The notes beneath the pieces are model-generated. The model searched no databases, was not told the DNA's origin, and worked only from the letters and a program-made list of their open reading frames with translations. Below are positions 1 through 64,000 of a DNA stretch of 64,000 bases, piece after piece. The DNA is taken from positions 1-64,000 of the forward strand of contig JAJXZT010000062.1 in the NCBI GenBank assembly GCA_021779935.1, read 5' to 3'. This DNA comes from Acidobacteriota bacterium. GTDB lineage: Bacteria > Acidobacteriota > Terriglobia > Terriglobales > Acidobacteriaceae. Every line of letters starts with the position of its first letter. Positions within the stretch are counted from its first letter, which is position 1. The position numbers were made by a program, and so were the translations under genes.

Positions 1-1
1 G

Positions 2-112
2 AAAATACGGACGGAAAACCTTCGCCATGCGTTCAGATTCGCAGTTTCTTTCGCACAACTCAAGCCCATTGTGTATGACCGGAACCATTACTCAGACAGG
101 CTCCGAGCATGA
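2..112 (+). pseudogene. Open frame running in from the left edge, ends in ATGA overlap with the next gene
   Basis: The second frame is open from the window edge to a TGA at 110-112, about 36 codons. Its stop overlaps the ATG of the next gene in an ATGA. The residues look protein-like (for example PIVYDRNHYSDRL), but no family is recognisable. The next gene begins in the middle of what should be a beta-propeller. So this could be the rest of the same peptidase separated by a frameshift, or a separate translationally coupled gene. The upstream sequence is not in the window and cannot decide this. Confidence 0.3.
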
Positions 113-1107
113 AATTGCAGGAAAACGGCCGCCGTTACGACCTCATCAGCGCTCACGATTATGTCTACACAGTATCCGGCGGGAACAAACTTGCCTACTT
201 CGCAGAAGATGCCCGGCATAGTAGAGACCTGTGGATGGCAGACGCGGATTTTCAGTCCACTCAACGCTTGACTCATCTCAACCCGCAACTTGACAAGTAT
301 ACGCTGGGAAAGAGCGAAATCGTCCAGTGGCGTAATCTTAACGGCGATACCCTCAGCGGTGCATTATTGCTTCCACCAGCATACCGAAAGGGAGTTCGCT
401 ATCCGCTGATCGTGTGGGTCTACAGCGGGGAGCGCGGTTCTCGGTATGTCAATCGGTTTGGACTCGCTGCCAACGGGCCCTTTAACATGCAACTGCTGGC
501 GACCCGAGGCTACGTTGTGTTCTTTCCGGATATTCCCGAGGACACAGTCAAGCCGATGTTGAACGTTGCCAACTGTGTCTTGCCTGGAATTAATCGTCTG
601 ATTGATGCAGGCATCGTCGACCCAGGGAGAATTGGCGTCATCGGACAGAGTTATGGGGGCTACAGTGTCTTGGCGCTCCTCACGCAAACCGATCGTTTCA
701 AGGCGGCAGTCGAACTGGATGGCCCGGGGAATCTCGTCAGTTTCTATGGAGAAATGGACAAATCTGGGGGTGCCTTTGGCGTTTCCGAACTGGAGAAAGG
801 ACAAGGACAAATGGGCGGAACACCATGGCAGGTTCGCGACCGCTATATTGAAAATTCTCCGTACTTTTATCTCGACCGAATTAAATCACCGCTGCTGATC
901 ATTGAGGGAACACACGACACGACGGTTGCTCCGTTTCTCGCCGACGAAGTGTTTGTCGCCCTTCGCCGCCTCGGCAAAGAAGTTGAGTATGTAAAATATC
1001 GAGGTGAAGGTCATTCTGCCGTCTACTGGAACAATGCAAATCAGGTCGATTATTGTCGTCGAATGCTGTCCTGGTTCGACCGTTATCTACACGACGCACA
1101 GCAGTAA
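109..1107 (+). CDS. S9-family (DPP-IV / lasso isopeptidase-like) serine peptidase, probably lacking most of its propeller
   Basis: The 332-residue product has a complete alpha/beta-hydrolase peptidase domain. The nucleophile elbow is GQSYGGYS (Ser181), the acid loop is EGTHDTTVAP, and the catalytic histidine is in RGEGHSAV. Residues 1-80 look like the last blade of the beta-propeller that normally precedes this domain (about 300 residues in the family), so the annotated protein is N-terminally short or the gene is frameshifted near 109. Lasso-peptide isopeptidases of the AtxE type belong to this family and sit beside lasso clusters. This gene is convergent with the lasso precursor at 1183-1335. 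The isopeptidase role is inference from context; a general dipeptidyl peptidase is the alternative. Confidence 0.75.
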   Translation: MKLQENGRRYDLISAHDYVYTVSGGNKLAYFAEDARHSRDLWMADADFQSTQRLTHLNPQLDKYTLGKSEIVQWRNLNGDTLSGALLLPPAYRKGVRYPLIVWVYSGERGSRYVNRFGLAANGPFNMQLLATRGYVVFFPDIPEDTVKPMLNVANCVLPGINRLIDAGIVDPGRIGVIGQSYGGYSVLALLTQTDRFKAAVELDGPGNLVSFYGEMDKSGGAFGVSELEKGQGQMGGTPWQVRDRYIENSPYFYLDRIKSPLLIIEGTHDTTVAPFLADEVFVALRRLGKEVEYVKYRGEGHSAVYWNNANQVDYCRRMLSWFDRYLHDAQQ

Positions 1108-1142
1108 TCTGGTCCATCCATTGTGCAATGGCAAGAGGGATC

Positions 1143-1172
1143 GGAGCGCTCACAAAGAAGTGTGAGCGCTCC
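1143..1172. terminator. Perfect long hairpin between convergent S9 peptidase and lasso precursor
   Basis: GGAGCGCTCACA (1143-1154) pairs perfectly with TGTGAGCGCTCC (1161-1172) around a 6-base loop. It lies 10 bases past the precursor stop and 35 past the peptidase stop. There is no U-run on either strand. It may therefore be a bidirectional terminator of the non-canonical kind or a 3' stability element for the precursor mRNA. Confidence 0.6.
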
Positions 1173-1182
1173 GGTTGGAGGC

Positions 1183-1335
1183 CTACTCATCGGCCTCATA
1201 CGCCATCGGGGTCAGGTACTTGTTTGCACTGGTTGGATCGATGATGTCACCGAACACCTGCGAACCTTTCGCCGTCCCCTGAATCGTGGCCGACGCATCG
1301 GTTGACTCCTGAATACCAGGTTTCACGTATGTCAT
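1183..1335 (-). CDS. Lasso-peptide precursor (A), 50 residues
   Basis: This small gene starts with MTYVKPGI. Y3-x-x-P6-x-I8 matches the YxxPx(L/I) motif by which lasso leaders bind the PqqD-like B1 protein. The likely cleavage follows Thr21-Ala22, because lasso leaders usually have Thr at position -2. This gives a 28-residue core starting Lys23-Gly24 with Asp30 at core position 8, the expected ring acceptor. If Gly24 is residue 1 the ring would have 7 members and Thr would sit at -3. The tail ends in an acidic EADE and contains Ser, Thr and Tyr that a kinase might modify. The gene is the last of the leftward operon, 55 bases after the cyclase, with an AGGAGGTG ribosome binding site and a hairpin downstream. 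It is recognised by context plus motif, not by database match. Confidence 0.85.
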   Translation of the reverse strand: MTYVKPGIQESTDASATIQGTAKGSQVFGDIIDPTSANKYLTPMAYEADE

Positions 1336-1341
1336 TGTTTT

Positions 1342-1349
1342 CACCTCCT
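1342..1349 (-). promoter_or_regulatory. Strong ribosome binding site of the lasso precursor
   Basis: On the minus strand AGGAGGTG lies 6 bases before the ATG at 1335. It is an almost perfect anti-16S match and much stronger than the sites before the other cluster genes. This fits high expression of the substrate peptide relative to its enzymes and fixes the precursor start. Confidence 0.8.
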
Positions 1350-1390
1350 TTCCTTTAGCATTACTTCTCAGCTGAGAACCTGTTCATAGA

Positions 1391-3319
1391 TCAGTTCGAG
1401 AAAGGGCGCGCGACGCCATTGACGTACGCGCAACGGGTTCCTTCGTTTCTTTGAATTACTGCATGCCGTTGAAGGCCCTGAAGCCAACCCTCCAAAACCA
1501 TCGTTCGCATAAGTGGAATAATGGGGGCCTCCAAACCGCCGCTAGCTTTTCGCACCATACCTACGAACTCATCCTGATCCACGAAGCCCAAACCGGCGCT
1601 GATCAAGTCTCGATCCAGATCCGTCAGCTTCGAAATTTCGTCAGAGAGCAAGGCGGACGGCAGTCGGGTCACATAGGCCTTCCTCCTGCGGTTTAGGATC
1701 TCGTCCGGCACGATTCCCACTAGCGCACGTCGCATCAACGAACGGCGCTGTCCAGGGCGAATGAGTTGTTCCCGGGGAACTGCGTATAGGAATTTGAGAA
1801 GGTCCCGATCAAGAAACGGATACCGCTTCTCATAAAGCGGGTATCGCGAAAGTCCCTGACAACCCAATTGCCTTCGCAACACGTTCAGGGTGTTCATGTT
1901 CTCCCGAAAGCTCGGTAGAGGCCCCATCAGCGACAAACGCGACGGATAACCCTTCAATGCTCTCTGATTTCGACGAACGAAACTGGAGCACAGCCAACTC
2001 GCCTGATGTACCTGTTCTGGCGAACGAGTACGAACCGATGGAAGAAAGGCTTGTATGGTTTCGTAAAGCAGGTGAAACCATGGCCTTCGGTTGTGAACAG
2101 CCCAACTCTGCAGTTGACAAGCAAGTGCTCTGAGTTGGACCGTTGCCAACAGGTCAGCAAGTTCCGGCAGCGGTGTTGGCACGCCGCCCGTAACCTCGTC
2201 GCCACCAATTCCTGACAACACAACTCGATTGCCCTGTCTGGCCATCTGGACTGCTAGTTGTCTGGATGCCTCCGTGGCGCTTCCACCACTTCCCGGGGTC
2301 GGCCTGAAACACTCATCATTTCCCTGCCACAAAAGCGATTCTTGGGCATCAGCATCAATGTGGCACCCAGTCCGACCGCGCCTCTCTTCAACTTTCGTGA
2401 AATATGACCGTTCATCCCAATTCGGCTCCGAATCATTGAAGTACGACACAGTATCAAGCCGTGGAGCCTCTGCCAGCCCCTGCTCCAACAGGGTGTCTGC
2501 CACACAAACGATCGATGAAGAATCCATGCCGCCGCTCAGCTCAGCAAGAACCGGAGCGTCTGCGCGCAGGCGGCGTCGGATGGACTCGCCAAATACTGCC
2601 CGAAAGTGCTCTTCATACTCAGCGTCTTTCCGGTAACGAATCTGTTTTGCGTTGTTGAAATCCCAGTATCTGCGAATCTCGCTCTTTCCTTGTCCTATCC
2701 GGACGAAACACGAAGGAGGAACAGCATGAACACCAACGTACGGGGTCAAGTCGACCGCGGGAAATAGTCCCAGCCACCCGGCGATGTATTCTTCATCGAG
2801 TTCCAATCGGCAGGCAGAAGAGGCAATCAACGGATCAAGGATGCTGCACCAAGCAACCTGGCCATCATCGACCGAGTAATAGAGAGATCGTGTCCCGGCA
2901 AAGTCCTTCGCCAGGATGACTTCTCGGTTTCTTTGATCCCAAACGGAAAGAGCCCAGTCCCCGATCAGCCTTTGGAAGCAATCCGTGGCCCAGCGATCAT
3001 ACGCAGCCGCAACGATCGAGACGTCGGCTAAATTTGGATCGGCGGAAATCTCGGCTCTTAACTCATCGATTAGTACCCTGCGATTGTCGAGCCGTCCATC
3101 CCAGGTAATGACAGATCCGGATCTCGTGACACAAGGTTGCACTTCGGACCGGGATTCCGTCGTGGTGTGGAAGGTACGACAAAGGATGACAGCCCCTTGC
3201 CGATAATAGGCACCCTCTCCGTCCGGGCCATAAGGAAGCAAAAGCGGTCGCACGCTCTCGATGTAGCCGGTATCAATCGGTACTGCGTCGAAATTCCATC
3301 TCCCAAACTGGATATTCAT
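1391..3319 (-). CDS. Lasso-peptide macrolactam synthetase (asparagine synthetase B-like cyclase, C)
   Basis: The 642-residue protein has an N-terminal glutaminase-like class II fold (about 1-200) and a C-terminal asparagine synthase domain. The PP-loop is SGGMDSSS (262-269), which binds ATP. In lasso maturation this enzyme adenylates the ring Asp/Glu side chain so that the core's first amine can attack it. The N-terminus reads MNIQFG, so the Cys2 nucleophile of true glutamine amidotransferases is missing, as in lasso cyclases that use no glutamine. The ATG at 3319 has a GGAGG site upstream. It sits between the leader peptidase (27 bases upstream) and the precursor (55 bases downstream). An ordinary asparagine synthetase is unlikely given the missing Cys2 and the neighbours. 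Confidence 0.9.
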   Translation of the reverse strand: MNIQFGRWNFDAVPIDTGYIESVRPLLLPYGPDGEGAYYRQGAVILCRTFHTTTESRSEVQPCVTRSGSVITWDGRLDNRRVLIDELRAEISADPNLADVSIVAAAYDRWATDCFQRLIGDWALSVWDQRNREVILAKDFAGTRSLYYSVDDGQVAWCSILDPLIASSACRLELDEEYIAGWLGLFPAVDLTPYVGVHAVPPSCFVRIGQGKSEIRRYWDFNNAKQIRYRKDAEYEEHFRAVFGESIRRRLRADAPVLAELSGGMDSSSIVCVADTLLEQGLAEAPRLDTVSYFNDSEPNWDERSYFTKVEERRGRTGCHIDADAQESLLWQGNDECFRPTPGSGGSATEASRQLAVQMARQGNRVVLSGIGGDEVTGGVPTPLPELADLLATVQLRALACQLQSWAVHNRRPWFHLLYETIQAFLPSVRTRSPEQVHQASWLCSSFVRRNQRALKGYPSRLSLMGPLPSFRENMNTLNVLRRQLGCQGLSRYPLYEKRYPFLDRDLLKFLYAVPREQLIRPGQRRSLMRRALVGIVPDEILNRRRKAYVTRLPSALLSDEISKLTDLDRDLISAGLGFVDQDEFVGMVRKASGGLEAPIIPLMRTMVLEGWLQGLQRHAVIQRNEGTRCAYVNGVARPFSN

Positions 3320-3346
3320 GATTTGACCTTGCCTCCGTCGCGATGT

Positions 3347-3724
3347 CTAACATCGGTCGAGAATCGTGTAGATCTCCGGCGTATATGGATGGTCGTTGAC
3401 GACGTGTCCATCCACTTCGACCCACGCATGCGCTCGGAAGGGAAATTGTTGGGTGCCAATCACCAGCTGTGCAGGTATGCCGTACCGCTTAAGCAAACAG
3501 GCCGTTGCCGCCGATCGCTGTAGGCAGAACACCTGTTTCCAATACCAAATGCACGCTATATCAACGGCCAAACAGATTCGCTGGGTGACATCTGTTGGCG
3601 TCGCTCTTCGGACACCAAGAGGGTAACTGCGGACCTTCTCGTACAGCGCCGCGAAGTCACCCTTCGCCAGACACCGGTCGAACTGAATCAGCTTCATGTA
3701 CGCGCGTAACCGAAGAATCGTCAT
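3347..3724 (-). CDS. Lasso-peptide leader peptidase B2 (transglutaminase-like)
   Basis: The 125-residue protein has the Cys-His-Asp arrangement of the lasso B2 / transglutaminase-like family: Cys67 in VFCLQRSAA, His99 in RAHAWVEV, and Asp111 in VVNDHP. It is expected to remove the leader from the precursor after the leader has been captured by the PqqD-like protein encoded at 7213-7464. Its length matches free-standing B2 proteins, so B1 and B2 are split genes here. It follows the prolyl oligopeptidase by 12 bases and precedes the cyclase by 27, in one transcription unit. Confidence 0.9.
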   Translation of the reverse strand: MTILRLRAYMKLIQFDRCLAKGDFAALYEKVRSYPLGVRRATPTDVTQRICLAVDIACIWYWKQVFCLQRSAATACLLKRYGIPAQLVIGTQQFPFRAHAWVEVDGHVVNDHPYTPEIYTILDRC

Positions 3725-3736
3725 GGTGACCGCCGC

Positions 3737-5776
3737 TCACACTTGAAGTTCCAACTGATCGCAAAGAAACGCCATGCGGTCAGTAAGATCCTCGACACGC
3801 TCGCTTAACGGGAGCACTGGAGAGTGTCCGCGCGAATGACGGTAATCGAGAATTATTGGGTACTTGGAAGAATTCGCGGCTTGTAGACGCGCGGTCATCT
3901 TCCGGGCATGCATAGGATTGCAATTTTGGTCCGCATCTCCGGATACGATCATCGTTGCAGGATAAGTCACGCCATCGCGCACTTGGTGATATGGAGAGTA
4001 GCCTGCAAGAGCTACAAAATCTTCCCGATCGTCTGCGGTCCCCAATTCCTCCTTCCAGAAATGTGCATTATCAAAAAGGTGGTAACGGAGCATGTCCATC
4101 ATCGGAACCATGCAAACCACCGCGCGAAAGAGGTCAGGACGTTGTGTCATAGCCGCACCAACCAAAAGGCCCGAGTTGGAGCCGCCAAAAATGGCGAGCT
4201 TACGAGGTACAGTACGACGCGTTTCAATAAGCCATTCCGCAGCACAGAGAAAATCATCGAACGCCACTTGCCTGTTCCGCCGCTTGGCAGCGTCATGCCA
4301 TGCGGTCCCGAATTCCGATCCGCCGCGAATACATGGAAGTGCAAACAGGCACCCTCTCTCCAGAACAAACGCCACGAAGGCACTGAACCCCGGCAACATC
4401 GACACGCCATAACCGCCGTAAGAAGTCATGATCACGGGCTGCAAACCACGTGAAAGAACGTCATGCCGTCCCACAAGGAACATCGGAATTTGCGTTCCAT
4501 CCTTCGAGGTAAACCAGACACGAGTGTGACCGTAGTGTCGGGAGTCGAAGGGAATGCGGCGATTCGCCCACAGCTTCAGATTGCCGTCTTGGCAGGAATA
4601 CCGATAGGTCGCAACGGGTTTGGTGAAGGACTCACGTTCCAAGAACACTTCATCTCTTTCGAAGGAGCCGCCAACAAGTCGAACCGTGTCGCATTCCTCG
4701 TTTGGCAATCGGCCAAGCCGCTTGCCATAGGAATCGAAAATGACGACTTCTGCCGTAGCTTCTCGGGTGTAGCAGACGAATATCCGATTTTGAGTCGCGA
4801 TCCAACTCTGAATTCGCGAATCGCAGGTTGGCACCAGATCAACAAATTCCGGCTGAGCTCCACGCCGGGAACGAACCTCAATAATCCGGAAATTGGGCGC
4901 TTCCCGGTTCGTGATCGCCAGGACTCGCTTGTCCTGCAGTAGCAGCGGCCCAAACATGTAGTCGGCATTTTCGATCAATGTCTCGGGAAATACGTTGTTG
5001 TCCAGCGACCACAGATGAAAGTCCGTGTACATCTTGTCGAGAAATCGGTACACAAGAAAACCAAGCTGATGTTGTCCGGAGATGAGCTGGAGCAAAATAC
5101 TCGTTCCCTCCCCGGCGACGAAGATCTGCTCGTCGGCCCCAAAACTTGTTCCAAATGCATGCCAAAAGGCTGCCCGATGGCGTGCTGTCTGTGCATCTGC
5201 GCCCTCATGTACGTAATAGAAACCACGGCCATCCACTGCAAAAGCGAAACCCCGCAAAAAACCGCGAGGCAGAACATCGGGAAGCGTCTCGCCATTTCGG
5301 ACTTTGAGAATCTCGAATGTTCCCATTCGCTCCCCGCCCTCTTTCACCTCATACAGAAGCAGCGTGCCATCCGGCGAAAGAAGTAATGGTTTGACGGCTG
5401 TACAGGCGCCTGTTCCACGCGCTTTTGGATCCAACAAGAGACGCTCTTCGCCGCTCGACCCATCACGTAAAAAGATGCTGGCTTGTTCTTCGCCTTTTGC
5501 ACGCCGACAAAATATATATCTGTCTCCTGAAATATGAATGGAGTCGCACGTCTCGACGTCCAGCAACTCACGCACGCGTTGACGGATAACAGTCCGGCCG
5601 GGAATTACGTCTAGATAGGAGCGCGCGTAACGGCTCTGTTGCGCAAGCCACGCACGAGTACGCGGAGCCTCTTGGCCCTCAAGCCAGCGATACTGATCCA
5701 CTACCATTACGCCGTGCAACAGATCGGTGATGGGCTCGACCACACCAAGAGGAGGGCGCATCAGGAATTGAGACAT
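3737..5776 (-). CDS. Prolyl oligopeptidase (S9A) inside the lasso operon
   Basis: The 679-residue product (start chosen at ATG 5776, behind GGGGAGGG at good spacing; an ATG at 5806 is also open) has the S9A layout. The N-terminal signature has the form DQYRWLEG, a seven-bladed propeller spans about 70-410, and the C-terminal hydrolase carries the nucleophile in GGSNSG (about residue 533), the acid loop in SGDADQNCNP and the histidine in RHSRGHS. No signal peptide is visible, so it is probably cytoplasmic. POP-family enzymes in lasso clusters include isopeptidases that linearise the threaded peptide; others may trim peptides. Its position inside the biosynthetic operon, overlapping the kinase gene by 16 bases, ties it to maturation or immunity. 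Which of these it does cannot be read from the sequence. Confidence 0.88.
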   Translation of the reverse strand: MSQFLMRPPLGVVEPITDLLHGVMVVDQYRWLEGQEAPRTRAWLAQQSRYARSYLDVIPGRTVIRQRVRELLDVETCDSIHISGDRYIFCRRAKGEEQASIFLRDGSSGEERLLLDPKARGTGACTAVKPLLLSPDGTLLLYEVKEGGERMGTFEILKVRNGETLPDVLPRGFLRGFAFAVDGRGFYYVHEGADAQTARHRAAFWHAFGTSFGADEQIFVAGEGTSILLQLISGQHQLGFLVYRFLDKMYTDFHLWSLDNNVFPETLIENADYMFGPLLLQDKRVLAITNREAPNFRIIEVRSRRGAQPEFVDLVPTCDSRIQSWIATQNRIFVCYTREATAEVVIFDSYGKRLGRLPNEECDTVRLVGGSFERDEVFLERESFTKPVATYRYSCQDGNLKLWANRRIPFDSRHYGHTRVWFTSKDGTQIPMFLVGRHDVLSRGLQPVIMTSYGGYGVSMLPGFSAFVAFVLERGCLFALPCIRGGSEFGTAWHDAAKRRNRQVAFDDFLCAAEWLIETRRTVPRKLAIFGGSNSGLLVGAAMTQRPDLFRAVVCMVPMMDMLRYHLFDNAHFWKEELGTADDREDFVALAGYSPYHQVRDGVTYPATMIVSGDADQNCNPMHARKMTARLQAANSSKYPIILDYRHSRGHSPVLPLSERVEDLTDRMAFLCDQLELQV

Positions 5777-7191
5777 ATAAATCCCTCCCCTTGCAGACTC
5801 TGGCATTCTCGATGCATACGGCGAGTCAAGCTGCGAAGGTAACCAGCATTCTCAGGCCCCGGGAACCTCCCACTGTTCCACCAGTCACCCGTTGTAATCG
5901 CGTATGCAAACGGAGCGAGAAACCTTGAAAGTTTTATCCCTTTGGAAACGACTGCCGCCGGAAGAACAGATTGCCATGGCTTCGTGTATCCGGCGGCAAT
6001 TGCAGCGGTTGAACTACGCTCCGCAGGTCGAGCTTGCTCGCAATGGCCACGAAGAAAATCAACGGCGAAGAACGGGGGGCCGACAAAGGCTTCCGCCCAG
6101 TCGAGAAAAACACATCGATCCGCGGAAACGACAATATTGAGCGGGTTCAGATCCATGTGCCCAAGTGCATCAGGGATCTTGAATCGTGCCCAATCTTCGC
6201 ATGCTTTCTTGATGCTTACCCCTAGTCTGATCACGTCCTTCTTCGCTAGCGCCGGCGGAGAAGGATTCCGTTGCTGTTCCATCAGCTCTGCCGTGACTTC
6301 CACAAAAGCGTCAACGTGTTTCAACAGTTCTTCGAGCCTTATGTCTATGCACCCTGCGGACAGAAGCTGACTGGTTTTTCTGAGAGACTTGACTTGGAGT
6401 TTAGCGAGTGTTTCCGCTGCAAGTCCCCAGGCAGCGGAACTGGCACTTTCACCGAGCGTTAAACCCTCGCATTCCCTGGTGAGCCACCCACACAAAGAGG
6501 GATGCGTCGCAATCAGTTCGGGCAAATAAGGGGGGAATTCCCGTGACAGCACCGAAGTGATTGACACTTCTCTTTTGTTTGACTCGTCGACTGCCTTAAA
6601 CCAGACGGCAGGTCCATCAGTCTCGAATCGCAACAGCGCAAGCGTTGGGCATGGATTAAACTGCCGGATATTCCCGCTCATGTGAAGTCCGAGTGGATCG
6701 ATTTCCTGCCGGATCCAACACAGCAATTCCTCAAGCCAACCAGGCTTCCCGAACGGCCCAATGTTCAACCCTCTTGCGTACGAGCGCATCTCACGAATGG
6801 CCGATACGATCGCGAAGGAATCTTCGCGGTTGAACCTCTCGTGGGCGATCTGGTCGACTGGAATCCAAGTACAGTGCGCCGGAGCAAGTGCAGTGTTCTC
6901 CTGGGCCACCATCACTTCGTATGTATGAAACCCAGGCTCGGATGATGGAGCCCTGACTGTGAACAGTGAATATGCTGAGACGCCGAATTGACTACAGATG
7001 TCTTGATTCGCACTCTCATTCACTTTCCCTCGTCCGGAAAGGACAACCCTCGGAAGCCTCACTCCTGACTCTCCCCGGCAAATCATCACTTCCGATCCCG
7101 TTCCACGAAACAGAATCACGGTGCGACTCACGCGATTCCTGCTTGGCGCTTTCGCAATCGATTTGTCACAAGTGCCTGACAAATGATCCAT
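5761..7191 (-). CDS. APH-fold kinase with N-terminal extension, in the lasso operon
   Basis: The 476-residue protein has a C-terminal aminoglycoside/choline kinase-like domain (about 150-470). The catalytic loop is GHMDLNPLN, with Asp347 and Asn352 of the HxDxxxxN motif. The metal-binding DWAE starts at Asp364, and Lys199 in WFKAVDE is the likely ATP-contact lysine. Residues 20-130 form a separate domain of beta-rich appearance, possibly a degenerate Nudix-like or substrate-binding domain, with no Nudix box. The gene lies between B1 (21 bases) and the POP gene (overlap), so it is expressed with lasso enzymes. Lasso kinases known from paeninodin-type clusters are HPr-kinase-like and modify the C-terminal Ser. 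An APH-type kinase here suggests phosphorylation of the peptide or self-protection. The substrate is inference. Confidence 0.75.
   Translation of the reverse strand: MDHLSGTCDKSIAKAPSRNRVSRTVILFRGTGSEVMICRGESGVRLPRVVLSGRGKVNESANQDICSQFGVSAYSLFTVRAPSSEPGFHTYEVMVAQENTALAPAHCTWIPVDQIAHERFNREDSFAIVSAIREMRSYARGLNIGPFGKPGWLEELLCWIRQEIDPLGLHMSGNIRQFNPCPTLALLRFETDGPAVWFKAVDESNKREVSITSVLSREFPPYLPELIATHPSLCGWLTRECEGLTLGESASSAAWGLAAETLAKLQVKSLRKTSQLLSAGCIDIRLEELLKHVDAFVEVTAELMEQQRNPSPPALAKKDVIRLGVSIKKACEDWARFKIPDALGHMDLNPLNIVVSADRCVFLDWAEAFVGPPFFAVDFLRGHCEQARPAERSSTAAIAAGYTKPWQSVLPAAVVSKGIKLSRFLAPFAYAITTGDWWNSGRFPGPENAGYLRSLTRRMHRECQSLQGEGFICLNS
7161..7184. promoter_or_regulatory. Inverted repeat over codons 3-10 of the kinase gene
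   Basis: ATTTGTCA (7161-7168) and TGACAAAT (7177-7184) are perfectly complementary with an 8-base spacer. In mRNA this would place a hairpin just after the kinase start codon. It could be an operator or a translational brake; it is short enough to be chance. Confidence 0.3.
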
Positions 7192-7212
7192 GGATGGTTC
7201 TCCCCTCTGCCG

Positions 7213-7464
7213 TTACAACAGCAGATGGTGCTGGTTCAATGCATTCAAGAATTCGTTCAGATCGTTCACTGCCGTCTCTTGTGAAACTCCGAATTTTTCC
7301 GCAATCTTGACGGCAATCTGCGATTCGCTATCACCTTCCCGTAGCCATTCGAAGATTAAGGCGCCAGTAGAATTTAAACGAAGAAGTGTGCCGTGCTCGA
7401 TGTCGAGCACGACCCCGCCATCCTCGTTTCGCGTGCTACGAATTGCGTCTGATACATGCAGCAT
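7213..7464 (-). CDS. PqqD-like RiPP recognition protein (lasso B1)
   Basis: The 83-residue protein has the winged-helix RiPP recognition element. Its three-strand segment contains GGVVLDIEHGTLLRLN, and the helices contain ALIFEWLREG and VNDLNEFLNAL. Proteins of this family bind the YxxPxL part of a lasso leader and deliver it to B2. The precursor at 1183-1335 has exactly that motif. The gene lies 21 bases before the kinase and 262 bases after the exporter. Split B1 and B2 genes are normal outside the proteobacterial clusters with fused B. The start at 7464 is the only ATG that keeps the first strand. Confidence 0.88.
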   Translation of the reverse strand: MLHVSDAIRSTRNEDGGVVLDIEHGTLLRLNSTGALIFEWLREGDSESQIAVKIAEKFGVSQETAVNDLNEFLNALNQHHLLL

Positions 7465-7726
7465 GGATCACACATCCTGTTGCGTCAGCTAATCCCCACG
7501 GGATGACAATCTGTCATGTAAGTCGGCCGAGAGCTACAACATCGAATGGTTGTTCGCCAATACCCCGATCGCACGAAAATCTGCTGTAAATCAAGAAGAT
7601 CGATGGCCTCTCTGGAGACTGACACCACACACGACGTTCGCGTTTGGCTCACAATCCGAGCCGATAGAAGCACCTCTGTCCCGTCACTGACAGAACCGCT
7701 TAAGGAATGAACTGAACCGGGTTGGC
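7465..7726. other. 262-base gap inside the lasso operon
   Basis: This is the only long gap among the lasso biosynthetic genes. The minus strand holds a 62-codon open frame (7485-7673) that ends 20 bases before B1. Its product has several Cys and Arg, no YxxPxL motif and no recognisable similarity. An internal promoter or a small undescribed peptide gene is possible, but nothing clear is seen. Confidence 0.3.
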
Positions 7727-9457
7727 CTAAATAGAATCGAAATTGGAGTGGAATCCGAGAGCGCTCGGCTGTCCGTCACGTACGATCTGCCCGTCCGCCA
7801 TCACCAATATTCGATCGCAGCTCGATACGGTTGACATACGGTGCGAGATGACAATGAGAGTAGAAGCCGGAAGATACCGCCTTACGTTGTGAAGCACTGC
7901 GGCCTCGGACCGCATGTCAAGGCACGAGGTCGCTTCGTCCAAGATGAGTATGCTTGGACCCGCGAGGAATGCTCTTGCGATAGCTAGACGTTGCCTTTGG
8001 CCACCTGAAAGTTTGCACCCCCGCGGTCCAACCTCTTGGTCCATGGCATTTGGAAGGTGTGCGATGAAAGAAGTGAGTTCGGCACAGTCGACGGCTCTCC
8101 ACAGCTCTTCGTCAGATGCCGATGGTTTGACAAAACGGAGATTGCTGCCGATGGTTCCGTCGAACAAGACCGGATCGCGGGACAAACATGCAATACAACG
8201 GCGAAGGCTCTCCAACTGAAGGCTCCGCACGTCCCGGCCTCCGATACTTACTGATCCTCTATCGACGTCATAGATACGCGCGACAAGTTTGACCAAAGTG
8301 CTCTTCCCTGCTCCATTCTCGCCGATAATTGCTACCATTTCTCCGCCAGATATCTCCAGGGAAGGAACACGAAGCATGTTCTTCTGCCTTTGATACCCAA
8401 ACTCGACCTCTCGAAAAGCGAGTCCGTACGAGGGTTCCTCCGGTAACATCACCGCGTCAGGTAATTCCACAACTGTAGGACGCAGATTTAGTATTGACTG
8501 CATACAACGGACACTAGCGAAAGTCTTCTGCGCACGCGCATACAATTCGGACGCATTGCCGAGAGGCTCGAAGAGCTGCATCACGAATCCGTAAAATGCG
8601 ACCAAACTTCCAACCGTCAGGGTGCCTGACAGGACGCTCCACCCTCCGTAGCCAATCACCCAAGACATAGCCAATGCCACGGCCAACGAGGTAACCAGCG
8701 TGAAACGGACACCGGTCCTGAGGAATTCCTGCTCCGACCGCGCTGTCCTCGCCAAAAGCACAAATGCCGTTCTTTCCTGGCGCTTTTGCTGTCTGAGCAA
8801 TTGGATTGGAATGATCGCCGAGAGATGTTCCTCCAGGAAAGTGCTCCACGCAATCCGTCCACATTGCACAGCGTCAGAATCACGAACCAGCTTCGCGCGG
8901 TAATGCTGCCGCGCAATGAGAAAAGCGGGAACAAGCGGCAATACAACGACCGTCAGCATTGGGCTCAGCATGAGCATCGCCACGAGCGTAAACAGGCTTG
9001 TCAACAGTAGGCGCAACGCTGCTGGAAATAGATCCGACCCAAAATAGGCAATTTCTTCAGTGGGCCGTTTGAGCGGGTAAATTGCAGTGCCCAAAGGTGC
9101 GTCCTCATAATAGGACGCCGAGAGCAAGTCAAGGTGTCGCAACACCCGCATGCTCAAGGCGAGATTCATTTGTTGCGCCGCACTGAGGCTGAGATAAGCT
9201 CCAAGGCTTGTGAAAGCTGCCCGGCCTTCGTATGTCAACAGAAACACACCGATCAGACCGATCAAAAGTACAAGATTCTTTTGTGGGAGCGCTTGATCGA
9301 TGAGCCATTTGAGAACGAGCGGCATGACAAGTCCCAATAGGCTGCCGATCGTTGCGCACAAAAAGCTACCAATATGCCAGCGCAGAAATGGCCGCATTTG
9401 GTCTCCAAGCCAGCGATATTGTTCTGGCAGCCACGATAACGACCAACGATTGCGCAT
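7727..9457 (-). CDS. ABC exporter (fused membrane and ATPase domains), lasso-peptide export (D)
   Basis: The product is an ABC exporter half-transporter of about 576 residues. An N-terminal six-helix membrane domain contains GLVMPLVLKWLIDQ and VLLIGLIGVFLLTYEG. The C-terminal ATPase has Walker A GENGAGKST, signature LSGGQRQR, Walker B ILILDEAT and H-loop ISHR. There is no N-terminal C39 peptidase, as expected because B2 removes the leader. In lasso clusters such a transporter exports the mature peptide and gives immunity. I chose the ATG at 9457, which gives the usual family length. A TTG at 9577 would add 40 residues of poor character but would bring the gene to 49 bases from the regulator gene. 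Confidence 0.88.
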   Translation of the reverse strand: MRNRWSLSWLPEQYRWLGDQMRPFLRWHIGSFLCATIGSLLGLVMPLVLKWLIDQALPQKNLVLLIGLIGVFLLTYEGRAAFTSLGAYLSLSAAQQMNLALSMRVLRHLDLLSASYYEDAPLGTAIYPLKRPTEEIAYFGSDLFPAALRLLLTSLFTLVAMLMLSPMLTVVVLPLVPAFLIARQHYRAKLVRDSDAVQCGRIAWSTFLEEHLSAIIPIQLLRQQKRQERTAFVLLARTARSEQEFLRTGVRFTLVTSLAVALAMSWVIGYGGWSVLSGTLTVGSLVAFYGFVMQLFEPLGNASELYARAQKTFASVRCMQSILNLRPTVVELPDAVMLPEEPSYGLAFREVEFGYQRQKNMLRVPSLEISGGEMVAIIGENGAGKSTLVKLVARIYDVDRGSVSIGGRDVRSLQLESLRRCIACLSRDPVLFDGTIGSNLRFVKPSASDEELWRAVDCAELTSFIAHLPNAMDQEVGPRGCKLSGGQRQRLAIARAFLAGPSILILDEATSCLDMRSEAAVLHNVRRYLPASTLIVISHRMSTVSSCDRILVMADGQIVRDGQPSALGFHSNFDSI

Positions 9458-9626
9458 CGACGACAACAGGCAGCCTCGGACTGTCGATGGTAGACAGCCA
9501 TCAGAGTCGTGAAAAGCCCGGGCATTTATTGTTTGTTTTTGGCACAACGGGTTCGGATTTCTCAGACGCAAATACAACTGGTCCTATCCAATCAATTTCC
9601 CTCTGCGTTCGGAAAATCAACAGAAT

Positions 9627-11288
9627 TCACGGAATTTTCCTTACCACCATTACAACTTCGCCGACGACCTCAACCTCGGCGTAATTTCGCAATCGTTCCG
9701 GCTCACGGAACGGAAGTTGATTTTCATAGATGACTACCATGTCATGGTCCAAAGCGCAGGAACTACACAGATAAGTACCATTGCGCCTCACCAACATGAA
9801 TAACGGTTGTCTCCATCGTTCCAGGGTAGCTAAACGAAATGGCTTCTTCTTACGCCGATTCACAACAAACAACACAGCACCGTGCAGAGACCGATTAAGA
9901 GACCGGCCCTGATTCCCGGCCCAAAAGAAATCGCGAAGCGAAAGTTGCTTCATGCCGCAGAACTCTTTCAGTGATTCGCGAAGGAATACGGGAAATTCGT
10001 CGAATTCAGCCGCCAGTTGAGCTAGATTAAGATTATTGGCCGCAGGTTCAGAAGCAGCAAAATTATTGCCAGACACAGCGCGACTCGTTGCAGTGAAGAA
10101 TCTCGTCGGAATCGCATCTCGCCCCAGTTTTTCCAGATTGATTCCCGCAGCAGCTATGATGCGGTTAAGTCTGATTCCATAAACTGAACACAAAGTAACG
10201 ATCTTATGAAAATGACGCGGCGGAATATCTTGCGCTTCATAGTCGGAAAGGGAGCCAGGCGAAACAAAATACCGATCATCGTTCAAAAGCCTAGCGATCT
10301 CTCGGCTCATCGCCGATGCCTCTCGAAAGGACAGCGCCGCTCGGCTTCTGGCTCGCTGAAGTAAGGAGCCCAGCCTTTCTTGCTTTTGGGTAATACTCTC
10401 CGGCTTCCACGTGCCAACAAATTCTCTCGGAACATCCGGCTTCAGAAATTCATGCGTTCTCCGCATCTCCATGTCAACCACTCCAAGAATCCGCGCCTCA
10501 TCCGGCACCCGGAACTCAACGTGTCCATAGGGAAGCTGATTGGAGAATGGAACAATGCGGTCGCTTTCCAACACATGCATTCCGCAACACCAGAATCCTC
10601 TGCTGTGCTCAATCAGAAAAACTCCGGCAGGAGTCCGTCCCTTCTCTTGTGACAAAACACCCTCTGATAACTGCGAATTGGCACGCACGATGCTGCCAGG
10701 CAATAGCTCCGGAAATGCGACTGCGTCCTGATAACCGATCTTTGCATATAAGAAGTTTCCACCGCTTGATGCGGTTAGGGACCGCAGTTGTCTATGGGAC
10801 GAGAATTCAATCAGCCGCCCAAGCGGCGTAACACTTGCCGACAGAATGCCGCCGGCAACATCCTGAAACCAACGCACCCACGCATTGCGATCATCGAGCG
10901 CCACGTCCAAGAGGATCGTCCGTTTCGAAGGCAGTGATACCTGCAATTCCAGAATCTTCTCCGGGGCAAAACCGAAAACGCGCAACCACTCCATGAGGTC
11001 ATACCCCGTGATCTCGCTCAAAACGCAAAACTGATGCAAGGCAAGACTGAACGACCCGCTTCTCAAATCGTGATAAAGATTGTGCGGCAAGAAATAGCGC
11101 GATGAACGGCCATACAATTCTGCCGATCGTTGTGAAACTTGGTGCAGGGTAAGCCCCTTGGTCTCCAAGATCGCTTTCACTCGATCCGCAAGGTGGGTGT
11201 TGTGCTGCAAATCCGACTTTGTTGGCACGGTACGCCTTTGAATAAACTTCTGCACGCCGGCTTGTGGAGACGAATTCGCCCGCCACAC
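9627..11288 (-). CDS. Large XRE-type regulator with duplicated helix-turn-helix and S24-like sensor modules
   Basis: The 553-residue protein is built from repeated modules. It has an N-terminal helix-turn-helix (about 28-95, LTLHQVSQRSAEL), a beta-rich LexA/S24-like segment with PGSIVRAN and GVVDMEM (about 165-280), and a second XRE-like helix-turn-helix (about 310-375, LSFREASAMSREIARL). A last beta-rich segment ends in VEVVGEVVMVVRK. Both halves resemble the single 267-residue protein encoded divergently at 11606. No Ser-Lys protease dyad can be confirmed, so it probably senses or dimerises rather than cleaves. It is co-directional with and just upstream of the lasso genes, so a role in controlling them is likely but unproven. 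The GTG start at 11288 lacks a good ribosome site and is uncertain. Confidence 0.65.
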   Translation of the reverse strand: MWRANSSPQAGVQKFIQRRTVPTKSDLQHNTHLADRVKAILETKGLTLHQVSQRSAELYGRSSRYFLPHNLYHDLRSGSFSLALHQFCVLSEITGYDLMEWLRVFGFAPEKILELQVSLPSKRTILLDVALDDRNAWVRWFQDVAGGILSASVTPLGRLIEFSSHRQLRSLTASSGGNFLYAKIGYQDAVAFPELLPGSIVRANSQLSEGVLSQEKGRTPAGVFLIEHSRGFWCCGMHVLESDRIVPFSNQLPYGHVEFRVPDEARILGVVDMEMRRTHEFLKPDVPREFVGTWKPESITQKQERLGSLLQRARSRAALSFREASAMSREIARLLNDDRYFVSPGSLSDYEAQDIPPRHFHKIVTLCSVYGIRLNRIIAAAGINLEKLGRDAIPTRFFTATSRAVSGNNFAASEPAANNLNLAQLAAEFDEFPVFLRESLKEFCGMKQLSLRDFFWAGNQGRSLNRSLHGAVLFVVNRRKKKPFRLATLERWRQPLFMLVRRNGTYLCSSCALDHDMVVIYENQLPFREPERLRNYAEVEVVGEVVMVVRKIP

Positions 11289-11605
11289 CCCGTAAGAGTT
11301 GTCATGAACCGCTCGCAGAGATGGGTCCTGTATAGCTGCAAGATTCCAATTCCGTCACAGGGAGAAAAAAACGTCCGTATTTGCGAGCAGTTCATCCAAT
11401 TGAACTGACCGGTAGACCACATTTACGTCATTTGGAAACTAGCAATCGCATGTCCCGGTGGCCGGAATTATGGCCAAACTCAGCATGATTCCAGGCCATA
11501 TAAAGTTGACGGCCTTTTTCTATCTCTTGCTTGGTCTTCAGATTTTCGAACAATATGCTATGTTGCTGGACACCCGGCTCCAATTCCGCATAGGATGTTT
11601 GACCC
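11289..11605. promoter_or_regulatory. Divergent promoter region between two paralogous regulators
   Basis: The 317 bases separate the starts of the 553-residue (leftward) and 267-residue (rightward) regulators. They hold no gene of their own. The region must contain the promoter of the rightward gene and probably that of the whole lasso operon. The most distinct element is the inverted repeat at 11388-11407. Confidence 0.55.
11388..11407. promoter_or_regulatory. Candidate operator, CAGTTCA-6-TGAACTG
   Basis: CAGTTCA (11388-11394) and TGAACTG (11401-11407) form a perfect 7-6-7 inverted repeat, 100 bases before the leftward regulator and 199 before the rightward one. The size suits a dimeric XRE repressor, so autoregulation by one or both neighbours is inferred. 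Confidence 0.45.
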
Positions 11606-12409
11606 ATGTTGTCCTCGGCCCCAAGTCCGGACGCTGGTAAACGCCTCAAAGCCGAACGTCTTCGGGTACGCCTTTCCACGCGTGAGGTGGAAAAGCTCAG
11701 TCAACAAATTGCAAAAGATCGAGGCAGCCAGGAGTATTGCGTATCTCATACCTGGCTGACGGATATCGAAAACGGAGAATTCACCCCAAGTATTTACAAG
11801 CTCTACAGTCTCAGCCGCATCTATGGGCGCGACTATGACGAGATCCTCGCGTTCTTTGGCATATGCCTTCGGGAGATCGGAGCGAGTCCATTGAGTTTTC
11901 CACGTACCCATTTGGTTGGGCCAACCTTGCGAGAAACAGCCCAAGCATTCATGGCTCCGATTGAACTCCGCAAAAGCGTGCTGCTGGAACGAACAAATCT
12001 GGTTCAACAAATGTTTGAGAATTGGGGAGAAGTTCCCATTGTGCTGCTTCGTCAGCTGGCTTCTAAAAACACACTCTGCGGCTACATTGGACTCGAAGAT
12101 CGCACGCTCTACCCGCTGATACGTCCGGGATCATTTGTCCAGATTGATCCTCATCAGAAAAGAATTGTGACAGCCAATTGGCACAACGAGTTCGAGCGGC
12201 CTATCTATTTCCTGGAGCTGCGGGAGAGCTACGTGTGCAGCTGGTGCCAGCTCGACGGTACCCACTTGACTCTGATTCCCAGTCCGCAATCGCACGAACC
12301 AGTTCGGCAGCTTCGCTATCCTACCGACGCCGAGATCATCGGACGCGTGACTGCGGTCACCATGAGAATCGCGGATGTCTCATACGATCCATCGGGAATC
12401 TCTTCCTGA
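11606..12409 (+). CDS. XRE-family regulator with S24/LexA-like C-terminal domain
   Basis: The 267-residue protein has an N-terminal helix-turn-helix (about 10-80, with STREVEKLSQQI and HTWLTDIENGEFTPS). A C-terminal beta-rich domain includes LYPLIRPGSFVQIDP and ends near EIIGRVTAVTMRI. The PGSF strand and the final IIGRV strand resemble S24/LexA-type sensor domains, but a catalytic Ser-Lys pair is not evident. The arrangement is repeated in the 553-residue protein on the other side of the shared promoter region, so the two are paralogues. An AGGATG site lies before the ATG. It may regulate the lasso operon or itself. No direct evidence of the target is visible. Confidence 0.7.
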   Translation: MLSSAPSPDAGKRLKAERLRVRLSTREVEKLSQQIAKDRGSQEYCVSHTWLTDIENGEFTPSIYKLYSLSRIYGRDYDEILAFFGICLREIGASPLSFPRTHLVGPTLRETAQAFMAPIELRKSVLLERTNLVQQMFENWGEVPIVLLRQLASKNTLCGYIGLEDRTLYPLIRPGSFVQIDPHQKRIVTANWHNEFERPIYFLELRESYVCSWCQLDGTHLTLIPSPQSHEPVRQLRYPTDAEIIGRVTAVTMRIADVSYDPSGISS

Positions 12410-12619
12410 CGAATTCATCCTCAATGAATTCATTCCTGAAGAGCTCCCGTCAGAAAAACCTACTTGGCTCCACACCACAAGTCTGGCGAGGATAGACAAA
12501 TCCTTACCATTCAGAAGTGATTCGCTCCAAAGCAATTAATGGTGCCACTGGAGGTTTTACCGACGGATCACATTCGCTGGTCTTGAGCAATGCCAGCTGG
12601 AGGCGCTTGACACCGGGCA

Positions 12620-13417
12620 GTGATCTCCCTAAGCTTTTATAGCGAACAAAAAGCGAAAGTGAAAAACACATCTGAGCTTCGAAAACAGGTCGAATCCGCT
12701 CTGGTCCAGCGCGTTCCGGCGGCTTTTTCGCTGCGGCCACCTGCCCCGCCCGAGCTGCTTCCCTGTGGCGTACCGGAGGTGGATGCCGCGCTTGGCGGCG
12801 GATTTCCGCTGGGGGCGATCACGGAGTTGTCGGGCGCTAATTCTTCCGGACGCACGACGTTGGCGCTGGCGACCTTGGCCGGCATCACGCAGGCCGCTGC
12901 GGCCTGTGCCTATATAGATGTTGCGGACGCCTTCGATCCACTCTCGGCAGCAGCTTTGGGAGTTGAGTTGCGCCGCCTGCTTTGGGTGCGCGCTGAGTCG
13001 GTGCGCGGCAAGACCTCGTGGACGCGGCTTGACCAGGCGTTGCGTGCCACCGATCTGCTGCTCAGCACCGGAGGCTTCCGTGCGCTTGTGCTCGACATGG
13101 GCGACGTCTCGCCGGAGCAGGCGCGTCGCGTGCCGCTGGCGACGTGGTATCGCTTTCGTCTGCAAGTAGAAAAATCCCGAACACTGTTTCTCCTGATTAC
13201 GCGCGTACCCTGCGCCAACAGTTGCGCGGCGGTTTCGCTGCATTGTTGCCAATCGTCAATTGACTGGCGTCAGGCGGCGGAGCAAAGTCCGTTGCTGCTC
13301 GCCGGATTGCGTTATCGCATCGGCGTGGCGCGCAGTCGTACCGCTGATCCCACTCGCAAAAAACCAGCGGCTTCCTCGGAAGCGGCCTGGAGCAGCACTA
13401 CCCCGTGGTCGAGATAA
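12620..13417 (+). CDS. imuA: ImuA-like RecA-fold protein of the mutasome
   Basis: The 265-residue protein has a RecA-like core: CGVPEVDAALGGGFPLG leads into a Walker A-like loop ANSSGRTT, and VLDMGDVSPEQ matches a Walker B strand. ImuA proteins are short RecA/SulA-like factors that link RecA to the ImuB scaffold during SOS translesion synthesis. The stop is 3 bases before imuB, and dnaE2 follows, giving the standard three-gene cassette. The start is a GTG at 12620. No obvious LexA box (GAAC-N4-GTTC or CTGT-N8-ACAG) is visible in the 210 bases upstream, so its damage control is assumed from the family. Confidence 0.85.
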   Translation: MISLSFYSEQKAKVKNTSELRKQVESALVQRVPAAFSLRPPAPPELLPCGVPEVDAALGGGFPLGAITELSGANSSGRTTLALATLAGITQAAAACAYIDVADAFDPLSAAALGVELRRLLWVRAESVRGKTSWTRLDQALRATDLLLSTGGFRALVLDMGDVSPEQARRVPLATWYRFRLQVEKSRTLFLLITRVPCANSCAAVSLHCCQSSIDWRQAAEQSPLLLAGLRYRIGVARSRTADPTRKKPAASSEAAWSSTTPWSR

Positions 13418-13420
13418 GCC

Positions 13421-14938
13421 ATGTCCTCCGCGCTGTATCTCTGTCTGCACCTCCGCGACTTCGCCGTGCAGTCGCTCGCTCGCTTCCATCCTGAGTTGCG
13501 TTCCCGAGCCGTGGCCATCCTGAGTGGCGAGCCTCCTCTGGAGTATGTCTTTGCCATGAACCGGCGCGCGCGTCTGCTGGGTGTGGAGTTAGGCATGAGC
13601 CGTGTGCAGGCCGAGTCGTTTCCGATAGCGGTGTTGCGGCGCGATCGTCAGCAGGAAGACGCCTCGTTTACGGAGATAATGAATTGCGCGCAACATCTCT
13701 CGCCCCGGATTGAGGCGATTGCCTCGCCGCAGGAAGAGATCTGCGGCGCCACTCTTGCGCTCGATGTCTCCGGTTCCGAGCGCCTGTTCGGCGATGCACA
13801 ACAGATTGCCACGCGCTTGCACCACTCCGTGCGCATGGCCGGATACGAGGCAAGCGTTGTGGCGTCGCACAATGTCTATGTGGCCGTGCTGGCGGCGCGC
13901 GGCATGCAGAACATCACGACCATTGCACCGGGACGCGAGGCAGAGACACTCGCGCCACTGCCGCTCGCGGTGTTGGAACTCGACGATGCCGAGGCGGAAA
14001 CTTTCGCGACGTGGGGCATCCACACCTTGGGACAACTGGCGGCGCTGCCCACGAAATCATTGGTAGCGCGCATCGGACAAAATGGCTTGCGTCTGCAAAT
14101 GCTGGCGCGCGGAGAGTACAACCACCTGCTCGTCCCAACGGAGGAACCCGCCGATGCAGTGCTCTGCGAGCGCGTGGAGTTGGAGCATCCGGTGGAGTTG
14201 CTGGAGCCGCTGCTCTTTCTGCTGAGCCGCATGTTGGAAGAGATCACGCAACGCGCGGCGCAACGGGCGTTGGCCATTGCCTCGGTAGGGACCTTTCTCA
14301 CGCTCGACAACACGACGCGCTCCGAACATCGCCGCACGATTCGTCCCGCACTCCCCGAGCGCGATCACCACACGCTGCTCAAACTCGTCCAGCTTGATCT
14401 CGAGTTGCATCCACCGGAAGCCGCTGTCCTTGCGCTGCGCATCGAGGCCCATCCGGCGCGTCCGCAGACGGCGCAGCATGGATTGTTCACAGCGCAAGCT
14501 CCCGAGGCCGGACGTCTGGAAGTGTTGCTGGCGCGTCTGCGCAAACTGGTGGGCGAAGAGCGTGTCGGCTCGCCGGAATTGCTCGACAACCATGCGCCTG
14601 AATCCTTCCGCGTTGCGAGCTTCGCACCCGGCGATAGTCCCGCTTCTACTGGCAACCATCACGCAGCGCCCGCTTCGGCCCTACGCATTGTGCGTCCGCC
14701 GCGTGCGATAAGAATCGAGCTTCGTGGGAACGCTCCTTCCGCGATGTATTACGAAGGACAGCGGCTCACGTTGCAAGCCGGTTCCGGCCCGTGGCGCATG
14801 AGCGGCGCCTGGTGGACGCACGCTGCCTGGTGTCGCGAAGAGTGGGACGTTGTTCTGGAAGAACAATCGCGCCGATGCTTGCGTCTCGCCTTCGATCCCG
14901 GCGCAAATTGCTGGTACGTGATTGGGATTTACGACTGA
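13421..14938 (+). CDS. imuB: ImuB, catalytically inactive Y-family polymerase homologue
   Basis: The 505-residue protein has a Y-family polymerase fold. The N-terminal palm begins LCLHLRDFAVQSLARF, where active DinB enzymes have DMDSFFA-like acids. A second palm segment LDVSGSERLFGD lacks the usual paired acid residues. ImuB acts as a scaffold that binds the beta clamp, ImuA and DnaE2 rather than as a polymerase. The helix-hairpin-helix part includes TLGQLAALPTKSLVARIG. The C-terminus runs to 8 bases before the dnaE2 start. The family assignment is strong; clamp-binding residues were not located with certainty. Confidence 0.9.
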   Translation: MSSALYLCLHLRDFAVQSLARFHPELRSRAVAILSGEPPLEYVFAMNRRARLLGVELGMSRVQAESFPIAVLRRDRQQEDASFTEIMNCAQHLSPRIEAIASPQEEICGATLALDVSGSERLFGDAQQIATRLHHSVRMAGYEASVVASHNVYVAVLAARGMQNITTIAPGREAETLAPLPLAVLELDDAEAETFATWGIHTLGQLAALPTKSLVARIGQNGLRLQMLARGEYNHLLVPTEEPADAVLCERVELEHPVELLEPLLFLLSRMLEEITQRAAQRALAIASVGTFLTLDNTTRSEHRRTIRPALPERDHHTLLKLVQLDLELHPPEAAVLALRIEAHPARPQTAQHGLFTAQAPEAGRLEVLLARLRKLVGEERVGSPELLDNHAPESFRVASFAPGDSPASTGNHHAAPASALRIVRPPRAIRIELRGNAPSAMYYEGQRLTLQAGSGPWRMSGAWWTHAAWCREEWDVVLEEQSRRCLRLAFDPGANCWYVIGIYD

Positions 14939-14946
14939 AAGATGCG

Positions 14947-17900
14947 ATGTATATCGAGCTCCATGCACGTTCGGCGTTCAGCTTTCTCGAAGGCGCATCC
15001 CTGCCGGAAGCGCTGACCGAGCGGGCCGCGCAATTGGAGATGCCCGCCATGGCGCTGCTCGACCGCAACGGACTCTACGGTGCACCGCGCTTTCACACCA
15101 GTGCACAAAAAGCAGGCGTGCAGGCGCACATCGGAGCCGAGGTTGCCGTACGCGATGCCGGGGAGCGTGCGTGTCCGCCACGGTGGTTGCCACATCGCAT
15201 TCCGCCGGAGCCCGTGCGTTTTCCGCTGCTGGTGGAGGCGCAGGTTGGCTACCAGAATCTCTGTCGTCTGATTACGCGCTACAAGTTACGCGAGCCAAGC
15301 AAGGCAGAAGGTGCGGCCCTGCTCGCCGAAGTTGCGGAATATGCCGAGGGTCTTGTATGCCTCACCGGCGGCGACGAAGGTCCGCTGGCGTCGGCGCTGG
15401 CGCGTGGCGGATACGACGAAGCCCTGCGCGAAGTCGAACGGCTCGTACATATCTTCGGTCCGCGCAATGTCTACGTCGAGTTGCAGCGTCATTTCGATCG
15501 CGAGGAAGAACATCGCAACCAGGCCGCGGTCAGCATCGCGCGCGCGCTGCACCTTCCTCTACTCGCAACCAATGGCGTGAACTATGCCACGCCTTACGAT
15601 CGCGAAGTGCTCGACCTGCTCACCGCGATTCGCCATCACTGCACGCTGGAAACTGCCGGTCGTCTGCTCGCCTCCAACTCAGAACGCTGCCTGCGTTCCG
15701 CGCGTGAGATGCAGAATCTGTTCCGCGATCTTCCCGAGGCCATCGCCAACACCCGGGAGCTTTCCGCGCGACTCACCTATCAGATGAGCGACCTCGGCTA
15801 CCGCTTCCCCGACTATCCCGTACCCGAAGGCGAGTCGATGCAGTCGTTCCTGGAGAAGCGCACGCAGGAAGGCATTCGCGAACGCTATCTGCCCAAGCAC
15901 GACGCCAAACTCCTGGCCCGCGCGCAGCAGCAGGCGCAGCGCGAGTTGACGCTCATCGCCCGACTTGGGCTCGCCGGATATTTCCTCATCGTGTGGGACA
16001 TCGTGCAGTTCTGCGAGCGCGAGGGCATCCTCGTGCAGGGGCGCGGCTCGGCCGCCAACAGCGTGGTCTGTTACGCGCTGCGCATCACCGCCGTCGATCC
16101 CGTCGGCATGGACCTGCTCTTCGAGCGCTTCCTCTCCGAAGAGCGCGGTGAGTGGCCGGACATCGATCTCGACCTGCCCAGCGGAGAGCAGCGCGAGCGC
16201 GCCATTCAATACGTCTACCAACGCTACGGCGAACTAGGCGCCGCGATGACCGCCAACGTCATCACTTATCGTGGACGTTCGACCGCGCGTGAGGCCGGCA
16301 AAGCCCTCGGCTTCGATGCCGAAACGCTCGACCGCCTGACCAAGCTGGTGGGCACCTGGGAGTGGCGGGGCGAGAACGATACGCTGGAGCGCAACGTGCA
16401 GACCGCCGGTTTCGACATCCAGCATCGTCGCATCGCCAAGTACGTCGAACTCTGCCAGCGCATGCAGGACCTTCCCCGCCATCTCGGGCAGCACTCGGGC
16501 GGCATGGTCATCTGCGGCGGACAGCTCAACGCCGTTGTGCCGATCGAGCACGCCTCCATGCCCGGTCGCACGGTCATCCAGTGGGATAAAGAAGACTGCG
16601 CCGACATGAAGCTCATCAAGGTTGACCTGCTTGGACTCGGCATGATGGCCGTGCTCAAGGATTGCCTGACGCTTGTGCCACGACACTATGGCGAGCCGCT
16701 CGACCTTGCGCAGCTTCCGCAGGACGACCCGCCGACCTACCGCGCGTTGCAACAGGCGGACACCGTCGGCATGTTCCAGGTAGAGAGCCGTGCGCAGATG
16801 TCGGCCCTCCCGCGTAATCTTCCCACGCGCTTCTACGACATCGTCGTGCAGGTGGCCATCATCCGCCCCGGCCCCATCGTGGGCAACATGATGAATCCCT
16901 ACATGAAGCGGCGTCGCGGCAAGGAACCTGTGACGTACTACCATCCGCTGCTGGAGCCTGTGTTGAAGCGCACGCTCGGCATCCCGCTCTTTCAGGAGCA
17001 GCTCATCCGCATGGCCATGATCGTCGCCAACTTCAGCGGTGGCGAGGCCGACGAGTTGCGCCGTGCCGTCGGCATGCGACGCTCCATGGCGCGCATGAAG
17101 GACCTCGACGGCAAGCTGCGCCGGGGCATGACCGCCAACGGCATCCGTCCCGACGTGCAGGAGCAGATCATTCAGTCCATCTCGTCGTTTGCGCTCTACG
17201 GATTCCCCGAGTCGCACGCCGCCAGCTTCGCCCTTATCGCCTACGCCAGCGCTTATCTGAAGTGTAACTACCTTGCGGCTTTTACCGCCGCGTTGCTCAA
17301 CAATCAGCCGATGGGTTTCTACTCGCCCGCAACCATCGTCAAGGATGCGCAGCGCCACGGCCTGCGCGTGAAGCCCGTCGACGTGCAGTGTTCCGACTGG
17401 CCGTGCACGCTGGAGCCTGAGCCCGACAATGCGCAGCGCTTCGCCGTCCGGCTTGGTCTTTGCTACGCGCGCGGACTGCGCCAGGAAGCAGCGTTAGCCC
17501 TGGTTGTCGCAAGAGAGAAATATCCATTCATGTCGATCCATGATCTTGCGTTGCGTGCGCCCGAGTTGCGCAAGAACGACCTCTCGCTGCTCGCCAAAAT
17601 CGGCGCTCTTAACTCGCTGGGCGAAGTCACGCACCGTCGCGATGCGCTCTGGCAGGTGGAGTACGCCGGACGCCCCGCCGGACCTTTGTTAAACAATCTT
17701 CCCGAGCAGGAATCCCCGGCTTCGCCGCTTGCGCAGATGTCCACCGAGGAACGTCTTGTCGCTGACTTTGCGGGCACCCGCCTCACCATCGGCCCGCACC
17801 CCATGGCCTTTCATCGCGCCAAGTTGCGACGGCAAGGCGTCCTCGCCGCCTGCGAACTAGAGCACGTTCCCAACGGGCGAGCGGCGCGCATCGCCGGATG

Positions 17901-18153
17901 TGTCATCGCCCGCCAGCGTCCCGGCACCGCCAAGGGCTTCGTCTTCCTCAGCATCGAAGACGAAACCGGCATCGCCAACGCCATCATCACGCCCGCCGTC
18001 TACGAGCAGTGCAAGCCGGTGGTCGTCTATGAAAAGTTTGTTCTCATCGAAGGCGAGTTACAAAACCAGGAGAACGTCATCTCCGTCAAGGCGCGTACCA
18101 TCCGCCCGCTGGAGATCAGCCAGGCCGATGTTCGCTCGCACGACTTTCACTGA
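14947..18153 (+). CDS. dnaE2: Error-prone DNA polymerase DnaE2 (ImuC)
   Basis: The 1068-residue protein is a C-family polymerase. Its PHP domain starts IELHARSAFSFLEGAS, with the histidines of the family degenerate relative to DnaE1. The palm contains ILVQGRGSAANS and the acidic motif PDIDLDLPSGEQRERA. The finger and clamp regions contain GMFQVESRAQMS and IRPGPIVGNMMNPYM, and a C-terminal OB fold includes FLSIEDETGIANAII. DnaE2 is shorter than DnaE1 and is the active, mutagenic polymerase of the ImuA-ImuB-DnaE2 mutasome. I chose the ATG at 14947, 8 bases after imuB; the frame stays open 52 codons further upstream inside imuB. Confidence 0.93.
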   Translation: MYIELHARSAFSFLEGASLPEALTERAAQLEMPAMALLDRNGLYGAPRFHTSAQKAGVQAHIGAEVAVRDAGERACPPRWLPHRIPPEPVRFPLLVEAQVGYQNLCRLITRYKLREPSKAEGAALLAEVAEYAEGLVCLTGGDEGPLASALARGGYDEALREVERLVHIFGPRNVYVELQRHFDREEEHRNQAAVSIARALHLPLLATNGVNYATPYDREVLDLLTAIRHHCTLETAGRLLASNSERCLRSAREMQNLFRDLPEAIANTRELSARLTYQMSDLGYRFPDYPVPEGESMQSFLEKRTQEGIRERYLPKHDAKLLARAQQQAQRELTLIARLGLAGYFLIVWDIVQFCEREGILVQGRGSAANSVVCYALRITAVDPVGMDLLFERFLSEERGEWPDIDLDLPSGEQRERAIQYVYQRYGELGAAMTANVITYRGRSTAREAGKALGFDAETLDRLTKLVGTWEWRGENDTLERNVQTAGFDIQHRRIAKYVELCQRMQDLPRHLGQHSGGMVICGGQLNAVVPIEHASMPGRTVIQWDKEDCADMKLIKVDLLGLGMMAVLKDCLTLVPRHYGEPLDLAQLPQDDPPTYRALQQADTVGMFQVESRAQMSALPRNLPTRFYDIVVQVAIIRPGPIVGNMMNPYMKRRRGKEPVTYYHPLLEPVLKRTLGIPLFQEQLIRMAMIVANFSGGEADELRRAVGMRRSMARMKDLDGKLRRGMTANGIRPDVQEQIIQSISSFALYGFPESHAASFALIAYASAYLKCNYLAAFTAALLNNQPMGFYSPATIVKDAQRHGLRVKPVDVQCSDWPCTLEPEPDNAQRFAVRLGLCYARGLRQEAALALVVAREKYPFMSIHDLALRAPELRKNDLSLLAKIGALNSLGEVTHRRDALWQVEYAGRPAGPLLNNLPEQESPASPLAQMSTEERLVADFAGTRLTIGPHPMAFHRAKLRRQGVLAACELEHVPNGRAARIAGCVIARQRPGTAKGFVFLSIEDETGIANAIITPAVYEQCKPVVVYEKFVLIEGELQNQENVISVKARTIRPLEISQADVRSHDFH

Positions 18154-18157
18154 AGTA

Positions 18158-18178
18158 TCCTGCCCCCCACAGGCAGGA
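18158..18178. terminator. Hairpin after dnaE2
   Basis: TCCTGCC (18158-18164) pairs with GGCAGGA (18172-18178) around a 7-base loop, 4 bases past the dnaE2 stop. No clear U-run follows, so it is a weak or factor-dependent terminator candidate. The rest of 18179-18555 holds no gene I can support. Confidence 0.45.
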
Positions 18179-18555
18179 CCATCATTCTTCACCTGATTGG
18201 CACGCTGATTCTCGCGATCCAGTTAATTGAACTCTGAAGACTATGGTTTCAGCCGAGGCTGCAACTCTTCCTCTGTCTCTTATGTTCCTTAGCGCAAAAA
18301 TAGCGGTCAGATCTTCCTGAACTCCAAGACATGGGACCACAATATCGCCATCCGCAGAATCCGAAATCACGGGAGCGAAGCTTTTGCATAACGGACACAC
18401 TGGCACTCAGAATCTAAGGTTTTGCCGGATTATCAAGGGCACATGCGGGGATCAATACATCACAAATTATTGATATTGCGCCACTTAAACTCTGTAAACA
18501 GGAAATTCTGCAGCTCAAAGTGGAAACGTGGCAGGATGAACTTATTGCAGACGTT

Positions 18556-18595
18556 GATTCTGCAAGAAGAAAGTGCTATTTTTTCTTGCAGAATC
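18556..18595. promoter_or_regulatory. Operator candidate of the AbiE toxin-antitoxin pair: 13-bp perfect inverted repeat
   Basis: GATTCTGCAAGAA (18556-18568) and TTCTTGCAGAATC (18583-18595) are perfect inverted copies, 14 bases apart and ending 12 bases before the antitoxin ATG. AbiEi-type antitoxins repress their own promoter by binding inverted repeats, so this is the likely autoregulation site. It could also form an mRNA hairpin over the start region. Confidence 0.7.
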
Positions 18596-18607
18596 GATCT
18601 GATTAAT

Positions 18608-19225
18608 ATGGCTCAATCATCTGAAAATAAGATATTAAATCGGGTTCGTGGAACCGGGAGAGGATGGTCATTCTCTCCGCGCGATTTTCTAGATCTAGGC
18701 GAACGCGCCACAATCGATTCCTCTCTACATCGACTTGCTCAAAAAGGAGAGGTGAGGCGCGTCATCCGCGGAATCTACGATTACCCGCGCTTTAGCGAAC
18801 TCTTAGAACAGGCAGTGAGCCCGGACATTGACCAAGTTGCCCGCGCACTGGCGCGCAAATTTCGCTGGCGAATTCAACCAAGTGGGGCAACAGCATTGAA
18901 TCTATTGGGGCTGTCAACTCAAGTTCCGGCACGCGCCGTTTATTTGTCCGATGGTCCGAACAAAAACTATAAGATCGGCAATACGAGCCTTGTTTTCGAA
19001 CACACTGCGTTAAAGGAGGCAGGCTTCAAACTAAGAGAGAGTGGGTTAATCGTTCAGGCGCTCAAGGCTCTCGGACAAGAGCACATCACACCTGAAGTGA
19101 TTTCGACAATTCAAACATGGCTGCCGATCTCTCTGCGTTCGAGAATCCTGACGGATACCAAAACCGCCACGGGATGGGTATACGCCGCGATTCAGCAAAT
19201 CGCCCAGAAGGAGCAACATGGATAA
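18608..19225 (+). CDS. abiEi: AbiEi-like antitoxin / DUF6088 transcriptional regulator
   Basis: The 205-residue protein has an N-terminal winged helix-turn-helix (about 1-70, with WSFSPRDFLDLGERATID and LHRLAQKGEVRRVIRG). The C-terminal region has the DUF6088/AbiEi pattern, including IYDYPRF, PSGATALNLLGLSTQVP and FEHTA. These proteins act as type IV antitoxins and repress the operon. I chose the ATG at 18608 because it begins the winged helix and lies directly behind the inverted-repeat operator; the frame is open 62 codons further upstream. The stop overlaps the toxin start by 8 bases, the usual coupling. It may defend against phage. Confidence 0.85.
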   Translation: MAQSSENKILNRVRGTGRGWSFSPRDFLDLGERATIDSSLHRLAQKGEVRRVIRGIYDYPRFSELLEQAVSPDIDQVARALARKFRWRIQPSGATALNLLGLSTQVPARAVYLSDGPNKNYKIGNTSLVFEHTALKEAGFKLRESGLIVQALKALGQEHITPEVISTIQTWLPISLRSRILTDTKTATGWVYAAIQQIAQKEQHG

Positions 19226-20219
19226 GATCGCCATGGGAAAAGCCACCGACCGGCAAGACCTCTTCCGCGAAACGGCAAGCAGAATGGGGATAAGCCCGGT
19301 CATTGCTGAGAAGGACTTCTGGGTATGCTGGATTCTGAAGCGACTATTCGCTGATCCTCACCTAAAAGACCAGATGGTCTTCAAAGGCGGAACCACTCTC
19401 TCGAAAGTCTACGGGCTCATCGAACGTTTCTCTGAAGATATTGATTTGATTCTCGACTGGCGTCTTCTGGGTTACGGTCCACAGGAAGGCGATGATCCTT
19501 ATCGTAAACTGCCTTCCAGAACGCAACGGGGTCGCTACAACCAGGAAATGAACGCGCGAGCCGCAGAGTACATCCGAGAAGAGCTTCTCGCGCAAATGAA
19601 TCTGCTTCTTGCCGCAGCTCCCGGCATTGCCCTTTCCATAGATGCGACCGATCCACATACGGTGAACGTCACGTATCCCGCTAGTTTCGCGGCTGCCTAC
19701 ATCCGCCCAGAGGTCAGGCTGGAGATCGGACCGCTGGCGTCCTGGGTGCCATCCGCGCAAGAAGTCATTCAGCCTTATGCCGCTGAAATGTTTCCAAAGG
19801 CGTTTGAAGAAACAACATGTTCAGTCGTGGCCATTCGTGCAGAAAGAACATTTTGGGAGAAGGCTACGATTCTCCATCAGGAGGCGCATCGTCCAGGTGC
19901 CATACCGGCGCGTCATTCACGCCATTATTACGACGTCTACAAAATGGCGCACAGCACGATAAAGAATGTAGCTTTTTCCAATCTTGGATTGCTCAAGGAC
20001 GTTGTCGAGTTCAAGGAACTTTTCTACTTTTCTTCATGGGCGCACTACGACCTCGCTGTACCTGGGTCATTCCGGTTGAGTCCTCCACCAAATCAGGTCC
20101 CTGCGCTTATACACGACTATAAGGAAATGCGGGATATGTTCTATCGAGAACCACCAGCGTTCTCAACAATTCTGGAAGCACTGCCGTTGCTCGAGAAAGA
20201 GATCAACAACCTGAAATAG
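19218..20219 (+). CDS. abiEii: AbiEii-like nucleotidyltransferase toxin
   Basis: The 333-residue protein is an AbiEii/DUF1814 nucleotidyltransferase. The N-terminal ISPVIAEKDFWVCWIL is followed by FKGGTTLSKVYGLIERFSED, which contains the GG-S/T-K-x motif and the first acid residues. IDLILDW supplies the D-x-D-like pair. A C-terminal helical part includes RTFWEKATILHQEAHRP. These toxins use NTPs to modify targets such as tRNA ends, and are neutralised by the AbiEi partner encoded immediately upstream. All expected motifs are present, so the toxin looks intact. Confidence 0.87.
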   Translation: MDKIAMGKATDRQDLFRETASRMGISPVIAEKDFWVCWILKRLFADPHLKDQMVFKGGTTLSKVYGLIERFSEDIDLILDWRLLGYGPQEGDDPYRKLPSRTQRGRYNQEMNARAAEYIREELLAQMNLLLAAAPGIALSIDATDPHTVNVTYPASFAAAYIRPEVRLEIGPLASWVPSAQEVIQPYAAEMFPKAFEETTCSVVAIRAERTFWEKATILHQEAHRPGAIPARHSRHYYDVYKMAHSTIKNVAFSNLGLLKDVVEFKELFYFSSWAHYDLAVPGSFRLSPPPNQVPALIHDYKEMRDMFYREPPAFSTILEALPLLEKEINNLK

Positions 20220-20233
20220 GTAGCCGCGGCTAC
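20220..20233. terminator. Palindrome just after the AbiEii gene
   Basis: GTAGCCGCGGCTAC is a perfect 14-base palindrome directly after the toxin stop, followed by GATTTTC. The central GC leaves little loop, so a terminator role is only possible. Confidence 0.3.
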
Positions 20234-20333
20234 GATTTTCTGCAACCGGCTAAACTCACATGCTTGTCAATATGACCTTGACCGGACGGGTATCTTTAAG
20301 CGATTGTTGTGGTACTGATGTAGCAGCGACAGA

Positions 20334-20537
20334 CTACGGCTCGCCTTTACATGCCTTCATATCCGCATCCCGCAATTTGCGCATATGCCGCCAGCGAACG
20401 TACTGATCAGGGGCCTCGGGATTAAGCCATTCATATCCTTGAAGCCAGAATTGGTACCAATCGACATGGCGCTGCAGAGATGCCAAGCAAGCTTGAGGAC
20501 ATCTCTTCTTAGCGTGGCGTGTTTTGCGATGGCAGGC
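20334..20537 (-). pseudogene. C-terminal remnant of an S9-family / lasso-isopeptidase-like peptidase
   Basis: On the minus strand, 67 codons end in TAG at 20334. The last 45 residues, including HVDWYQFWLQGYEW and QYVRWRHMRKLRDAD, have the tail pattern (vDWfrFWLqGyE...QYxRWrxLR) of DPP-IV-like S9 peptidases, among them AtxE-type lasso isopeptidases. The frame is closed by TAA at about 20538, no catalytic domain precedes it, and the remaining stretch to 20827 is non-coding. It is therefore a decayed gene end. The match is by remembered pattern, so the family is probable rather than certain. Confidence 0.5.
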
Positions 20538-20827
20538 TTACCGCAATCAGGCAGCGTTGCGTTCTTCTGTACTGCCGATTTTGTAATCTATCGCTCGGCC
20601 TCGCATGTAAAAAGACGAGTCAAAAACCAAACAAGTCCGCCGAGTCATCTGTCCCATGGGGAATTGGTTCCTTTACATCAGAAAAACTTCCGCCTTCGCC
20701 AGGCTCCGTCTCACCAAAGACTAACTTTCCAAATGGATTCTAATTCCCGGGACCGATCACAAAAACGCGCCTGTTAGGGTGGACAGTTCGTACTCAATCA
20801 ATCGGAAGGTACTGGCAATCATCGGCC
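20538..20827. other. Gap between peptidase remnant and hybrid kinase
   Basis: No gene with coding character is seen on either strand. The open frames present are short and have no ribosome site. It probably holds decayed sequence of the lost peptidase and the 3' end of the chemosensory operon. Confidence 0.4.
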
Positions 20828-23467
20828 TTACAGGGTTGAATCCACAACCTGGCGGATCAAACGTATAAGGTCATTCATTGGAAAAGGCTTCTGCAGAAAG
20901 TGGGTTTCGTGACCGATCGTCCCATGTTTCCCCAGCGCACCTTCAGCATAGCCAGAGACGTAAATTACCTTTAACTGTGGGTATTGGGCAATTAATCGGT
21001 TTGCCAATTGAACCCCATTCATGCCTCCTGGCATGATCAGGTCCGTGACCAGGACATCGATTGGTTTCGTGTTCTGCTCGGTGATTGCGATGGACTCCGC
21101 CGCGTTGGCTGCGGTCAAAACGGTGAAACCTTTTACTTCCAGGTACTCTCGGACAACATTTCGCCCCGCCTCGAGATCTTCAACGAACAGGATAGTTTCA
21201 TGTCCGTACTGTGGAGTTTGCGATTGCTCCGGAGGAAAGGTCTCGGAAGCGCTCTCAAATACGCGGGGAAGGTAGACCTTGAATGTCGTTCCGTACCTCA
21301 GCTCACTGTAGACCTTGATGTGGCCGCCGGATTGTTTCACGATGCCATACACCGTCGCCAAACCAAGTCCGGTACCTTTCCCTTCTTCCTTTGTAGTGAA
21401 GAACGGTTCGAAAATGTGCGACTGCGTCTCCAGGTCCATTCCAGTACCGGTATCTCCGAGCGAAAGCATCACATACTCTCCGGGACGGATATCCGGCTGC
21501 AAACGACAGTACGTTTCATCAAGAGTCACGTTCGCCGTGTCGATGTGCAACTCTCCACCGTCCGGCATTGCGTCACGCGCGTTAACCGCAAGGTTGACGA
21601 TCACCTGTTCAATTTGTCCCCCGTCCACTTTCGCCAAGCCGAGATCCGCGGCAGGTTGGAATACGACTTCGATATCTTCCCGCAAGAGACGGGGCAGCAT
21701 TTTGTTCACACCGACGATCACATCATTAATATTGAGTACGCGAGGTGCCACTATTTGTTTACGGCTAAAAGAGAGCAACTGCCGTGTCAACGCCGCAGCG
21801 CGGAGACCGGCGTCCCGAATCTGCTCCACTCTTTTCCGGTTCACATCCTCTGCGGGCATTGGTTCAAGAAGAAGATCGGAGAACCCCAGAATGATATTGA
21901 GCAGATTATTAAAATCATGCGCAACTCCACCTGCAAGTTGCCCAAAGGCTTCCATCTTCTGAGCCTGACGAAATTGCGCTTCCAACTGCTTCTGCTCGGT
22001 AACATCCTCCACCATCACTTCAAAATACTGCAAGCTGCCTTGCTCATCGCGCACTCTCCGGCCACTGAGACGAACAACAATGGGCTTGCCATCCTTTCGT
22101 TTCCAACGTGTTTCCAAACCCTGGATGCTGCCGTTGGAACCGTATTGCTCCAACAATCGAGCGCGCTCGGTGGGGTCGTAATAGACTTCGGTATCCACGT
22201 TTTTAATGGCAAGGATCTCTGATTCCGAGTCATATCCAAGGATCTCCATGAGTCGGGGGTTCACCATGGACATTCTGCCTTCCGAGGTGCACCGGAAGAT
22301 TCCGTACGGGGCACCCCGCACCAGGGAGCGATAGGCCGCTTCCGATTCCTGTAGAACCCGTTCCGCACGTCTTCGTTCGTTGATCTCCTCGGCAAGGGCG
22401 GCGGTGCGCTGTGCAACGTTTTTTTCGAGGCCGCTCAAGAGCTCCGCGCGCTCAAGGGCCATGGCAATCTGGTTTCCGATTCCGCTGAGAACCCGCAGCT
22501 CATCGGCTCCGAACGAATGCCCATCCGGTCCCGCAAGGTTCATAACTCCAATTGTTCGATTCCCGTTCCAGAGAGGAATAGTGGCATGGGAACGAGACAC
22601 GCCTGCATTATTCGCAACTTGCTTCAGGCAGTCACAATCGAAGACTTCCGCCGTGGAGTTGAAGTCGTTTGCCAGGAGGCTGCGCTGGCATTGGCAAGAG
22701 CTGGTGCCGACGATGATTCTCTCCAACTCTGCCGTAACGCCGCGCATTGCCGACAGTTGAATTTCCCCGTCGCCATCCTGAAGGAAAACCCACCCAGCGT
22801 GAATGCCGGGGAGTCCCAGTACACTCTCAAGAGCCGCCTCTATCGCGCCCTGTGCGCTGGTTGTTCGCTGTAATCCCTCGGCAACGGCGTATAAAGCCTT
22901 CTGTGTACTGTAAGAATGTTCGAGCTCGGTGTTGATATGGACAGCGTCTTCGTACGTCGAGATCAACAGGTCCAATATCTGCTGGCGATCAGAACCGATG
23001 CGGTGCTTCTTCCCGCCAAGCGACACTTCAATCTCGAGCCCAATCTTTGTAGTCTCGCGTAACCGGCTATTGACCAGAATGTATTCGACTCGCGAAAGCA
23101 AATATTTCTCATCATAGGGTTTGCGGATGAAGTTGTTCGCACCGCACTCAAGCCCCTTCATGACATCGTGGGGATCGGACAGGGAGGTCATGAGAACAAC
23201 CGGGATGTCTTTGAACCTGTCGTTTGCCTTAATCCGGCCGCAAAGAGTGTACCCATCCATCTCGGGCATGATGACATCACTGATAACGAGTGCGGGGGTA
23301 TTCCTTTCGATTTCCTCCAGTGCCTGCTTTCCATTCGCGGCAATCGCTGTCGAGTACCCATGCTCCTGAAGCAGATGTTGCAGTCGCTCGGCCTGGGTAG
23401 GACTATCTTCGACAATAAGGATGTTTCCGCCGGTCTTTGATGATCTCTTTTTTCTAGTTGCCACCAC
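20828..23467 (-). CDS. Hybrid histidine kinase, REC-GAF-PAS-HisKA-HATPase-REC
   Basis: The 879-residue cytoplasmic protein has an N-terminal receiver (about 15-130, phospho-acceptor Asp64 in VISDVIMPEM), a GAF domain (about 185-340), a PAS domain (about 375-495), and HisKA with His517 in GGVAHDFNNLL. HATPase_c follows with VNLAVNARDAMPDGG and GKGTGLGLATVYG, then a C-terminal receiver with VTDLIMPGGMNG. There are no membrane segments. The GAF part has a cysteine cluster (SCQCQ and DCDCL) that could bind metal or sense redox. It is the last gene of the chemosensory operon, 3 bases after cheB, so it probably relays the output of CheA in place of CheY. Confidence 0.9.
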   Translation of the reverse strand: MVATRKKRSSKTGGNILIVEDSPTQAERLQHLLQEHGYSTAIAANGKQALEEIERNTPALVISDVIMPEMDGYTLCGRIKANDRFKDIPVVLMTSLSDPHDVMKGLECGANNFIRKPYDEKYLLSRVEYILVNSRLRETTKIGLEIEVSLGGKKHRIGSDRQQILDLLISTYEDAVHINTELEHSYSTQKALYAVAEGLQRTTSAQGAIEAALESVLGLPGIHAGWVFLQDGDGEIQLSAMRGVTAELERIIVGTSSCQCQRSLLANDFNSTAEVFDCDCLKQVANNAGVSRSHATIPLWNGNRTIGVMNLAGPDGHSFGADELRVLSGIGNQIAMALERAELLSGLEKNVAQRTAALAEEINERRRAERVLQESEAAYRSLVRGAPYGIFRCTSEGRMSMVNPRLMEILGYDSESEILAIKNVDTEVYYDPTERARLLEQYGSNGSIQGLETRWKRKDGKPIVVRLSGRRVRDEQGSLQYFEVMVEDVTEQKQLEAQFRQAQKMEAFGQLAGGVAHDFNNLLNIILGFSDLLLEPMPAEDVNRKRVEQIRDAGLRAAALTRQLLSFSRKQIVAPRVLNINDVIVGVNKMLPRLLREDIEVVFQPAADLGLAKVDGGQIEQVIVNLAVNARDAMPDGGELHIDTANVTLDETYCRLQPDIRPGEYVMLSLGDTGTGMDLETQSHIFEPFFTTKEEGKGTGLGLATVYGIVKQSGGHIKVYSELRYGTTFKVYLPRVFESASETFPPEQSQTPQYGHETILFVEDLEAGRNVVREYLEVKGFTVLTAANAAESIAITEQNTKPIDVLVTDLIMPGGMNGVQLANRLIAQYPQLKVIYVSGYAEGALGKHGTIGHETHFLQKPFPMNDLIRLIRQVVDSTL

Positions 23468-23470
23468 GGC

Positions 23471-24535
23471 TCAGCCTCCCTTTCTACCATTCACGAGACT
23501 TATCAAGGCATCCGCGATCTTTTCGGGGGAAAGCACGTAGCTGGCGCCATCCAGCCTGATCGCTTCTCCCGGCATGCCATGAACAACGGAGCTCACTTCA
23601 TCCTGCGCAAATGTAATCGCGCCTTTTTCTCGCATCCGGCGCAATTCATCCGCGCCATCCTTTCCCATGCCTGTCAGCAATACGCCGACTGCCCGAGCCC
23701 CGTAGACATCGACTACCGATCGGAACATGTAGGAAACTGCCGGACGAAGACCGTACTCCGCTTCATCGCCAGTAAGTTGTATGGTTGCGCCAGTTTTGCC
23801 GACTTTCATTTGCAGATCGTCGGGGGCAAGATATACATGGCCTGGGAGAAGTACCTCGCCGTGGGCAGCAACATGGACGGGCAAGGCGCAGGTGCGCGCC
23901 AGCCATTCCGCAAGCCCCACGACAAAGCCGGGTGCTATGTGCTGCACAATCAAAACCGGGAGTGAAAACGTCTCGGGAAGGCGGGACAAGATGGTCTGCA
24001 GAGCAAGCGGACCGCCGGTGGAAGCACCGATGGCGAGCAGCCTGATTCCCGGTTGACTCTTGAGAGTTGAGTCTGCCGCAACTAGTGGATTGTAGCGAGC
24101 ACCTCTCCGCGTTGCCTGTGGCCAACGCCGCACTACTTTCACTTCCGACATCAGTTTGACCATCTGAATCAGCTTCGCCGAGGTCGTTGCGTGTTCCTGG
24201 TGTCCAATGCCGCGCGGTCTCTCGACAACGGCAAGTGCTCCAGCGCCAATCGCCTCAAATGCCGTTTCAGCTTCGTTTGAATTCGAACTTCCGCTCACGA
24301 TGACGATCGGCGTAGGATGTGTTTCCATGATCCTGCGAGTGGCATCAATCCCATTCATCCCCGGCATGTGAATGTCCATCGTGATGACATCAGGATTCCT
24401 GCGGGAAACGGCCTCGATTGCGTCTTCGCCATTGGCCACTGTGCCGATTACTTCGATGTTCTCATCGGAGCCGAGTATGTAAGTCAGCAACTCCCTGATC
24501 ACTGGTGAGTCTTCCACAATCAAGACCTTTACCAT
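23471..24535 (-). CDS. cheB: Chemotaxis methylesterase/response regulator CheB
   Basis: The 354-residue protein has an N-terminal receiver (Asp54 in VITMDIHMPGMNG) and a C-terminal methylesterase with the Ser-His-Asp triad in GASTGG, VQHIAPG and GMGKDGADE. It removes methyl groups from receptor glutamates and opposes the CheR encoded in the same operon. The linker of about 50 residues is of usual length. It sits 19 bases after cheA and 3 before the hybrid kinase. Confidence 0.95.
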   Translation of the reverse strand: MVKVLIVEDSPVIRELLTYILGSDENIEVIGTVANGEDAIEAVSRRNPDVITMDIHMPGMNGIDATRRIMETHPTPIVIVSGSSNSNEAETAFEAIGAGALAVVERPRGIGHQEHATTSAKLIQMVKLMSEVKVVRRWPQATRRGARYNPLVAADSTLKSQPGIRLLAIGASTGGPLALQTILSRLPETFSLPVLIVQHIAPGFVVGLAEWLARTCALPVHVAAHGEVLLPGHVYLAPDDLQMKVGKTGATIQLTGDEAEYGLRPAVSYMFRSVVDVYGARAVGVLLTGMGKDGADELRRMREKGAITFAQDEVSSVVHGMPGEAIRLDGASYVLSPEKIADALISLVNGRKGG

Positions 24536-24554
24536 TCAAGGCTCCTTTGGGCTC

Positions 24555-26852
24555 TCAAATCAAACGCCGAATCACTTCCAGAAGATTGCTCTGGTCGAAA
24601 CTACTCTTGACGATATAAGCGTTGGCTCCGACATCAATCCCATGCTCGCGGTCTTCTCTGGATTCAAGTGCAGTGACGAGGATGACGGGAATATTCGCAA
24701 GCTTTTTGTCTCCCCGAATCCTGGCCGTGAGATCGAACCCGCTCATCCGCGGCATGTCCACATCCGAAACAACAAGGTCGAAATCTTCCGTACGTAGGGT
24801 TGCGAATGCATCAGCTCCGTCGACGGCAGTTCTTACCCGGTATCCTGCCGACTCCACGATGTTCTTGAGAAGCGATCGCGCCGTGATGGAATCTTCGGCA
24901 ATGAGTATCGCTTTGCCATCCGTTCGCGGTTTTTCCACGTCCGAGGCAGCGGCCGATGCGGTGTGCGGCCGGAGAGACGACTCCAGCAGGTCGGTAACGT
25001 TTATGACGGGGACAACTCGATTTGTGCCAAGAACCGCAGCACCCGCGAAGTTTCTGACCCGGGAAAGGTGCGGCCCAAGATTCTTCAAAAGAACTTCCTG
25101 TTCTTCAAGAACTTCGTCAACGAGAAACGCTACCTTTTTTTCGCGCGAAACCAGAATAGCGACATGGACGCTTCCGTCGATTTCGCGCCGGTCGCTTTTG
25201 TCCGGAAGGTCCAGCGCATCCCGCAGCCATACCAGCGAAACCGGTTGGCCACTGTAGAGAATCGTTTCCCGGTTCTCAACCGTTTCCACATCATGCGCGG
25301 TTATTCGAACCACCCGTTCCACATGCCGGAGAGGCAACACGAAAAGCTGCTCGCCAACTCGAACCAGTACGCCGCGGAATCTTGCGAGGGTCAACGGAAG
25401 GGTAATTCGAAACATGGAACCGATACCGGAAGTGCTTTCCACTGACACCGTACCGCCGAGGTTCTCCACCTTTTCTCTCACGATTGCCAAGCCGAGGCCC
25501 CGCCCGGACAGGTCCGTGATGATCGGGCTGGTGGAGATTCCGGAGTGAAAAATAAGAGAGTGTGCCTCGCTCTCGTCTAGTTTGGCGGCCTGCTCCTTTG
25601 AGATAGTTCCAGTTCTTACAGCCGTCTTTAAGACTTCCGAAACGTCGATACCCGAGCCGTCATCGGAGACGAGAAGTTCGACCTTGTCTCCATCTTTCTG
25701 GGAGATGGCAATCGTAATCGTGCCCTGGCTTACCTTCTTCTTCCGGCTCCGTTCCACGGGAGTCTCGAGGCCATGATCGATACAATTGCGAACCAAGTGA
25801 ATCAGCGGATCCTTGATCTCCTCAAGAATGCGCCGGTCGATCTCAAGCTCGCCGCCGTGGATGATAAGCTTCACCTCCTTGCCGCGATCGCGCGACAGAT
25901 CCCGAACGAGTTTCGGAAACCCCTCAAGCAAAGTCGCGAACGGAAGCATCAGCACCTTCTTCATGTCATCGAGAAGAACCTGAGTCAGGCTGGCAATCGT
26001 TCGATGATCCTGGTCCGCCTGCTTGGCAAGTGTGGAAGATTCCTGAACGAGCGCACCAATGGTGCGGGAGTTCCAATCAAGGAAAGAAAGCAGTTTCGCC
26101 GTAGGGTTGTCGTGATTGGAAGCGCCGGAGGCCATCCTCTCGATCATTCGAATCTCCGGACGGAGCTTGTTCCATTTCCGTTCCCACCCCTCCAGGACTA
26201 CGTTCATTGCGCGCAGTTCCGTAGCACGCTGCGCGGTTCTCAGCCGCATTCCAATGAACTCTTCCGCCTCCAGCATGATGTTGTTGAGCTTGGTTGCGGA
26301 TATCCTTACCGTTTCCGTAAACGCCGCGGCCACCTCTACTTTGCGGGGGATCATTTCCTGCTGCGACGCCTCCGTTGCAGCTACGTTATTTTGTTTCGAT
26401 AGTTTTTGCTTTCGCCGCTCCCTGCCGGCTGCCGGCGGGATATCCCCCGGCAGCTTATCGTCCGCTCTCGCCAGAGCAGCGACTGCCGACGCTGGCGGAG
26501 AATCCGGTTTACCGGGATCTCCGAAGATGACAGCCATAAGCGCATCAACAACCTCGTGAAACGGGTCCAACAGGCCCGGCGAGGAGGCGATCGACTTGCT
26601 CCGGAGCGCGGCAAACATGCTCTCTAATGTCTGACAGAGCGACTCTATTTTGACGTTGTTTACGGCCCGTGCGGCGCCCTTCAAACTGTGAGCTTCTCGA
26701 AATGCCGCTTCGATAACTTCCGCTTGCTGCTCCCGAGTGTCGCACTTTTCGAGTTTGACAAGGTTCGCCGAAAGCGTACGCAAGTGTTCCTCCGCCTCCA
26801 GTTGGAAGGTTGCGAGAAGCTTTCGCAGGAACTCTTCGCTGTCTTTGGCCAT
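24555..26852 (-). CDS. cheA: Hybrid chemotaxis kinase CheA with C-terminal receiver
   Basis: The 765-residue protein starts with an Hpt domain (phosphorylated His55 in REAHSLKGAAR). A dimerisation and HATPase_c part contains HLVRNCIDHGLE, SDDGSGIDVSE and GRGLGLAIVREKVENL. A CheW-like domain (FVLPLRHVERVVR) and a C-terminal receiver (DLVVSDVDMPRMSG) follow. The fused receiver is typical of chemosensory systems that control pili, development or gene expression rather than flagella; FrzE is one such case. No separate CheY-binding P2 domain is evident. It follows the receptor gene and precedes cheB. Confidence 0.93.
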   Translation of the reverse strand: MAKDSEEFLRKLLATFQLEAEEHLRTLSANLVKLEKCDTREQQAEVIEAAFREAHSLKGAARAVNNVKIESLCQTLESMFAALRSKSIASSPGLLDPFHEVVDALMAVIFGDPGKPDSPPASAVAALARADDKLPGDIPPAAGRERRKQKLSKQNNVAATEASQQEMIPRKVEVAAAFTETVRISATKLNNIMLEAEEFIGMRLRTAQRATELRAMNVVLEGWERKWNKLRPEIRMIERMASGASNHDNPTAKLLSFLDWNSRTIGALVQESSTLAKQADQDHRTIASLTQVLLDDMKKVLMLPFATLLEGFPKLVRDLSRDRGKEVKLIIHGGELEIDRRILEEIKDPLIHLVRNCIDHGLETPVERSRKKKVSQGTITIAISQKDGDKVELLVSDDGSGIDVSEVLKTAVRTGTISKEQAAKLDESEAHSLIFHSGISTSPIITDLSGRGLGLAIVREKVENLGGTVSVESTSGIGSMFRITLPLTLARFRGVLVRVGEQLFVLPLRHVERVVRITAHDVETVENRETILYSGQPVSLVWLRDALDLPDKSDRREIDGSVHVAILVSREKKVAFLVDEVLEEQEVLLKNLGPHLSRVRNFAGAAVLGTNRVVPVINVTDLLESSLRPHTASAAASDVEKPRTDGKAILIAEDSITARSLLKNIVESAGYRVRTAVDGADAFATLRTEDFDLVVSDVDMPRMSGFDLTARIRGDKKLANIPVILVTALESREDREHGIDVGANAYIVKSSFDQSNLLEVIRRLI

Positions 26853-26959
26853 GGATGCAATTCCCCAGTGTTTTCTTACCCAGCGGTCACTTCTCTCCGT
26901 TGGTCACCCGGAGAGCCCACACACTGATTCGAGACGTTGCTGAGTCCGTCGTGTCGATT

Positions 26960-28687
26960 TCACACCTGGTATTGTTCGACGAGTTGTTTGAGTTTCTGCC
27001 CCAGTTCGTGCAGGTTCCTGGCCGCGGTTTCCGCCTGCCGGGTGCTGGCAACATTCTGCGTACTGGCCTGCCGGATGTTCTCCATCGCCAGCGCAACCTG
27101 GTCCATCCCCGCCAACTGCTGTTGCGCCGAGGCCGCAATTTGCGTCGCCGACTGCGAAGCTTCCGCGATGCTGTTCGCCAGTTTCTGCACTGACTCGCCC
27201 GCCTCCGACGTCTGCCTGACCCCAGCGTCCACTGCCTTCGTCCCCTGTTCGGTCGCCATCACCGCCGCGCTCGTTGCCTTCTGGATCTCCCCCAAGATGC
27301 TCCGCACCTGTGCCGTCGCCTGCTTCGATTGCTCCGCCAGACTCCGGACCTCCTGCGCCACCACCGCAAAACCCTTGCCCTGCTCCCCGGCCTTCGCCGC
27401 CTCAATCGCCGCATTCACCGCCAACAGATTCGACTGGTCCGCAAGGTCATTCACGCTGGCAACAATCTCGCCGATCGCCTGGCTCTGCTCGCTCAGCCGC
27501 ACGATGCTTTCGGCAATCAGCCCCATCTGTTCCCGGACGTGCCCCATGCCCGTCACTGCGTCTTCCGACGCCTTCTTACCACTTTGCGTAATCTGCACAG
27601 ACTGCTGCGCGGTTTCCGAGACGTACCGCGCCTTCTGGCTGGAAGCCTGCGCCGTCTGCTTTACCTCCTCCACCGTCGCCGTCGTCTCGCTCACCGCAGT
27701 CGCCGTTTCCGCCGCCCCGGACGCAACCTGCGTCGTCGCCGCCACAATCTCACTCGCAGACGACGCCAGTACGTTGACCGCCTCTTTTGTCTCCGTATTC
27801 AGCCGTTTCAGATTCTCCAGCATCGCGGCAAAAGCATTTCCCAACACATCCTGGCTTGATCGTGGTGTTACTTGTCCCCGCAGGTCACCGGATGAAATGC
27901 GTTCTGCGGCACGTGCCATTTCCTGAAGAAACTCGACCATTCGGGAAAATGATCGCGCGAGAACAGCCACTTCATCCGTCCGACTCCCGACGGAGACATT
28001 CACGGCGAGATTCCCTAAAGCGATTTGTTCAGCTGCGGCAGCAGTTTCGTTGAGTGGCTTGGCAATGTTGCGAGCAACCAGGAAACCGATGAGAGTGACA
28101 AACACAATGGCCAACACCGTTCCCAGAACAATGACCGTCCGGGTAAATCGATCAGTGGCTTTTGCTTGCGAATCGCGCGCTGCCAGGAGGTCGCTTTCCT
28201 CCTTGTCCATTTCGTTGAGGATCTTCCGGATGTTGTCCATGACAGTTTTCCCTTTGTCGGTCAGGACAACTTGTGTGGCAGCCTGTATTCCTTTGTCTTT
28301 CCGGAGCTTGATGGTTTCGTCGAGTTCCTGTTGTTTCTGCGCAATTAGCGGCTCAAGCTCCTGAATCCGTTGCTGCTGATTAGAATTGTCCGCAGTCAAC
28401 TGCTTGAGACTTTGAACCGAGCCATTAATGGAAGCAGTTGCCGAGTTATACGGCGCCAGGTAGCTCCTCTCTCCCGTGATGATGTATCCGCGCTGGCCGG
28501 TCTCGGCATCCTGGAGGTTTGACAGTAGCTCGCGTAGCTTCCATCGAACATGGTTCGTATGCGAAACCAGATTGGCGGTTTGAATGAGCCTCGCTGTGTT
28601 TGTATACGAGATCGTTCCGATGACAAGAAGCAGGGCTAACGCTACGCTGAAGCCGGCTCCAATCTTTGTTCCGACAGACCATTTCAT
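26960..28687 (-). CDS. Methyl-accepting chemotaxis receptor with CHASE3-like sensor
   Basis: The 575-residue receptor has a membrane helix at about 8-30 ([16 protein letters not shown]), a helical CHASE3-like periplasmic domain (about 35-180, with [14 protein letters not shown]), and a second membrane helix (about 188-208, [18 protein letters not shown]). HAMP and a long cytoplasmic signalling coiled coil follow, with the tip [20 protein letters not shown] and EVRSLAEQS. It senses an unknown signal and controls CheA. The gene overlaps the preceding cheW by 4 bases (ATGA), so the two are translated together. Confidence 0.93.
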
Positions 28688-29349
28688 AGACTTGTCTCCG
28701 TTTGAATTTCCGCTTCCCGGTGCAACAGGATGCTCCTATCCGAAAGGAGCCGTTTCACGTCCAGAATGACTACCCGATCCCGGGTGACGCCGCGGAGATA
28801 CTCTGCGCGAATCCCAGTCAGCGTGGGGAGGGACGTCATAACTTCCAAGGGCGAGATGGAACGTATACCTACAATTTGGTCGGCCAGGATGCCGATCTCC
28901 ATGCTGGCAGCGTGGACGATGAGAAGTTTGTTGAGGTCGGTTAATCCCTTCGCGGGCAACCCAAACAGCTTCTTAATGTCGACGACAGAAAGTATCTTTC
29001 CGCGCACGTTGACGATGCCAAGCACAAATTCCGGAGTGCACGGCAGAGGAGTGAGTTCCTTCAGCGGATATACTTCGCTGATGAAGGCAGTTTCGAGGGC
29101 ATACTTCTCGTAAGCGAGGATGAACTCGACGACCTGAAAGCTGCCTTCCGGTGTCTCTGGCGACGTGGTTGCGCGCGCAAGCCGCCTCGCGCGGGCGTTG
29201 AGGATTCTCTTCTTTTCGTCTGCGGTTGGGGCGGCTTGCTGCAGGAGAGCTGCCTGCGCAGCTTCCATGCGTCGGCGCACTTCATCCCAATCGATCCGGT
29301 TCGATTGTGTCCTGGTGTCCAGCTTCGACATACCATGGGTACCCGTCAT
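28684..29349 (-). CDS. cheW: CheW-like coupling protein with N-terminal extension
   Basis: The 221-residue protein has a CheW domain from about residue 75 ([20 protein letters not shown], then [20 protein letters not shown]) that links receptor to CheA. The first 70 residues form a charged helical extension ([14 protein letters not shown]) not found in short CheW proteins. It overlaps both the cheR stop and the mcp start by 4 bases. The operon has a second, plain cheW, so the two probably assemble in one array. Confidence 0.9.
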
Positions 29350-30881
29350 TCTGCGTTCCTTATGGCGCCAGCCGTACGGATGACCTCGATGAGGCGTCCC
29401 GCTGTCATGCCGTCGAACTCACGCACAATCTCCTCCGGCCGATAACGACTGAGCAACGACAATGCATTCTGGAAGTGTCTTGCGGCCTCGACCTTTTTAC
29501 CCTGCATCCGGGCGAGACTTCCGAGAGCGAAATGCGCCGGTACGAATTCTTGATCGAGATAGAGAGTGCTCCGAAACGATTGCACAGCGTCTTCCGTGGC
29601 GCCGCGTTCCTGAAGGATCATGGCCCGAAGAAAATGTGAAGCCGGATTCAGCCTGTCTATCGCGATGGCTTTCTCGCACCATTCAACAGCTTCCGTGAGA
29701 GACCCTTGATTGGCCCGGCATCTCGCGAGAAGCGTCAGAAACTCGGCATCATCGGGTTCCTTTTCCAACGCCGACAACAGAATTGCACCCGCCCTTTCGT
29801 AATCGCCCTGCATGTATAGCCGCTGCGCCTGCTCCTTCGGTGACGGATCGGGAAGAGTTCGTGGCGAGTAGTCGACGTATATAACAGGCGCTGTCACGGC
29901 CTCCACCGCGCTCGATTCCAAAGGCAGGCGGTATTCCTGAATTGTTTTGCAAAGAGAAGTGTCAGACGGCAGTGTGCTCTGTTCAGTATCCTCGAACTTT
30001 GGAAACGCATTTGAGGTTGGGATCGTCTGCGCTCGACGGGCTTTGCGATAAACGATTGTGTCGCCGCAAGGTACAGCTACAAACTGCGATAGAAGCTCCT
30101 GCGAGGCCTCGCTTGGACTAATAATCAACCATCCACCATCGATAAGTGATCTATGGAGTTTGTCGATCACCTGCTTTGCCCGCTCGGGTGTGAAGTACAT
30201 GAGCACATTGCGGCAAATGACGACATCCATGGCGTTCGTGTTGTTATAGACGGAGGGATAGACATCCTCGGCAAGATTGAGATACGAGAAAGTGACCCGT
30301 CTCCTCAAGTGGGGGAGAATCCCGAAATGTCCTTCGTCATTTTTCTTGAAACATCCAGTTTGCAACCATGACGGACAATCCCGGAACGACCAATTGCTGT
30401 ATATGCCGGCAGAAGCTTTTTGCAGAGATTGCGGATTGATGTCGGTGGCAAGGATAAAGGGGTTCCATTCTTTCCATGCTGAAATCATCCGGCTCAGCAG
30501 GATGGCGATTGAGTACGGCTCTTCGCCGCTTGCACAGCCCGCGCTCCAAACCCGGAGCCGACGCTCGCCGTTGCATCGTGAGCGAATCAGCTCGGGGAAA
30601 ATCGTTTCCTCAAGAAACGCAAAGGCTGCCTTATCGCGATAAAAGTAGGTTTCCCCGACCGTGAGATGACTAGCCAGAACCTCAATCTGATGTTTTGAGA
30701 GCGGCGCTGAAATGAGCCATCGAATGCAAGACTCTGCATCCTTGAAATTGAACTCGCGGGCGGCGGCGGAGATTCCACGTCCAAGATCCTTCTGGCGCTC
30801 ACGCGGAAAGTGCAATCCCATGTGCGCAGCAACGTAGCCAGCGAGCTGATCGAGCAAAGCATCTGGGACGCTATGAACCAC
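29346..30881 (-). CDS. cheR: Chemotaxis methyltransferase CheR with C-terminal TPRs
   Basis: The 511-residue protein has a CheR methyltransferase domain (about 1-270). Motifs include TVGETYFYRD, RVWSAGCASGEEPYSIA for S-adenosylmethionine binding, and VICRNVLMYF. TPR repeats lie at about 355-490 (YMQGDYERAGAILLSALEKEPDD and following), which usually bind partner proteins. It methylates receptor glutamates. The TPR fusion is common in non-flagellar chemosensory systems. It lies 11 bases after cheW and overlaps the next cheW. Confidence 0.94.
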   Translation of the reverse strand: MVHSVPDALLDQLAGYVAAHMGLHFPRERQKDLGRGISAAAREFNFKDAESCIRWLISAPLSKHQIEVLASHLTVGETYFYRDKAAFAFLEETIFPELIRSRCNGERRLRVWSAGCASGEEPYSIAILLSRMISAWKEWNPFILATDINPQSLQKASAGIYSNWSFRDCPSWLQTGCFKKNDEGHFGILPHLRRRVTFSYLNLAEDVYPSVYNNTNAMDVVICRNVLMYFTPERAKQVIDKLHRSLIDGGWLIISPSEASQELLSQFVAVPCGDTIVYRKARRAQTIPTSNAFPKFEDTEQSTLPSDTSLCKTIQEYRLPLESSAVEAVTAPVIYVDYSPRTLPDPSPKEQAQRLYMQGDYERAGAILLSALEKEPDDAEFLTLLARCRANQGSLTEAVEWCEKAIAIDRLNPASHFLRAMILQERGATEDAVQSFRSTLYLDQEFVPAHFALGSLARMQGKKVEAARHFQNALSLLSRYRPEEIVREFDGMTAGRLIEVIRTAGAIRNAE

Positions 30882-30892
30882 GAAGGGGCTCC

Positions 30893-31351
30893 CTAGTTAC
30901 CGTTGAGAATTTCGTCTAGCTTTGCCGCCTCAGCAAGCGAGAGAAACAGATCGAGATCGTGAACCAGAATGACTCCATCATCGAGTTTCACTACTCCCGC
31001 CAAATATTCCAGCGAAGGAAAGATTGTGCTTGCTGACGTGATCTCTGCTGCCGGCTTTTCGACCGTGCCGACGACGCTATCCACTACCAGGCCCACGATG
31101 CGTCCTTCGGTGTGAGCAATGATCAGAAAATCGCCTGGATCGATTTCTCGTTCCGGTAAATGAAATCTCTGCCGGATGTTCATCACGGGAATGATTGTGC
31201 CTTCCACGTTGACGATACCGAGAACTACCGCCGGCGCTTTCGGAAGGGGAGTGACCTCTACTGCTGGAAGAATTCGCAAAACTGTGGCTAGAGGCAGCGC
31301 ATACCGGCGCTCATCGAGCGTAAAAACCACCAGATGGTAGACTTCGACCAT
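30893..31351 (-). CDS. cheW: CheW coupling protein, first gene of the chemosensory operon
   Basis: The 152-residue protein is a plain CheW: VFTLDERRYALPLATVLRI, then VLGIVNVEGTIIPVMNIRQR and IVGLVVDSVVGTVE. It couples receptors to CheA. It is the first gene of the leftward operon, so its promoter must lie in 31352-31906. The product is of normal length. Confidence 0.93.
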   Translation of the reverse strand: MVEVYHLVVFTLDERRYALPLATVLRILPAVEVTPLPKAPAVVLGIVNVEGTIIPVMNIRQRFHLPEREIDPGDFLIIAHTEGRIVGLVVDSVVGTVEKPAAEITSASTIFPSLEYLAGVVKLDDGVILVHDLDLFLSLAEAAKLDEILNGN

Positions 31352-31906
31352 AGGCCCTCAAAAGGCACCGGTATGTATGAATGATGAGTTTCCGCTGGTC
31401 GGCCCCACAACCGCCCATTTGCCAGAATTGATCCTGACATCGTAGTACGGACCGTCAAATCCTGACGGAGGTGGTTACATCGTTCAGGATACTCTGATAA
31501 AAACTGGAACAGATGTTACATAAAGTTACGCTGTTATTCCAGATTATTGTCATGGCGGCTCACGTATCGAGTTTTCTGGATGGACTCCCAAGCTTGGTTC
31601 TCTTAATGCAAGCAGCCCGACGGCCCTGAGCGAGAGAGCGTCCGAGAAACGACCAATGAGCAACTTCTCAGGTTTGTGATGGCACCGCACAAGAACAGAT
31701 TGACCGAGTTCGCGCTTGGACACTTCGAGTCCAAGCCGGCATTCCGCCACTGCCTGATTTTGATAGAAGTGGAGTGGGACTTATCGTGGCCGACCACTTG
31801 TCCGTTCCGCACCAATTCCGCTTTCGAGGCGAACAATGACGGGTTATCAATGGTTTTGGCAGTCCCGGATAGCCTGTAAGTTGTTGAATTTCCAATTACG
31901 AGGCTT
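31352..31906. promoter_or_regulatory. Non-coding stretch: chemosensory operon promoter region up to the tRNA fragment
   Basis: The 555 bases hold no supported gene. The chemosensory operon promoter should be in the AT-rich part around 31480-31550. I could not pick a convincing -35/-10 pair. Open frames on the minus strand here run through the tRNA fragment and are artefacts. Confidence 0.4.
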
Positions 31907-31953
31907 TTGACACGGTAGAGGTCAGGAGTTCGAGTCTCCTCGTGCCTACCATT
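31907..31953 (+). repeat. 3' fragment of tRNA-Val(GAC); left copy of a candidate attachment site
   Basis: TTGACACGG at 31907 matches the anticodon loop (GAC) and start of the 3' anticodon stem. The T arm is AGGAG-TTCGAGT-CTCCT, and the acceptor strand with CCA ends at 31951. The 5' half of a tRNA is absent: the bases before the loop do not pair with GGTAG. From 31912 it is repeated at 47880-47921 with one mismatch in 42 bases. It is a tRNA 3' end of the kind left by integrase-mediated insertion. Confidence 0.8.
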
Positions 31954-32444
31954 TCTTTTCAGCAACTTAGAATCGATTTACGTCTTCCTCTCTATACACA
32001 ATAAAGCACATTATCTTCAATCTTCCTGTGCTTCTGGCGCCGCCGGGAGCGGCGCGTTGTGAACCATTGCTACCGCCTTCCCTTGGGTTGATCTGGCCAG
32101 TCTTTTTGTCCCAAGCGCACAGTTAGTCTTCGGCTGGTTAAGGTTGAGACAGGTCGCGGTTAGACGCGATCTGTCTGACGAACTCGCTGGGTAACCTCTC
32201 TCCAAGACACAGGCGCAGATCTCTATAGTACGAAGTGGGACGATCACGCCGCACAACCGTGCCCGACTGTTCACTTTTGACCAGTATTTACCATCCTGCA
32301 CTTCGACAATGACAACGACCAAGTTTCTGTCAGCCGGCTGTGCCTTCCACAGCGGTGTAACGAACACTTTCCCGTGGCGCGTGTTACTCGGTTCACGAAC
32401 TCGGAGACCTGCTACAGGAACAAATTGAAGTCAGCCCGCGAGTA
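31954..32444. other. Left end of the island without a clear gene
   Basis: A 116-codon frame on the minus strand (32017-32367) is the longest but has no ribosome site or family character. Nothing else is seen. The stretch could be the scar of a lost integrase gene. Confidence 0.3.
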
Positions 32445-32651
32445 ATGGCTGGCCAAGAAAAGGCGGTAAGCGCAATGAACGGTGACATTCAAGCCGCCAG
32501 AACTCTTCTGGCGGAACTCCGGGAGGCTTATCGTGGCCTGCCTAGACATGTTCAGGTGCAAGTCATGTGCCTGTTGCGCGAGAACACTCTCGCAGAAACA
32601 ATCCCGCGGCAAGCAAGCAAGTTGACGTTCGAGGTGGCAAGGCAGTCTTGA
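32445..32651 (+). CDS. Small hypothetical protein, 68 residues
   Basis: The product is alpha-helical in character (AARTLLAELREAYRGLPRHV, then VMCLLRENTLAET) with a balanced composition, better than neighbouring open frames. No family is recognised and no strong ribosome site precedes the ATG. It lies about 200 bases before the stress-protein gene, in the same orientation. It could be a real small gene or a chance frame. Confidence 0.3.
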   Translation: MAGQEKAVSAMNGDIQAARTLLAELREAYRGLPRHVQVQVMCLLRENTLAETIPRQASKLTFEVARQS

Positions 32652-32847
32652 GCAGTGTCAATGCTCAGCTTCGAAACCCTGACTTACTGGCGAAGCAAGG
32701 ATTTTTGCTGTGTCAACGCGAACGGCGCCGTCCCGGTTCCGAAGATGGCGCTTCCCTGCCGATGGAAATCGCGCAGTACGCGCACGTGGAAGTGACAACC
32801 CATGCGGCGCAGACGACAACGCATTAAATTTTAACGAGAGGATACAT

Positions 32848-33402
32848 ATGTCTGACAGCAATTCCGGGTCTGAAATGAATGCAATGGTTGCGGCCTACAA
32901 CACTCACGTCGAGGCTGAAGCGGCCGTTGAGGAACTTAACAAGTCTGGATTCGACATGAAAAAGCTGTCGATCGTGGGCAGGGATTACCACACCGAAGAG
33001 CACATCATCGGCTTCTACAACGCCGGGGACCGCATGAAGTATTGGGGCAAGACGGGGGCGTTCTGGGGCGGCATATGGGGGATGCTATTTGGAGCAGCAT
33101 TCTTTGTCATCCCGGGGCTGGGACCTATCCTGGTGGCGGGACCGCTGGTGGCCTGGATCGTTGGTGCACTGGAAGGCGCCGCTATCGTCGGTGGAATAAG
33201 CGCCGTCGGCGCAGGTCTGTTTAGCTTGGGGATCCCCAAGGACAGCGTGCTGCAGTACGACACGGCACTCAAAGCGAACAAGTTCCTTCTTGTGGCTCAC
33301 GGTACCGCAACCGAGGTCACCAAGGCAAAAGACATCATTCACACGACCAATCCTATCGATGTAAACCTTCATTTGAGACTTTCGGAAACGAAAGCAGCGT
33401 AG
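32848..33402 (+). CDS. Membrane stress protein with glycine-zipper segment (general stress protein 17M / DUF1269-like)
   Basis: The 184-residue protein has an N-terminal domain of the general-stress-protein 17M type (AAYNTHVEAEAAVEELNKSG and LSIVGRDYH). A long Gly/Ala-rich hydrophobic region follows (about 70-130: GAFWGGIWGMLFGAAFF, GPLVAWIVGALEG), and a C-terminal domain includes SVLQYDTALKANKFLL. It is probably a membrane-bound stress protein; its reaction is unknown. I chose the ATG at 32848 behind GAGAGGA; the frame is open further upstream. It is the first convincing gene of the island. Confidence 0.75.
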   Translation: MSDSNSGSEMNAMVAAYNTHVEAEAAVEELNKSGFDMKKLSIVGRDYHTEEHIIGFYNAGDRMKYWGKTGAFWGGIWGMLFGAAFFVIPGLGPILVAGPLVAWIVGALEGAAIVGGISAVGAGLFSLGIPKDSVLQYDTALKANKFLLVAHGTATEVTKAKDIIHTTNPIDVNLHLRLSETKAA

Positions 33403-33555
33403 TCGTGGCCATACCCGGCGTTGAGATGGCGCCGGGTATGGTTTTCTTGTCGCGTGACTGTTATCTGAAATCGTCTCCTGAGCGCCCGGGATCGCGATCT
33501 TCGTGGATGGTGGCAGGGCTGATTATTCCGCCTTCGTGCGAGGACAGAAAAGACG

Positions 33556-34179
33556 ATGAAGAACACGATTGCAATCACCTGCGTGTTTCTGGATATCGGC
33601 GGGGTTCTGCTCACGGACGGGTGGGATCACAATGCCCGCAAGCGGGCGGCGACGAACTTCAATCTGAAGTTGGCCGAGATGGAGGATCGACATCATCTGA
33701 CCTTCGACATCTACGAGGAGGGAAAGCTCACGTTGGAAGAGTATTTAGGCCGGGTAGTTTTCTACCAGAAGCGCCCGTTTACCCGTGCTCAGTTTCGGCG
33801 CTTCATGTTCGCGCAATCGAAACCTTATCCCCAGATGATCGAACTAGTGCGCAAGCTCAAGGCAAAGTATGGGCTGAAGATCGCCGTGGTCAGCAACGAA
33901 GCACGAGAACTGAATTCGTATCGAATTCAAAAATTCAAGCTGGACGGGCTTGTGGATACTTTCATTTCCTCCTGCTTCGTCCACCTTCGCAAGCCCGATG
34001 CGGACATCTTTCGTCTTGCACTGGACCTTGTCCAGGCGCCAGCCCAGCAGGTTCTCTATATCGAAAATACCCCGATGTTCGTCCGGATCGCAGAGGGCTT
34101 GGGGATTCGAAGCATTCTTCACGCGGATTACAGGTCGACGTGCGCGAAATTGGCTTCGTTCGGATTGAACAATGACTAA
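33556..34179 (+). CDS. HAD-family hydrolase (HAD-IA like)
   Basis: The 207-residue protein has the HAD motif I variant FLDIGGVLLTDGW. The second Asp of DxD is replaced by Gly, as in the FDIGGVL subset of the family. Motif II is in VVSNEARELN, motif III Lys in HLRKPDADIF, and motif IV in YIENTPMFVR, where the usual paired acids are weak. It may be a phosphatase with unusual specificity or reduced activity. The substrate is unknown. It precedes ackA by 10 bases, in one operon, so a sugar- or acyl-phosphate is an attractive but unproven substrate. Confidence 0.75.
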   Translation: MKNTIAITCVFLDIGGVLLTDGWDHNARKRAATNFNLKLAEMEDRHHLTFDIYEEGKLTLEEYLGRVVFYQKRPFTRAQFRRFMFAQSKPYPQMIELVRKLKAKYGLKIAVVSNEARELNSYRIQKFKLDGLVDTFISSCFVHLRKPDADIFRLALDLVQAPAQQVLYIENTPMFVRIAEGLGIRSILHADYRSTCAKLASFGLNND

Positions 34180-34189
34180 GGAGCCGTCT

Positions 34190-35425
34190 ATGAATCCAGC
34201 TAGCCTGCACATCCTGACGATCAATGGCGGCTCGTCGAGCATCAAGTTCGCGCTGTTCGATGCGGGTGACTCGCTCCGACGGATTCTAGAGGGCGGGATC
34301 GAGCGGATTGGGCTGCCGGGAGCCACATTGCAAGTGAAGGGTTTGAAGAAGGCGGATAACTTTTCGCGATTGGTGACGGCTCCGAATCACACGGTGGCGG
34401 TGGACACGCTGATGGATTGGATTGAGGAACGCGGCGGGCGTGACTCATTAACCGCAGTGGGGCATCGCGTGGTGCATGGTGGGCCAAAGTATTTCAAACC
34501 GCAGCGAATTACTGCCGAAATGGTTGAGGAACTACACCGGCTCAGTCCATTCGATCCTGACCATTTGCCGGAAGAGATCCTGCTAACCGAGGCGTTTCAT
34601 CGCCGATTTCCTGACCTGCCCCAAGTGGCGTGCTTCGACACGGCCTTTCACCATGACCTGCCGCGCGTGGCCCATCTGTTGCCGATTCCGCGCCGCTATG
34701 AGGCACAGGGTGTGCGGCGGTACGGGTTTCATGGGCTGTCTTATGAGTTCCTGATGGGAGAACTCGCACGCCGGGCCGGAACGGAAGCGGCACAAGGCCG
34801 GATCATCCTTGCCCATCTCGGTAACGGCGCGAGCCTGGCGGCGGTGCGTGACGGCAAATCCATCGACACGAGCATGAGTTTCACCCCGGCCGCCGGAGTG
34901 CCGATGAGCACCCGCTCCGGCGATCTCGATCCCGGGCTGGTTTGGTATCTCGCGCGCACCGAAAAAATGAGTGCGAAGCAATTCAACGAGATGGTCAATT
35001 TCCAGTCTGGACTGCTCGGCGTGTCGGAGACCAGTTCCGACATGCACGACTTGCTGGAGCACGAGACGCAGGACGTGCGCGCGGCTGAAGCGATCGCGCT
35101 GTTTTGCTACCAGGTCAAGAAGTGGCTCGGCGCATTCGCAGCGGCGTTAGGCGGGCTGGACACGTTGGTGTTCGCCGGCGGTATCGGAGAGAACGCACCT
35201 GCGGTTCGCGCAAGGATCTGCGATGGCCTGGGATTCCTTGGAATCGAACTCGAAGAAAAACGAAACGCTGCAAATGAGGGCGTGATTTCTGTGGCGGCCA
35301 GCCGGGTTGCGGTCCGCGTCATTCGCACGGACGAAGAACTGACGATTGCGCGCTCGGTGTGCCGCGTTCTCGGATTTGCCGTGGACAGCACAAAAGAAAC
35401 TTCCAACCAATCGAAATCAGGCTGA
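34190..35425 (+). CDS. ackA: Acetate kinase
   Basis: The 411-residue protein has the acetokinase signatures: LTINGGSSSIKFALF at the N-terminus, HRVVHGG, RRYGFHGLSYEF, HLGNGASLAAV and FAGGIGENAPAVR. It converts acetyl phosphate and ADP to acetate and ATP. With the phosphoketolase encoded 1.6 kb downstream it would recover one ATP per acetyl phosphate. I chose the ATG at 34190, behind AAGGAG, rather than the in-frame ATG at 34172 that overlaps the HAD gene. The last third of the gene is partly duplicated at 36894-36983. Confidence 0.95.
   Translation: MNPASLHILTINGGSSSIKFALFDAGDSLRRILEGGIERIGLPGATLQVKGLKKADNFSRLVTAPNHTVAVDTLMDWIEERGGRDSLTAVGHRVVHGGPKYFKPQRITAEMVEELHRLSPFDPDHLPEEILLTEAFHRRFPDLPQVACFDTAFHHDLPRVAHLLPIPRRYEAQGVRRYGFHGLSYEFLMGELARRAGTEAAQGRIILAHLGNGASLAAVRDGKSIDTSMSFTPAAGVPMSTRSGDLDPGLVWYLARTEKMSAKQFNEMVNFQSGLLGVSETSSDMHDLLEHETQDVRAAEAIALFCYQVKKWLGAFAAALGGLDTLVFAGGIGENAPAVRARICDGLGFLGIELEEKRNAANEGVISVAASRVAVRVIRTDEELTIARSVCRVLGFAVDSTKETSNQSKSG
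35294..35378 (+). repeat. 85-bp direct repeat, copy A (inside ackA)
   Basis: This stretch near the ackA 3' end matches 36894-36978 at 82 of 85 positions, exactly 1600 bases away. The three differences are at 35319, 35359 and 35375. The copy in ackA is in its normal reading frame. Confidence 0.95.
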
Positions 35426-35515
35426 TTGGCAGGGCCTCAGGCCGTTAATCGTAGTGGCGTGGTGAAGTCGTAGTGAAATTGTGGATTATGCAGGCGCAAT
35501 AGCAACGGGGGGCAA

Positions 35516-36376
35516 ATGCTCGATGGCGTAATGCTTCTATGGTTTCTTCTTACCGCGCTATCGCTGTTGTTTGTGGTGATTGACATTCGCACCACGCCGG
35601 CTTCGCCTGTCCTCAAGTGGGGGTTCATATTGCTCATCGCATACACGGGGCCACTGGGGGCCTTTCTGTATGTATTAGGTTGTCGCGAACCACTGCCCGG
35701 AATACACGAGCGCTATATCGCGACACGCTGGAAACAGGTTTTAGGTTCGACCATGCATTGTGTAGCCGGCGACGGCGTGGGAATCCTGGCGGGCGCGGTC
35801 ATCGCGAGCGTGTTTCATTTACCGAAAGTTACAGATATTGCGCTCGAGTACGCCCTGGGCTTCGGCTTTGGATGGAGTGTCTTCCAATCACTATTCATGC
35901 GGGGTATGGCAGGGGGTTCCTATGTGCGGGCGCTATCCAGCACTTTCTTCCCCGAGTTGCTGTCGATGAACTGCCTCATGGCCGGCATGGTGCCGGTGAT
36001 GACCTTGGCAATGATACATGCGCCGGCGAGTCACAATCCATCTGGACCGACATTCTGGTTCATTATGTCCATGGCCCTCCTGGTTGGTTTCCTCTCCGCG
36101 TATCCCATGAATTGGTGGTTGGTATCCCGGCACTTGAAGCACGGCATGATGACCGTGCGCCCCCCGAACGAGTCTGCAAACGGTGCGGCACATGGAACCA
36201 CGCATGACATTCACAAGCCAAGCGAGCCCACTGGCGACATGCAACAAAAGAGCATGCCTCCAATGGGTGGCGATGTGAACCCGGTATCAAACAGCGTCCT
36301 CGCTTGGATGACAATCCTCTCGTTTCTGGTATTTGGATTGGGGCTGTTCATCGCTGTCGTTTTTGGCGGCTTATAG
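35516..36376 (+). CDS. DUF4396 membrane protein
   Basis: The 286-residue protein starts with a hydrophobic helix (LLWFLLTALSLLFVVID) and has about six membrane helices, including FILLIAYTGPLGAFLYVLG and FFPELLSMNCLMAGMVPVM, the latter typical of DUF4396. Between residues 215 and 265 is a soluble His/Met-rich segment (HGTTHDIH, MQQKSMPPMGG), then a final helix. A metal, possibly copper, is suggested by that segment and by the YHS protein encoded next, but no function is established. ACGGGGGGC precedes the ATG. Confidence 0.75.
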   Translation: MLDGVMLLWFLLTALSLLFVVIDIRTTPASPVLKWGFILLIAYTGPLGAFLYVLGCREPLPGIHERYIATRWKQVLGSTMHCVAGDGVGILAGAVIASVFHLPKVTDIALEYALGFGFGWSVFQSLFMRGMAGGSYVRALSSTFFPELLSMNCLMAGMVPVMTLAMIHAPASHNPSGPTFWFIMSMALLVGFLSAYPMNWWLVSRHLKHGMMTVRPPNESANGAAHGTTHDIHKPSEPTGDMQQKSMPPMGGDVNPVSNSVLAWMTILSFLVFGLGLFIAVVFGGL

Positions 36377-36596
36377 CGTGTTGGCGGATTGAGAGGCATA
36401 ACAATGCCGACGGATATAACGAAATTTCTATGGCGGCCAGAGCACTTTACACCTGGGACATCCTGCCTGCTCCCGCCCTGCGCTCGACGTTGATGTCCAC
36501 GAGCACGGTGATCGTGGCTGTCAAGGCACGGTTGCTAAGAACGAAGGAATGATCAGTCACGCGAAACAACGTGACACCAACAATCAGGAAAGGACC

Positions 36597-36788
36597 ATGA
36601 CCATGAAAGACTCGAAAACTGCCACCAAGGACCCCATCTGCGGAATGACCGTGGACGAAGCATCTGCTCCCCACGCCGAACGCGATGGAAAAACGTACTA
36701 TTTTTGCTGCGATCAGTGCCGGCAAAAGTTTCTGTCCACGCCCGCCGGTGCTACGCCAAAGGGCAAGTCTGGAGGCTGCTGCGGATAA
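36597..36788 (+). CDS. YHS-domain small metal-binding protein
   Basis: The 63-residue protein has the YHS pattern: DPICGMTVDE, then KTYYFCCDQCRQKF. A Cys-rich tail SGGCCG ends it. YHS domains occur in copper/heavy-metal proteins and near P-type ATPases, and usually bind metal through these Cys. It follows the DUF4396 gene by 220 bases. An AGGAAAGGA site lies before the ATG at 36597; ATG 36603 is an alternative. A longer in-frame start at 36549 has no site. Confidence 0.8.
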   Translation: MTMKDSKTATKDPICGMTVDEASAPHAERDGKTYYFCCDQCRQKFLSTPAGATPKGKSGGCCG

Positions 36789-36893
36789 CACACGCCTGTT
36801 GCAGGCACGGCGAACTCCCGACGTGGCCCTCGGGAATCAGTCGAGAGGTTCAGCAGACGCTGGGGAGCGGGCCACACACGCCAAAGCTCCTCA

Positions 36894-36983
36894 GCGGCCA
36901 GCCGGGTTGCGGTCCGCGCCATTCGCACGGACGAAGAACTGACGATTGCGCGCTCGGTATGCCGCGTTCTCGGACTTGGCTGA
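36894..36983 (+). pseudogene. Remnant of an acetate kinase 3' end, copy B of the 85-bp repeat
   Basis: The reading frame (ASRVAVRAIRTDEEL, then SVCRVLGLG and TGA at 36981) repeats the ackA C-terminal part with two residue changes and a shorter end. It stops 18 bases before the phosphoketolase ATG. This is the natural position of ackA in ackA-xfp operons, so it looks like the stub of a second, deleted ackA. The 100 bases before it hold nothing else recognisable. Confidence 0.85.
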
Positions 36984-37001
36984 AAAAAGGAGCATTGAAC
37001 C

Positions 37002-39416
37002 ATGAAGACAAAAACGCTTTCTCCCGAACTGCTCCACAAGATGGATGCCTACTGGCGTGCCGCCAATTATCTATCGGTCGGCCAGATTTATCTCTACGAC
37101 AATCCGCTACTGAAGGAGCCGTTGAAACTGTCGCACGTGAAGCCGCTGGTGGTGGGACACTGGGGCACGACGCCGGGCCAGAACTTTATCTATGTGCATT
37201 TGAACCGGGTCATCAAGAAATATGACCTGGATATGTTCTACATCGCCGGCCCCGGTCACGGCGGCCCGGCGCTGGTCGGCAATACCTATCTTGAAGGTAC
37301 CTACAGTGAGATCTATCCGAACATCAGCCAGGACGAAGCCGGGCTGAAAAAGCTGTTTACGCAATTCTCGTTCCCCGGCGGAATTTCCAGCCATGTTGCA
37401 CCGTCAACACCGGGATCGATTCACGAAGGTGGTGAGCTGGGTTACTCGCTCAGTCATGCCTTTGGAGCGGCGTTCGACAATCCCGATCTGATCGTCGCCT
37501 GCATCATCGGCGATGGCGAAGCGGAAACCGGACCGCTCGCGACGGCTTGGCACTCCAACAAGTTTCTTGACCCAATTACTGACGGAGCGGTGCTGCCGAT
37601 CCTGCATCTCAACGGCTACAAAATCAGCAATCCAACCGTGCTCGCTCGCATTGAGCATGAGGAGTTGGAGCAATTTCTGCGAGGCTGCGGCTGGGCTCCC
37701 TACTTTGTGGAAGGTAACGAACCGGAAGAAATGCATCAGCTCATGGCCAGTACGCTGGAAAAGGCCATCGAGAACATTCGGCAAATCCAAAGCAACGCGC
37801 GGAACAAGAACGACACCGCTCGGCCGCGCTGGCCAATGATCGTCCTCAAGTCACCCAAGGGCTGGACGGGACCGAAAGTCGTCGATGGTCTGCAAGTCGA
37901 GGGCACCTTCCGAGCGCACCAGGTTCCGATCCTGGTGGACTCCAGTCATCCCGATCATGTTAAGCAGCTTGAAAGCTGGATGAAGAGTTACAAGCCGGAG
38001 GAACTGTTCGATGCGAATGGCCGCCTCATTCCGGAATTGGCCGAACTGGCGCCTAAGGGCAATCGCCGAATGGGCGCCAATCCCCACGCCAACGGAGGCA
38101 TTCTGTTACGCGACCTGCGAATGCCGGACTTCCGTGTTCACGCGGTGAATGTGCCTTCGCCCGGCGCGGTTGACGCGGAAGATACGCTCGTGCTCGGAAA
38201 GTTCCTGCGTGATGTCGCCAGTCTGAATCAGGACCAGCGTAATTTCCGTATCTTCGGTCCTGATGAGACGCTCTCGAATCATCTGGGCGCGGTATTTGAA
38301 GTCACCAATCGACAGTGGGACGCCCGTGAAGTAAAGAACGATGAATTCCTCGCGCCCGACGGACGCGTGCTTGACTCGATGCTCAGCGAGCACCAGTGCG
38401 AGGGTTGGCTGGAAGGTTATCTGCTGACCGGGCGGCACGGGTTGTTCAACTGCTACGAAGCATTTATTCACATCATCGATTCGATGTTCAACCAGCACGC
38501 CAAGTGGTTGAAGGTAACGTTGGAATTACCATGGCGCCGGAAGATTGCGTCGCTGAACTATCTGCTCGCATCGCACGTTTGGCAGCAGGATCACAACGGC
38601 TTCACCCACCAGGACCCCGGCTTCCTTGACCACATGGTTAACAAGAAGGCCGATGTCGTGCGCATATATCTGCCGCCCGACGCCAACTGTCTTTTGTCCG
38701 TCTTTGATCACTGCCTGCGCAGCCGGCATTATGTGAACGCGGTGGTTGCGGGAAAGTACCCGATGCCCCAGTGGCTCACCATGGAAGCCGCGGTTGTGCA
38801 TTGCACGGAAGGCATTGGCATCTGGCAATGGGCCAGCAACGACCAGGGCTCCGAGCCGGACGTGGTGATGGCCTGCTGCGGAGACACTCCTACGCTTGAG
38901 ATCCTCGCTGCCGTTTCCATCCTTCGCAAACATCTGCCTGATCTGAAAATCCGTGTGATCAACGTCGTTGACCTGATGAAGCTGCAGTCTGCGAGCGAAC
39001 ACCCGCATGGATTGAGCGAAGCGGATTACGATTCGCTCTTCACCAAGGATAAGCACATCATCTTTGCCTTCCATGGATACCCATGGCTTATCCACCGGCT
39101 GACCTATCGCCGGACAAATCACAACCTGCATGTCCGCGGCTACAAGGAAGAGGGCACCATCACTACGGCTTTTGACATGAGGGTGCAGAACGACCTCGAC
39201 CGGTTCCACCTTGTGCAAGACGTGGTTGATCGGCTACCACACCTGGGCTCCAAGGGCGCCTACCTGAAGCAGATGGTGCGGGACAAGCTCATCGAGCACA
39301 AACAGTACATCGACAAGCACGGCCAGGACTTGCCGGAAATCCGCAATTGGAAATGGACAGGGGCAGGATCGTTGGAGAAGGGATCGATAGGACATGAGAC
39401 CAATGGAAGAAAGTAA
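37002..39416 (+). CDS. xfp: Phosphoketolase (xylulose-5-P / fructose-6-P)
   Basis: The 804-residue thiamine-diphosphate enzyme has [19 protein letters not shown] near the N-terminus, [12 protein letters not shown], and the cofactor motif [12 protein letters not shown]. Its length is usual for Xfp. It splits fructose-6-P (or xylulose-5-P) with phosphate into acetyl phosphate plus erythrose-4-P (or glyceraldehyde-3-P). The adjacent mannose isomerase would supply fructose-6-P, and ackA would use the acetyl phosphate. A GGAGC site lies before the ATG. Which substrate is preferred cannot be read from sequence. Confidence 0.95.
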
Positions 39417-39636
39417 ACATAGTCAACACCGGCACGGGCCGGACCACGACCGTCTTCGCCATGCACCGCACCCTTACTGGACACGTGCGCATCGTGATTG
39501 GCGTTTGTGGATCGCCGTATTCATTATGCTCGGGGCAATGATGATCTATGTGCTGAGCGATGACTTATCGGTTCAGCCCGGCCGCCACTCGCAGCAACAA
39601 CAACAGCAGCCGCTTTCGGGGGCCGCCGGAAAATAG
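39394..39636 (+). CDS. Small single-helix membrane protein
   Basis: The product of 80 residues starts with a His/Arg-rich segment ([19 protein letters not shown]), has one membrane helix ([17 protein letters not shown]), and ends in a Gln run. Positive residues before the helix suggest the N-terminus is inside. It overlaps the end of xfp by 23 bases and has GATAGGA before the ATG, so it is translated with xfp. No family is recognised. Confidence 0.6.
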
Positions 39637-39727
39637 CGCAGTCTCGTGGACGTTGAAAACTACTGCGCGACAATGATAGCCGGCGACAGAGGTCTGCTGG
39701 CGATGGACGGGAGTAAAAAGCCACACC

Positions 39728-40720
39728 ATGAGTCAAATTCCTCTGTATCCCCTGCGAATCGAACCGATCTATCAGTATCGGCTCTGGGGCGGCCGGCGTT
39801 TGGCCAACCTGCTCTCCGCGCCGCTGCCCGACGGCCCTATCGGCGAAGCGTGGGTACTCAGCGACCGCGATGACTACGCGAGCCGTGTTGCCAATGGTCC
39901 GCTCAAAGGGCAGACCATCAGTCTGTTGCTGGAACAGTTTCCGGAGCAACTGATGGGAAAGCTGGCCCATCGTTTTCGTCGATTCCCTCTGCTGCTGAAG
40001 TTTCTCGACGCACGTGAAATGCTCTCGGTCCAGGTGCATCCCTCCGATACGCACACGGAACTGCTGCCGGCGGGCGAGACCGGGAAGACCGAAGCATGGG
40101 TCGTGCTGGAGGCTGGCACAGGAAGCCGCATCTACGCAGGCCTGAAACCAGATACCACTGCGGACGATCTGCGGCGGGCTCTCACGAACGGATCAGTGGC
40201 GGACCACCTCATGTGCTTCACTCCGAAGTCCGGCGACGGCGTCTTCCTCCCGGCTGGGACGGTTCACGCTCTCGGTGGCGACATCGTGGTGTTTGAGGTT
40301 CAGCAGAACAGTGACGTGACATTTCGCTTGTACGACTGGGACCATGTTGACGCCAAGACAGGCAAACCGCGAAAACTCCAGGTCGACCAGGCACTTGTCT
40401 GCATTAATTTTGCGCAGGGCGCGGTCGGTCCTGTGGTGCCCGATATAGAGACGACGGCGGTGGAGCGCGAGAGACTCTTTCATTGTGAACACTTCTGGTT
40501 GTGGCGCTTGCGCGGGCAATTGCCGTTTACCGTTGGCGCTGCGGGTATGCCGCGCATGCTGGTGTGCATCGAGGGTGCGGGGCAGGTCGAGTACGCAGGC
40601 GCCAATTATGCCGTTGGAAAAGGTGACGTGCTTCTCTTGCCGGCCGTGGCTGGCGCGTGTGCTTTTAGGCCAGCCAATGCCGTGAGTTTGTTGGAAATTG
40701 CGATCCCGGAAGGTACATAG
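39728..40720 (+). CDS. manA: Mannose-6-phosphate isomerase (class I type)
   Basis: The 330-residue cupin-fold enzyme has the zinc-binding QVHPSDTH, then GKTEAWVVLEA and PAGTVHALGGDIVVFEV with the catalytic region, and a second cupin with LVCIEGAGQVEY. It interconverts mannose-6-P and fructose-6-P. In this island it would connect the PMM-type enzyme encoded next to the phosphoketolase. The ATG at 39728 has GGAGT upstream. The length suits the short bacterial class. Confidence 0.92.
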   Translation: MSQIPLYPLRIEPIYQYRLWGGRRLANLLSAPLPDGPIGEAWVLSDRDDYASRVANGPLKGQTISLLLEQFPEQLMGKLAHRFRRFPLLLKFLDAREMLSVQVHPSDTHTELLPAGETGKTEAWVVLEAGTGSRIYAGLKPDTTADDLRRALTNGSVADHLMCFTPKSGDGVFLPAGTVHALGGDIVVFEVQQNSDVTFRLYDWDHVDAKTGKPRKLQVDQALVCINFAQGAVGPVVPDIETTAVERERLFHCEHFWLWRLRGQLPFTVGAAGMPRMLVCIEGAGQVEYAGANYAVGKGDVLLLPAVAGACAFRPANAVSLLEIAIPEGT

Positions 40721-40724
40721 TGTG

Positions 40725-41483
40725 ATGAAGAAGCTAATTGTGTTTGATCTGGACGGTACGCTTGCCGAAAGCAAATCGTCTCTTGATTCCGAAATGTCGG
40801 CACTGCTGCACGACCTTCTCGGTGTCGTCAAAGTAGCCGTGATTTCCGGAGGAGATTGGCCGCAGTTTGAAAAACAGGTGGTATCCAATCTTCCACATGA
40901 TGAACGCCTGGTGAATCTATCCCTCCTTCCTACATGCGGAACAAAGTTCTTCCGCTACGCAGGGGATTGGAAAAAGATTTATTCAGAAGATTTCACCACG
41001 GATGAAAGAGACAAGATCCTCAGTTCTCTAAAGAAGGCGATCGGAGTAGCAGGCTTCAAGGTCGAAAAGGTTTGGGGAGAGGCCATCGAAGACCGGGGAA
41101 GCCAGATCACATTTTCCGCTTTAGGTCAGCAAGCCCCGCTGGAAGAAAAGAGCAAGTGGGATCCTGATTACACCAAGCGCAAGAAGATCAAAGCAATCCT
41201 TGACACTTATATTCCCGAGTTCTCGGTCCGATTGGGTGGCACGACATCTATTGATGTCACCAAGCCTGGCATAGACAAAGCCTACGGAATAAGAAAGCTG
41301 CAAGACATCCTTGGCATCTCATTGAAGGAAATGATTTTCATCGGTGATGCCTTGTTTCCGGGAGGAAACGACTATCCGGCTGAACAAGCAGGTGTTGTTT
41401 CCATTCCAGTGCGAGGTCCCCATGAGACAAAACGAGTTACCGAAGCAATCATCGCGTGCCTGGATGGCGATCAGCGAGCGTGA
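40725..41483 (+). CDS. HAD-superfamily phosphomannomutase-like protein
   Basis: The 252-residue protein has HAD motif I (FDLDGTLAESKS), motif II (VAVISGGDW) and motif IV (FIGDALFPGGNDYP). It also carries GGTTSIDVTKPGIDKAYGI, which matches the sugar-binding and Lys region of eukaryotic-type (PMM2-like) phosphomannomutases. It should interconvert mannose-1-P and mannose-6-P; a simple sugar phosphatase is the alternative. It starts 4 bases after manA (ATG at 40725) and precedes the GH130 gene by 17 bases, which supports the mannose role. Confidence 0.82.
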   Translation: MKKLIVFDLDGTLAESKSSLDSEMSALLHDLLGVVKVAVISGGDWPQFEKQVVSNLPHDERLVNLSLLPTCGTKFFRYAGDWKKIYSEDFTTDERDKILSSLKKAIGVAGFKVEKVWGEAIEDRGSQITFSALGQQAPLEEKSKWDPDYTKRKKIKAILDTYIPEFSVRLGGTTSIDVTKPGIDKAYGIRKLQDILGISLKEMIFIGDALFPGGNDYPAEQAGVVSIPVRGPHETKRVTEAIIACLDGDQRA

Positions 41484-41500
41484 GCGTGTGAGGGGGGTTG

Positions 41501-42616
41501 ATGAGTGGATTTAAGTTGCAACGTCTGGGGTTGATGATGGAGCCGGAACCGGGCAATCCTCAGGAGGTCGAAGGCGTCCTGAATCCGGCTGTCGTTCGCG
41601 GCCCTGATGGTGAGCTCTACCTCTTCCCTCGGCTCGTCGCGCGAGGGAACTACTCGCGTATCGGCATTGCACGAGTGCGGTTCAACGAAGCTGGCGATCC
41701 GGCGGGCGTCGAGCGACTGGGCATCGCACTGGAGCCGGAGGCCGATTATGAACGGCGGGCCGACGGTGGTGGTGGCTGCGAGGATCCGCGAATCACGTTC
41801 ATCGAACCACTCCGGCGTTACATGATGACCTACACGGCATTTTCGCCTCAAGGCCCACGGATCGCCCTGGCCCTGTCGGAGGACCTCTTCCACTGGCAAC
41901 GTCTTGGGCTGGCGATCTTTGGTCCGTATCAGGACTTCAAACCCGGCGGCGTAACCGTGGATGACAAGGACGGCAGCGTATTCCCAGTCGCCATTCCTAA
42001 TCCATCCGGGCACCCGGAACTTGCGATCCTCCACCGGCCGCTTTTTCCCGGCACTCGTCCCGAGGAAACCGCCCGCCAGCCGGCGTCCCGTGAGTTGGAT
42101 GTTGATCGGGAAAGTATCTGGATTTCTTATTGCCCGATGGCCCTGGATGGCTGTGAGCCCAATCGTCTCGGCCAGTTCACCTCTCATCACCGGTTGGCGA
42201 CTCCAGTGTCGCCATGGGAGCGGCTCAAAATCGGTGGTGGTACTCCGCCCGTCTTAACTCGGCACGGCTGGCTGATCGTTTACCACGGCGTGAGCGAAGT
42301 CATGGAGCCGGGTAATAACGGACACCATCTGTGCTACTCGGCCGGGGTGATGGTGCTCTCGAAGGAGCACCCGCAGATAATCCGCTATCGTTCGACTGAG
42401 CCAGTGTTGACGCCGCTGTTGCCCCAGGAACGGCTCGGGACCGTCGCCAATGTCGTGTTCCCCAGCGGCATCGACCGGCGCGACGATCTTGGTTTACCGA
42501 ATCGCTTCGACGTCTATTACGGGATGGCCGACAAACGGATTGGCGTCGCACGCCTTGACGTGCCGGATATCCTGCCGCCGGGAAAAGTCGCCGACCCGCC
42601 GGCAGCAAAGGTGTAA
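41501..42616 (+). CDS. GH130-family glycoside (mannoside) phosphorylase
   Basis: The 371-residue protein has the GH130 five-bladed propeller motifs: NPAVVRGPDGELYLFPR, GGGCEDPRITFIE, IGGGTPPVLTRHGWLIVYHG and SAGVMVLSKEHP. The Asp in EDPR is the family's proton donor. GH130 enzymes phosphorolyse beta-mannosides to alpha-mannose-1-P (a few hydrolyse them). No signal peptide is seen, so it acts in the cytoplasm. The next upstream genes handle Man-1-P and Man-6-P. The exact linkage (beta-1,2 or beta-1,4) cannot be told. ATG 41501 has AGGGGGG upstream. Confidence 0.85.
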   Translation: MSGFKLQRLGLMMEPEPGNPQEVEGVLNPAVVRGPDGELYLFPRLVARGNYSRIGIARVRFNEAGDPAGVERLGIALEPEADYERRADGGGGCEDPRITFIEPLRRYMMTYTAFSPQGPRIALALSEDLFHWQRLGLAIFGPYQDFKPGGVTVDDKDGSVFPVAIPNPSGHPELAILHRPLFPGTRPEETARQPASRELDVDRESIWISYCPMALDGCEPNRLGQFTSHHRLATPVSPWERLKIGGGTPPVLTRHGWLIVYHGVSEVMEPGNNGHHLCYSAGVMVLSKEHPQIIRYRSTEPVLTPLLPQERLGTVANVVFPSGIDRRDDLGLPNRFDVYYGMADKRIGVARLDVPDILPPGKVADPPAAKV

Positions 42617-42740
42617 CGCGCCCGATGATTGAAGTTCAAAACCGTGAACGGCATTTCTTCGACAGCGTCTGTCCACCGACTTTCAAGGATCTTCTGGACC
42701 GAGACTCCGTGGAGGTAACAGGAACAGGAGAACAGTCATC

Positions 42741-45344
42741 GTGAAACCGAACACAGACAAATCAAAGCCGGAGCCGGATTCCAAGCCTGAGTCCAAGGAC
42801 GATCTGAAGTCTCTTCCGATGCCGGAACTCCAGAAGAAGTTGGCGTCGTCGCCTGACGGCCTCACTCAAGCCGAGGCTCAGAAACGGCTGACACAATACG
42901 GTCCGAACGAGATTGAAGAAAAGAAAACCAATCTATTTCTGAAGTTCCTCACCTATTTCTGGGGTCCCATCCCGTGGATGATTGAAGCGGCGGTAATTCT
43001 GTCAGGAATTGTCCAGCACTGGCTGGATTTTTTCATCATCCTGCTTTTGCTTTGTTCCAACGCCGTGGTCGGATTCTGGGAAGAACACCAGGCGGGCAAC
43101 GCCATCGCTGCGCTGAAAGCCAAGCTGGCGATCAAGGCCAGGGTGAAACGCGATGGGAAGTGGACGACCCCGGAGGCGCGCGATTTGGTGCCGGGCGACG
43201 TCATACGCGTGCGCCTGGGCGACATTGTGCCGGCGGATGCGCGCTTGTTGGAAGGCGACCCAGTGGAGGTGGATCAGTCCGCGTTGACAGGCGAATCTCT
43301 GCCTGCCACGCGCAAGTCCGGCGAGGCGGTGTTTTCGGGTTCGATTATCCGTCAGGGCGAAATCGACGCGATGGTATACGCCACCGGCACGAAAACCTAC
43401 TTCGGCAAGACCGCGCAACTGGTGCAGGAGGCGCACACCGTCAGCCATTTCCAGCGTGCCGTGCTGAAGATTGGCGATTACCTGATCATTCTCGCGGTCA
43501 CCCTTGTTGTGTTGATATTAGCGGTAGCGCTCTTCCGCGGCGACCCGATCCTCAATACGTTGGAATTCGCCCTGGTGCTTCTCGTGGCCGCGATTCCCGT
43601 GGCAATGCCCACGGTGTTGTCGGTGACAATGGCAGTCGGCGCGCGTCTCCTGGCAAAAAAAGAAGCGATTGTCACCCGCTTGTCGGCTATCGAGGAACTC
43701 GCCGGCGTGGATGTACTGTGCTCGGACAAGACCGGCACCTTGACTCAGAACAAGCTGACGTTGGGCGATCCATTCAGCGTGAATAATATCCCTGCCGAGC
43801 AGGTCATTCTCTGGGCAGCACTCGCGTCACGCGCGGAGGACAAGGACACTATTGACCTGGCTGTAATCGGCGGCGTCAAAGACGATAAGGCCTTGAAGGG
43901 CTATCAGGTGGTCCATTTCCAGCCGTTCGACCCGGTGCACAAGCGCACCGAAGCTACTGTTAAAGCTGCGGATGGAAAACAGTTTTTTGTGGCCAAGGGT
44001 GCGCCGCAGGTGATTCTGGAGATGTCGACCAACGCGGGTGAGGTAAAGCCTGCCGTCGAGAAAGCCGTCAATGAATTTGCGGCACGCGGCTTCCGTTCGT
44101 TGGGCGTGACCCGGGCAGATCAGGAAGGCAAGTGGCAGTTTGTTGGCGTGTTGCCCTTGTTCGATCCGCCGCGCGAGCAGGCCAAAGCAACCATCGCGAG
44201 CGCCGGGCAGATGGGAGTGAAAGTCAAGATGGTAACGGGCGATCAAATGGCCATCGCCCGCGAAACTGCAAAACAACTGGGGCTGGGCACGAACATTCTT
44301 GATGCCAGCGGATTAGGTGACACGAAGCATCACGAGACGGCACAGACGGCGGAGGCCATCGAAAAAGCCGACGGTTTTGCCCAAATGTTCCCCGAACATA
44401 AGTTCCACATTGTCGATGTCCTGCAGCAGCGCGGGCACATCGTTGGCATGACCGGCGACGGGGTGAATGACGCTCCCGCGCTGAAGAAAGCAGACTGCGG
44501 CATCGCCGTTTCGGGCGCGACGGACGCAGCGCGTGCAGCCGCATCCATCGTACTCTTGGCGTCTGGCCTGTCGGTGATCATCGACGCGATCAAGGAGAGC
44601 CGCCGCATCTTTCAGCGGATGAACAGCTACGCGATCTACCGCATCGCCGAAACGTTGCGCGTGCTGCTGTTCATGACGCTCGCGATCCTGGTGTTTAACT
44701 TCTATCCGGTAACCGCAGTGATGATCGTAATGCTGGCGTTGCTCAATGACGGAGCCATTCTGTCCATCGCGTATGACAACGTTCATTACAAGGATAAGCC
44801 CGAGGCTTGGAACATGCGCCTGGTACTGGGAATCTCCACCGTGCTGGGCGTGATCGGGGTGGTGTCCGCGTTCGGCCTGTTCTATCTAGGCGAACGCGTA
44901 TTTCATCTCGACCGCGCGCACGTCCAGACGCTGATGTACCTGAAGCTTTCCGTGGCCGGACATCTGACGATTTTCCTGACGCGCACGCGCGGCCCCTTCT
45001 GGACCATACGTCCTGCGCGAGTTCTGTGGATAGCGGTGCTCGGCACCCAGATCCTTGCAACTCTGATTGCGGTTTATGGAGTGTTTATGACACCCCTCGG
45101 CTGGGGCTGGGCGCTGTTTGTCTGGGGTTATGCATTGGCTTGGTTCCTCGTGAATGACCGCGTGAAATTGCTCGCCTATCGGATTTTTGATCCTACCAAG
45201 GCTCCCCTATTAGCCAAGAAAGAATCCGATTTTCAGGAGCAAATTGCCAAGCGGGCCTATGAACTCTACGAGCAGCGTGGCCGTCGCGAAGGCCAAGCAG
45301 GCCAGGACTGGCTTAAGGCGGAGCACGAGATTCGAAAGGATTAG
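42741..45344 (+). CDS. P3A-type plasma-membrane proton-ATPase
   Basis: The 867-residue ATPase has TGESLPATR in the actuator domain, the phosphorylation site CSDKTGTLTQNK and the hinge MTGDGVNDAPALKKADCG. The membrane helices include VLLVAAIPVAMPTVLSVTM before the P domain and about six at the C-terminal end. The P3A family, including plant and fungal H+-ATPases, pumps protons outward. A GTG start at 42741 has CAGGAG upstream. It is followed 85 bases later by a second ATPase of the same class. An outward proton pump fits the acetate-forming genes upstream. Confidence 0.88.
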   Translation: MKPNTDKSKPEPDSKPESKDDLKSLPMPELQKKLASSPDGLTQAEAQKRLTQYGPNEIEEKKTNLFLKFLTYFWGPIPWMIEAAVILSGIVQHWLDFFIILLLLCSNAVVGFWEEHQAGNAIAALKAKLAIKARVKRDGKWTTPEARDLVPGDVIRVRLGDIVPADARLLEGDPVEVDQSALTGESLPATRKSGEAVFSGSIIRQGEIDAMVYATGTKTYFGKTAQLVQEAHTVSHFQRAVLKIGDYLIILAVTLVVLILAVALFRGDPILNTLEFALVLLVAAIPVAMPTVLSVTMAVGARLLAKKEAIVTRLSAIEELAGVDVLCSDKTGTLTQNKLTLGDPFSVNNIPAEQVILWAALASRAEDKDTIDLAVIGGVKDDKALKGYQVVHFQPFDPVHKRTEATVKAADGKQFFVAKGAPQVILEMSTNAGEVKPAVEKAVNEFAARGFRSLGVTRADQEGKWQFVGVLPLFDPPREQAKATIASAGQMGVKVKMVTGDQMAIARETAKQLGLGTNILDASGLGDTKHHETAQTAEAIEKADGFAQMFPEHKFHIVDVLQQRGHIVGMTGDGVNDAPALKKADCGIAVSGATDAARAAASIVLLASGLSVIIDAIKESRRIFQRMNSYAIYRIAETLRVLLFMTLAILVFNFYPVTAVMIVMLALLNDGAILSIAYDNVHYKDKPEAWNMRLVLGISTVLGVIGVVSAFGLFYLGERVFHLDRAHVQTLMYLKLSVAGHLTIFLTRTRGPFWTIRPARVLWIAVLGTQILATLIAVYGVFMTPLGWGWALFVWGYALAWFLVNDRVKLLAYRIFDPTKAPLLAKKESDFQEQIAKRAYELYEQRGRREGQAGQDWLKAEHEIRKD

Positions 45345-45429
45345 GCGGGAACGTACAAAAGCTGCACCGGCAGTTAAAGTTTGAATGATGGTTTCTTTTT
45401 GACCGTGCAACCAAGGTGGATGCGAAACG

Positions 45430-47790
45430 ATGCATCAAATGGATAACGCTATGACTCCAGAATCTTCCGCAAAGGATGTCCCGCCCGCGACCGGCCTCAC
45501 AGGCGAAGAAGCCCGGCTCCGGCTGGAAAAGTCCGGCCCAAACACAATGCCCGACACTGCTCTGCATCCGCTGCGCAGGGCACTGGCTAAATTCTGGGCT
45601 CCTGTTCCGTGGATGCTCGAGGCGTCGATCGTGTTGGAAGTGGCGCTCGGTAAGTATCTTGAGGCTGCGATCATTGCGGGCCTGCTGGCGTTCAACGCCG
45701 CCCTGGGATTTTTTCAGGAAGGGCGCGCCCAGGCGACGCTTGCGGCCCTGAAGTCGCGGCTCGCTTTGAATGCGGCAGTGAAGCGCGATAATGTCTGGAC
45801 CACCATTCCCGCCTCGAATCTGGTGGTTGGAGATGTAGTCAAGCTATCGCTCGGAGCCGTGGTCGCCGCCGACATGCGTCTCACCGAGGGATCGGTGCTG
45901 CTTGACCAGTCCATGCTCACCGGCGAATCCGTTCCAGTCGAAGCTGGCGCCGGGTTTGAAACTTATGCCGGAGCGTTAGTGCGGCGCGGTGAAGCAGTCG
46001 CGGAGGTTACAGCCACCGGAGTACGCACAAAGTTTGGACGCACCGCAGAGCTGGTCCGCATTGCTCATGTCGAAAGTTCGCAGCAGAAGGCCGTGCTGCG
46101 CGTAGTGCGAAACCTCGCCATGTTCAATGGCGTCATTATCGTGATTCTGGTGGGGTATGCCTACGCTCTCAAGATGCCGGGGCACGACATCATTCCACTG
46201 GTGCTTACCGCGGTTCTCGCCTCGATCCCGGTAGCATTGCCGGCTACCTTTACCCTTGCGGCAGCCATCGGCGCACGGTCTCTGGCACACCAGGGTGTCC
46301 TTCCAACGCGGCTCTCCGCCGTGGATGAAGCGGCGAGCATCGATGTGCTGTGCGCGGATAAAACGGGCACGTTGACGCAAAACGAGCTGAAGGTAACCGC
46401 CGTACACCCCATGCCCGGCTTTGACGAATCCCACGTGCTGGGACTTGCCTCCCTTGCCAGTTCCGATGGCGGACAGGACCCCGTGGATGCGGCGATTCGC
46501 GCCGCCTCCGCGAAGGCCGTCGCCTCCGATCTGCCGAAGCTGACTAAATTTGTGCCTTTCGATTCCGCCACGAAGATGTCCGAGGCCACGGCGGTGGATA
46601 CCGGCGGCGCGACGGTGCGGGTCGTGAAGGGAGCCTTTGCCGCGGTGATTGGCCTCACGCAGCCATCGCCCGATGCGTCCAAGACAGCAAGCGAACTCGA
46701 GGCACAGGGCTTCCGCGTACTGGCTGTCGCGGCGGGTCCGCCGGATGCCATCAAGCTTGCGGGAATCATTGCTCTCAGCGATCCTCCTCGAACCGATTCG
46801 GCGGCGCTCATTACGGAGTTGCACACGTTGGGCGTTCGCACCGTTATGGTGACGGGCGATGCTCCGGCGACGGCGGCGATCGTGGCTCACGCGGTGGGCC
46901 TTGATGGAGCGGTCTCTCCGCCTGGCCCAATTCCCGACACTGTGCGCCCCGAGGATTTCGCTGTCTTCGCAGGCGTCCTCCCGGAGGGAAAGTACAACCT
47001 CGTAAAAGCGTTTCAAAAGAGTGGCCACATCGTCGGCATGTGCGGTGACGGCGCCAACGACGCACCGGCGCTGCGCCAGGCGCAGATGGGAATCGCCGTG
47101 TCGACGGCGACCGACGTCGCCAAGTCGGCGGCAGGCATCGTGCTGACCGAACCCGGGCTCGTCGGTATTGTCGCTTCGGTAAAAGAAGGCCGCGTGACCT
47201 TCCAGCGCATCCTCACCTATACGCTGAACTCCGTGATCAAGAAGATGGTGCAGGCGCTCTTCCTGGCCGTCGGACTGGTCATGACCGGACAGGCGATCCT
47301 GACCCCCATGCTGATGGTCATCCTGATGATCACCGGCGACTTTCTCGCTATGTCCTTGACGACGGACAACGTGCGGCCGTCTCCGATGCCCAATGCCTGG
47401 CGAATCGGCAATTTAACAATCGCAGGCGCCGTGATGGGGAGCGGTCTTCTAGTCTTTTGCACCGCCGTGCTGGCCGTCGGCAAATTCCACATGGGACTCG
47501 GAATCGACGCGCTGAGAACCTTGGCACTGGTCGCGCTTGTGTTTGGCAGTGAGGCGACGCTCTATTCCATTCGCGAACGCAGGCACCTGTGGCGTTCTTG
47601 CCCAGGCCGCTGGGTCGTTGTGTCCACTGTCTTCGATATTCTCATCATTTCGACGTTAGTCGCACGCGGCATTGCCATGACTCCCTTGCCTCTATCCATT
47701 GTCGGCGGAACACTCGCGGCGGCAGCAGTCTTCACATTCATCTTGGACTTTGCCAAAGTCCCCGTATTCAATCGTCTCAAGATCGGATAG
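45430..47790 (+). CDS. Second P3A-type cation (probably proton) ATPase
   Basis: The 786-residue ATPase has LTGESVPVEAG, the phosphorylation motif ADKTGTLTQNE and CGDGANDAPALRQAQMG. The helix before the P domain reads PLVLTAVLASIPVALPATF, with the P-V-A-L-P pattern of H+-ATPases. Compared with the upstream ATPase it is about 80 residues shorter, mostly in the C-terminal tail that often inhibits such pumps. This pair is likely a tandem duplication that has diverged. It is the last gene before the right tRNA repeat. The cation is inferred from family; potassium or magnesium cannot be excluded. Confidence 0.85.
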   Translation: MHQMDNAMTPESSAKDVPPATGLTGEEARLRLEKSGPNTMPDTALHPLRRALAKFWAPVPWMLEASIVLEVALGKYLEAAIIAGLLAFNAALGFFQEGRAQATLAALKSRLALNAAVKRDNVWTTIPASNLVVGDVVKLSLGAVVAADMRLTEGSVLLDQSMLTGESVPVEAGAGFETYAGALVRRGEAVAEVTATGVRTKFGRTAELVRIAHVESSQQKAVLRVVRNLAMFNGVIIVILVGYAYALKMPGHDIIPLVLTAVLASIPVALPATFTLAAAIGARSLAHQGVLPTRLSAVDEAASIDVLCADKTGTLTQNELKVTAVHPMPGFDESHVLGLASLASSDGGQDPVDAAIRAASAKAVASDLPKLTKFVPFDSATKMSEATAVDTGGATVRVVKGAFAAVIGLTQPSPDASKTASELEAQGFRVLAVAAGPPDAIKLAGIIALSDPPRTDSAALITELHTLGVRTVMVTGDAPATAAIVAHAVGLDGAVSPPGPIPDTVRPEDFAVFAGVLPEGKYNLVKAFQKSGHIVGMCGDGANDAPALRQAQMGIAVSTATDVAKSAAGIVLTEPGLVGIVASVKEGRVTFQRILTYTLNSVIKKMVQALFLAVGLVMTGQAILTPMLMVILMITGDFLAMSLTTDNVRPSPMPNAWRIGNLTIAGAVMGSGLLVFCTAVLAVGKFHMGLGIDALRTLALVALVFGSEATLYSIRERRHLWRSCPGRWVVVSTVFDILIISTLVARGIAMTPLPLSIVGGTLAAAAVFTFILDFAKVPVFNRLKIG

Positions 47791-47879
47791 GGAAACAAGT
47801 CCCCGTCCGCGAAAGTGGGCCAGTCCTGCTGGAATTCTGCCGGCGAAAGTGTTGCACGGAGGACGTGTTCAAGATTGGT

Positions 47880-47921
47880 ACGGTAGAAGTCAGGAGTTCG
47901 AGTCTCCTCGTGCCTACCATT
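47880..47921 (+). repeat. 3' fragment of tRNA-Val(GAC); right copy of the candidate attachment site
   Basis: This copy begins ACGGTAGA and runs through the T arm and CCA (ends 47919) to ATT. It matches 31912-31953 except A for G at 47888. There is no anticodon loop or 5' half. It lies 89 bases after the second ATPase and 68 before the hydrogenase protease stop. Confidence 0.8.
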
Positions 47922-47989
47922 CTTTTTAATGGTTTGCAAACCGTTTTCCACCTTCGTAATTCATACGTTCACGCAACGAGCGCCCAACT

Positions 47990-48481
47990 TCAAATGGGTG
48001 TGCTTCCGGATTCAATCTCTCTCTGTATGGCAACAACAATACGTTTTGCGGCCTGCGATGCCGTTGGCGAGAGGCCGATCCCAGGTTCGGTCGTTTCCGG
48101 TTCCGCCCCTATGATGGTGAGTCTTCGTGGTGTCATACCTAACTTCTTTGCTGCATGCAGGCTTTCGACGACGCCCCAGCCGTGCAGAGATAAGAAGGAA
48201 GTCGCTTCGGTTTCATCGTCAAGATCCGCAACGGAATCTGCTCGCCAGATTGTTCCGGGCGGATTCCCCGCGCGCACCGCGTCCACCAGAATGACGCGAG
48301 AATACCTGGGAAACTCCGGTACAAAATCGAACAGCGAAGTTCCCGCCTCGATTACGTTGACGGAACTCGGCAAGGAAAACTGGGAAGCGAGGAGGCGGGC
48401 GACGTGCACACCCAGCCCCTCATCACCGAATAATTCATTGCCGACTCCGATTACAAGAGTCGTGTCGCCTGTTTCAAACAA
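47990..48481 (-). CDS. [NiFe] hydrogenase maturation protease (HyaD/HybD family)
   Basis: The 163-residue endopeptidase has GVGNELFGDEGLGVH with the nickel-binding Glu, VILVDAVRAG with the second ligand Asp, and FLSLHGWG with the His. It removes the C-terminal peptide of the large subunit after nickel insertion. It is the last gene of the leftward hydrogenase operon, 13 bases after the large subunit. Only the protease is present here; the HypABCDEF machinery is not in the window. Confidence 0.9.
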   Translation of the reverse strand: MFETGDTTLVIGVGNELFGDEGLGVHVARLLASQFSLPSSVNVIEAGTSLFDFVPEFPRYSRVILVDAVRAGNPPGTIWRADSVADLDDETEATSFLSLHGWGVVESLHAAKKLGMTPRRLTIIGAEPETTEPGIGLSPTASQAAKRIVVAIQREIESGSTPI

Positions 48482-48494
48482 GGCGCTCTACTCC

Positions 48495-49979
48495 TTATAC
48501 GGCCCGGAACTGATGCAGCAGCTTTCCCGATGGCGTCAGCAGATGTACGGCGCACGCGATGCACGGATCAAAGGAGCGCACAATCCTGGCGATCGAGAAC
48601 GGATTCGCGGGATCCTTGACGGGTGCTCCGACCAGTGCCTGCTCGATGGCGCCCGCCTGTCCGGTGTCATCGCGAGGCGATGCGTTCCACGTGGTGGGCA
48701 CCACCGCCTGATAGCGGTCAATGCGCTTGTTCTTGATGGAAATCCAGTGCCCCAGCGCTCCGCGCGATGCGTCCCAAAGACCATACCCACTGCCATGTTC
48801 AGGAATGACGAACGCAGTGGCGACTGGCTGGTCGAGCTTGATCTGCAGCACCCAATCGGCCATTGCATCTGCCAGTGCCTTGGTCTCAAGGGCCCTGCAA
48901 AGATGGCGACCCATCACAGACGGTAGGTTTTCCGGCTTAAGTCTTAGATTTTTGAGCGCGTCATCGATCGCCTTGCTATGGATGGAACTAGCATCCGTCA
49001 TTCGGGCAATAGTCGCCCGGGCCAATGGACCGACTTCGTAGACTCCGTTGTCATACCTGGGAGCTTTGACCCACGTGTACGCATCCTTCTTTGCGGAGTC
49101 CTGTGCAGTCTCTCCCGCCGACGGCGCCAGATGCGTACTGGAGCCGTACCAACTGCGAGATACATCCTCCGTGATTTTGCCGGGATCGACAGTCGCGAGT
49201 TTCCCGCCAAGGGATCGGGCCATCGGGAAGAAACGCTTCCGCTTCTGCACGTCCGGTTCGTTGTCTAAATCAAACGCTCCATAAGACAAGAAGGTCTTGC
49301 ACCCGGCTCCGATCTCGCCGTAGTCGCGGTACACCTCGGCGATGGTCAGCACGTCCGGAACATAGACGTTGGTGATGAACTCACGGAGTTCCTTCAACCG
49401 CCAGAGAAATGTCGTTACTTTGTCCACGGCTGGAGTCACCGTGACGCCGCCCGGAACAACCGAAGCGCAATGAGGCATCTTGCCGGAGAACACCGCCGAC
49501 ATTTCATGCGCCTTCAGGCGGATGTGCAGCGCGTCCACATAATGGCTGACGATCGCGTCGCTCGCCGCCTTCGGCAGACGATAGTCAGCTTCGTACCGGG
49601 GAATGAACGGCGGGAAATCCGGCCCGCGCACAAAATCGAGCGACGCCAGATGATAGAAGTGCAGGATGTGCGACTGGATGTAGTTGGCGCCCTGGATCAG
49701 GTTTCGAATGATCCTTCCATTGTCGGGAGGCATGATGCCGAACGCATTTTCCAGGCATTGGGACGAAGCAACCGCATGTGCCGTTGGGCAAACACCGCAA
49801 AAACGCTGCGTGATCTGTACGGCGTCCAGCGGGTCGCGGCCCACCAGAATCTGTTCGAAGCCGCGAAAAAGCGTAGCGCTCGAGCGCGCTTCAACAACCG
49901 CTCCGTCCTCGACGGTCGCTTCCACACTCAGGTGACCTTCAATCCGTGTCAAGGGATCGACTGCGACACGCGTCTTCAT
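48495..49979 (-). CDS. [NiFe] hydrogenase large subunit
   Basis: The 494-residue catalytic subunit has the L1 motif RFCGVCPTAH and the L2 motif DPCIACAVH, which together supply the four nickel-binding Cys. A 15-residue C-terminal peptide (LLTPSGKLLHQFRAV) follows the last His and should be cut by the protease encoded next. I chose the ATG at 49979, which begins MKTRVAVDPLTRIEGHL, the usual start of group 1 enzymes. It is 2 bases downstream of the small-subunit gene. Group 1 (membrane-bound or periplasmic uptake) is likely from the Tat signal of its partner. Confidence 0.95.
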   Translation of the reverse strand: MKTRVAVDPLTRIEGHLSVEATVEDGAVVEARSSATLFRGFEQILVGRDPLDAVQITQRFCGVCPTAHAVASSQCLENAFGIMPPDNGRIIRNLIQGANYIQSHILHFYHLASLDFVRGPDFPPFIPRYEADYRLPKAASDAIVSHYVDALHIRLKAHEMSAVFSGKMPHCASVVPGGVTVTPAVDKVTTFLWRLKELREFITNVYVPDVLTIAEVYRDYGEIGAGCKTFLSYGAFDLDNEPDVQKRKRFFPMARSLGGKLATVDPGKITEDVSRSWYGSSTHLAPSAGETAQDSAKKDAYTWVKAPRYDNGVYEVGPLARATIARMTDASSIHSKAIDDALKNLRLKPENLPSVMGRHLCRALETKALADAMADWVLQIKLDQPVATAFVIPEHGSGYGLWDASRGALGHWISIKNKRIDRYQAVVPTTWNASPRDDTGQAGAIEQALVGAPVKDPANPFSIARIVRSFDPCIACAVHLLTPSGKLLHQFRAV

Positions 49980-49981
49980 GG

Positions 49982-50932
49982 CTACCTCCTCTGATATAGA
50001 GGCGAGTGCGCGTCCGGGAAGCCGGGTTCGGTGCACCCGATGCAAGGTGCATTGGCATTGATGCACCAGTTGACGCCACTGTTCCATTGCCGCAGCGGGC
50101 AGTCTGCGTATGTAAACGGCCCCTTGCAGCCGAGTTCGAGCAGGCACCCAGGTTCACCAAACTTGCTCGAAAATGTCCCCTCATCCAGATAGTCGCGATT
50201 GATGCAGCGGTTGTGAACGGACTTCCCAAAATAGATTTTCAGGCGGCCCGCTTCATCAAGTTCCTTCGGATTAGGCAGCCCGTATAAAAGCACGCGGGCC
50301 ACGGTCCCAATAAACCAATCCGGATGACAGGGGCAGCCGGGAATGTTCACCACCGGCGTCTTGATGCTAAGCATTTTGAGCACATCGCCAATTCCCTTCG
50401 ACCCCGTCGGATTTGGACTGGCGGCGGCAATACCACCATAGGCCGCACAGGTTCCAACGGCGAGTATTGCCATGGCATCCGGTGCGAGCCGCCGGACCCA
50501 CTCGAGCATGGTGATGGGTTTGCCGTTCTCTTCGCCAAGTGTTCCATCGATGCCGTCTTTGAACGTCGGAATGGCTCCTTCGACGATGTAGATGTATTTG
50601 CCCTTATGCCGACGCCCAGTATCCATCGCTGTTTCCGTGGACAAGGTGCCTGCGGCGGCCATAAGGGTCGAGTGATAATTAAGGAATAGCTGGTGCCCGG
50701 GAAGAATCTGATCGAGTATGACGTTCTTGATGCTGGGATGAATTGTATTGATGACGGAAACTGAACATCCGCTGCACGCGGAAGTCTGCATCCATATGAG
50801 TGGATATTCCTTGACGGCCACCTCGGCTGCGGCAACCAGCTTCGAGAGAAACGATTGCGAGAAAGCGCCAGCAGCGGAAGCTGCCAGGGCCCATCGCATG
50901 AACTCGCGTCGGGTAAACCCGTATTCGCTCAC
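49982..50932 (-). CDS. [NiFe] hydrogenase small subunit with Tat signal
   Basis: The 316-residue protein has a twin-arginine signal (TRREFMRWALAASAAGAF) at the N-terminus. Iron-sulfur ligands follow in ACSGCSVSV, VGTCAAYGG, IPGCPCHPD, CLLELGCKGP and APCIGCTEPGFPD. The last suggests a medial 3Fe-4S cluster with Pro. I chose the GTG at 50932, behind GGGAGG at 6 bases, because the Tat signal then begins at residue 8; an in-frame ATG at 51028 would give an overlong n-region. It transfers electrons out of the large subunit. No anchor or cytochrome b gene is nearby, so the acceptor is unknown. Confidence 0.93.
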   Translation of the reverse strand: MSEYGFTRREFMRWALAASAAGAFSQSFLSKLVAAAEVAVKEYPLIWMQTSACSGCSVSVINTIHPSIKNVILDQILPGHQLFLNYHSTLMAAAGTLSTETAMDTGRRHKGKYIYIVEGAIPTFKDGIDGTLGEENGKPITMLEWVRRLAPDAMAILAVGTCAAYGGIAAASPNPTGSKGIGDVLKMLSIKTPVVNIPGCPCHPDWFIGTVARVLLYGLPNPKELDEAGRLKIYFGKSVHNRCINRDYLDEGTFSSKFGEPGCLLELGCKGPFTYADCPLRQWNSGVNWCINANAPCIGCTEPGFPDAHSPLYQRR

Positions 50933-51446
50933 CGTGAGCCTCCCAAGAGAGAGATTTTGCCTCCCGGCTGAGTTCGGCCCAGTGCGTTCGTACACTCCGG
51001 GCACCTTCGCATCAAGGACCTGCATCACTACCAGTTTGTGATAGACGATTACGCACTCCTGAGAGAACTGCGGTGAGTTTGAGACGTAATCAACTGCATC
51101 TTGAGCATCCCGAGATTTCGGTCAACTTTGCGGCGAAACTCATTCTGAATTCTGAAGAGGGCCCTCCGATTCTTCCTCCACCTGACCCGAATCGCGCCGG
51201 CAACCAAGGTCCTGGCGCCGAACCATCGGATTGCTGCAAGAACCATTCCCTGCCATATCCGGCACTTTCGAGACATCCTCAACGATTAACTGCCTGGTTT
51301 TATTCCTGCCTGATGATTGGTTCGCGAAATCGGTATACCGTGCCTTTGGATGATCTGCAGAATTCATACAAGCAATTGCTTGGATTTTTGCGTTGCCGTG
51401 GTACTATCCCGCCGTTTAGTCAACCGACAATCGGAGAGCAACTACG
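50933..51446. promoter_or_regulatory. Divergent promoter region, hydrogenase versus membrane/MoxR operon
   Basis: The 514 bases separate the leftward hydrogenase operon from the rightward operon. No credible gene is seen. Both promoters should lie here; I did not find a convincing site, palindrome or riboswitch. Confidence 0.45.
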
Positions 51447-52247
51447 ATGGCGATCTTGCAGGCACTCACAACAGGTCAATTGTTGGACCGGATCTTTTCG
51501 CTTTACCGGCGCAACTTCCTGATGTTCTTTGCAATTGCAGTCATGCCTCAGCTTGCTTACTTGCTGATGATGAGCGTTCCATACCTGGGAATCTGGGCCA
51601 CCCCCACGACACGGTACTTTTTCCTGATCCCGTTCTTCGCTGGATTCCTGGTTTATATGGCAGCCATCGCGGTATCGCAGGGAGCTACAACGGTTGCGGT
51701 GTCAGATCTCTATCTGGACCGTCCCGCTTCGGCCATTGGCTCCTACAAGCGGATGCTGCCGATGACGTTTCGACTCATTGGCCTGGTGATCGGCTATGGA
51801 CTGCTCGTCGGGCTCGGGATGGTCCTGTTGATCGTGCCGGGCGTTTACTTTGCCCTCACGTATTCGCTGGCGATCACGGTGATGGCGATCGAGAAGGTTT
51901 CGTTCTCCGAGGCAATGACACGCAGCAAGGATCTGGTGCAGGGAAATCGCGGGCGGGTCGCCATTATTTACCTGCTTTCCTTCGTCATTACGTATGCCGT
52001 CGCAATTGCACTTGGCATTCCGATTGAGTTCGTAGCGATCCGGCTTGTCAGGACGATGCCAGTTGCCGCATCGCTTCTAAGCCTGGTCACGACCGTGCTC
52101 GCAAATGCGTTGGCGGCCCCCATCGGACTGATCGGATTCACACTGGCCTATTACGATGCTCGCGTCAGGAAGGAAGCCTTCGACCTGCACTATATGATGG
52201 AGACGGAAGCGGGGACCGCTGGCGATCCTGCCACGGTCCAAGGGTGA
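51447..52247 (+). CDS. Polytopic membrane protein, first gene of the MoxR/DUF58 operon
   Basis: The 266-residue protein starts LQALTTGQLLDRIFSLYRRN and has about six membrane helices, including VMPQLAYLLMMSVPYLGI, FFAGFLVYMAAIAVSQGA, LVGLGMVLLIVPGVYFAL and a last one near ANALAAPIGLIGFTLAYY. A cytoplasmic segment carries FSEAMTRSKDLVQGNRGR. It resembles the membrane domain of GlpQ-associated and DUF975-like proteins, with no catalytic motif. It lies 15 bases before the DUF4129 gene. The function is unknown. Confidence 0.7.
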   Translation: MAILQALTTGQLLDRIFSLYRRNFLMFFAIAVMPQLAYLLMMSVPYLGIWATPTTRYFFLIPFFAGFLVYMAAIAVSQGATTVAVSDLYLDRPASAIGSYKRMLPMTFRLIGLVIGYGLLVGLGMVLLIVPGVYFALTYSLAITVMAIEKVSFSEAMTRSKDLVQGNRGRVAIIYLLSFVITYAVAIALGIPIEFVAIRLVRTMPVAASLLSLVTTVLANALAAPIGLIGFTLAYYDARVRKEAFDLHYMMETEAGTAGDPATVQG

Positions 52248-52262
52248 TCGAGCATTCGTTTC

Positions 52263-53009
52263 ATGCGATCGACAGTAATCCCGGTTGCGATACTTCTTGT
52301 CTGCCTTGCGCCGCCCGTGGCTGCAGCAACGGGCACGACCGCAAGCGCCGCTATGCAACCGGAAGCAGTTGCAGGCCCGGCTTCGCCATCACTTCAGGCG
52401 CCAGTTGATCCGGCGCGCCGCGCCGCGGCACGAGCGGCAGCGGAACATATCCTGCAACAGCGCGAGTTTCGTGGAGTGCACATGCCGGGCCTCCAAGAAA
52501 CGATCAAAGACCGCCTGTCCGAGGCGATCTTTCATCTTGCCGAGAAACTCTTCGGCTCAGCGCCACGCATGGCGCGGATTTTCACAATCCTGGGCTGGGC
52601 TGTCATCTTTGCCGCGTTTGCGGTGCTGATGTTCTGGTTGTGGCGCGCACTTCGATCCGCGGAGAGCACGTCGCTCGCTCTCCAGGCATCGCCCGGAGAG
52701 CGCAATCCGGCGCTGCCCTGGCACGTCTGGCTGGACAAGGCTCGAACTGCCGCCGCAAGCGGAGCCTTCCGTGATGCCGTACATCTTGGATACTGGGCCG
52801 GAATCGCCGCGTTGGAACAGCGTGGCGAGTGGAAGCCCGACCGCGCGCGCACTCCGCGCGAGTACCTGCGAGTGACTTCGCAACCCAATCGTGAAGCATT
52901 GAATCTCCTGACGCGCGAGTTCGAGCGCATCTGGTATGCACAACAGGATGCGACAGCAGCTGACTTTGAGAACTGCGTACGTCAACTGGAGCGGCTCGGA
53001 TGCGCATAA
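52263..53009 (+). CDS. DUF4129 membrane protein with signal peptide
   Basis: The 248-residue protein has a signal peptide (VIPVAILLVCLAPPVAAA), a periplasmic helical region with Ala/Arg-rich stretches, one membrane helix (IFTILGWAVIFAAFAVLMFW), and a cytoplasmic DUF4129 domain (DAVHLGYWAGIAALEQRG, TPREYLRV, EFERIWYAQQ). It is a regular partner of MoxR and DUF58 genes. The last 10 bases overlap the next gene. The role is unknown but probably linked to envelope processes. Confidence 0.8.
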   Translation: MRSTVIPVAILLVCLAPPVAAATGTTASAAMQPEAVAGPASPSLQAPVDPARRAAARAAAEHILQQREFRGVHMPGLQETIKDRLSEAIFHLAEKLFGSAPRMARIFTILGWAVIFAAFAVLMFWLWRALRSAESTSLALQASPGERNPALPWHVWLDKARTAAASGAFRDAVHLGYWAGIAALEQRGEWKPDRARTPREYLRVTSQPNREALNLLTREFERIWYAQQDATAADFENCVRQLERLGCA

Positions 53010-54175
53010 ACCTCAGCCGCGAGAGAATGTTTCTCTATGGCATGTTGGCCCTTTTGGTTGCCGTGACGGTATTGACGGCGTACCTTGCACCGGGGCAGGA
53101 CGTTGACAGTCATCCGTTATCCACTTACTCGACGCAGTCGGATGGCGCCAGGGCCACGTTCCTTCTCTTCTCCGCGCTGGGAGCGAAGGCTGAACGGTGG
53201 CAACAACCGCCGGCGGAGTTACCCGAAGACACATCGGGAGTGCTGCTGATCGTGAGCCAACCAAGTTATCTGCCGACGGCGGGAGACCGCGCAGCGCTCA
53301 CTGCATTCGTCCATCGCGGCGGTACGCTTCTGTTTGTCGGTACACTTGCGCCCCTGTTTTTGACGAAATCAAACGTAGCGATGGATTTTCCGAGCAGCTC
53401 ATGGAAACCGTATCCGGCCATGGCGAGCGATCCCCTGAACAGCGGTATCCCGGCGATCACGATGGCCTCACATGCGCACTGGGTACTCGGCGGAAACGAA
53501 GTGGGACTGTTTGGATCGGCGCGCAACGCGGTTGCCGTCACTTATGAATCCGGAAAGGGCCGCGTCATCTGGTTGGGTTCGCAGGTGCCGCTTTCCAACG
53601 CCGGACTGAAAGCCAAGGGTAACGTTGACTTTCTGGCGAACGTGCTAGCTGCGACTGGCACTCGACAAGTTCTTTGGGACGAGTATTTCACGGATGGTCC
53701 CGCCGGTCGTGCCTCGGCATTTTCGTCCGCTCCAGTGGTCGCACTGGGAGCGCAATTGCTCTTCATCTTTGCACTTGTCATCTTTACCCATGGCAGAAGG
53801 CTTGGTCCGCTGCGTGAATATCGCGCAGGCAGCGCACCCATGGCTCAACTGGAATTCGTGCGAACGCTGGGGTCGCTATACCGCTCGGCACACGCGGCAA
53901 ACATCGCACTCGACATTGCGTACCAGCGATTTGTGTTTCTCGCCACGCGCAGGCTTGGACTGACGGCAACCGTCCCGGCTGAAAGACTGGCAGGCGCACT
54001 GGCGTCTGCCGTGAATGCGCCGGTGGAGCAGATCCGCGAAGTGCTGGAGAAGTGCCAACTGGAGCGTCACTCGCAGACGCTTTCAGCGGCCGAAGCGGCA
54101 GAGTTGATGAACACACTACATTCGTACATGGTGGAACTGAAACTGGTCTCCGAGACCGTGGAGGGAAAGCATTAA
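53000..54175 (+). CDS. DUF4350 membrane protein
   Basis: The 391-residue protein has a first membrane helix (MFLYGMLALLVAVTVLTAYL) and a periplasmic Rossmann-like domain of the DUF4350 type (FLLFSALGAKAERWQ, then TAFVHRGGTLLFVG). A second membrane helix lies near residue 250 (VVALGAQLLFIFALVIF) and a helical cytoplasmic end follows. It overlaps the DUF4129 gene by 10 bases and shares one base with the moxR start. The domain resembles glutamine-amidotransferase-like modules without a catalytic Cys that I could place. Function unknown. Confidence 0.8.
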   Translation: MRINLSRERMFLYGMLALLVAVTVLTAYLAPGQDVDSHPLSTYSTQSDGARATFLLFSALGAKAERWQQPPAELPEDTSGVLLIVSQPSYLPTAGDRAALTAFVHRGGTLLFVGTLAPLFLTKSNVAMDFPSSSWKPYPAMASDPLNSGIPAITMASHAHWVLGGNEVGLFGSARNAVAVTYESGKGRVIWLGSQVPLSNAGLKAKGNVDFLANVLAATGTRQVLWDEYFTDGPAGRASAFSSAPVVALGAQLLFIFALVIFTHGRRLGPLREYRAGSAPMAQLEFVRTLGSLYRSAHAANIALDIAYQRFVFLATRRLGLTATVPAERLAGALASAVNAPVEQIREVLEKCQLERHSQTLSAAEAAELMNTLHSYMVELKLVSETVEGKH

Positions 54176-55134
54176 TGGAATCGTCCTGTGTGGCAGTAAC
54201 CCGGCTTGTGGTGCACGCGCGCCAGGAACTTGGCAAGAGAATCGTTGGCCAGGCGGACGTGGTGGATCAATGCCTGATTGCGATCCTGACCGGTGGACAC
54301 GTGCTCATGGAGGGCGTCCCGGGACTGGCAAAGACGCTGCTGGTAAAGAGCATCGGCGAGCTGCTGAGCCTGCGTTTTCAACGCATCCAGGGAACTTCAG
54401 ACCTGATGCCGGCGGACTTGCTCGGCACCAACGTCTTCAACCAGGCATCGAGCAGCTTCCAGTTGCACAAGGGACCGCTGTTTTCCGACGTGGTGCTGGT
54501 CGACGAAGTCAACCGCATGCCGCCTCGAACCCAGGCTGCATTGCTGGAAGCAATGGAGGAGCGCCAGGTCACCATCGACGGCACACGGCATCCGCTCGAC
54601 GCCTACTTTACGGTCTTCGCCACGCAAAATCCGATTGAGTTCGAAGGCACATATCCACTGCCGGAGGCGCAACTCGACCGTTTTCTGCTGAAGGTGGTCG
54701 TTCCCTATCCGGACGAGGAAGAAGAAGGGCGAATCGTTGTTCTCTTTGAGAAAGGTCCGGGCGTGACCGGAGTGGAGTCGCTTGCGGTGGAACCCATCGC
54801 GGCGGAATTGCTGGCTGACGCGCGCCGTGAAGTTGCCAACGTCACGATGGAGCCGGGGCTGATTTCCTATGTCGTCCGGCTTACGCGAGCCACGCGCACT
54901 GCGCCACAAATCATGCTTGGCGCCAGTCCCCGGGCAGCGCTCAACATCGCCTACGCCGCAAAGGCAATGGCTGCCATCGATGAACGGAACTACGTGATCC
55001 CCGACGATGTGAAGCGGGCCGTTCTTCCCGTGCTGCGCCATCGCATTGTGCTGCGCCCCGAGGCGCTTCTGGAAGGAGTTTCTCCCGACCAGGTGCTCAA
55101 CGGCATTCTTGGTTCGGTTGAATTGCCCAAATGA
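54175..55134 (+). CDS. MoxR-family AAA+ ATPase
   Basis: The 319-residue protein has the Walker A motif EGVPGLAKTLL, Walker B VVLVDEVNRMPP, the sensor TQNPIEFEGTYPLPEAQLDR, and C-terminal LGASPRAALNIAYAAKA. MoxR ATPases act as chaperones that remodel partner proteins, often with DUF58 and von Willebrand-type partners encoded next to them, as here. I chose the ATG at 54175, which overlaps the preceding stop by one base; an upstream in-frame start lies in the DUF4350 gene. It is cytoplasmic. Confidence 0.93.
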   Translation: MESSCVAVTRLVVHARQELGKRIVGQADVVDQCLIAILTGGHVLMEGVPGLAKTLLVKSIGELLSLRFQRIQGTSDLMPADLLGTNVFNQASSSFQLHKGPLFSDVVLVDEVNRMPPRTQAALLEAMEERQVTIDGTRHPLDAYFTVFATQNPIEFEGTYPLPEAQLDRFLLKVVVPYPDEEEEGRIVVLFEKGPGVTGVESLAVEPIAAELLADARREVANVTMEPGLISYVVRLTRATRTAPQIMLGASPRAALNIAYAAKAMAAIDERNYVIPDDVKRAVLPVLRHRIVLRPEALLEGVSPDQVLNGILGSVELPK

Positions 55135-56516
55135 GTTCGCGCGCCACAACCCATGTCGTACCGGAATCCGTGTCTGCGCCGCTCTCGAGCGCGGGACGCC
55201 TCCCGGCGGCTTTCGGACGCAGGGCATTCCTGCTCTTCGGACTTGGACTTGTGCTGATTGGACCTGCATTTCTCAACCGGCAATTTCTCTGGGCCATGGT
55301 GGCATGGGATGGATTGGTGCTGCTTGCGTGGCTGGTCGACCTGCGCCTGTTGCCGAAACCTCGCGAGATTCTCGCAACGCGCGAATGGTCCGGGGCATTG
55401 CAGTTGGGAGGTGAGACGCAAATGCGACTCACCTTCGAAGGAAAGACTCGAACCAGCCTTCAATTGAATGTCGTCGCCTCCTTGCCCGAGGAACTCGCCC
55501 AGGAACCTTCGGAGGCGAGCCTGGTTTTCCACCACGCAACGGAAAACCGCCTATCGATTCCCGTGATGCCTCTTCAACGGGGTGAAGCGGAGATAGGGCC
55601 AGTCTTTGTGCGGATTCAGTCGCCACTTGGCATAGCTGAACGATGGGCGCGCGTGGACCTTCCGCAAACCGTGCGCGTATATCCGGGCACAGGCAATCGC
55701 GAAGAGCAGTCGCTCAACCTGTTGCGCACGCGGCGGATTGAAATTATCAAGCGTCTCTCGCGACACAAGGGACTGGGGCGCGAGTTCGAGAGCCTGCGCG
55801 AATACCGGCAGGGCGATGCGATGCGCGACATCTGCTGGCCGGCCACTGCGCGGCGTGCGCGGCTGATCGTCAAGGAATACCAGGTCGAGCGCGGCCAGCC
55901 GATCTGGATCATGCTGGACTGCGGACGCCTGATGCGGGCGCGCGTGGGCAATCGTACAAAACTCGACAGCGCCGTGGCAGCCGCACTGAACCTCGCCGAG
56001 GTTGCGATGTTTGGCGGCGACCGCGTGGGACTCTTCGCCTATGGACATCACGCTTCGCGCATGGTTGGCCTGGGGCGTGGTGACAATCATCTGCGGCTCA
56101 TCATGGACCAGTTGTCGCTGGTACAGGGCGAATCAGGAGAGGCGGATCACTTCGGCGCCGCGGCAAAATTGCTTGCCAAGCAGTCCCGCCGTAGTCTGAT
56201 CGTGTGGATCACCGACCTGCCGGACAGCGTAATGACGCCGGAAGTGTACGAGGGGGCCTCGGTTCTTCTGGGACGTCACCTCGTGATCTTCGCCGCGATC
56301 GCAGACCCGGAGTTGAAGACAGAGGCGGAAAAACGCCTGCGCACTCCCGACGGCATTTTCGAAACGGCGGCTGCGATGGACGTACTGCATCGGCGTGAAC
56401 GGCTTATCGCCAGCCTGCGAGCGCGCGGCGCGCATACATTGGAAGTTGAGGGCGGGAAACTGGCCAACGCCGTGGTGCAGGAGTATTTGTCAATCAAGGA
56501 GCGCGACCTGCTCTAG
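55131..56516 (+). CDS. DUF58 domain protein, MoxR partner
   Basis: The 461-residue protein has two N-terminal membrane helices (AFLLFGLGLVLIGPAFL; FLWAMVAWDGLVLLAWL), an extracytoplasmic beta-rich segment, and the DUF58 core with EFESLREYRQGDAMRDICW. A von Willebrand-like domain follows (IWIMLDCGRLMR, then VWITDLPDSVMTP). The start overlaps the moxR stop in an ATGA. The stop overlaps that of the convergent SpoIIM-like gene. Such proteins work with MoxR ATPases in envelope or cell-wall stress; the client is not known. Confidence 0.9.
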   Translation: MSSRATTHVVPESVSAPLSSAGRLPAAFGRRAFLLFGLGLVLIGPAFLNRQFLWAMVAWDGLVLLAWLVDLRLLPKPREILATREWSGALQLGGETQMRLTFEGKTRTSLQLNVVASLPEELAQEPSEASLVFHHATENRLSIPVMPLQRGEAEIGPVFVRIQSPLGIAERWARVDLPQTVRVYPGTGNREEQSLNLLRTRRIEIIKRLSRHKGLGREFESLREYRQGDAMRDICWPATARRARLIVKEYQVERGQPIWIMLDCGRLMRARVGNRTKLDSAVAAALNLAEVAMFGGDRVGLFAYGHHASRMVGLGRGDNHLRLIMDQLSLVQGESGEADHFGAAAKLLAKQSRRSLIVWITDLPDSVMTPEVYEGASVLLGRHLVIFAAIADPELKTEAEKRLRTPDGIFETAAAMDVLHRRERLIASLRARGAHTLEVEGGKLANAVVQEYLSIKERDLL

Positions 56517-57472
56517 GATGATCGGTCGCAAAACCTCGGAGAAAATAAGTACGCGCAGAGCAGCACGAACAACGCAGCCGCAACGGTGAATTTTGTCGCC
56601 GGGGGCAGCGGACCGGGGGAGACAAAGGCTTCGACGATGCCCGCGATGATCAGCATCGGAATCGTGCCAAGCAGCAGTTTGATGGCGTCTGCCCCGCTCA
56701 AGGCAATGGACGCTCGTCGCGAGTGGAAACCCGGAAACAGCACTCCTTGCGCGAGACGCAGGCCAGCCGAGGCGGCGATGAAAATTGCCGGCAGTTCCAG
56801 GACTCCGTGTGGCGCGACAAAGCTCCACAACTGGAGGCTCATGCCGTTCAGCCAGCAGACGCTGCCGATCACGCCGATCAGCAATCCATTGAAGAACGTG
56901 AGCCACACCGTTCCAATGCCGCCTGCAATGCCGCCCGCGAACATGGTGAACGAGACCGTGAGATTGTTCGTCATGATCATGCTGGAGGCCGCCGGTTTGA
57001 TCGACAGGATCGAGTGGGTCCACATCTCGTGCCGCTCAATCGTCTGCATCATCTTGGGACCGATGATCTGCACGGCGAAATTTGCGTCGTAGAGGGTTAG
57101 GATAGTGCCGAGTACGGCCGCAGCAAAAAACAGAGCGACAGTCGCGCCGATCAGCGGAAGATTGCGTTGAAAAGTTTCCGGGTATTCATGTGTAAAGAAG
57201 TGAAGGAAGGCGCCGCGCGGCGGCTTTTCGCCGGCGTAAACAACATTGTGGGCCCGGCGCAGCAGTTGATGGACAAACTGCTGATATGTTCCGCCGCTGC
57301 TGTCCTGCCGCAGCGTGGAAAGATCGGCGGCGGTTTGGCGATACAGGAGAGAAACCTCGCGGAGTTCGGACCGGGAGAGCGATTTCAACCCGCTTGCATC
57401 CGCCTGGTCGAGCAACTGTTGTAGTCGCACCCAGTATTCGCGCCGTTTTGTGAGCCACTTGGTGGATATCAT
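56513..57472 (-). CDS. SpoIIM-like (stage II sporulation M) membrane protein
   Basis: The 319-residue protein has an N-terminal cytoplasmic helical region and about five membrane helices from residue 110 on, including GATVALFFAAAVLGTILTLY and VAPHGVLELPAIFIAASAG, the latter typical of the SpoIIM superfamily. The family acts with SpoIID/P in sporulating bacteria but is widespread in non-sporulating ones, next to MoxR/DUF58/RDD genes. Its start codon overlaps that of the RDD gene on the other strand (ATG at 57472 and 57471). No sporulation role is implied here. Confidence 0.82.
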   Translation of the reverse strand: MISTKWLTKRREYWVRLQQLLDQADASGLKSLSRSELREVSLLYRQTAADLSTLRQDSSGGTYQQFVHQLLRRAHNVVYAGEKPPRGAFLHFFTHEYPETFQRNLPLIGATVALFFAAAVLGTILTLYDANFAVQIIGPKMMQTIERHEMWTHSILSIKPAASSMIMTNNLTVSFTMFAGGIAGGIGTVWLTFFNGLLIGVIGSVCWLNGMSLQLWSFVAPHGVLELPAIFIAASAGLRLAQGVLFPGFHSRRASIALSGADAIKLLLGTIPMLIIAGIVEAFVSPGPLPPATKFTVAAALFVLLCAYLFSPRFCDRSS

Positions 57473-58229
57473 GACCGAAATCGATGACCGTCAGCTTACC
57501 ATTAATACGCCCGAACAGGTGTCGCTGGAATTTCAGGTTGCCGGCATCGGTAGCCGGTTCATGGCATTCCTGATCGATTCATTGATCCAGGTGATCGTTC
57601 TTGCCGTTGTTGGCATCGCGTTCCTGATTTTTGGAGTATCGCTCCGCATGACCGGCGCTGGGCCATGGGTTATTGCAATCTATGTGACTTTCGCATTTGT
57701 TGTCTACTGGGGATACTTCGCATTTTTCGAAACAATCTGGGGTGGGCAGACTCCCGGCAAGCGCAACGTTGGCATTCGCGTCGTCAAGGATTCCGGGCGC
57801 GCCATTCGAGCCTCCGAGGCCATCAGCCGCAACCTGATGCGGATCATCGACCAGTTGCCGGGCATATACGTTTTTGGCCTGATCACGATGATGGTCAACA
57901 AGGAACGCAAACGCATCGGCGACTTCGTGGCCGGCACGGTGGTCGTCCATGAAAAAGCCGCGGAGGAAGTTCACCCGGATCTTCAGCGACTGGACGGAGA
58001 TGTGCCGGTCGCCGATTGGGTATTGAAGCTCAATGAACGCGATCTCCAATTGATTGAAAGCTTTCTGCATCGGCGCCTGTCTCTGGACGGTAGTGTCCGA
58101 GCCGCCACGGGAATACGAATTGTTGAGCACATCAAGGCAAAGACTGGAGAAGGACCTGCGCCTAATCAACCGGACGAGGACTTCCTGCAGGACGTTGCCA
58201 GTGCTATCCGCAATAGCCGGCCCCGCTGA
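57471..58229 (+). CDS. RDD-family membrane protein
   Basis: The 252-residue protein has the RDD signature: FQVAGIGSRFMAFLIDSLIQ, then PGKRNVGIRVVKDSGR and ISRNLMRIIDQLPGIYV. It has three or four membrane helices (VIVLAVVGIAFLIFGV; WVIAIYVTFAFVVYWGYFAFF) and a cytoplasmic C-terminal helical domain of about 80 residues. The ATG at 57471 overlaps the start of the SpoIIM-like gene. The function of RDD proteins is mostly unknown; transport of small ions or solutes has been proposed for some. Confidence 0.87.
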   Translation: MTEIDDRQLTINTPEQVSLEFQVAGIGSRFMAFLIDSLIQVIVLAVVGIAFLIFGVSLRMTGAGPWVIAIYVTFAFVVYWGYFAFFETIWGGQTPGKRNVGIRVVKDSGRAIRASEAISRNLMRIIDQLPGIYVFGLITMMVNKERKRIGDFVAGTVVVHEKAAEEVHPDLQRLDGDVPVADWVLKLNERDLQLIESFLHRRLSLDGSVRAATGIRIVEHIKAKTGEGPAPNQPDEDFLQDVASAIRNSRPR

Positions 58230-58407
58230 TGCGGACTAGGGTCCTTGTAACCCGCCGGTTAGATCAACGGAATCTGAAGACGGCATGCGCCCATGGAAAG
58301 CCGTTGCCAAACGCTGAAAGATTGCGTCTGCTGCTTTCGTGGCTTTTACAAATAGCGTGCGAGTGATAGCTTCGGCATATTCTCCACGGCGGTAGAGGTA
58401 CTCTCAG
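58230..58407. other. Short intergenic segment after the RDD gene
   Basis: No gene or clear hairpin is seen. It should hold the promoter of the small membrane protein gene at 58408. Confidence 0.3.
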
Positions 58408-58698
58408 GTGCGGCGTACACTCGAAGCTTTATTCGTGATTTGCGTGGTGGGCACGATCGTTGCGGTGTTATTTCCCTCGTGGCAGATGCAGGATGCCTAT
58501 GGCACCGGCTACATTGGCCTGGGTCATGCTCCACTGTGGAGTTCGCGGCTCACGCAAACGCCAGGTGCGGCGATCAATACTCCCGTTGTGATCATTGAGG
58601 GCATTCTTGGATTGGTAGCATCCGTAGTGCTCTGGTTCATTGTCCGGCGGGCTCGCCTGCGTGAACAAAAGGGGCATACCTACTGGTGGTGCCGGTAG
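58408..58698 (+). CDS. Small two-helix membrane protein
   Basis: The 96-residue protein has two membrane helices (LEALFVICVVGTIVAVLF and VIIEGILGLVASVVLWFIV) with a short outside loop between. The start is a GTG with no strong ribosome site. No family is recognised. Its nearest neighbour, the DmsC-like gene, converges on it. Confidence 0.5.
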   Translation: MRRTLEALFVICVVGTIVAVLFPSWQMQDAYGTGYIGLGHAPLWSSRLTQTPGAAINTPVVIIEGILGLVASVVLWFIVRRARLREQKGHTYWWCR

Positions 58699-58737
58699 CT
58701 CATTCCTCTCAACTCCACTGTATTCACTCTTCGATAC

Positions 58738-59592
58738 CTAGAACTTCTGCTGCCCAGCCTGCACTTCGTACATCGCCATCCGTCCAAGCGCGGTCCCGAG
58801 TACGATCACGGCAAGTATCACCGCCGAATACGGCGTCGTTCCCGAAAGACTCGCTGCCCCCAACGAATTTCCGCAGATAAACACAATCGGCAGAATTCCG
58901 GCGAGCAGGATCGACGACACGGCAGTGATTCCCAGTCGTGCAGTGAATTGATACGGAGAAAATTCAGACGTCACGGAATCGGCTCTCTCTGCGCAGGTTC
59001 GCGACACGTGGATCAGCATCCATACTATCGATACGGACAGCAACAGGCTGCCGGTGACGACCATCCCCAATAGCTCCCGTCGCTGGGTGAGCCCTTGCGT
59101 TCCTAATCCCATGAACAGCGCCGGCGACGCGCCAAGCAGCAGTGTCGCTCCCAGGAACGAGCCCGGAACCCATCCCGAATTCCACACCGGCTGCGAGCGC
59201 ACCGTGTAGATCATGGCGCTCGCGATGACCGCCGCAAACCCTAACGCCGACGTCGTAATGCCAAGCGCGAATCTCCATTCAACCCAGCCGCCGAACCATG
59301 CGGCGCTGTAAACCAGCGCCGAGGCGGCAAATAAGGAGGTCACGAAGACTTCGCGGCTCAAGCGCGAATGCCGAAGATTGCTCAATGATCTGCCCGCCGA
59401 CAGAGGCCGCCCAAGATGCAGCAGCGACGCCAGCATTCCCACGGCGACGGCCGGAAAAACTGCGATCCCCAACGGGCGCATCGTTGCTACTGTGCTGCAT
59501 ACCGTCGTCGCCAGCGCGGCACCGCAGGCAAACTGCACGGCCAGCGTGAAGATCGCAAGCGGCCATTCTCTCGTCTTGATCTGATCAGGCAT
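58738..59592 (-). CDS. DmsC/NrfD-like membrane anchor subunit
   Basis: The 284-residue protein has about eight membrane helices, such as LAIFTLAVQFACGAALATTV, GIAVFPAVAVGMLASLLHLG and FALGITTSALGFAAVIASAM. This is the layout of DmsC-type anchors that exchange electrons with quinol. I chose the ATG at 59592, whose first bases overlap the iron-sulfur subunit stop by 8. A longer open frame begins at 59832 but runs inside the iron-sulfur gene. The order A-B-C (catalytic, iron-sulfur, anchor) is the usual one. Confidence 0.85.
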   Translation of the reverse strand: MPDQIKTREWPLAIFTLAVQFACGAALATTVCSTVATMRPLGIAVFPAVAVGMLASLLHLGRPLSAGRSLSNLRHSRLSREVFVTSLFAASALVYSAAWFGGWVEWRFALGITTSALGFAAVIASAMIYTVRSQPVWNSGWVPGSFLGATLLLGASPALFMGLGTQGLTQRRELLGMVVTGSLLLSVSIVWMLIHVSRTCAERADSVTSEFSPYQFTARLGITAVSSILLAGILPIVFICGNSLGAASLSGTTPYSAVILAVIVLGTALGRMAMYEVQAGQQKF

Positions 59593-60145
59593 CTTCGGCC
59601 TCCTTGCGAATCTTGTATCGAATCGAAGGCCTGGTAAGTTCCGACGGAGGCAGCGCCCGGATCGCGATAGTCGCACCGGGACGCTTATTGATCTCTTCCA
59701 GCGGTCCAATCTCAATTGCGCGCAGCGGGCACGAATCCACGCACGCAGGGTTCCGTCCCTGGTCGATCTCCTCCACGCACAAATTGCATTTGCGAACCCG
59801 TCCTTCCGCGGCATCGAATTGCGGCGCGCCATACGGACATAGCCATGTGCAATAACGGCATCCGATGCAGCGCTCGGGATCGTGCACTACGATTCCGTCG
59901 CTCTCGCGTTTCGTGTAGGCTTTCGCCGGACAATGCCGGACGCAGAGCGGGTCCTCGCAGTGGTTGCACGACATGGAGATGTTGTAGGAGAAGACCGACG
60001 GGAACTCGCCGCCTTCGAAGCTGCGCACACGGCGAAGCCTGCGGCCAACCGGAGCATCATTGAAGTCCTTGCAGGCGACCTCACAGGTCCTGCAATTGAT
60101 GCACTTCGTGGCGTCGATGAAGAATCCGATCTGTCCGCGAATCAC
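59585..60145 (-). CDS. Four-cluster iron-sulfur (DmsB-type) electron-transfer subunit
   Basis: The 186-residue protein has four Cys groups. The first, CINCRTCEVACK, is complete, as are CNHCEDPLCVRHCP, CIGCRYCTWLCP and CNLCVEE, the last with a later CVDSCP. This is the DmsB pattern carrying electrons between the anchor and catalytic subunits. I chose the GTG at 60145 because GGAGCG precedes it and the next 15 residues give the normal N-terminus. It lies 11 bases after the catalytic subunit and overlaps the anchor by 8. Confidence 0.92.
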   Translation of the reverse strand: MIRGQIGFFIDATKCINCRTCEVACKDFNDAPVGRRLRRVRSFEGGEFPSVFSYNISMSCNHCEDPLCVRHCPAKAYTKRESDGIVVHDPERCIGCRYCTWLCPYGAPQFDAAEGRVRKCNLCVEEIDQGRNPACVDSCPLRAIEIGPLEEINKRPGATIAIRALPPSELTRPSIRYKIRKEAEDA

Positions 60146-60156
60146 TTGCTCCGCTC

Positions 60157-62421
60157 CTAAGCCTTCCGCACTTCCACCAGCAACGTGTGTTGCGCGTTGC
60201 CGTGCGCCAGAGGAGTCGCTCGCTGGCTGGTCAGCACGTTGATGCATCCGCCGTGGCAGACACCGTTTTTGTCCGGTGCGTACCATGCTCCCTGCGGGAT
60301 AGAGATCACACCAGGCCTGATGCGTCGAGTCACCCTCGCACAAATCATCAGTGCACCGCGATCGTTAAAGACCTTCACCTTGTCACCGTCTTTTATTCCG
60401 CGCGCCGTAGCGTCCTGCACACTGATCCACATTTTCTGTGGTTCCACTTCTTCCATCCATGCGTTTTCGTCATACGACGAATGCGTCCGCCGCTTGAAGT
60501 GGGGGCCAATGCATTGCAGCGGATACTTCGCAGCCAGGACATCCTGTGGCCCTTCCCACGCTGGAATGTACTTGGGCAACCCGGGAATCTTCGGATTGTT
60601 CATCTGGTGGAGCGGCTTGCAGAAAATCTCGATCTTCCCTGAAGGCGTCTGGAATGGATACTTCTCCGGCTCGCGGATTTCCTTCTCAAACGCAACATAC
60701 TCCTCCGGTGGTTTCCGGTAGAACCCTGTCGCGCTGAGTTCGTCGTATGCTGGGAACTCGGAATCTTTCGTGCGCGCTTCCGCGACAAGAAATTTCAGCC
60801 AGTCCTCCTCCGTCTTTCCCTCGGTAAATTTCTCACCGACTCCCATCCGCTCCGCCACGCGGCTCAGCCACCAGTAGTCGTGCCGGCACTCGAAGGGTGC
60901 GTCCACCGCCTTGTTGCCGAAGATGATATATTTCTGGCCCGACCACGGAAACCCTATGTCGCTGCGCTCCAGTGAGCTGTCGCAGGGCAGCAGGATGTCC
61001 GCGAACCTGGCGCTCGGCGTGAGGAAATGGTCGGAGACCACGATGCACTCGACGAGCGACTCGTCGCGCAGGATAGCAGCCGTGCGATTGATGTCGGCGT
61101 GCTGGTTGAGCAGCGCGTTGCTCGCCAGATTGAAGATGAACTTGATGTTGCTCTTGAGCGGCCCGTTCTTGACGCCATCGTCCTCGCCCATCTCGGTGCC
61201 GCGCACCACGGCATCGGTCCACAGGAAGACAGGGATTTTCGCTTTGACCGGGTTGGCGCCTGTCGGCAAACTGCCTATGGGCAGCGCAAGCGTCGTGCCG
61301 CCTTCACCTCCACCCCAGCCTCCGCCCAGCACTCCGACGTTGCCGGTCATGCAGGCCAGTGCGATTCCAGCCCGTACAGACTGCTCTCCATGGGCGTGAC
61401 GCTGCGGCCCCAAACCTTGCAGCAATTGCGACGGCTTCGATGTCGCATACTCTCGTGCGATCCTGCGAATTGTCCCAGCGTCGATGCCGGTAATTGCCGC
61501 GGCCCACTCCGGCGTCTTCGGTGTCCCGTCGGAGTTCCCCAGCAGATAGCTTGTAAACGACTCGCCTTCCGCCACGCCATCCGGCATGTGCTCTTCGTCG
61601 AAACCGATGCAGTACTTGTCGAGGAATGACTGGTCGAAAAGCTTCTCTTCGACCATCACATATGCCATGGCATTGAACAGCGCGGCATCCGTGGTCGGCT
61701 TCAGCGGCAGCCATTCGTCGGCAAAGGTCGCAGCGGTTTCCGTCAGTCGAGGATCGATGACGATAATCTTTGCGCCCGCTTCTTTAGCGCGCGCCAGGTA
61801 ATAGTTTGAGTTCGTCTCGAAGACCGTTTCGGCCGGGTTGAAGCCATTGAGGATGATCAGTTTCGAATGGGCCAGCGTCTGGTAGGAATTCGTATCGCGC
61901 AGGCCGGTGATGAATGGCGCGGTGTATTCCAGGCACGCCGCGCTGTAGTTGTTGTAGTAGCCGAGGTATCCGCCCAGCAGGTTCATTAACCGTTGTGCGC
62001 TCTCGCGCCCGCGAACAGCGCCGCAGTCTCCGGTACCGTAGTGGATGTACACCGACTCCGGCCCATGCGTATCAATTACGCCCCGGAGATTTGCAGCAAT
62101 CGTTTTGACTGCCTCATCCCATGAGATTCGCTCGAACTTTCCCTCGCCACGCTTCCCCACGCGCTTCATTGGATATTTGAGGCGGTTCGGATCGTACAGG
62201 CGATTTCGCATTGCACGCCCCTTCAGGCAAGCGCGCAACTGCGGGTTTTCCGCCACGTCAGGCGTCACATCCGTGCTAATCCTTACAACGACCCCATCTC
62301 TTACGTGCGCTCTCAGGTGGCAACGCCCGCCGCAATTGTTATTGCAGACCACCGGAACAATCTTTGTCCCGTCGTCCACGGCCCCTGCACGAGAGTTTGT
62401 GGTCAGCGCTTCTTTATTCAT
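60157..62421 (-). CDS. DmsA-like molybdopterin oxidoreductase, no visible Tat signal
   Basis: The 754-residue protein has an N-terminal 4Fe-4S motif (VVCNNNCGGRCHLR, then LRACLKGRAMRNR) and GKFERISWDEAVKTIA. YGTGDCGAVRG precedes YNNYSAACLEYT, where a Ser in DmsA-type enzymes would bind Mo; the C-terminal cap is LAHGNAQHTLLVE. Such enzymes reduce S-oxides, N-oxides or related compounds; the substrate is open. I found no twin-Arg in the N-terminus of either the ATG 62421 form or the longer GTG 62568 form, so a cytoplasmic location is suggested, unlike E. coli DmsA. No DmsD chaperone gene is in the window. Confidence 0.88.
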   Translation of the reverse strand: MNKEALTTNSRAGAVDDGTKIVPVVCNNNCGGRCHLRAHVRDGVVVRISTDVTPDVAENPQLRACLKGRAMRNRLYDPNRLKYPMKRVGKRGEGKFERISWDEAVKTIAANLRGVIDTHGPESVYIHYGTGDCGAVRGRESAQRLMNLLGGYLGYYNNYSAACLEYTAPFITGLRDTNSYQTLAHSKLIILNGFNPAETVFETNSNYYLARAKEAGAKIIVIDPRLTETAATFADEWLPLKPTTDAALFNAMAYVMVEEKLFDQSFLDKYCIGFDEEHMPDGVAEGESFTSYLLGNSDGTPKTPEWAAAITGIDAGTIRRIAREYATSKPSQLLQGLGPQRHAHGEQSVRAGIALACMTGNVGVLGGGWGGGEGGTTLALPIGSLPTGANPVKAKIPVFLWTDAVVRGTEMGEDDGVKNGPLKSNIKFIFNLASNALLNQHADINRTAAILRDESLVECIVVSDHFLTPSARFADILLPCDSSLERSDIGFPWSGQKYIIFGNKAVDAPFECRHDYWWLSRVAERMGVGEKFTEGKTEEDWLKFLVAEARTKDSEFPAYDELSATGFYRKPPEEYVAFEKEIREPEKYPFQTPSGKIEIFCKPLHQMNNPKIPGLPKYIPAWEGPQDVLAAKYPLQCIGPHFKRRTHSSYDENAWMEEVEPQKMWISVQDATARGIKDGDKVKVFNDRGALMICARVTRRIRPGVISIPQGAWYAPDKNGVCHGGCINVLTSQRATPLAHGNAQHTLLVEVRKA

Positions 62422-62639
62422 CCTTCCAGACCCGGCGTCCAGCCTACCGGCGTGAGCAAGGGGTGTCTGTGACGTGCCGCACGCTGGATTTATCTCCCCG
62501 GAGCCGCTTTTTGTTACAGGAATGTTAAAGGACGATGAATTTGAGCCCGAAAGCCCTATTAGACGCACAAATCCACAGGCCGCTCACTGACAAAGCAAAC
62601 CCGGCCATATAACATGTGCGGTTAAAGGGGATAACTTCC
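62422..62639. other. Intergenic, promoter of the Dms operon and small gene
   Basis: About 220 bases between divergent genes. Nothing distinctive is seen apart from the GTG 62568 alternative start of the DmsA-like gene. Confidence 0.3.
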
Positions 62640-62831
62640 ATGAACACTGAATCTCACAAGCAGGTATGGTTTAACCCCCCGAAGTTCTGGTCAGCCACGG
62701 AAAAGATGAGCAAGCAGGAAGCCGACACGCTCATGGAAAAGGTGTACGCGCTGGCCGAGAAACATGAGTTCGAACAGCTTCGCCAGTTCGGGTTCATCAG
62801 TATCTCGGAAGTTCGAGATCACGACGCGTAA
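62640..62831 (+). CDS. Small soluble hypothetical protein, 63 residues
   Basis: The 63-residue product is charged and mostly helical (KMSKQEADTLMEKVYALAEK, then FEQLRQFGFISISEV). I chose the ATG at 62640. No family is recognised. It precedes the SH3-NlpC gene by 155 bases in the same direction. Real coding is likely from composition, but short length leaves doubt. Confidence 0.5.
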   Translation: MNTESHKQVWFNPPKFWSATEKMSKQEADTLMEKVYALAEKHEFEQLRQFGFISISEVRDHDA

Positions 62832-62986
62832 CGGCTGAGGGACTAATCTCTTGTTGCTCATCCCGATTCAGCTATGAATCGGATAAAATTGCTTTTCTCT
62901 GAAATCCTTTCCTTAAGAAAGTTCGCCTCCTCTCCTATAATCGCCAAGGTTTGACCGCGAGACACGTCATCCTCCGAGGTAAGACA

Positions 62987-63925
62987 ATGCCCACCAGCAA
63001 GTCGTGCAGGACACGCAGTCTGCACATTTTCCTTACGCTGTTCGCACTGTTTTTCATTTGTTCGTCTGCCGCACAACAGGCCCCTGCTGCGGCGAAATTC
63101 GTGGTCGTCAAGCCGGTTGCAAATATGTACCGCCAGCCAAGCGAAGATGCAGGTGTAATTTCGCAGGCCATCTACTCCACCAACGTCATTTCCGCGGAGG
63201 ATCAGAACACCTCCAACCTGCCGGGCTGGGTAAAGGTTCGCACCCCAGACGACTACGCGGGCTGGATGCAAACGTCGGCTCTTCGTCCCGTGACTGAGAA
63301 GGCTTATGCAACCGAAGGCAGCGTGGTGCGGGTGGCACAATTCAGCGCCAATATTTACCGTGAACCTGACGTGACGCTCCACGAACCGCTCGCGACCGCT
63401 CCCTGGGAAAGCCGCCTCGAAGTGCTCGACGAAAAGGTGGCCGATGGCAGCCGCTGGCTGAAAGTTCACCTGCCGGACGATCGCATCGGGTTCGTCCAGA
63501 GCGGCGATGTGAGTGCGGACTTCTCCCCGCTCACCATCGAACAGACGATTGCGCTGGCCCGCAAGTTCCTCGGCGTTACCTACACGTGGGGTGGCGCATC
63601 ATCGTTCGGCTACGACTGCTCCGGATTCATGCAGATGCTGGTTCGCCAGCGTGGAGCACTGATGCCGCGCGACGCCTACATGCAGGCGGCGTGGAGCGGA
63701 GTTGTCGCCGTCGACCGCAAGGACCTGCAGCCCGGAGACTTGCTCTATTTCGGCTCGCGCCCCGATAAGATCACCCACACCGGCATGTATATCGGCAACG
63801 GAGAGTTTATTCACGACACCACACATACACATCCGGTCATCCAGATCAGCCGGCTTGACGACATGCCGTGGACCAAGCTTCTGGTGGCAGCCCGCCGCTT
63901 GAAAATGGAGGCACCAAAGAAATGA
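62987..63925 (+). CDS. Exported SH3-domain NlpC/P60 cysteine peptidase
   Basis: The 312-residue protein has a signal peptide (IFLTLFALFFICSSAA), two SH3-like segments (about 35-110 and 115-190; VANMYRQPSEDAGVIS and FSANIYREPDVTLH), and a C-terminal NlpC/P60 domain. The Cys is in GYDCSGFMQ, the first His in THTGMYIGNG, and the second polar residue in DTTHTHPVI. It cuts peptide cross-links of peptidoglycan in the periplasm. I chose the ATG at 62987 with GAGGTAA upstream. It is coupled to the next gene by an ATGA overlap. Confidence 0.9.
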   Translation: MPTSKSCRTRSLHIFLTLFALFFICSSAAQQAPAAAKFVVVKPVANMYRQPSEDAGVISQAIYSTNVISAEDQNTSNLPGWVKVRTPDDYAGWMQTSALRPVTEKAYATEGSVVRVAQFSANIYREPDVTLHEPLATAPWESRLEVLDEKVADGSRWLKVHLPDDRIGFVQSGDVSADFSPLTIEQTIALARKFLGVTYTWGGASSFGYDCSGFMQMLVRQRGALMPRDAYMQAAWSGVVAVDRKDLQPGDLLYFGSRPDKITHTGMYIGNGEFIHDTTHTHPVIQISRLDDMPWTKLLVAARRLKMEAPKK

Positions 63926-64000
63926 ATCGACGCGATTGGTTGAAAACCGCCGGAATGGCTGGAGTCGCAGCGGCCCTGCCTCTCGGCAGCCTGCCCGCAA
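63922..64000 (+). CDS. Start of a Tat-exported protein, cut by the right edge
   Basis: The first 26 residues (MNRRDWLKTAGMAGVAAALP and on) have a twin-Arg followed by a hydrophobic stretch, a Tat signal. The ATG overlaps the stop of the NlpC/P60 gene in an ATGA, so the two are translated together, which suggests a joint role in cell-wall peptide recycling. The rest of the gene is outside the window and the product cannot be named. Confidence 0.7.
   Translation, partial: MNRRDWLKTAGMAGVAAALPLGSLPA

Follow-up and report, generated by a model that had tools for sequence, protein, structure and literature searches.

What do two divergently transcribed regulators at the head of a lasso-peptide cluster do, and why does one of them look like a doubled version of the other? 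The control of lasso-peptide clusters is poorly known, and the pair described here, which is specific to such a cluster and comes with predicted DNA sites, is offered as a case. It lies in a window of 64,000 nucleotides (the whole stretch of acidobacterial DNA that was analysed). One member, which we call FUS, is a 553-aa two-module regulator that starts with GTG (9627-11288, minus strand). The other, SNG, is a 267-aa single-module regulator with a helix-turn-helix (HTH) and a LexA-like domain containing a CxWC motif (11606-12409, plus strand). The two divergent ORFs are separated by 317 bp, and the ORF list confirms both their positions and their lengths as given in an earlier note on this DNA. 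That note regarded FUS as a tandem fusion of SNG and as a possible new sensor of peptide or damage signals.

The protein layout of FUS comprises an HTH (residues 24-104), a LexA-like domain (137-277), a second HTH (306-380), and a second LexA-like domain (about 433-551). Translation may begin at the GTG at 11288 or at one further downstream, and related proteins start about 15-30 residues later. SNG aligned with each half of FUS over nearly the whole SNG length, with BLASTP E-values of 1e-11 and 4e-13, and Smith-Waterman Z-scores over shuffles of 20 and 25, for the first and second half, respectively. The resemblance of SNG to each half, as originally proposed, is therefore borne out by pairwise alignment. 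The halves are less alike to one another (Z 9.5) than SNG is to either, and a profile comparison of the second half with SNG covered 252 columns (E 1e-30). FUS is thus two complete, far-diverged copies of an SNG-type HTH plus LexA-like module. Among the strands quoted in support of the resemblance, IIGRV, ILGVV, and VVGEV do stand at the domain ends; PGSF is present in SNG and PGSI in the first half of FUS, but PGS is missing from the second half.

In a tree of 101 modules, the first halves of FUS form one clade and the second halves another, each with full support, whilst SNG and ordinary single modules are grouped with weaker support. Both FUS halves have long branches, and SNG is the nearest neighbour of neither; long-branch effects limit any finer claim from this tree. 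This points to an old fusion, probably a single one, rather than to a recent duplication of SNG. The double module holds, but to call FUS a fusion of SNG goes too far: with the halves in separate old clades, a direct origin of FUS by tandem duplication of SNG is not supported.

Structure prediction gave the same picture of FUS. A confident AlphaFold model made from an alignment of 23 FUS proteins (pLDDT 81, pTM 0.84) showed an HTH followed by a beta-domain, twice over, as the earlier note would have it. The SNG model (pLDDT 67.5 overall) was confident only in the HTH and the beta-domain, and the latter matched the C-domains of LexA, UmuD, and lambda CI (Foldseek E-values down to 7e-6). In a VIA structural comparison, the SNG beta-domain and the LexA/CI C-domains gave Z-scores of about 10 over 93-105 residues (for the LexA C-domain, Z 10.6, 99 residues, rmsd 3.3), and the VIA-align alignments of LexA on the FUS model spanned both halves (151..552). 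SNG therefore has the N-terminal HTH and the C-domain fold of the LexA/S24 repressors, and HTH folds of the Cro/CI type, as in the XRE family, are present in both models. At the sequence level, matches to HTH_31 and HTH_3 were below the Pfam cut-off (HTH_31 at residues 305-371 of FUS), and neither regulator matched Pfam S24 or the NCBIfam families. A sequence search of the PDB returned only HTH-level matches for SNG (DdrO) and nothing meaningful for FUS. The relation of SNG to LexA rests on structure, because hhalign found no match between SNG and E. coli LexA, and their sequence profiles do not align. HEPD and MPnS, which also appeared in the fold search, likewise double an HTH plus beta-domain in one polypeptide. 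These are iron enzymes with cupin domains, whereas single-module SNG matches LexA C-domains and the DNA sites described below are conserved.

The genes downstream of FUS, all on the minus strand, are those of a lasso biosynthetic cluster, with B1, B2, and C proteins and a precursor-like ORF. The first encodes an ABC transporter (7727-9577, start probably at about 9459; Pfam ABC_tran and ABC_membrane), which is conserved downstream of FUS. It is followed by a B1/PqqD-type leader-binding protein (7213-7464; Pfam PqqD, with NCBIfam lasso_PqqD as the best match, below cut-off), an APH-like kinase (5761-7191; Pfam APH, 24.6 bits) and a prolyl-oligopeptidase-family protein (3737-5806; Pfam Peptidase_S9_N and Peptidase_S9), the latter two being conserved in the cluster. 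The B2 leader peptidase (3347-3724; NCBIfam lasso_biosyn_B2, 81.6 bits, cut-off 33) and the asparagine-synthetase-like lasso cyclase, or C protein (1391-3319; Pfam Asn_synthase; NCBIfam lasso cyclase, 285 bits, cut-off 525), come next. Near the start of the contig, and convergent with the cluster, is a peptidase S9 ORF (109-1107, plus strand), which is a candidate AtxE2-like isopeptidase (NCBIfam AtxE2 family as best match, 103.5 bits, cut-off 400). In relatives, with gene sets that vary, the transporter, B1, the APH-like kinase, the prolyl-oligopeptidase-type protein, B2, and the cyclase again lie downstream of FUS, and a convergent S9 peptidase occupies the same position after the lasso genes. 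The APH-like kinase has an extra N-terminal region; it is possibly a tailoring or self-protection enzyme, and we take it to differ from the HPr-kinase-like PadeK type.

Directly after the cyclase gene, a predicted lasso precursor of 50 aa (1183-1335, minus strand; MTYVKPGIQESTDASATIQGTAKGSQVFGDIIDPTSANKYLTPMAYEADE) has a YVKP leader and a C-terminal AYEADE, and matched nothing in Pfam or NCBIfam. Most of the related clusters that we examined have this leader and tail immediately after the cyclase gene; their YxKPE-type leader and C-terminal AYEADE are conserved, and there are often two precursor genes. A search for a precursor between the transporter and B1 genes returned nothing convincing. 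Core peptides do not usually have such a conserved tail, and the AYEADE-tailed precursors may be a distinct precursor family.

To which DNA might the two regulators bind? The operator proposed earlier, at 11388-11407, is a perfect inverted repeat in the window, yet it is not conserved in other genomes. A different, symmetric operator-like site of 18 bp, TGGCCGGAATTATGGCCA (11459-11476), lies between SNG and FUS, and its refined motif, TGGTCG-N6-CGACCA, was found in 25 of the 27 divergent intergenic regions of SNG-FUS pairs. The exact form GGTCG-N6-CGACC occurs in 11/27 loci, compared with no more than two in shuffles. When the window was left out of the symmetric matrix, 11459-11476 still ranked first in the 64 kb, with a score of 18.3 versus 11.2 for the next match. 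A weaker site proximal to FUS, CGTCCGTATTTGCGAGCA (11372-11389; score 9.3, rank 7 in the window), is 87 bp from the symmetric site, a distance of 84-89 bp in relatives. Across relatives, the distance between the symmetric site and its weaker neighbours is regularly about 77 or 84-89 bp.

The second motif, TTGTCGGATTTnCGAACA, is asymmetric, spans 18 bp, and is located in the gap before the lasso transporter gene (or before B1, where no transporter follows). It was present in 24/24 gaps, always in the same orientation. Expectation maximization (EM) started from symmetric, asymmetric, and random seeds converged on this same motif, with an information content of about 16.8 bits versus at most 10.2 in 100 shuffles; since dimer-wise shuffles keep base composition only roughly and related loci are not independent, p-values for the motifs are guides only. 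The two half-sites differ at base four: one has A without exception and the other nearly always C, unlike the symmetric motif, in which both have C. In the window, the motif occurs between the FUS stop codon and the transporter gene (CTGTTGATTTTCCGAACG; 9606-9623, minus strand), where it ranked first in the window, both strands included, with a score of 18.8 (window left out of the matrix). A second copy, TCTTCAGATTTTCGAACA (11535-11552, plus strand), faces SNG about 54 bp before its ATG. It ranked second in the window (15.9; next 12.7) when the matrix was derived from other genomes' transporter promoters, is 76 bp from the symmetric site, and has counterparts at the same place in several relatives. 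In a few relatives (L104-L107), the sites of one kind or the other are weak or missing. Upstream of ordinary single-module paralogues, a scan for both motifs found mostly nothing, and a scan for sigma-70 promoters scored below chance.

Taken with the module homology, the fold, the co-conservation with lasso genes, and the two DNA motifs, all established by comparison, the reading we consider probable is that SNG and FUS form a dedicated switch of the lasso operon. SNG would bind the symmetric site in the region between the regulator genes as a homodimer. FUS would be a single-chain pseudo-dimer whose HTHs, themselves different, each read one of the differing halves of the asymmetric site, both at the copy upstream of the lasso transporter gene and at the copy upstream of SNG. 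We infer from these comparisons that the proteins bind the sites at all, which of them takes which site, and that the outcome is repression rather than activation. We assign FUS to the asymmetric site because its two HTHs are unlike each other and because the symmetric site is present and the asymmetric site absent in just two lasso clusters that have SNG without FUS (L143 and L146).

SNG and FUS could instead bind as heteromers, or share and compete for sites, in which case FUS might act as an antagonist by titrating SNG, and the two motifs would be variants of one operator. The half-sites are indeed alike (CGACCA, CGAACA, and CGACAA), both proteins have the LexA-like dimerisation fold, and they are almost always found together. 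Nevertheless, we regard this explanation as unlikely, given that in every gap the asymmetric motif points the same way and shows the same base difference between its half-sites, that the two SNG-only clusters lack it, and that several other genera have a diverged FUS-like protein (about 520 aa) at the same place, before B1, without any SNG. A motif scan of the DNA upstream of these diverged FUS-like genes found neither site clearly, which tells against the switch reading, as do the weak or missing sites of L104-L107.

The switch reading also supposes that the pair belongs to the lasso genes. We scanned 84,980 species genomes with just two peptide patterns and found 25 loci with the fused form, all in Acidobacteriota. 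SNG divergently adjoins FUS in 24 of them, the exception being cut by a contig end. Within 10 kb downstream of FUS, 20/25 have B1 and other lasso genes, and 22/25 have at least the cognate ABC transporter (the same 20 plus two with the transporter only). Of the remaining loci, two end too soon and one (L109) has no lasso gene in the 7 kb downstream. In the genome behind L041, the pair is followed by a transporter at about 7 kb and B1 at about 10 kb. A fused double regulator with a divergent single-module paralogue is therefore tied genetically to lasso clusters in many genomes, as had been suggested from the window. Three loci of this kind, all with an SNG and lasso genes of their own, occur in Candidatus Acidiferrum typicum; L082 and L083 are nearly identical copies of the whole SNG-FUS-lasso region, and L080 is a diverged third.

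It is conceivable that SNG and FUS serve a general cell function and merely hitch-hike with lasso clusters. SNG relatives are common in the same bacterial family, and single-module paralogues often have two conserved membrane proteins, rather than lasso genes, as neighbours; orphan or broken FUS copies also exist. FUS is rarer than the SNG relatives (13/399 genomes of the class, in two families). Across two families of the class, FUS-type proteins come with lasso genes in most loci where the contig is long enough. Together with the conserved site directly before the lasso transporter gene, this makes hitch-hiking, in our opinion, quite improbable.

The SNG relatives away from lasso genes usually adjoin predicted membrane proteins of ~250 aa and ~180 aa. 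A cassette comprising an SNG-relative single module and proteins of about 140 aa, 250 aa, and 180 aa is widespread in acidobacteria (for example, L055 10128-12289, L057 10314-12572, and L060 7549-8939), and these three proteins have no Pfam or NCBIfam match. The broken copies include a FUS remnant (L044, 10774-11028), a truncated FUS (L045, 6411-7571), and a decayed or truncated copy (L085, 7899-9245), which are beside or near SNG-type genes and without a lasso cluster. They suggest repeated loss of FUS once the lasso cluster is gone.

Do the LexA-like domains cleave themselves? The Ser-Lys catalytic dyad of the autoproteolytic LexA/S24 repressors was not found in either protein. With the SNG-LexA register set by eye, via motif alignment, the dyad Lys is absent from SNG columns 210-214 in 24/24 rows and from the FUS equivalents in 23/23 rows. 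In SNG, Thr (in a few proteins Ser) stands where LexA has the dyad Ser, and CxWC takes the place of the Lys region; within this motif, Trp213 and Cys214 do not vary among 24 SNG proteins, and Cys211 hardly does. The corresponding residues of FUS are CC or C in the first half, and in the second half they mostly follow a CxxC-like pattern. Judged from sequence, the LexA-like domains of the pair are very probably not self-cleaving. The absence of the SOS-type cleavage Lys makes a role in DNA damage unlikely, and with it the damage signal of the earlier proposal. An imuA-imuB-dnaE2 mutagenesis cassette (12620-18153, plus strand) is located directly downstream of SNG in the window; as none of 25 related loci has a homologue of imuA, imuB, or dnaE2, these SOS genes are chance neighbours. 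Despite the LexA-like fold and these neighbours, the idea that SNG and FUS are self-cleaving, damage-responsive repressors of imuA-imuB-dnaE2, the lasso genes, or both is hardly credible in view of the missing Lys and of a window in which no high-scoring match to the conserved motifs precedes imuA.

Under the lasso-operon switch that we favour, the LexA-like domains would serve for dimerisation and signal sensing without self-cleavage. The conserved Cys motif is the best candidate sensor element (for redox, a metal, or a thiol ligand), and the lasso peptide itself is another possible signal. A fuller version, in which FUS would be a natural repressor made of one chain, a covalent pseudo-heterodimer on a directional operator, a lasso-peptide, redox, or metal signal would be sensed through the Cys motif, and FUS and the SNG homodimer would make up a two-state switch, is speculative and rather doubtful as a whole. 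If true, FUS, as a natural LexA-like regulator of two modules that reads an asymmetric operator, would illustrate cleanly how evolution can turn a palindrome-reading dimer into a directional switch. The phylum is rich in silent clusters, and removing or inducing the regulator pair could wake them.

Among open PMC papers, we found no report of the SNG-FUS pair or of such lasso operators. SNG and FUS share their domain order, C-domain fold, and palindromic operators with LexA and phage CI-type repressors, but are too far in sequence for Pfam S24, have the conserved CxWC instead of a dyad Lys, and, in FUS, place two modules in one chain. The LexA of Synechocystis, which is without the Ala-Gly site and the dyad Ser, is non-cleavable and has a role outside SOS (PMC7567884). 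It is likewise a LexA-like repressor without cleavage chemistry; unlike the pair, it has a single module, controls general stress genes, and has no tie to a RiPP cluster. Regulators linked to the cluster are also known from sviceucin (SviG/R1/R2) and from isopeptidase-type lasso clusters, which have a GntR-like regulator, a TonB receptor, and sigma/anti-sigma genes, mostly without an ABC transporter, and whose purpose is unexplained (PMC9266682). By contrast, the clusters described here have a LexA-like single-module and two-module pair, and often both a transporter and an S9 peptidase. As in the isopeptidase-type clusters, S9 peptidases, TonB-like genes, and sigma/anti-sigma genes are found near several of the SNG-FUS clusters.
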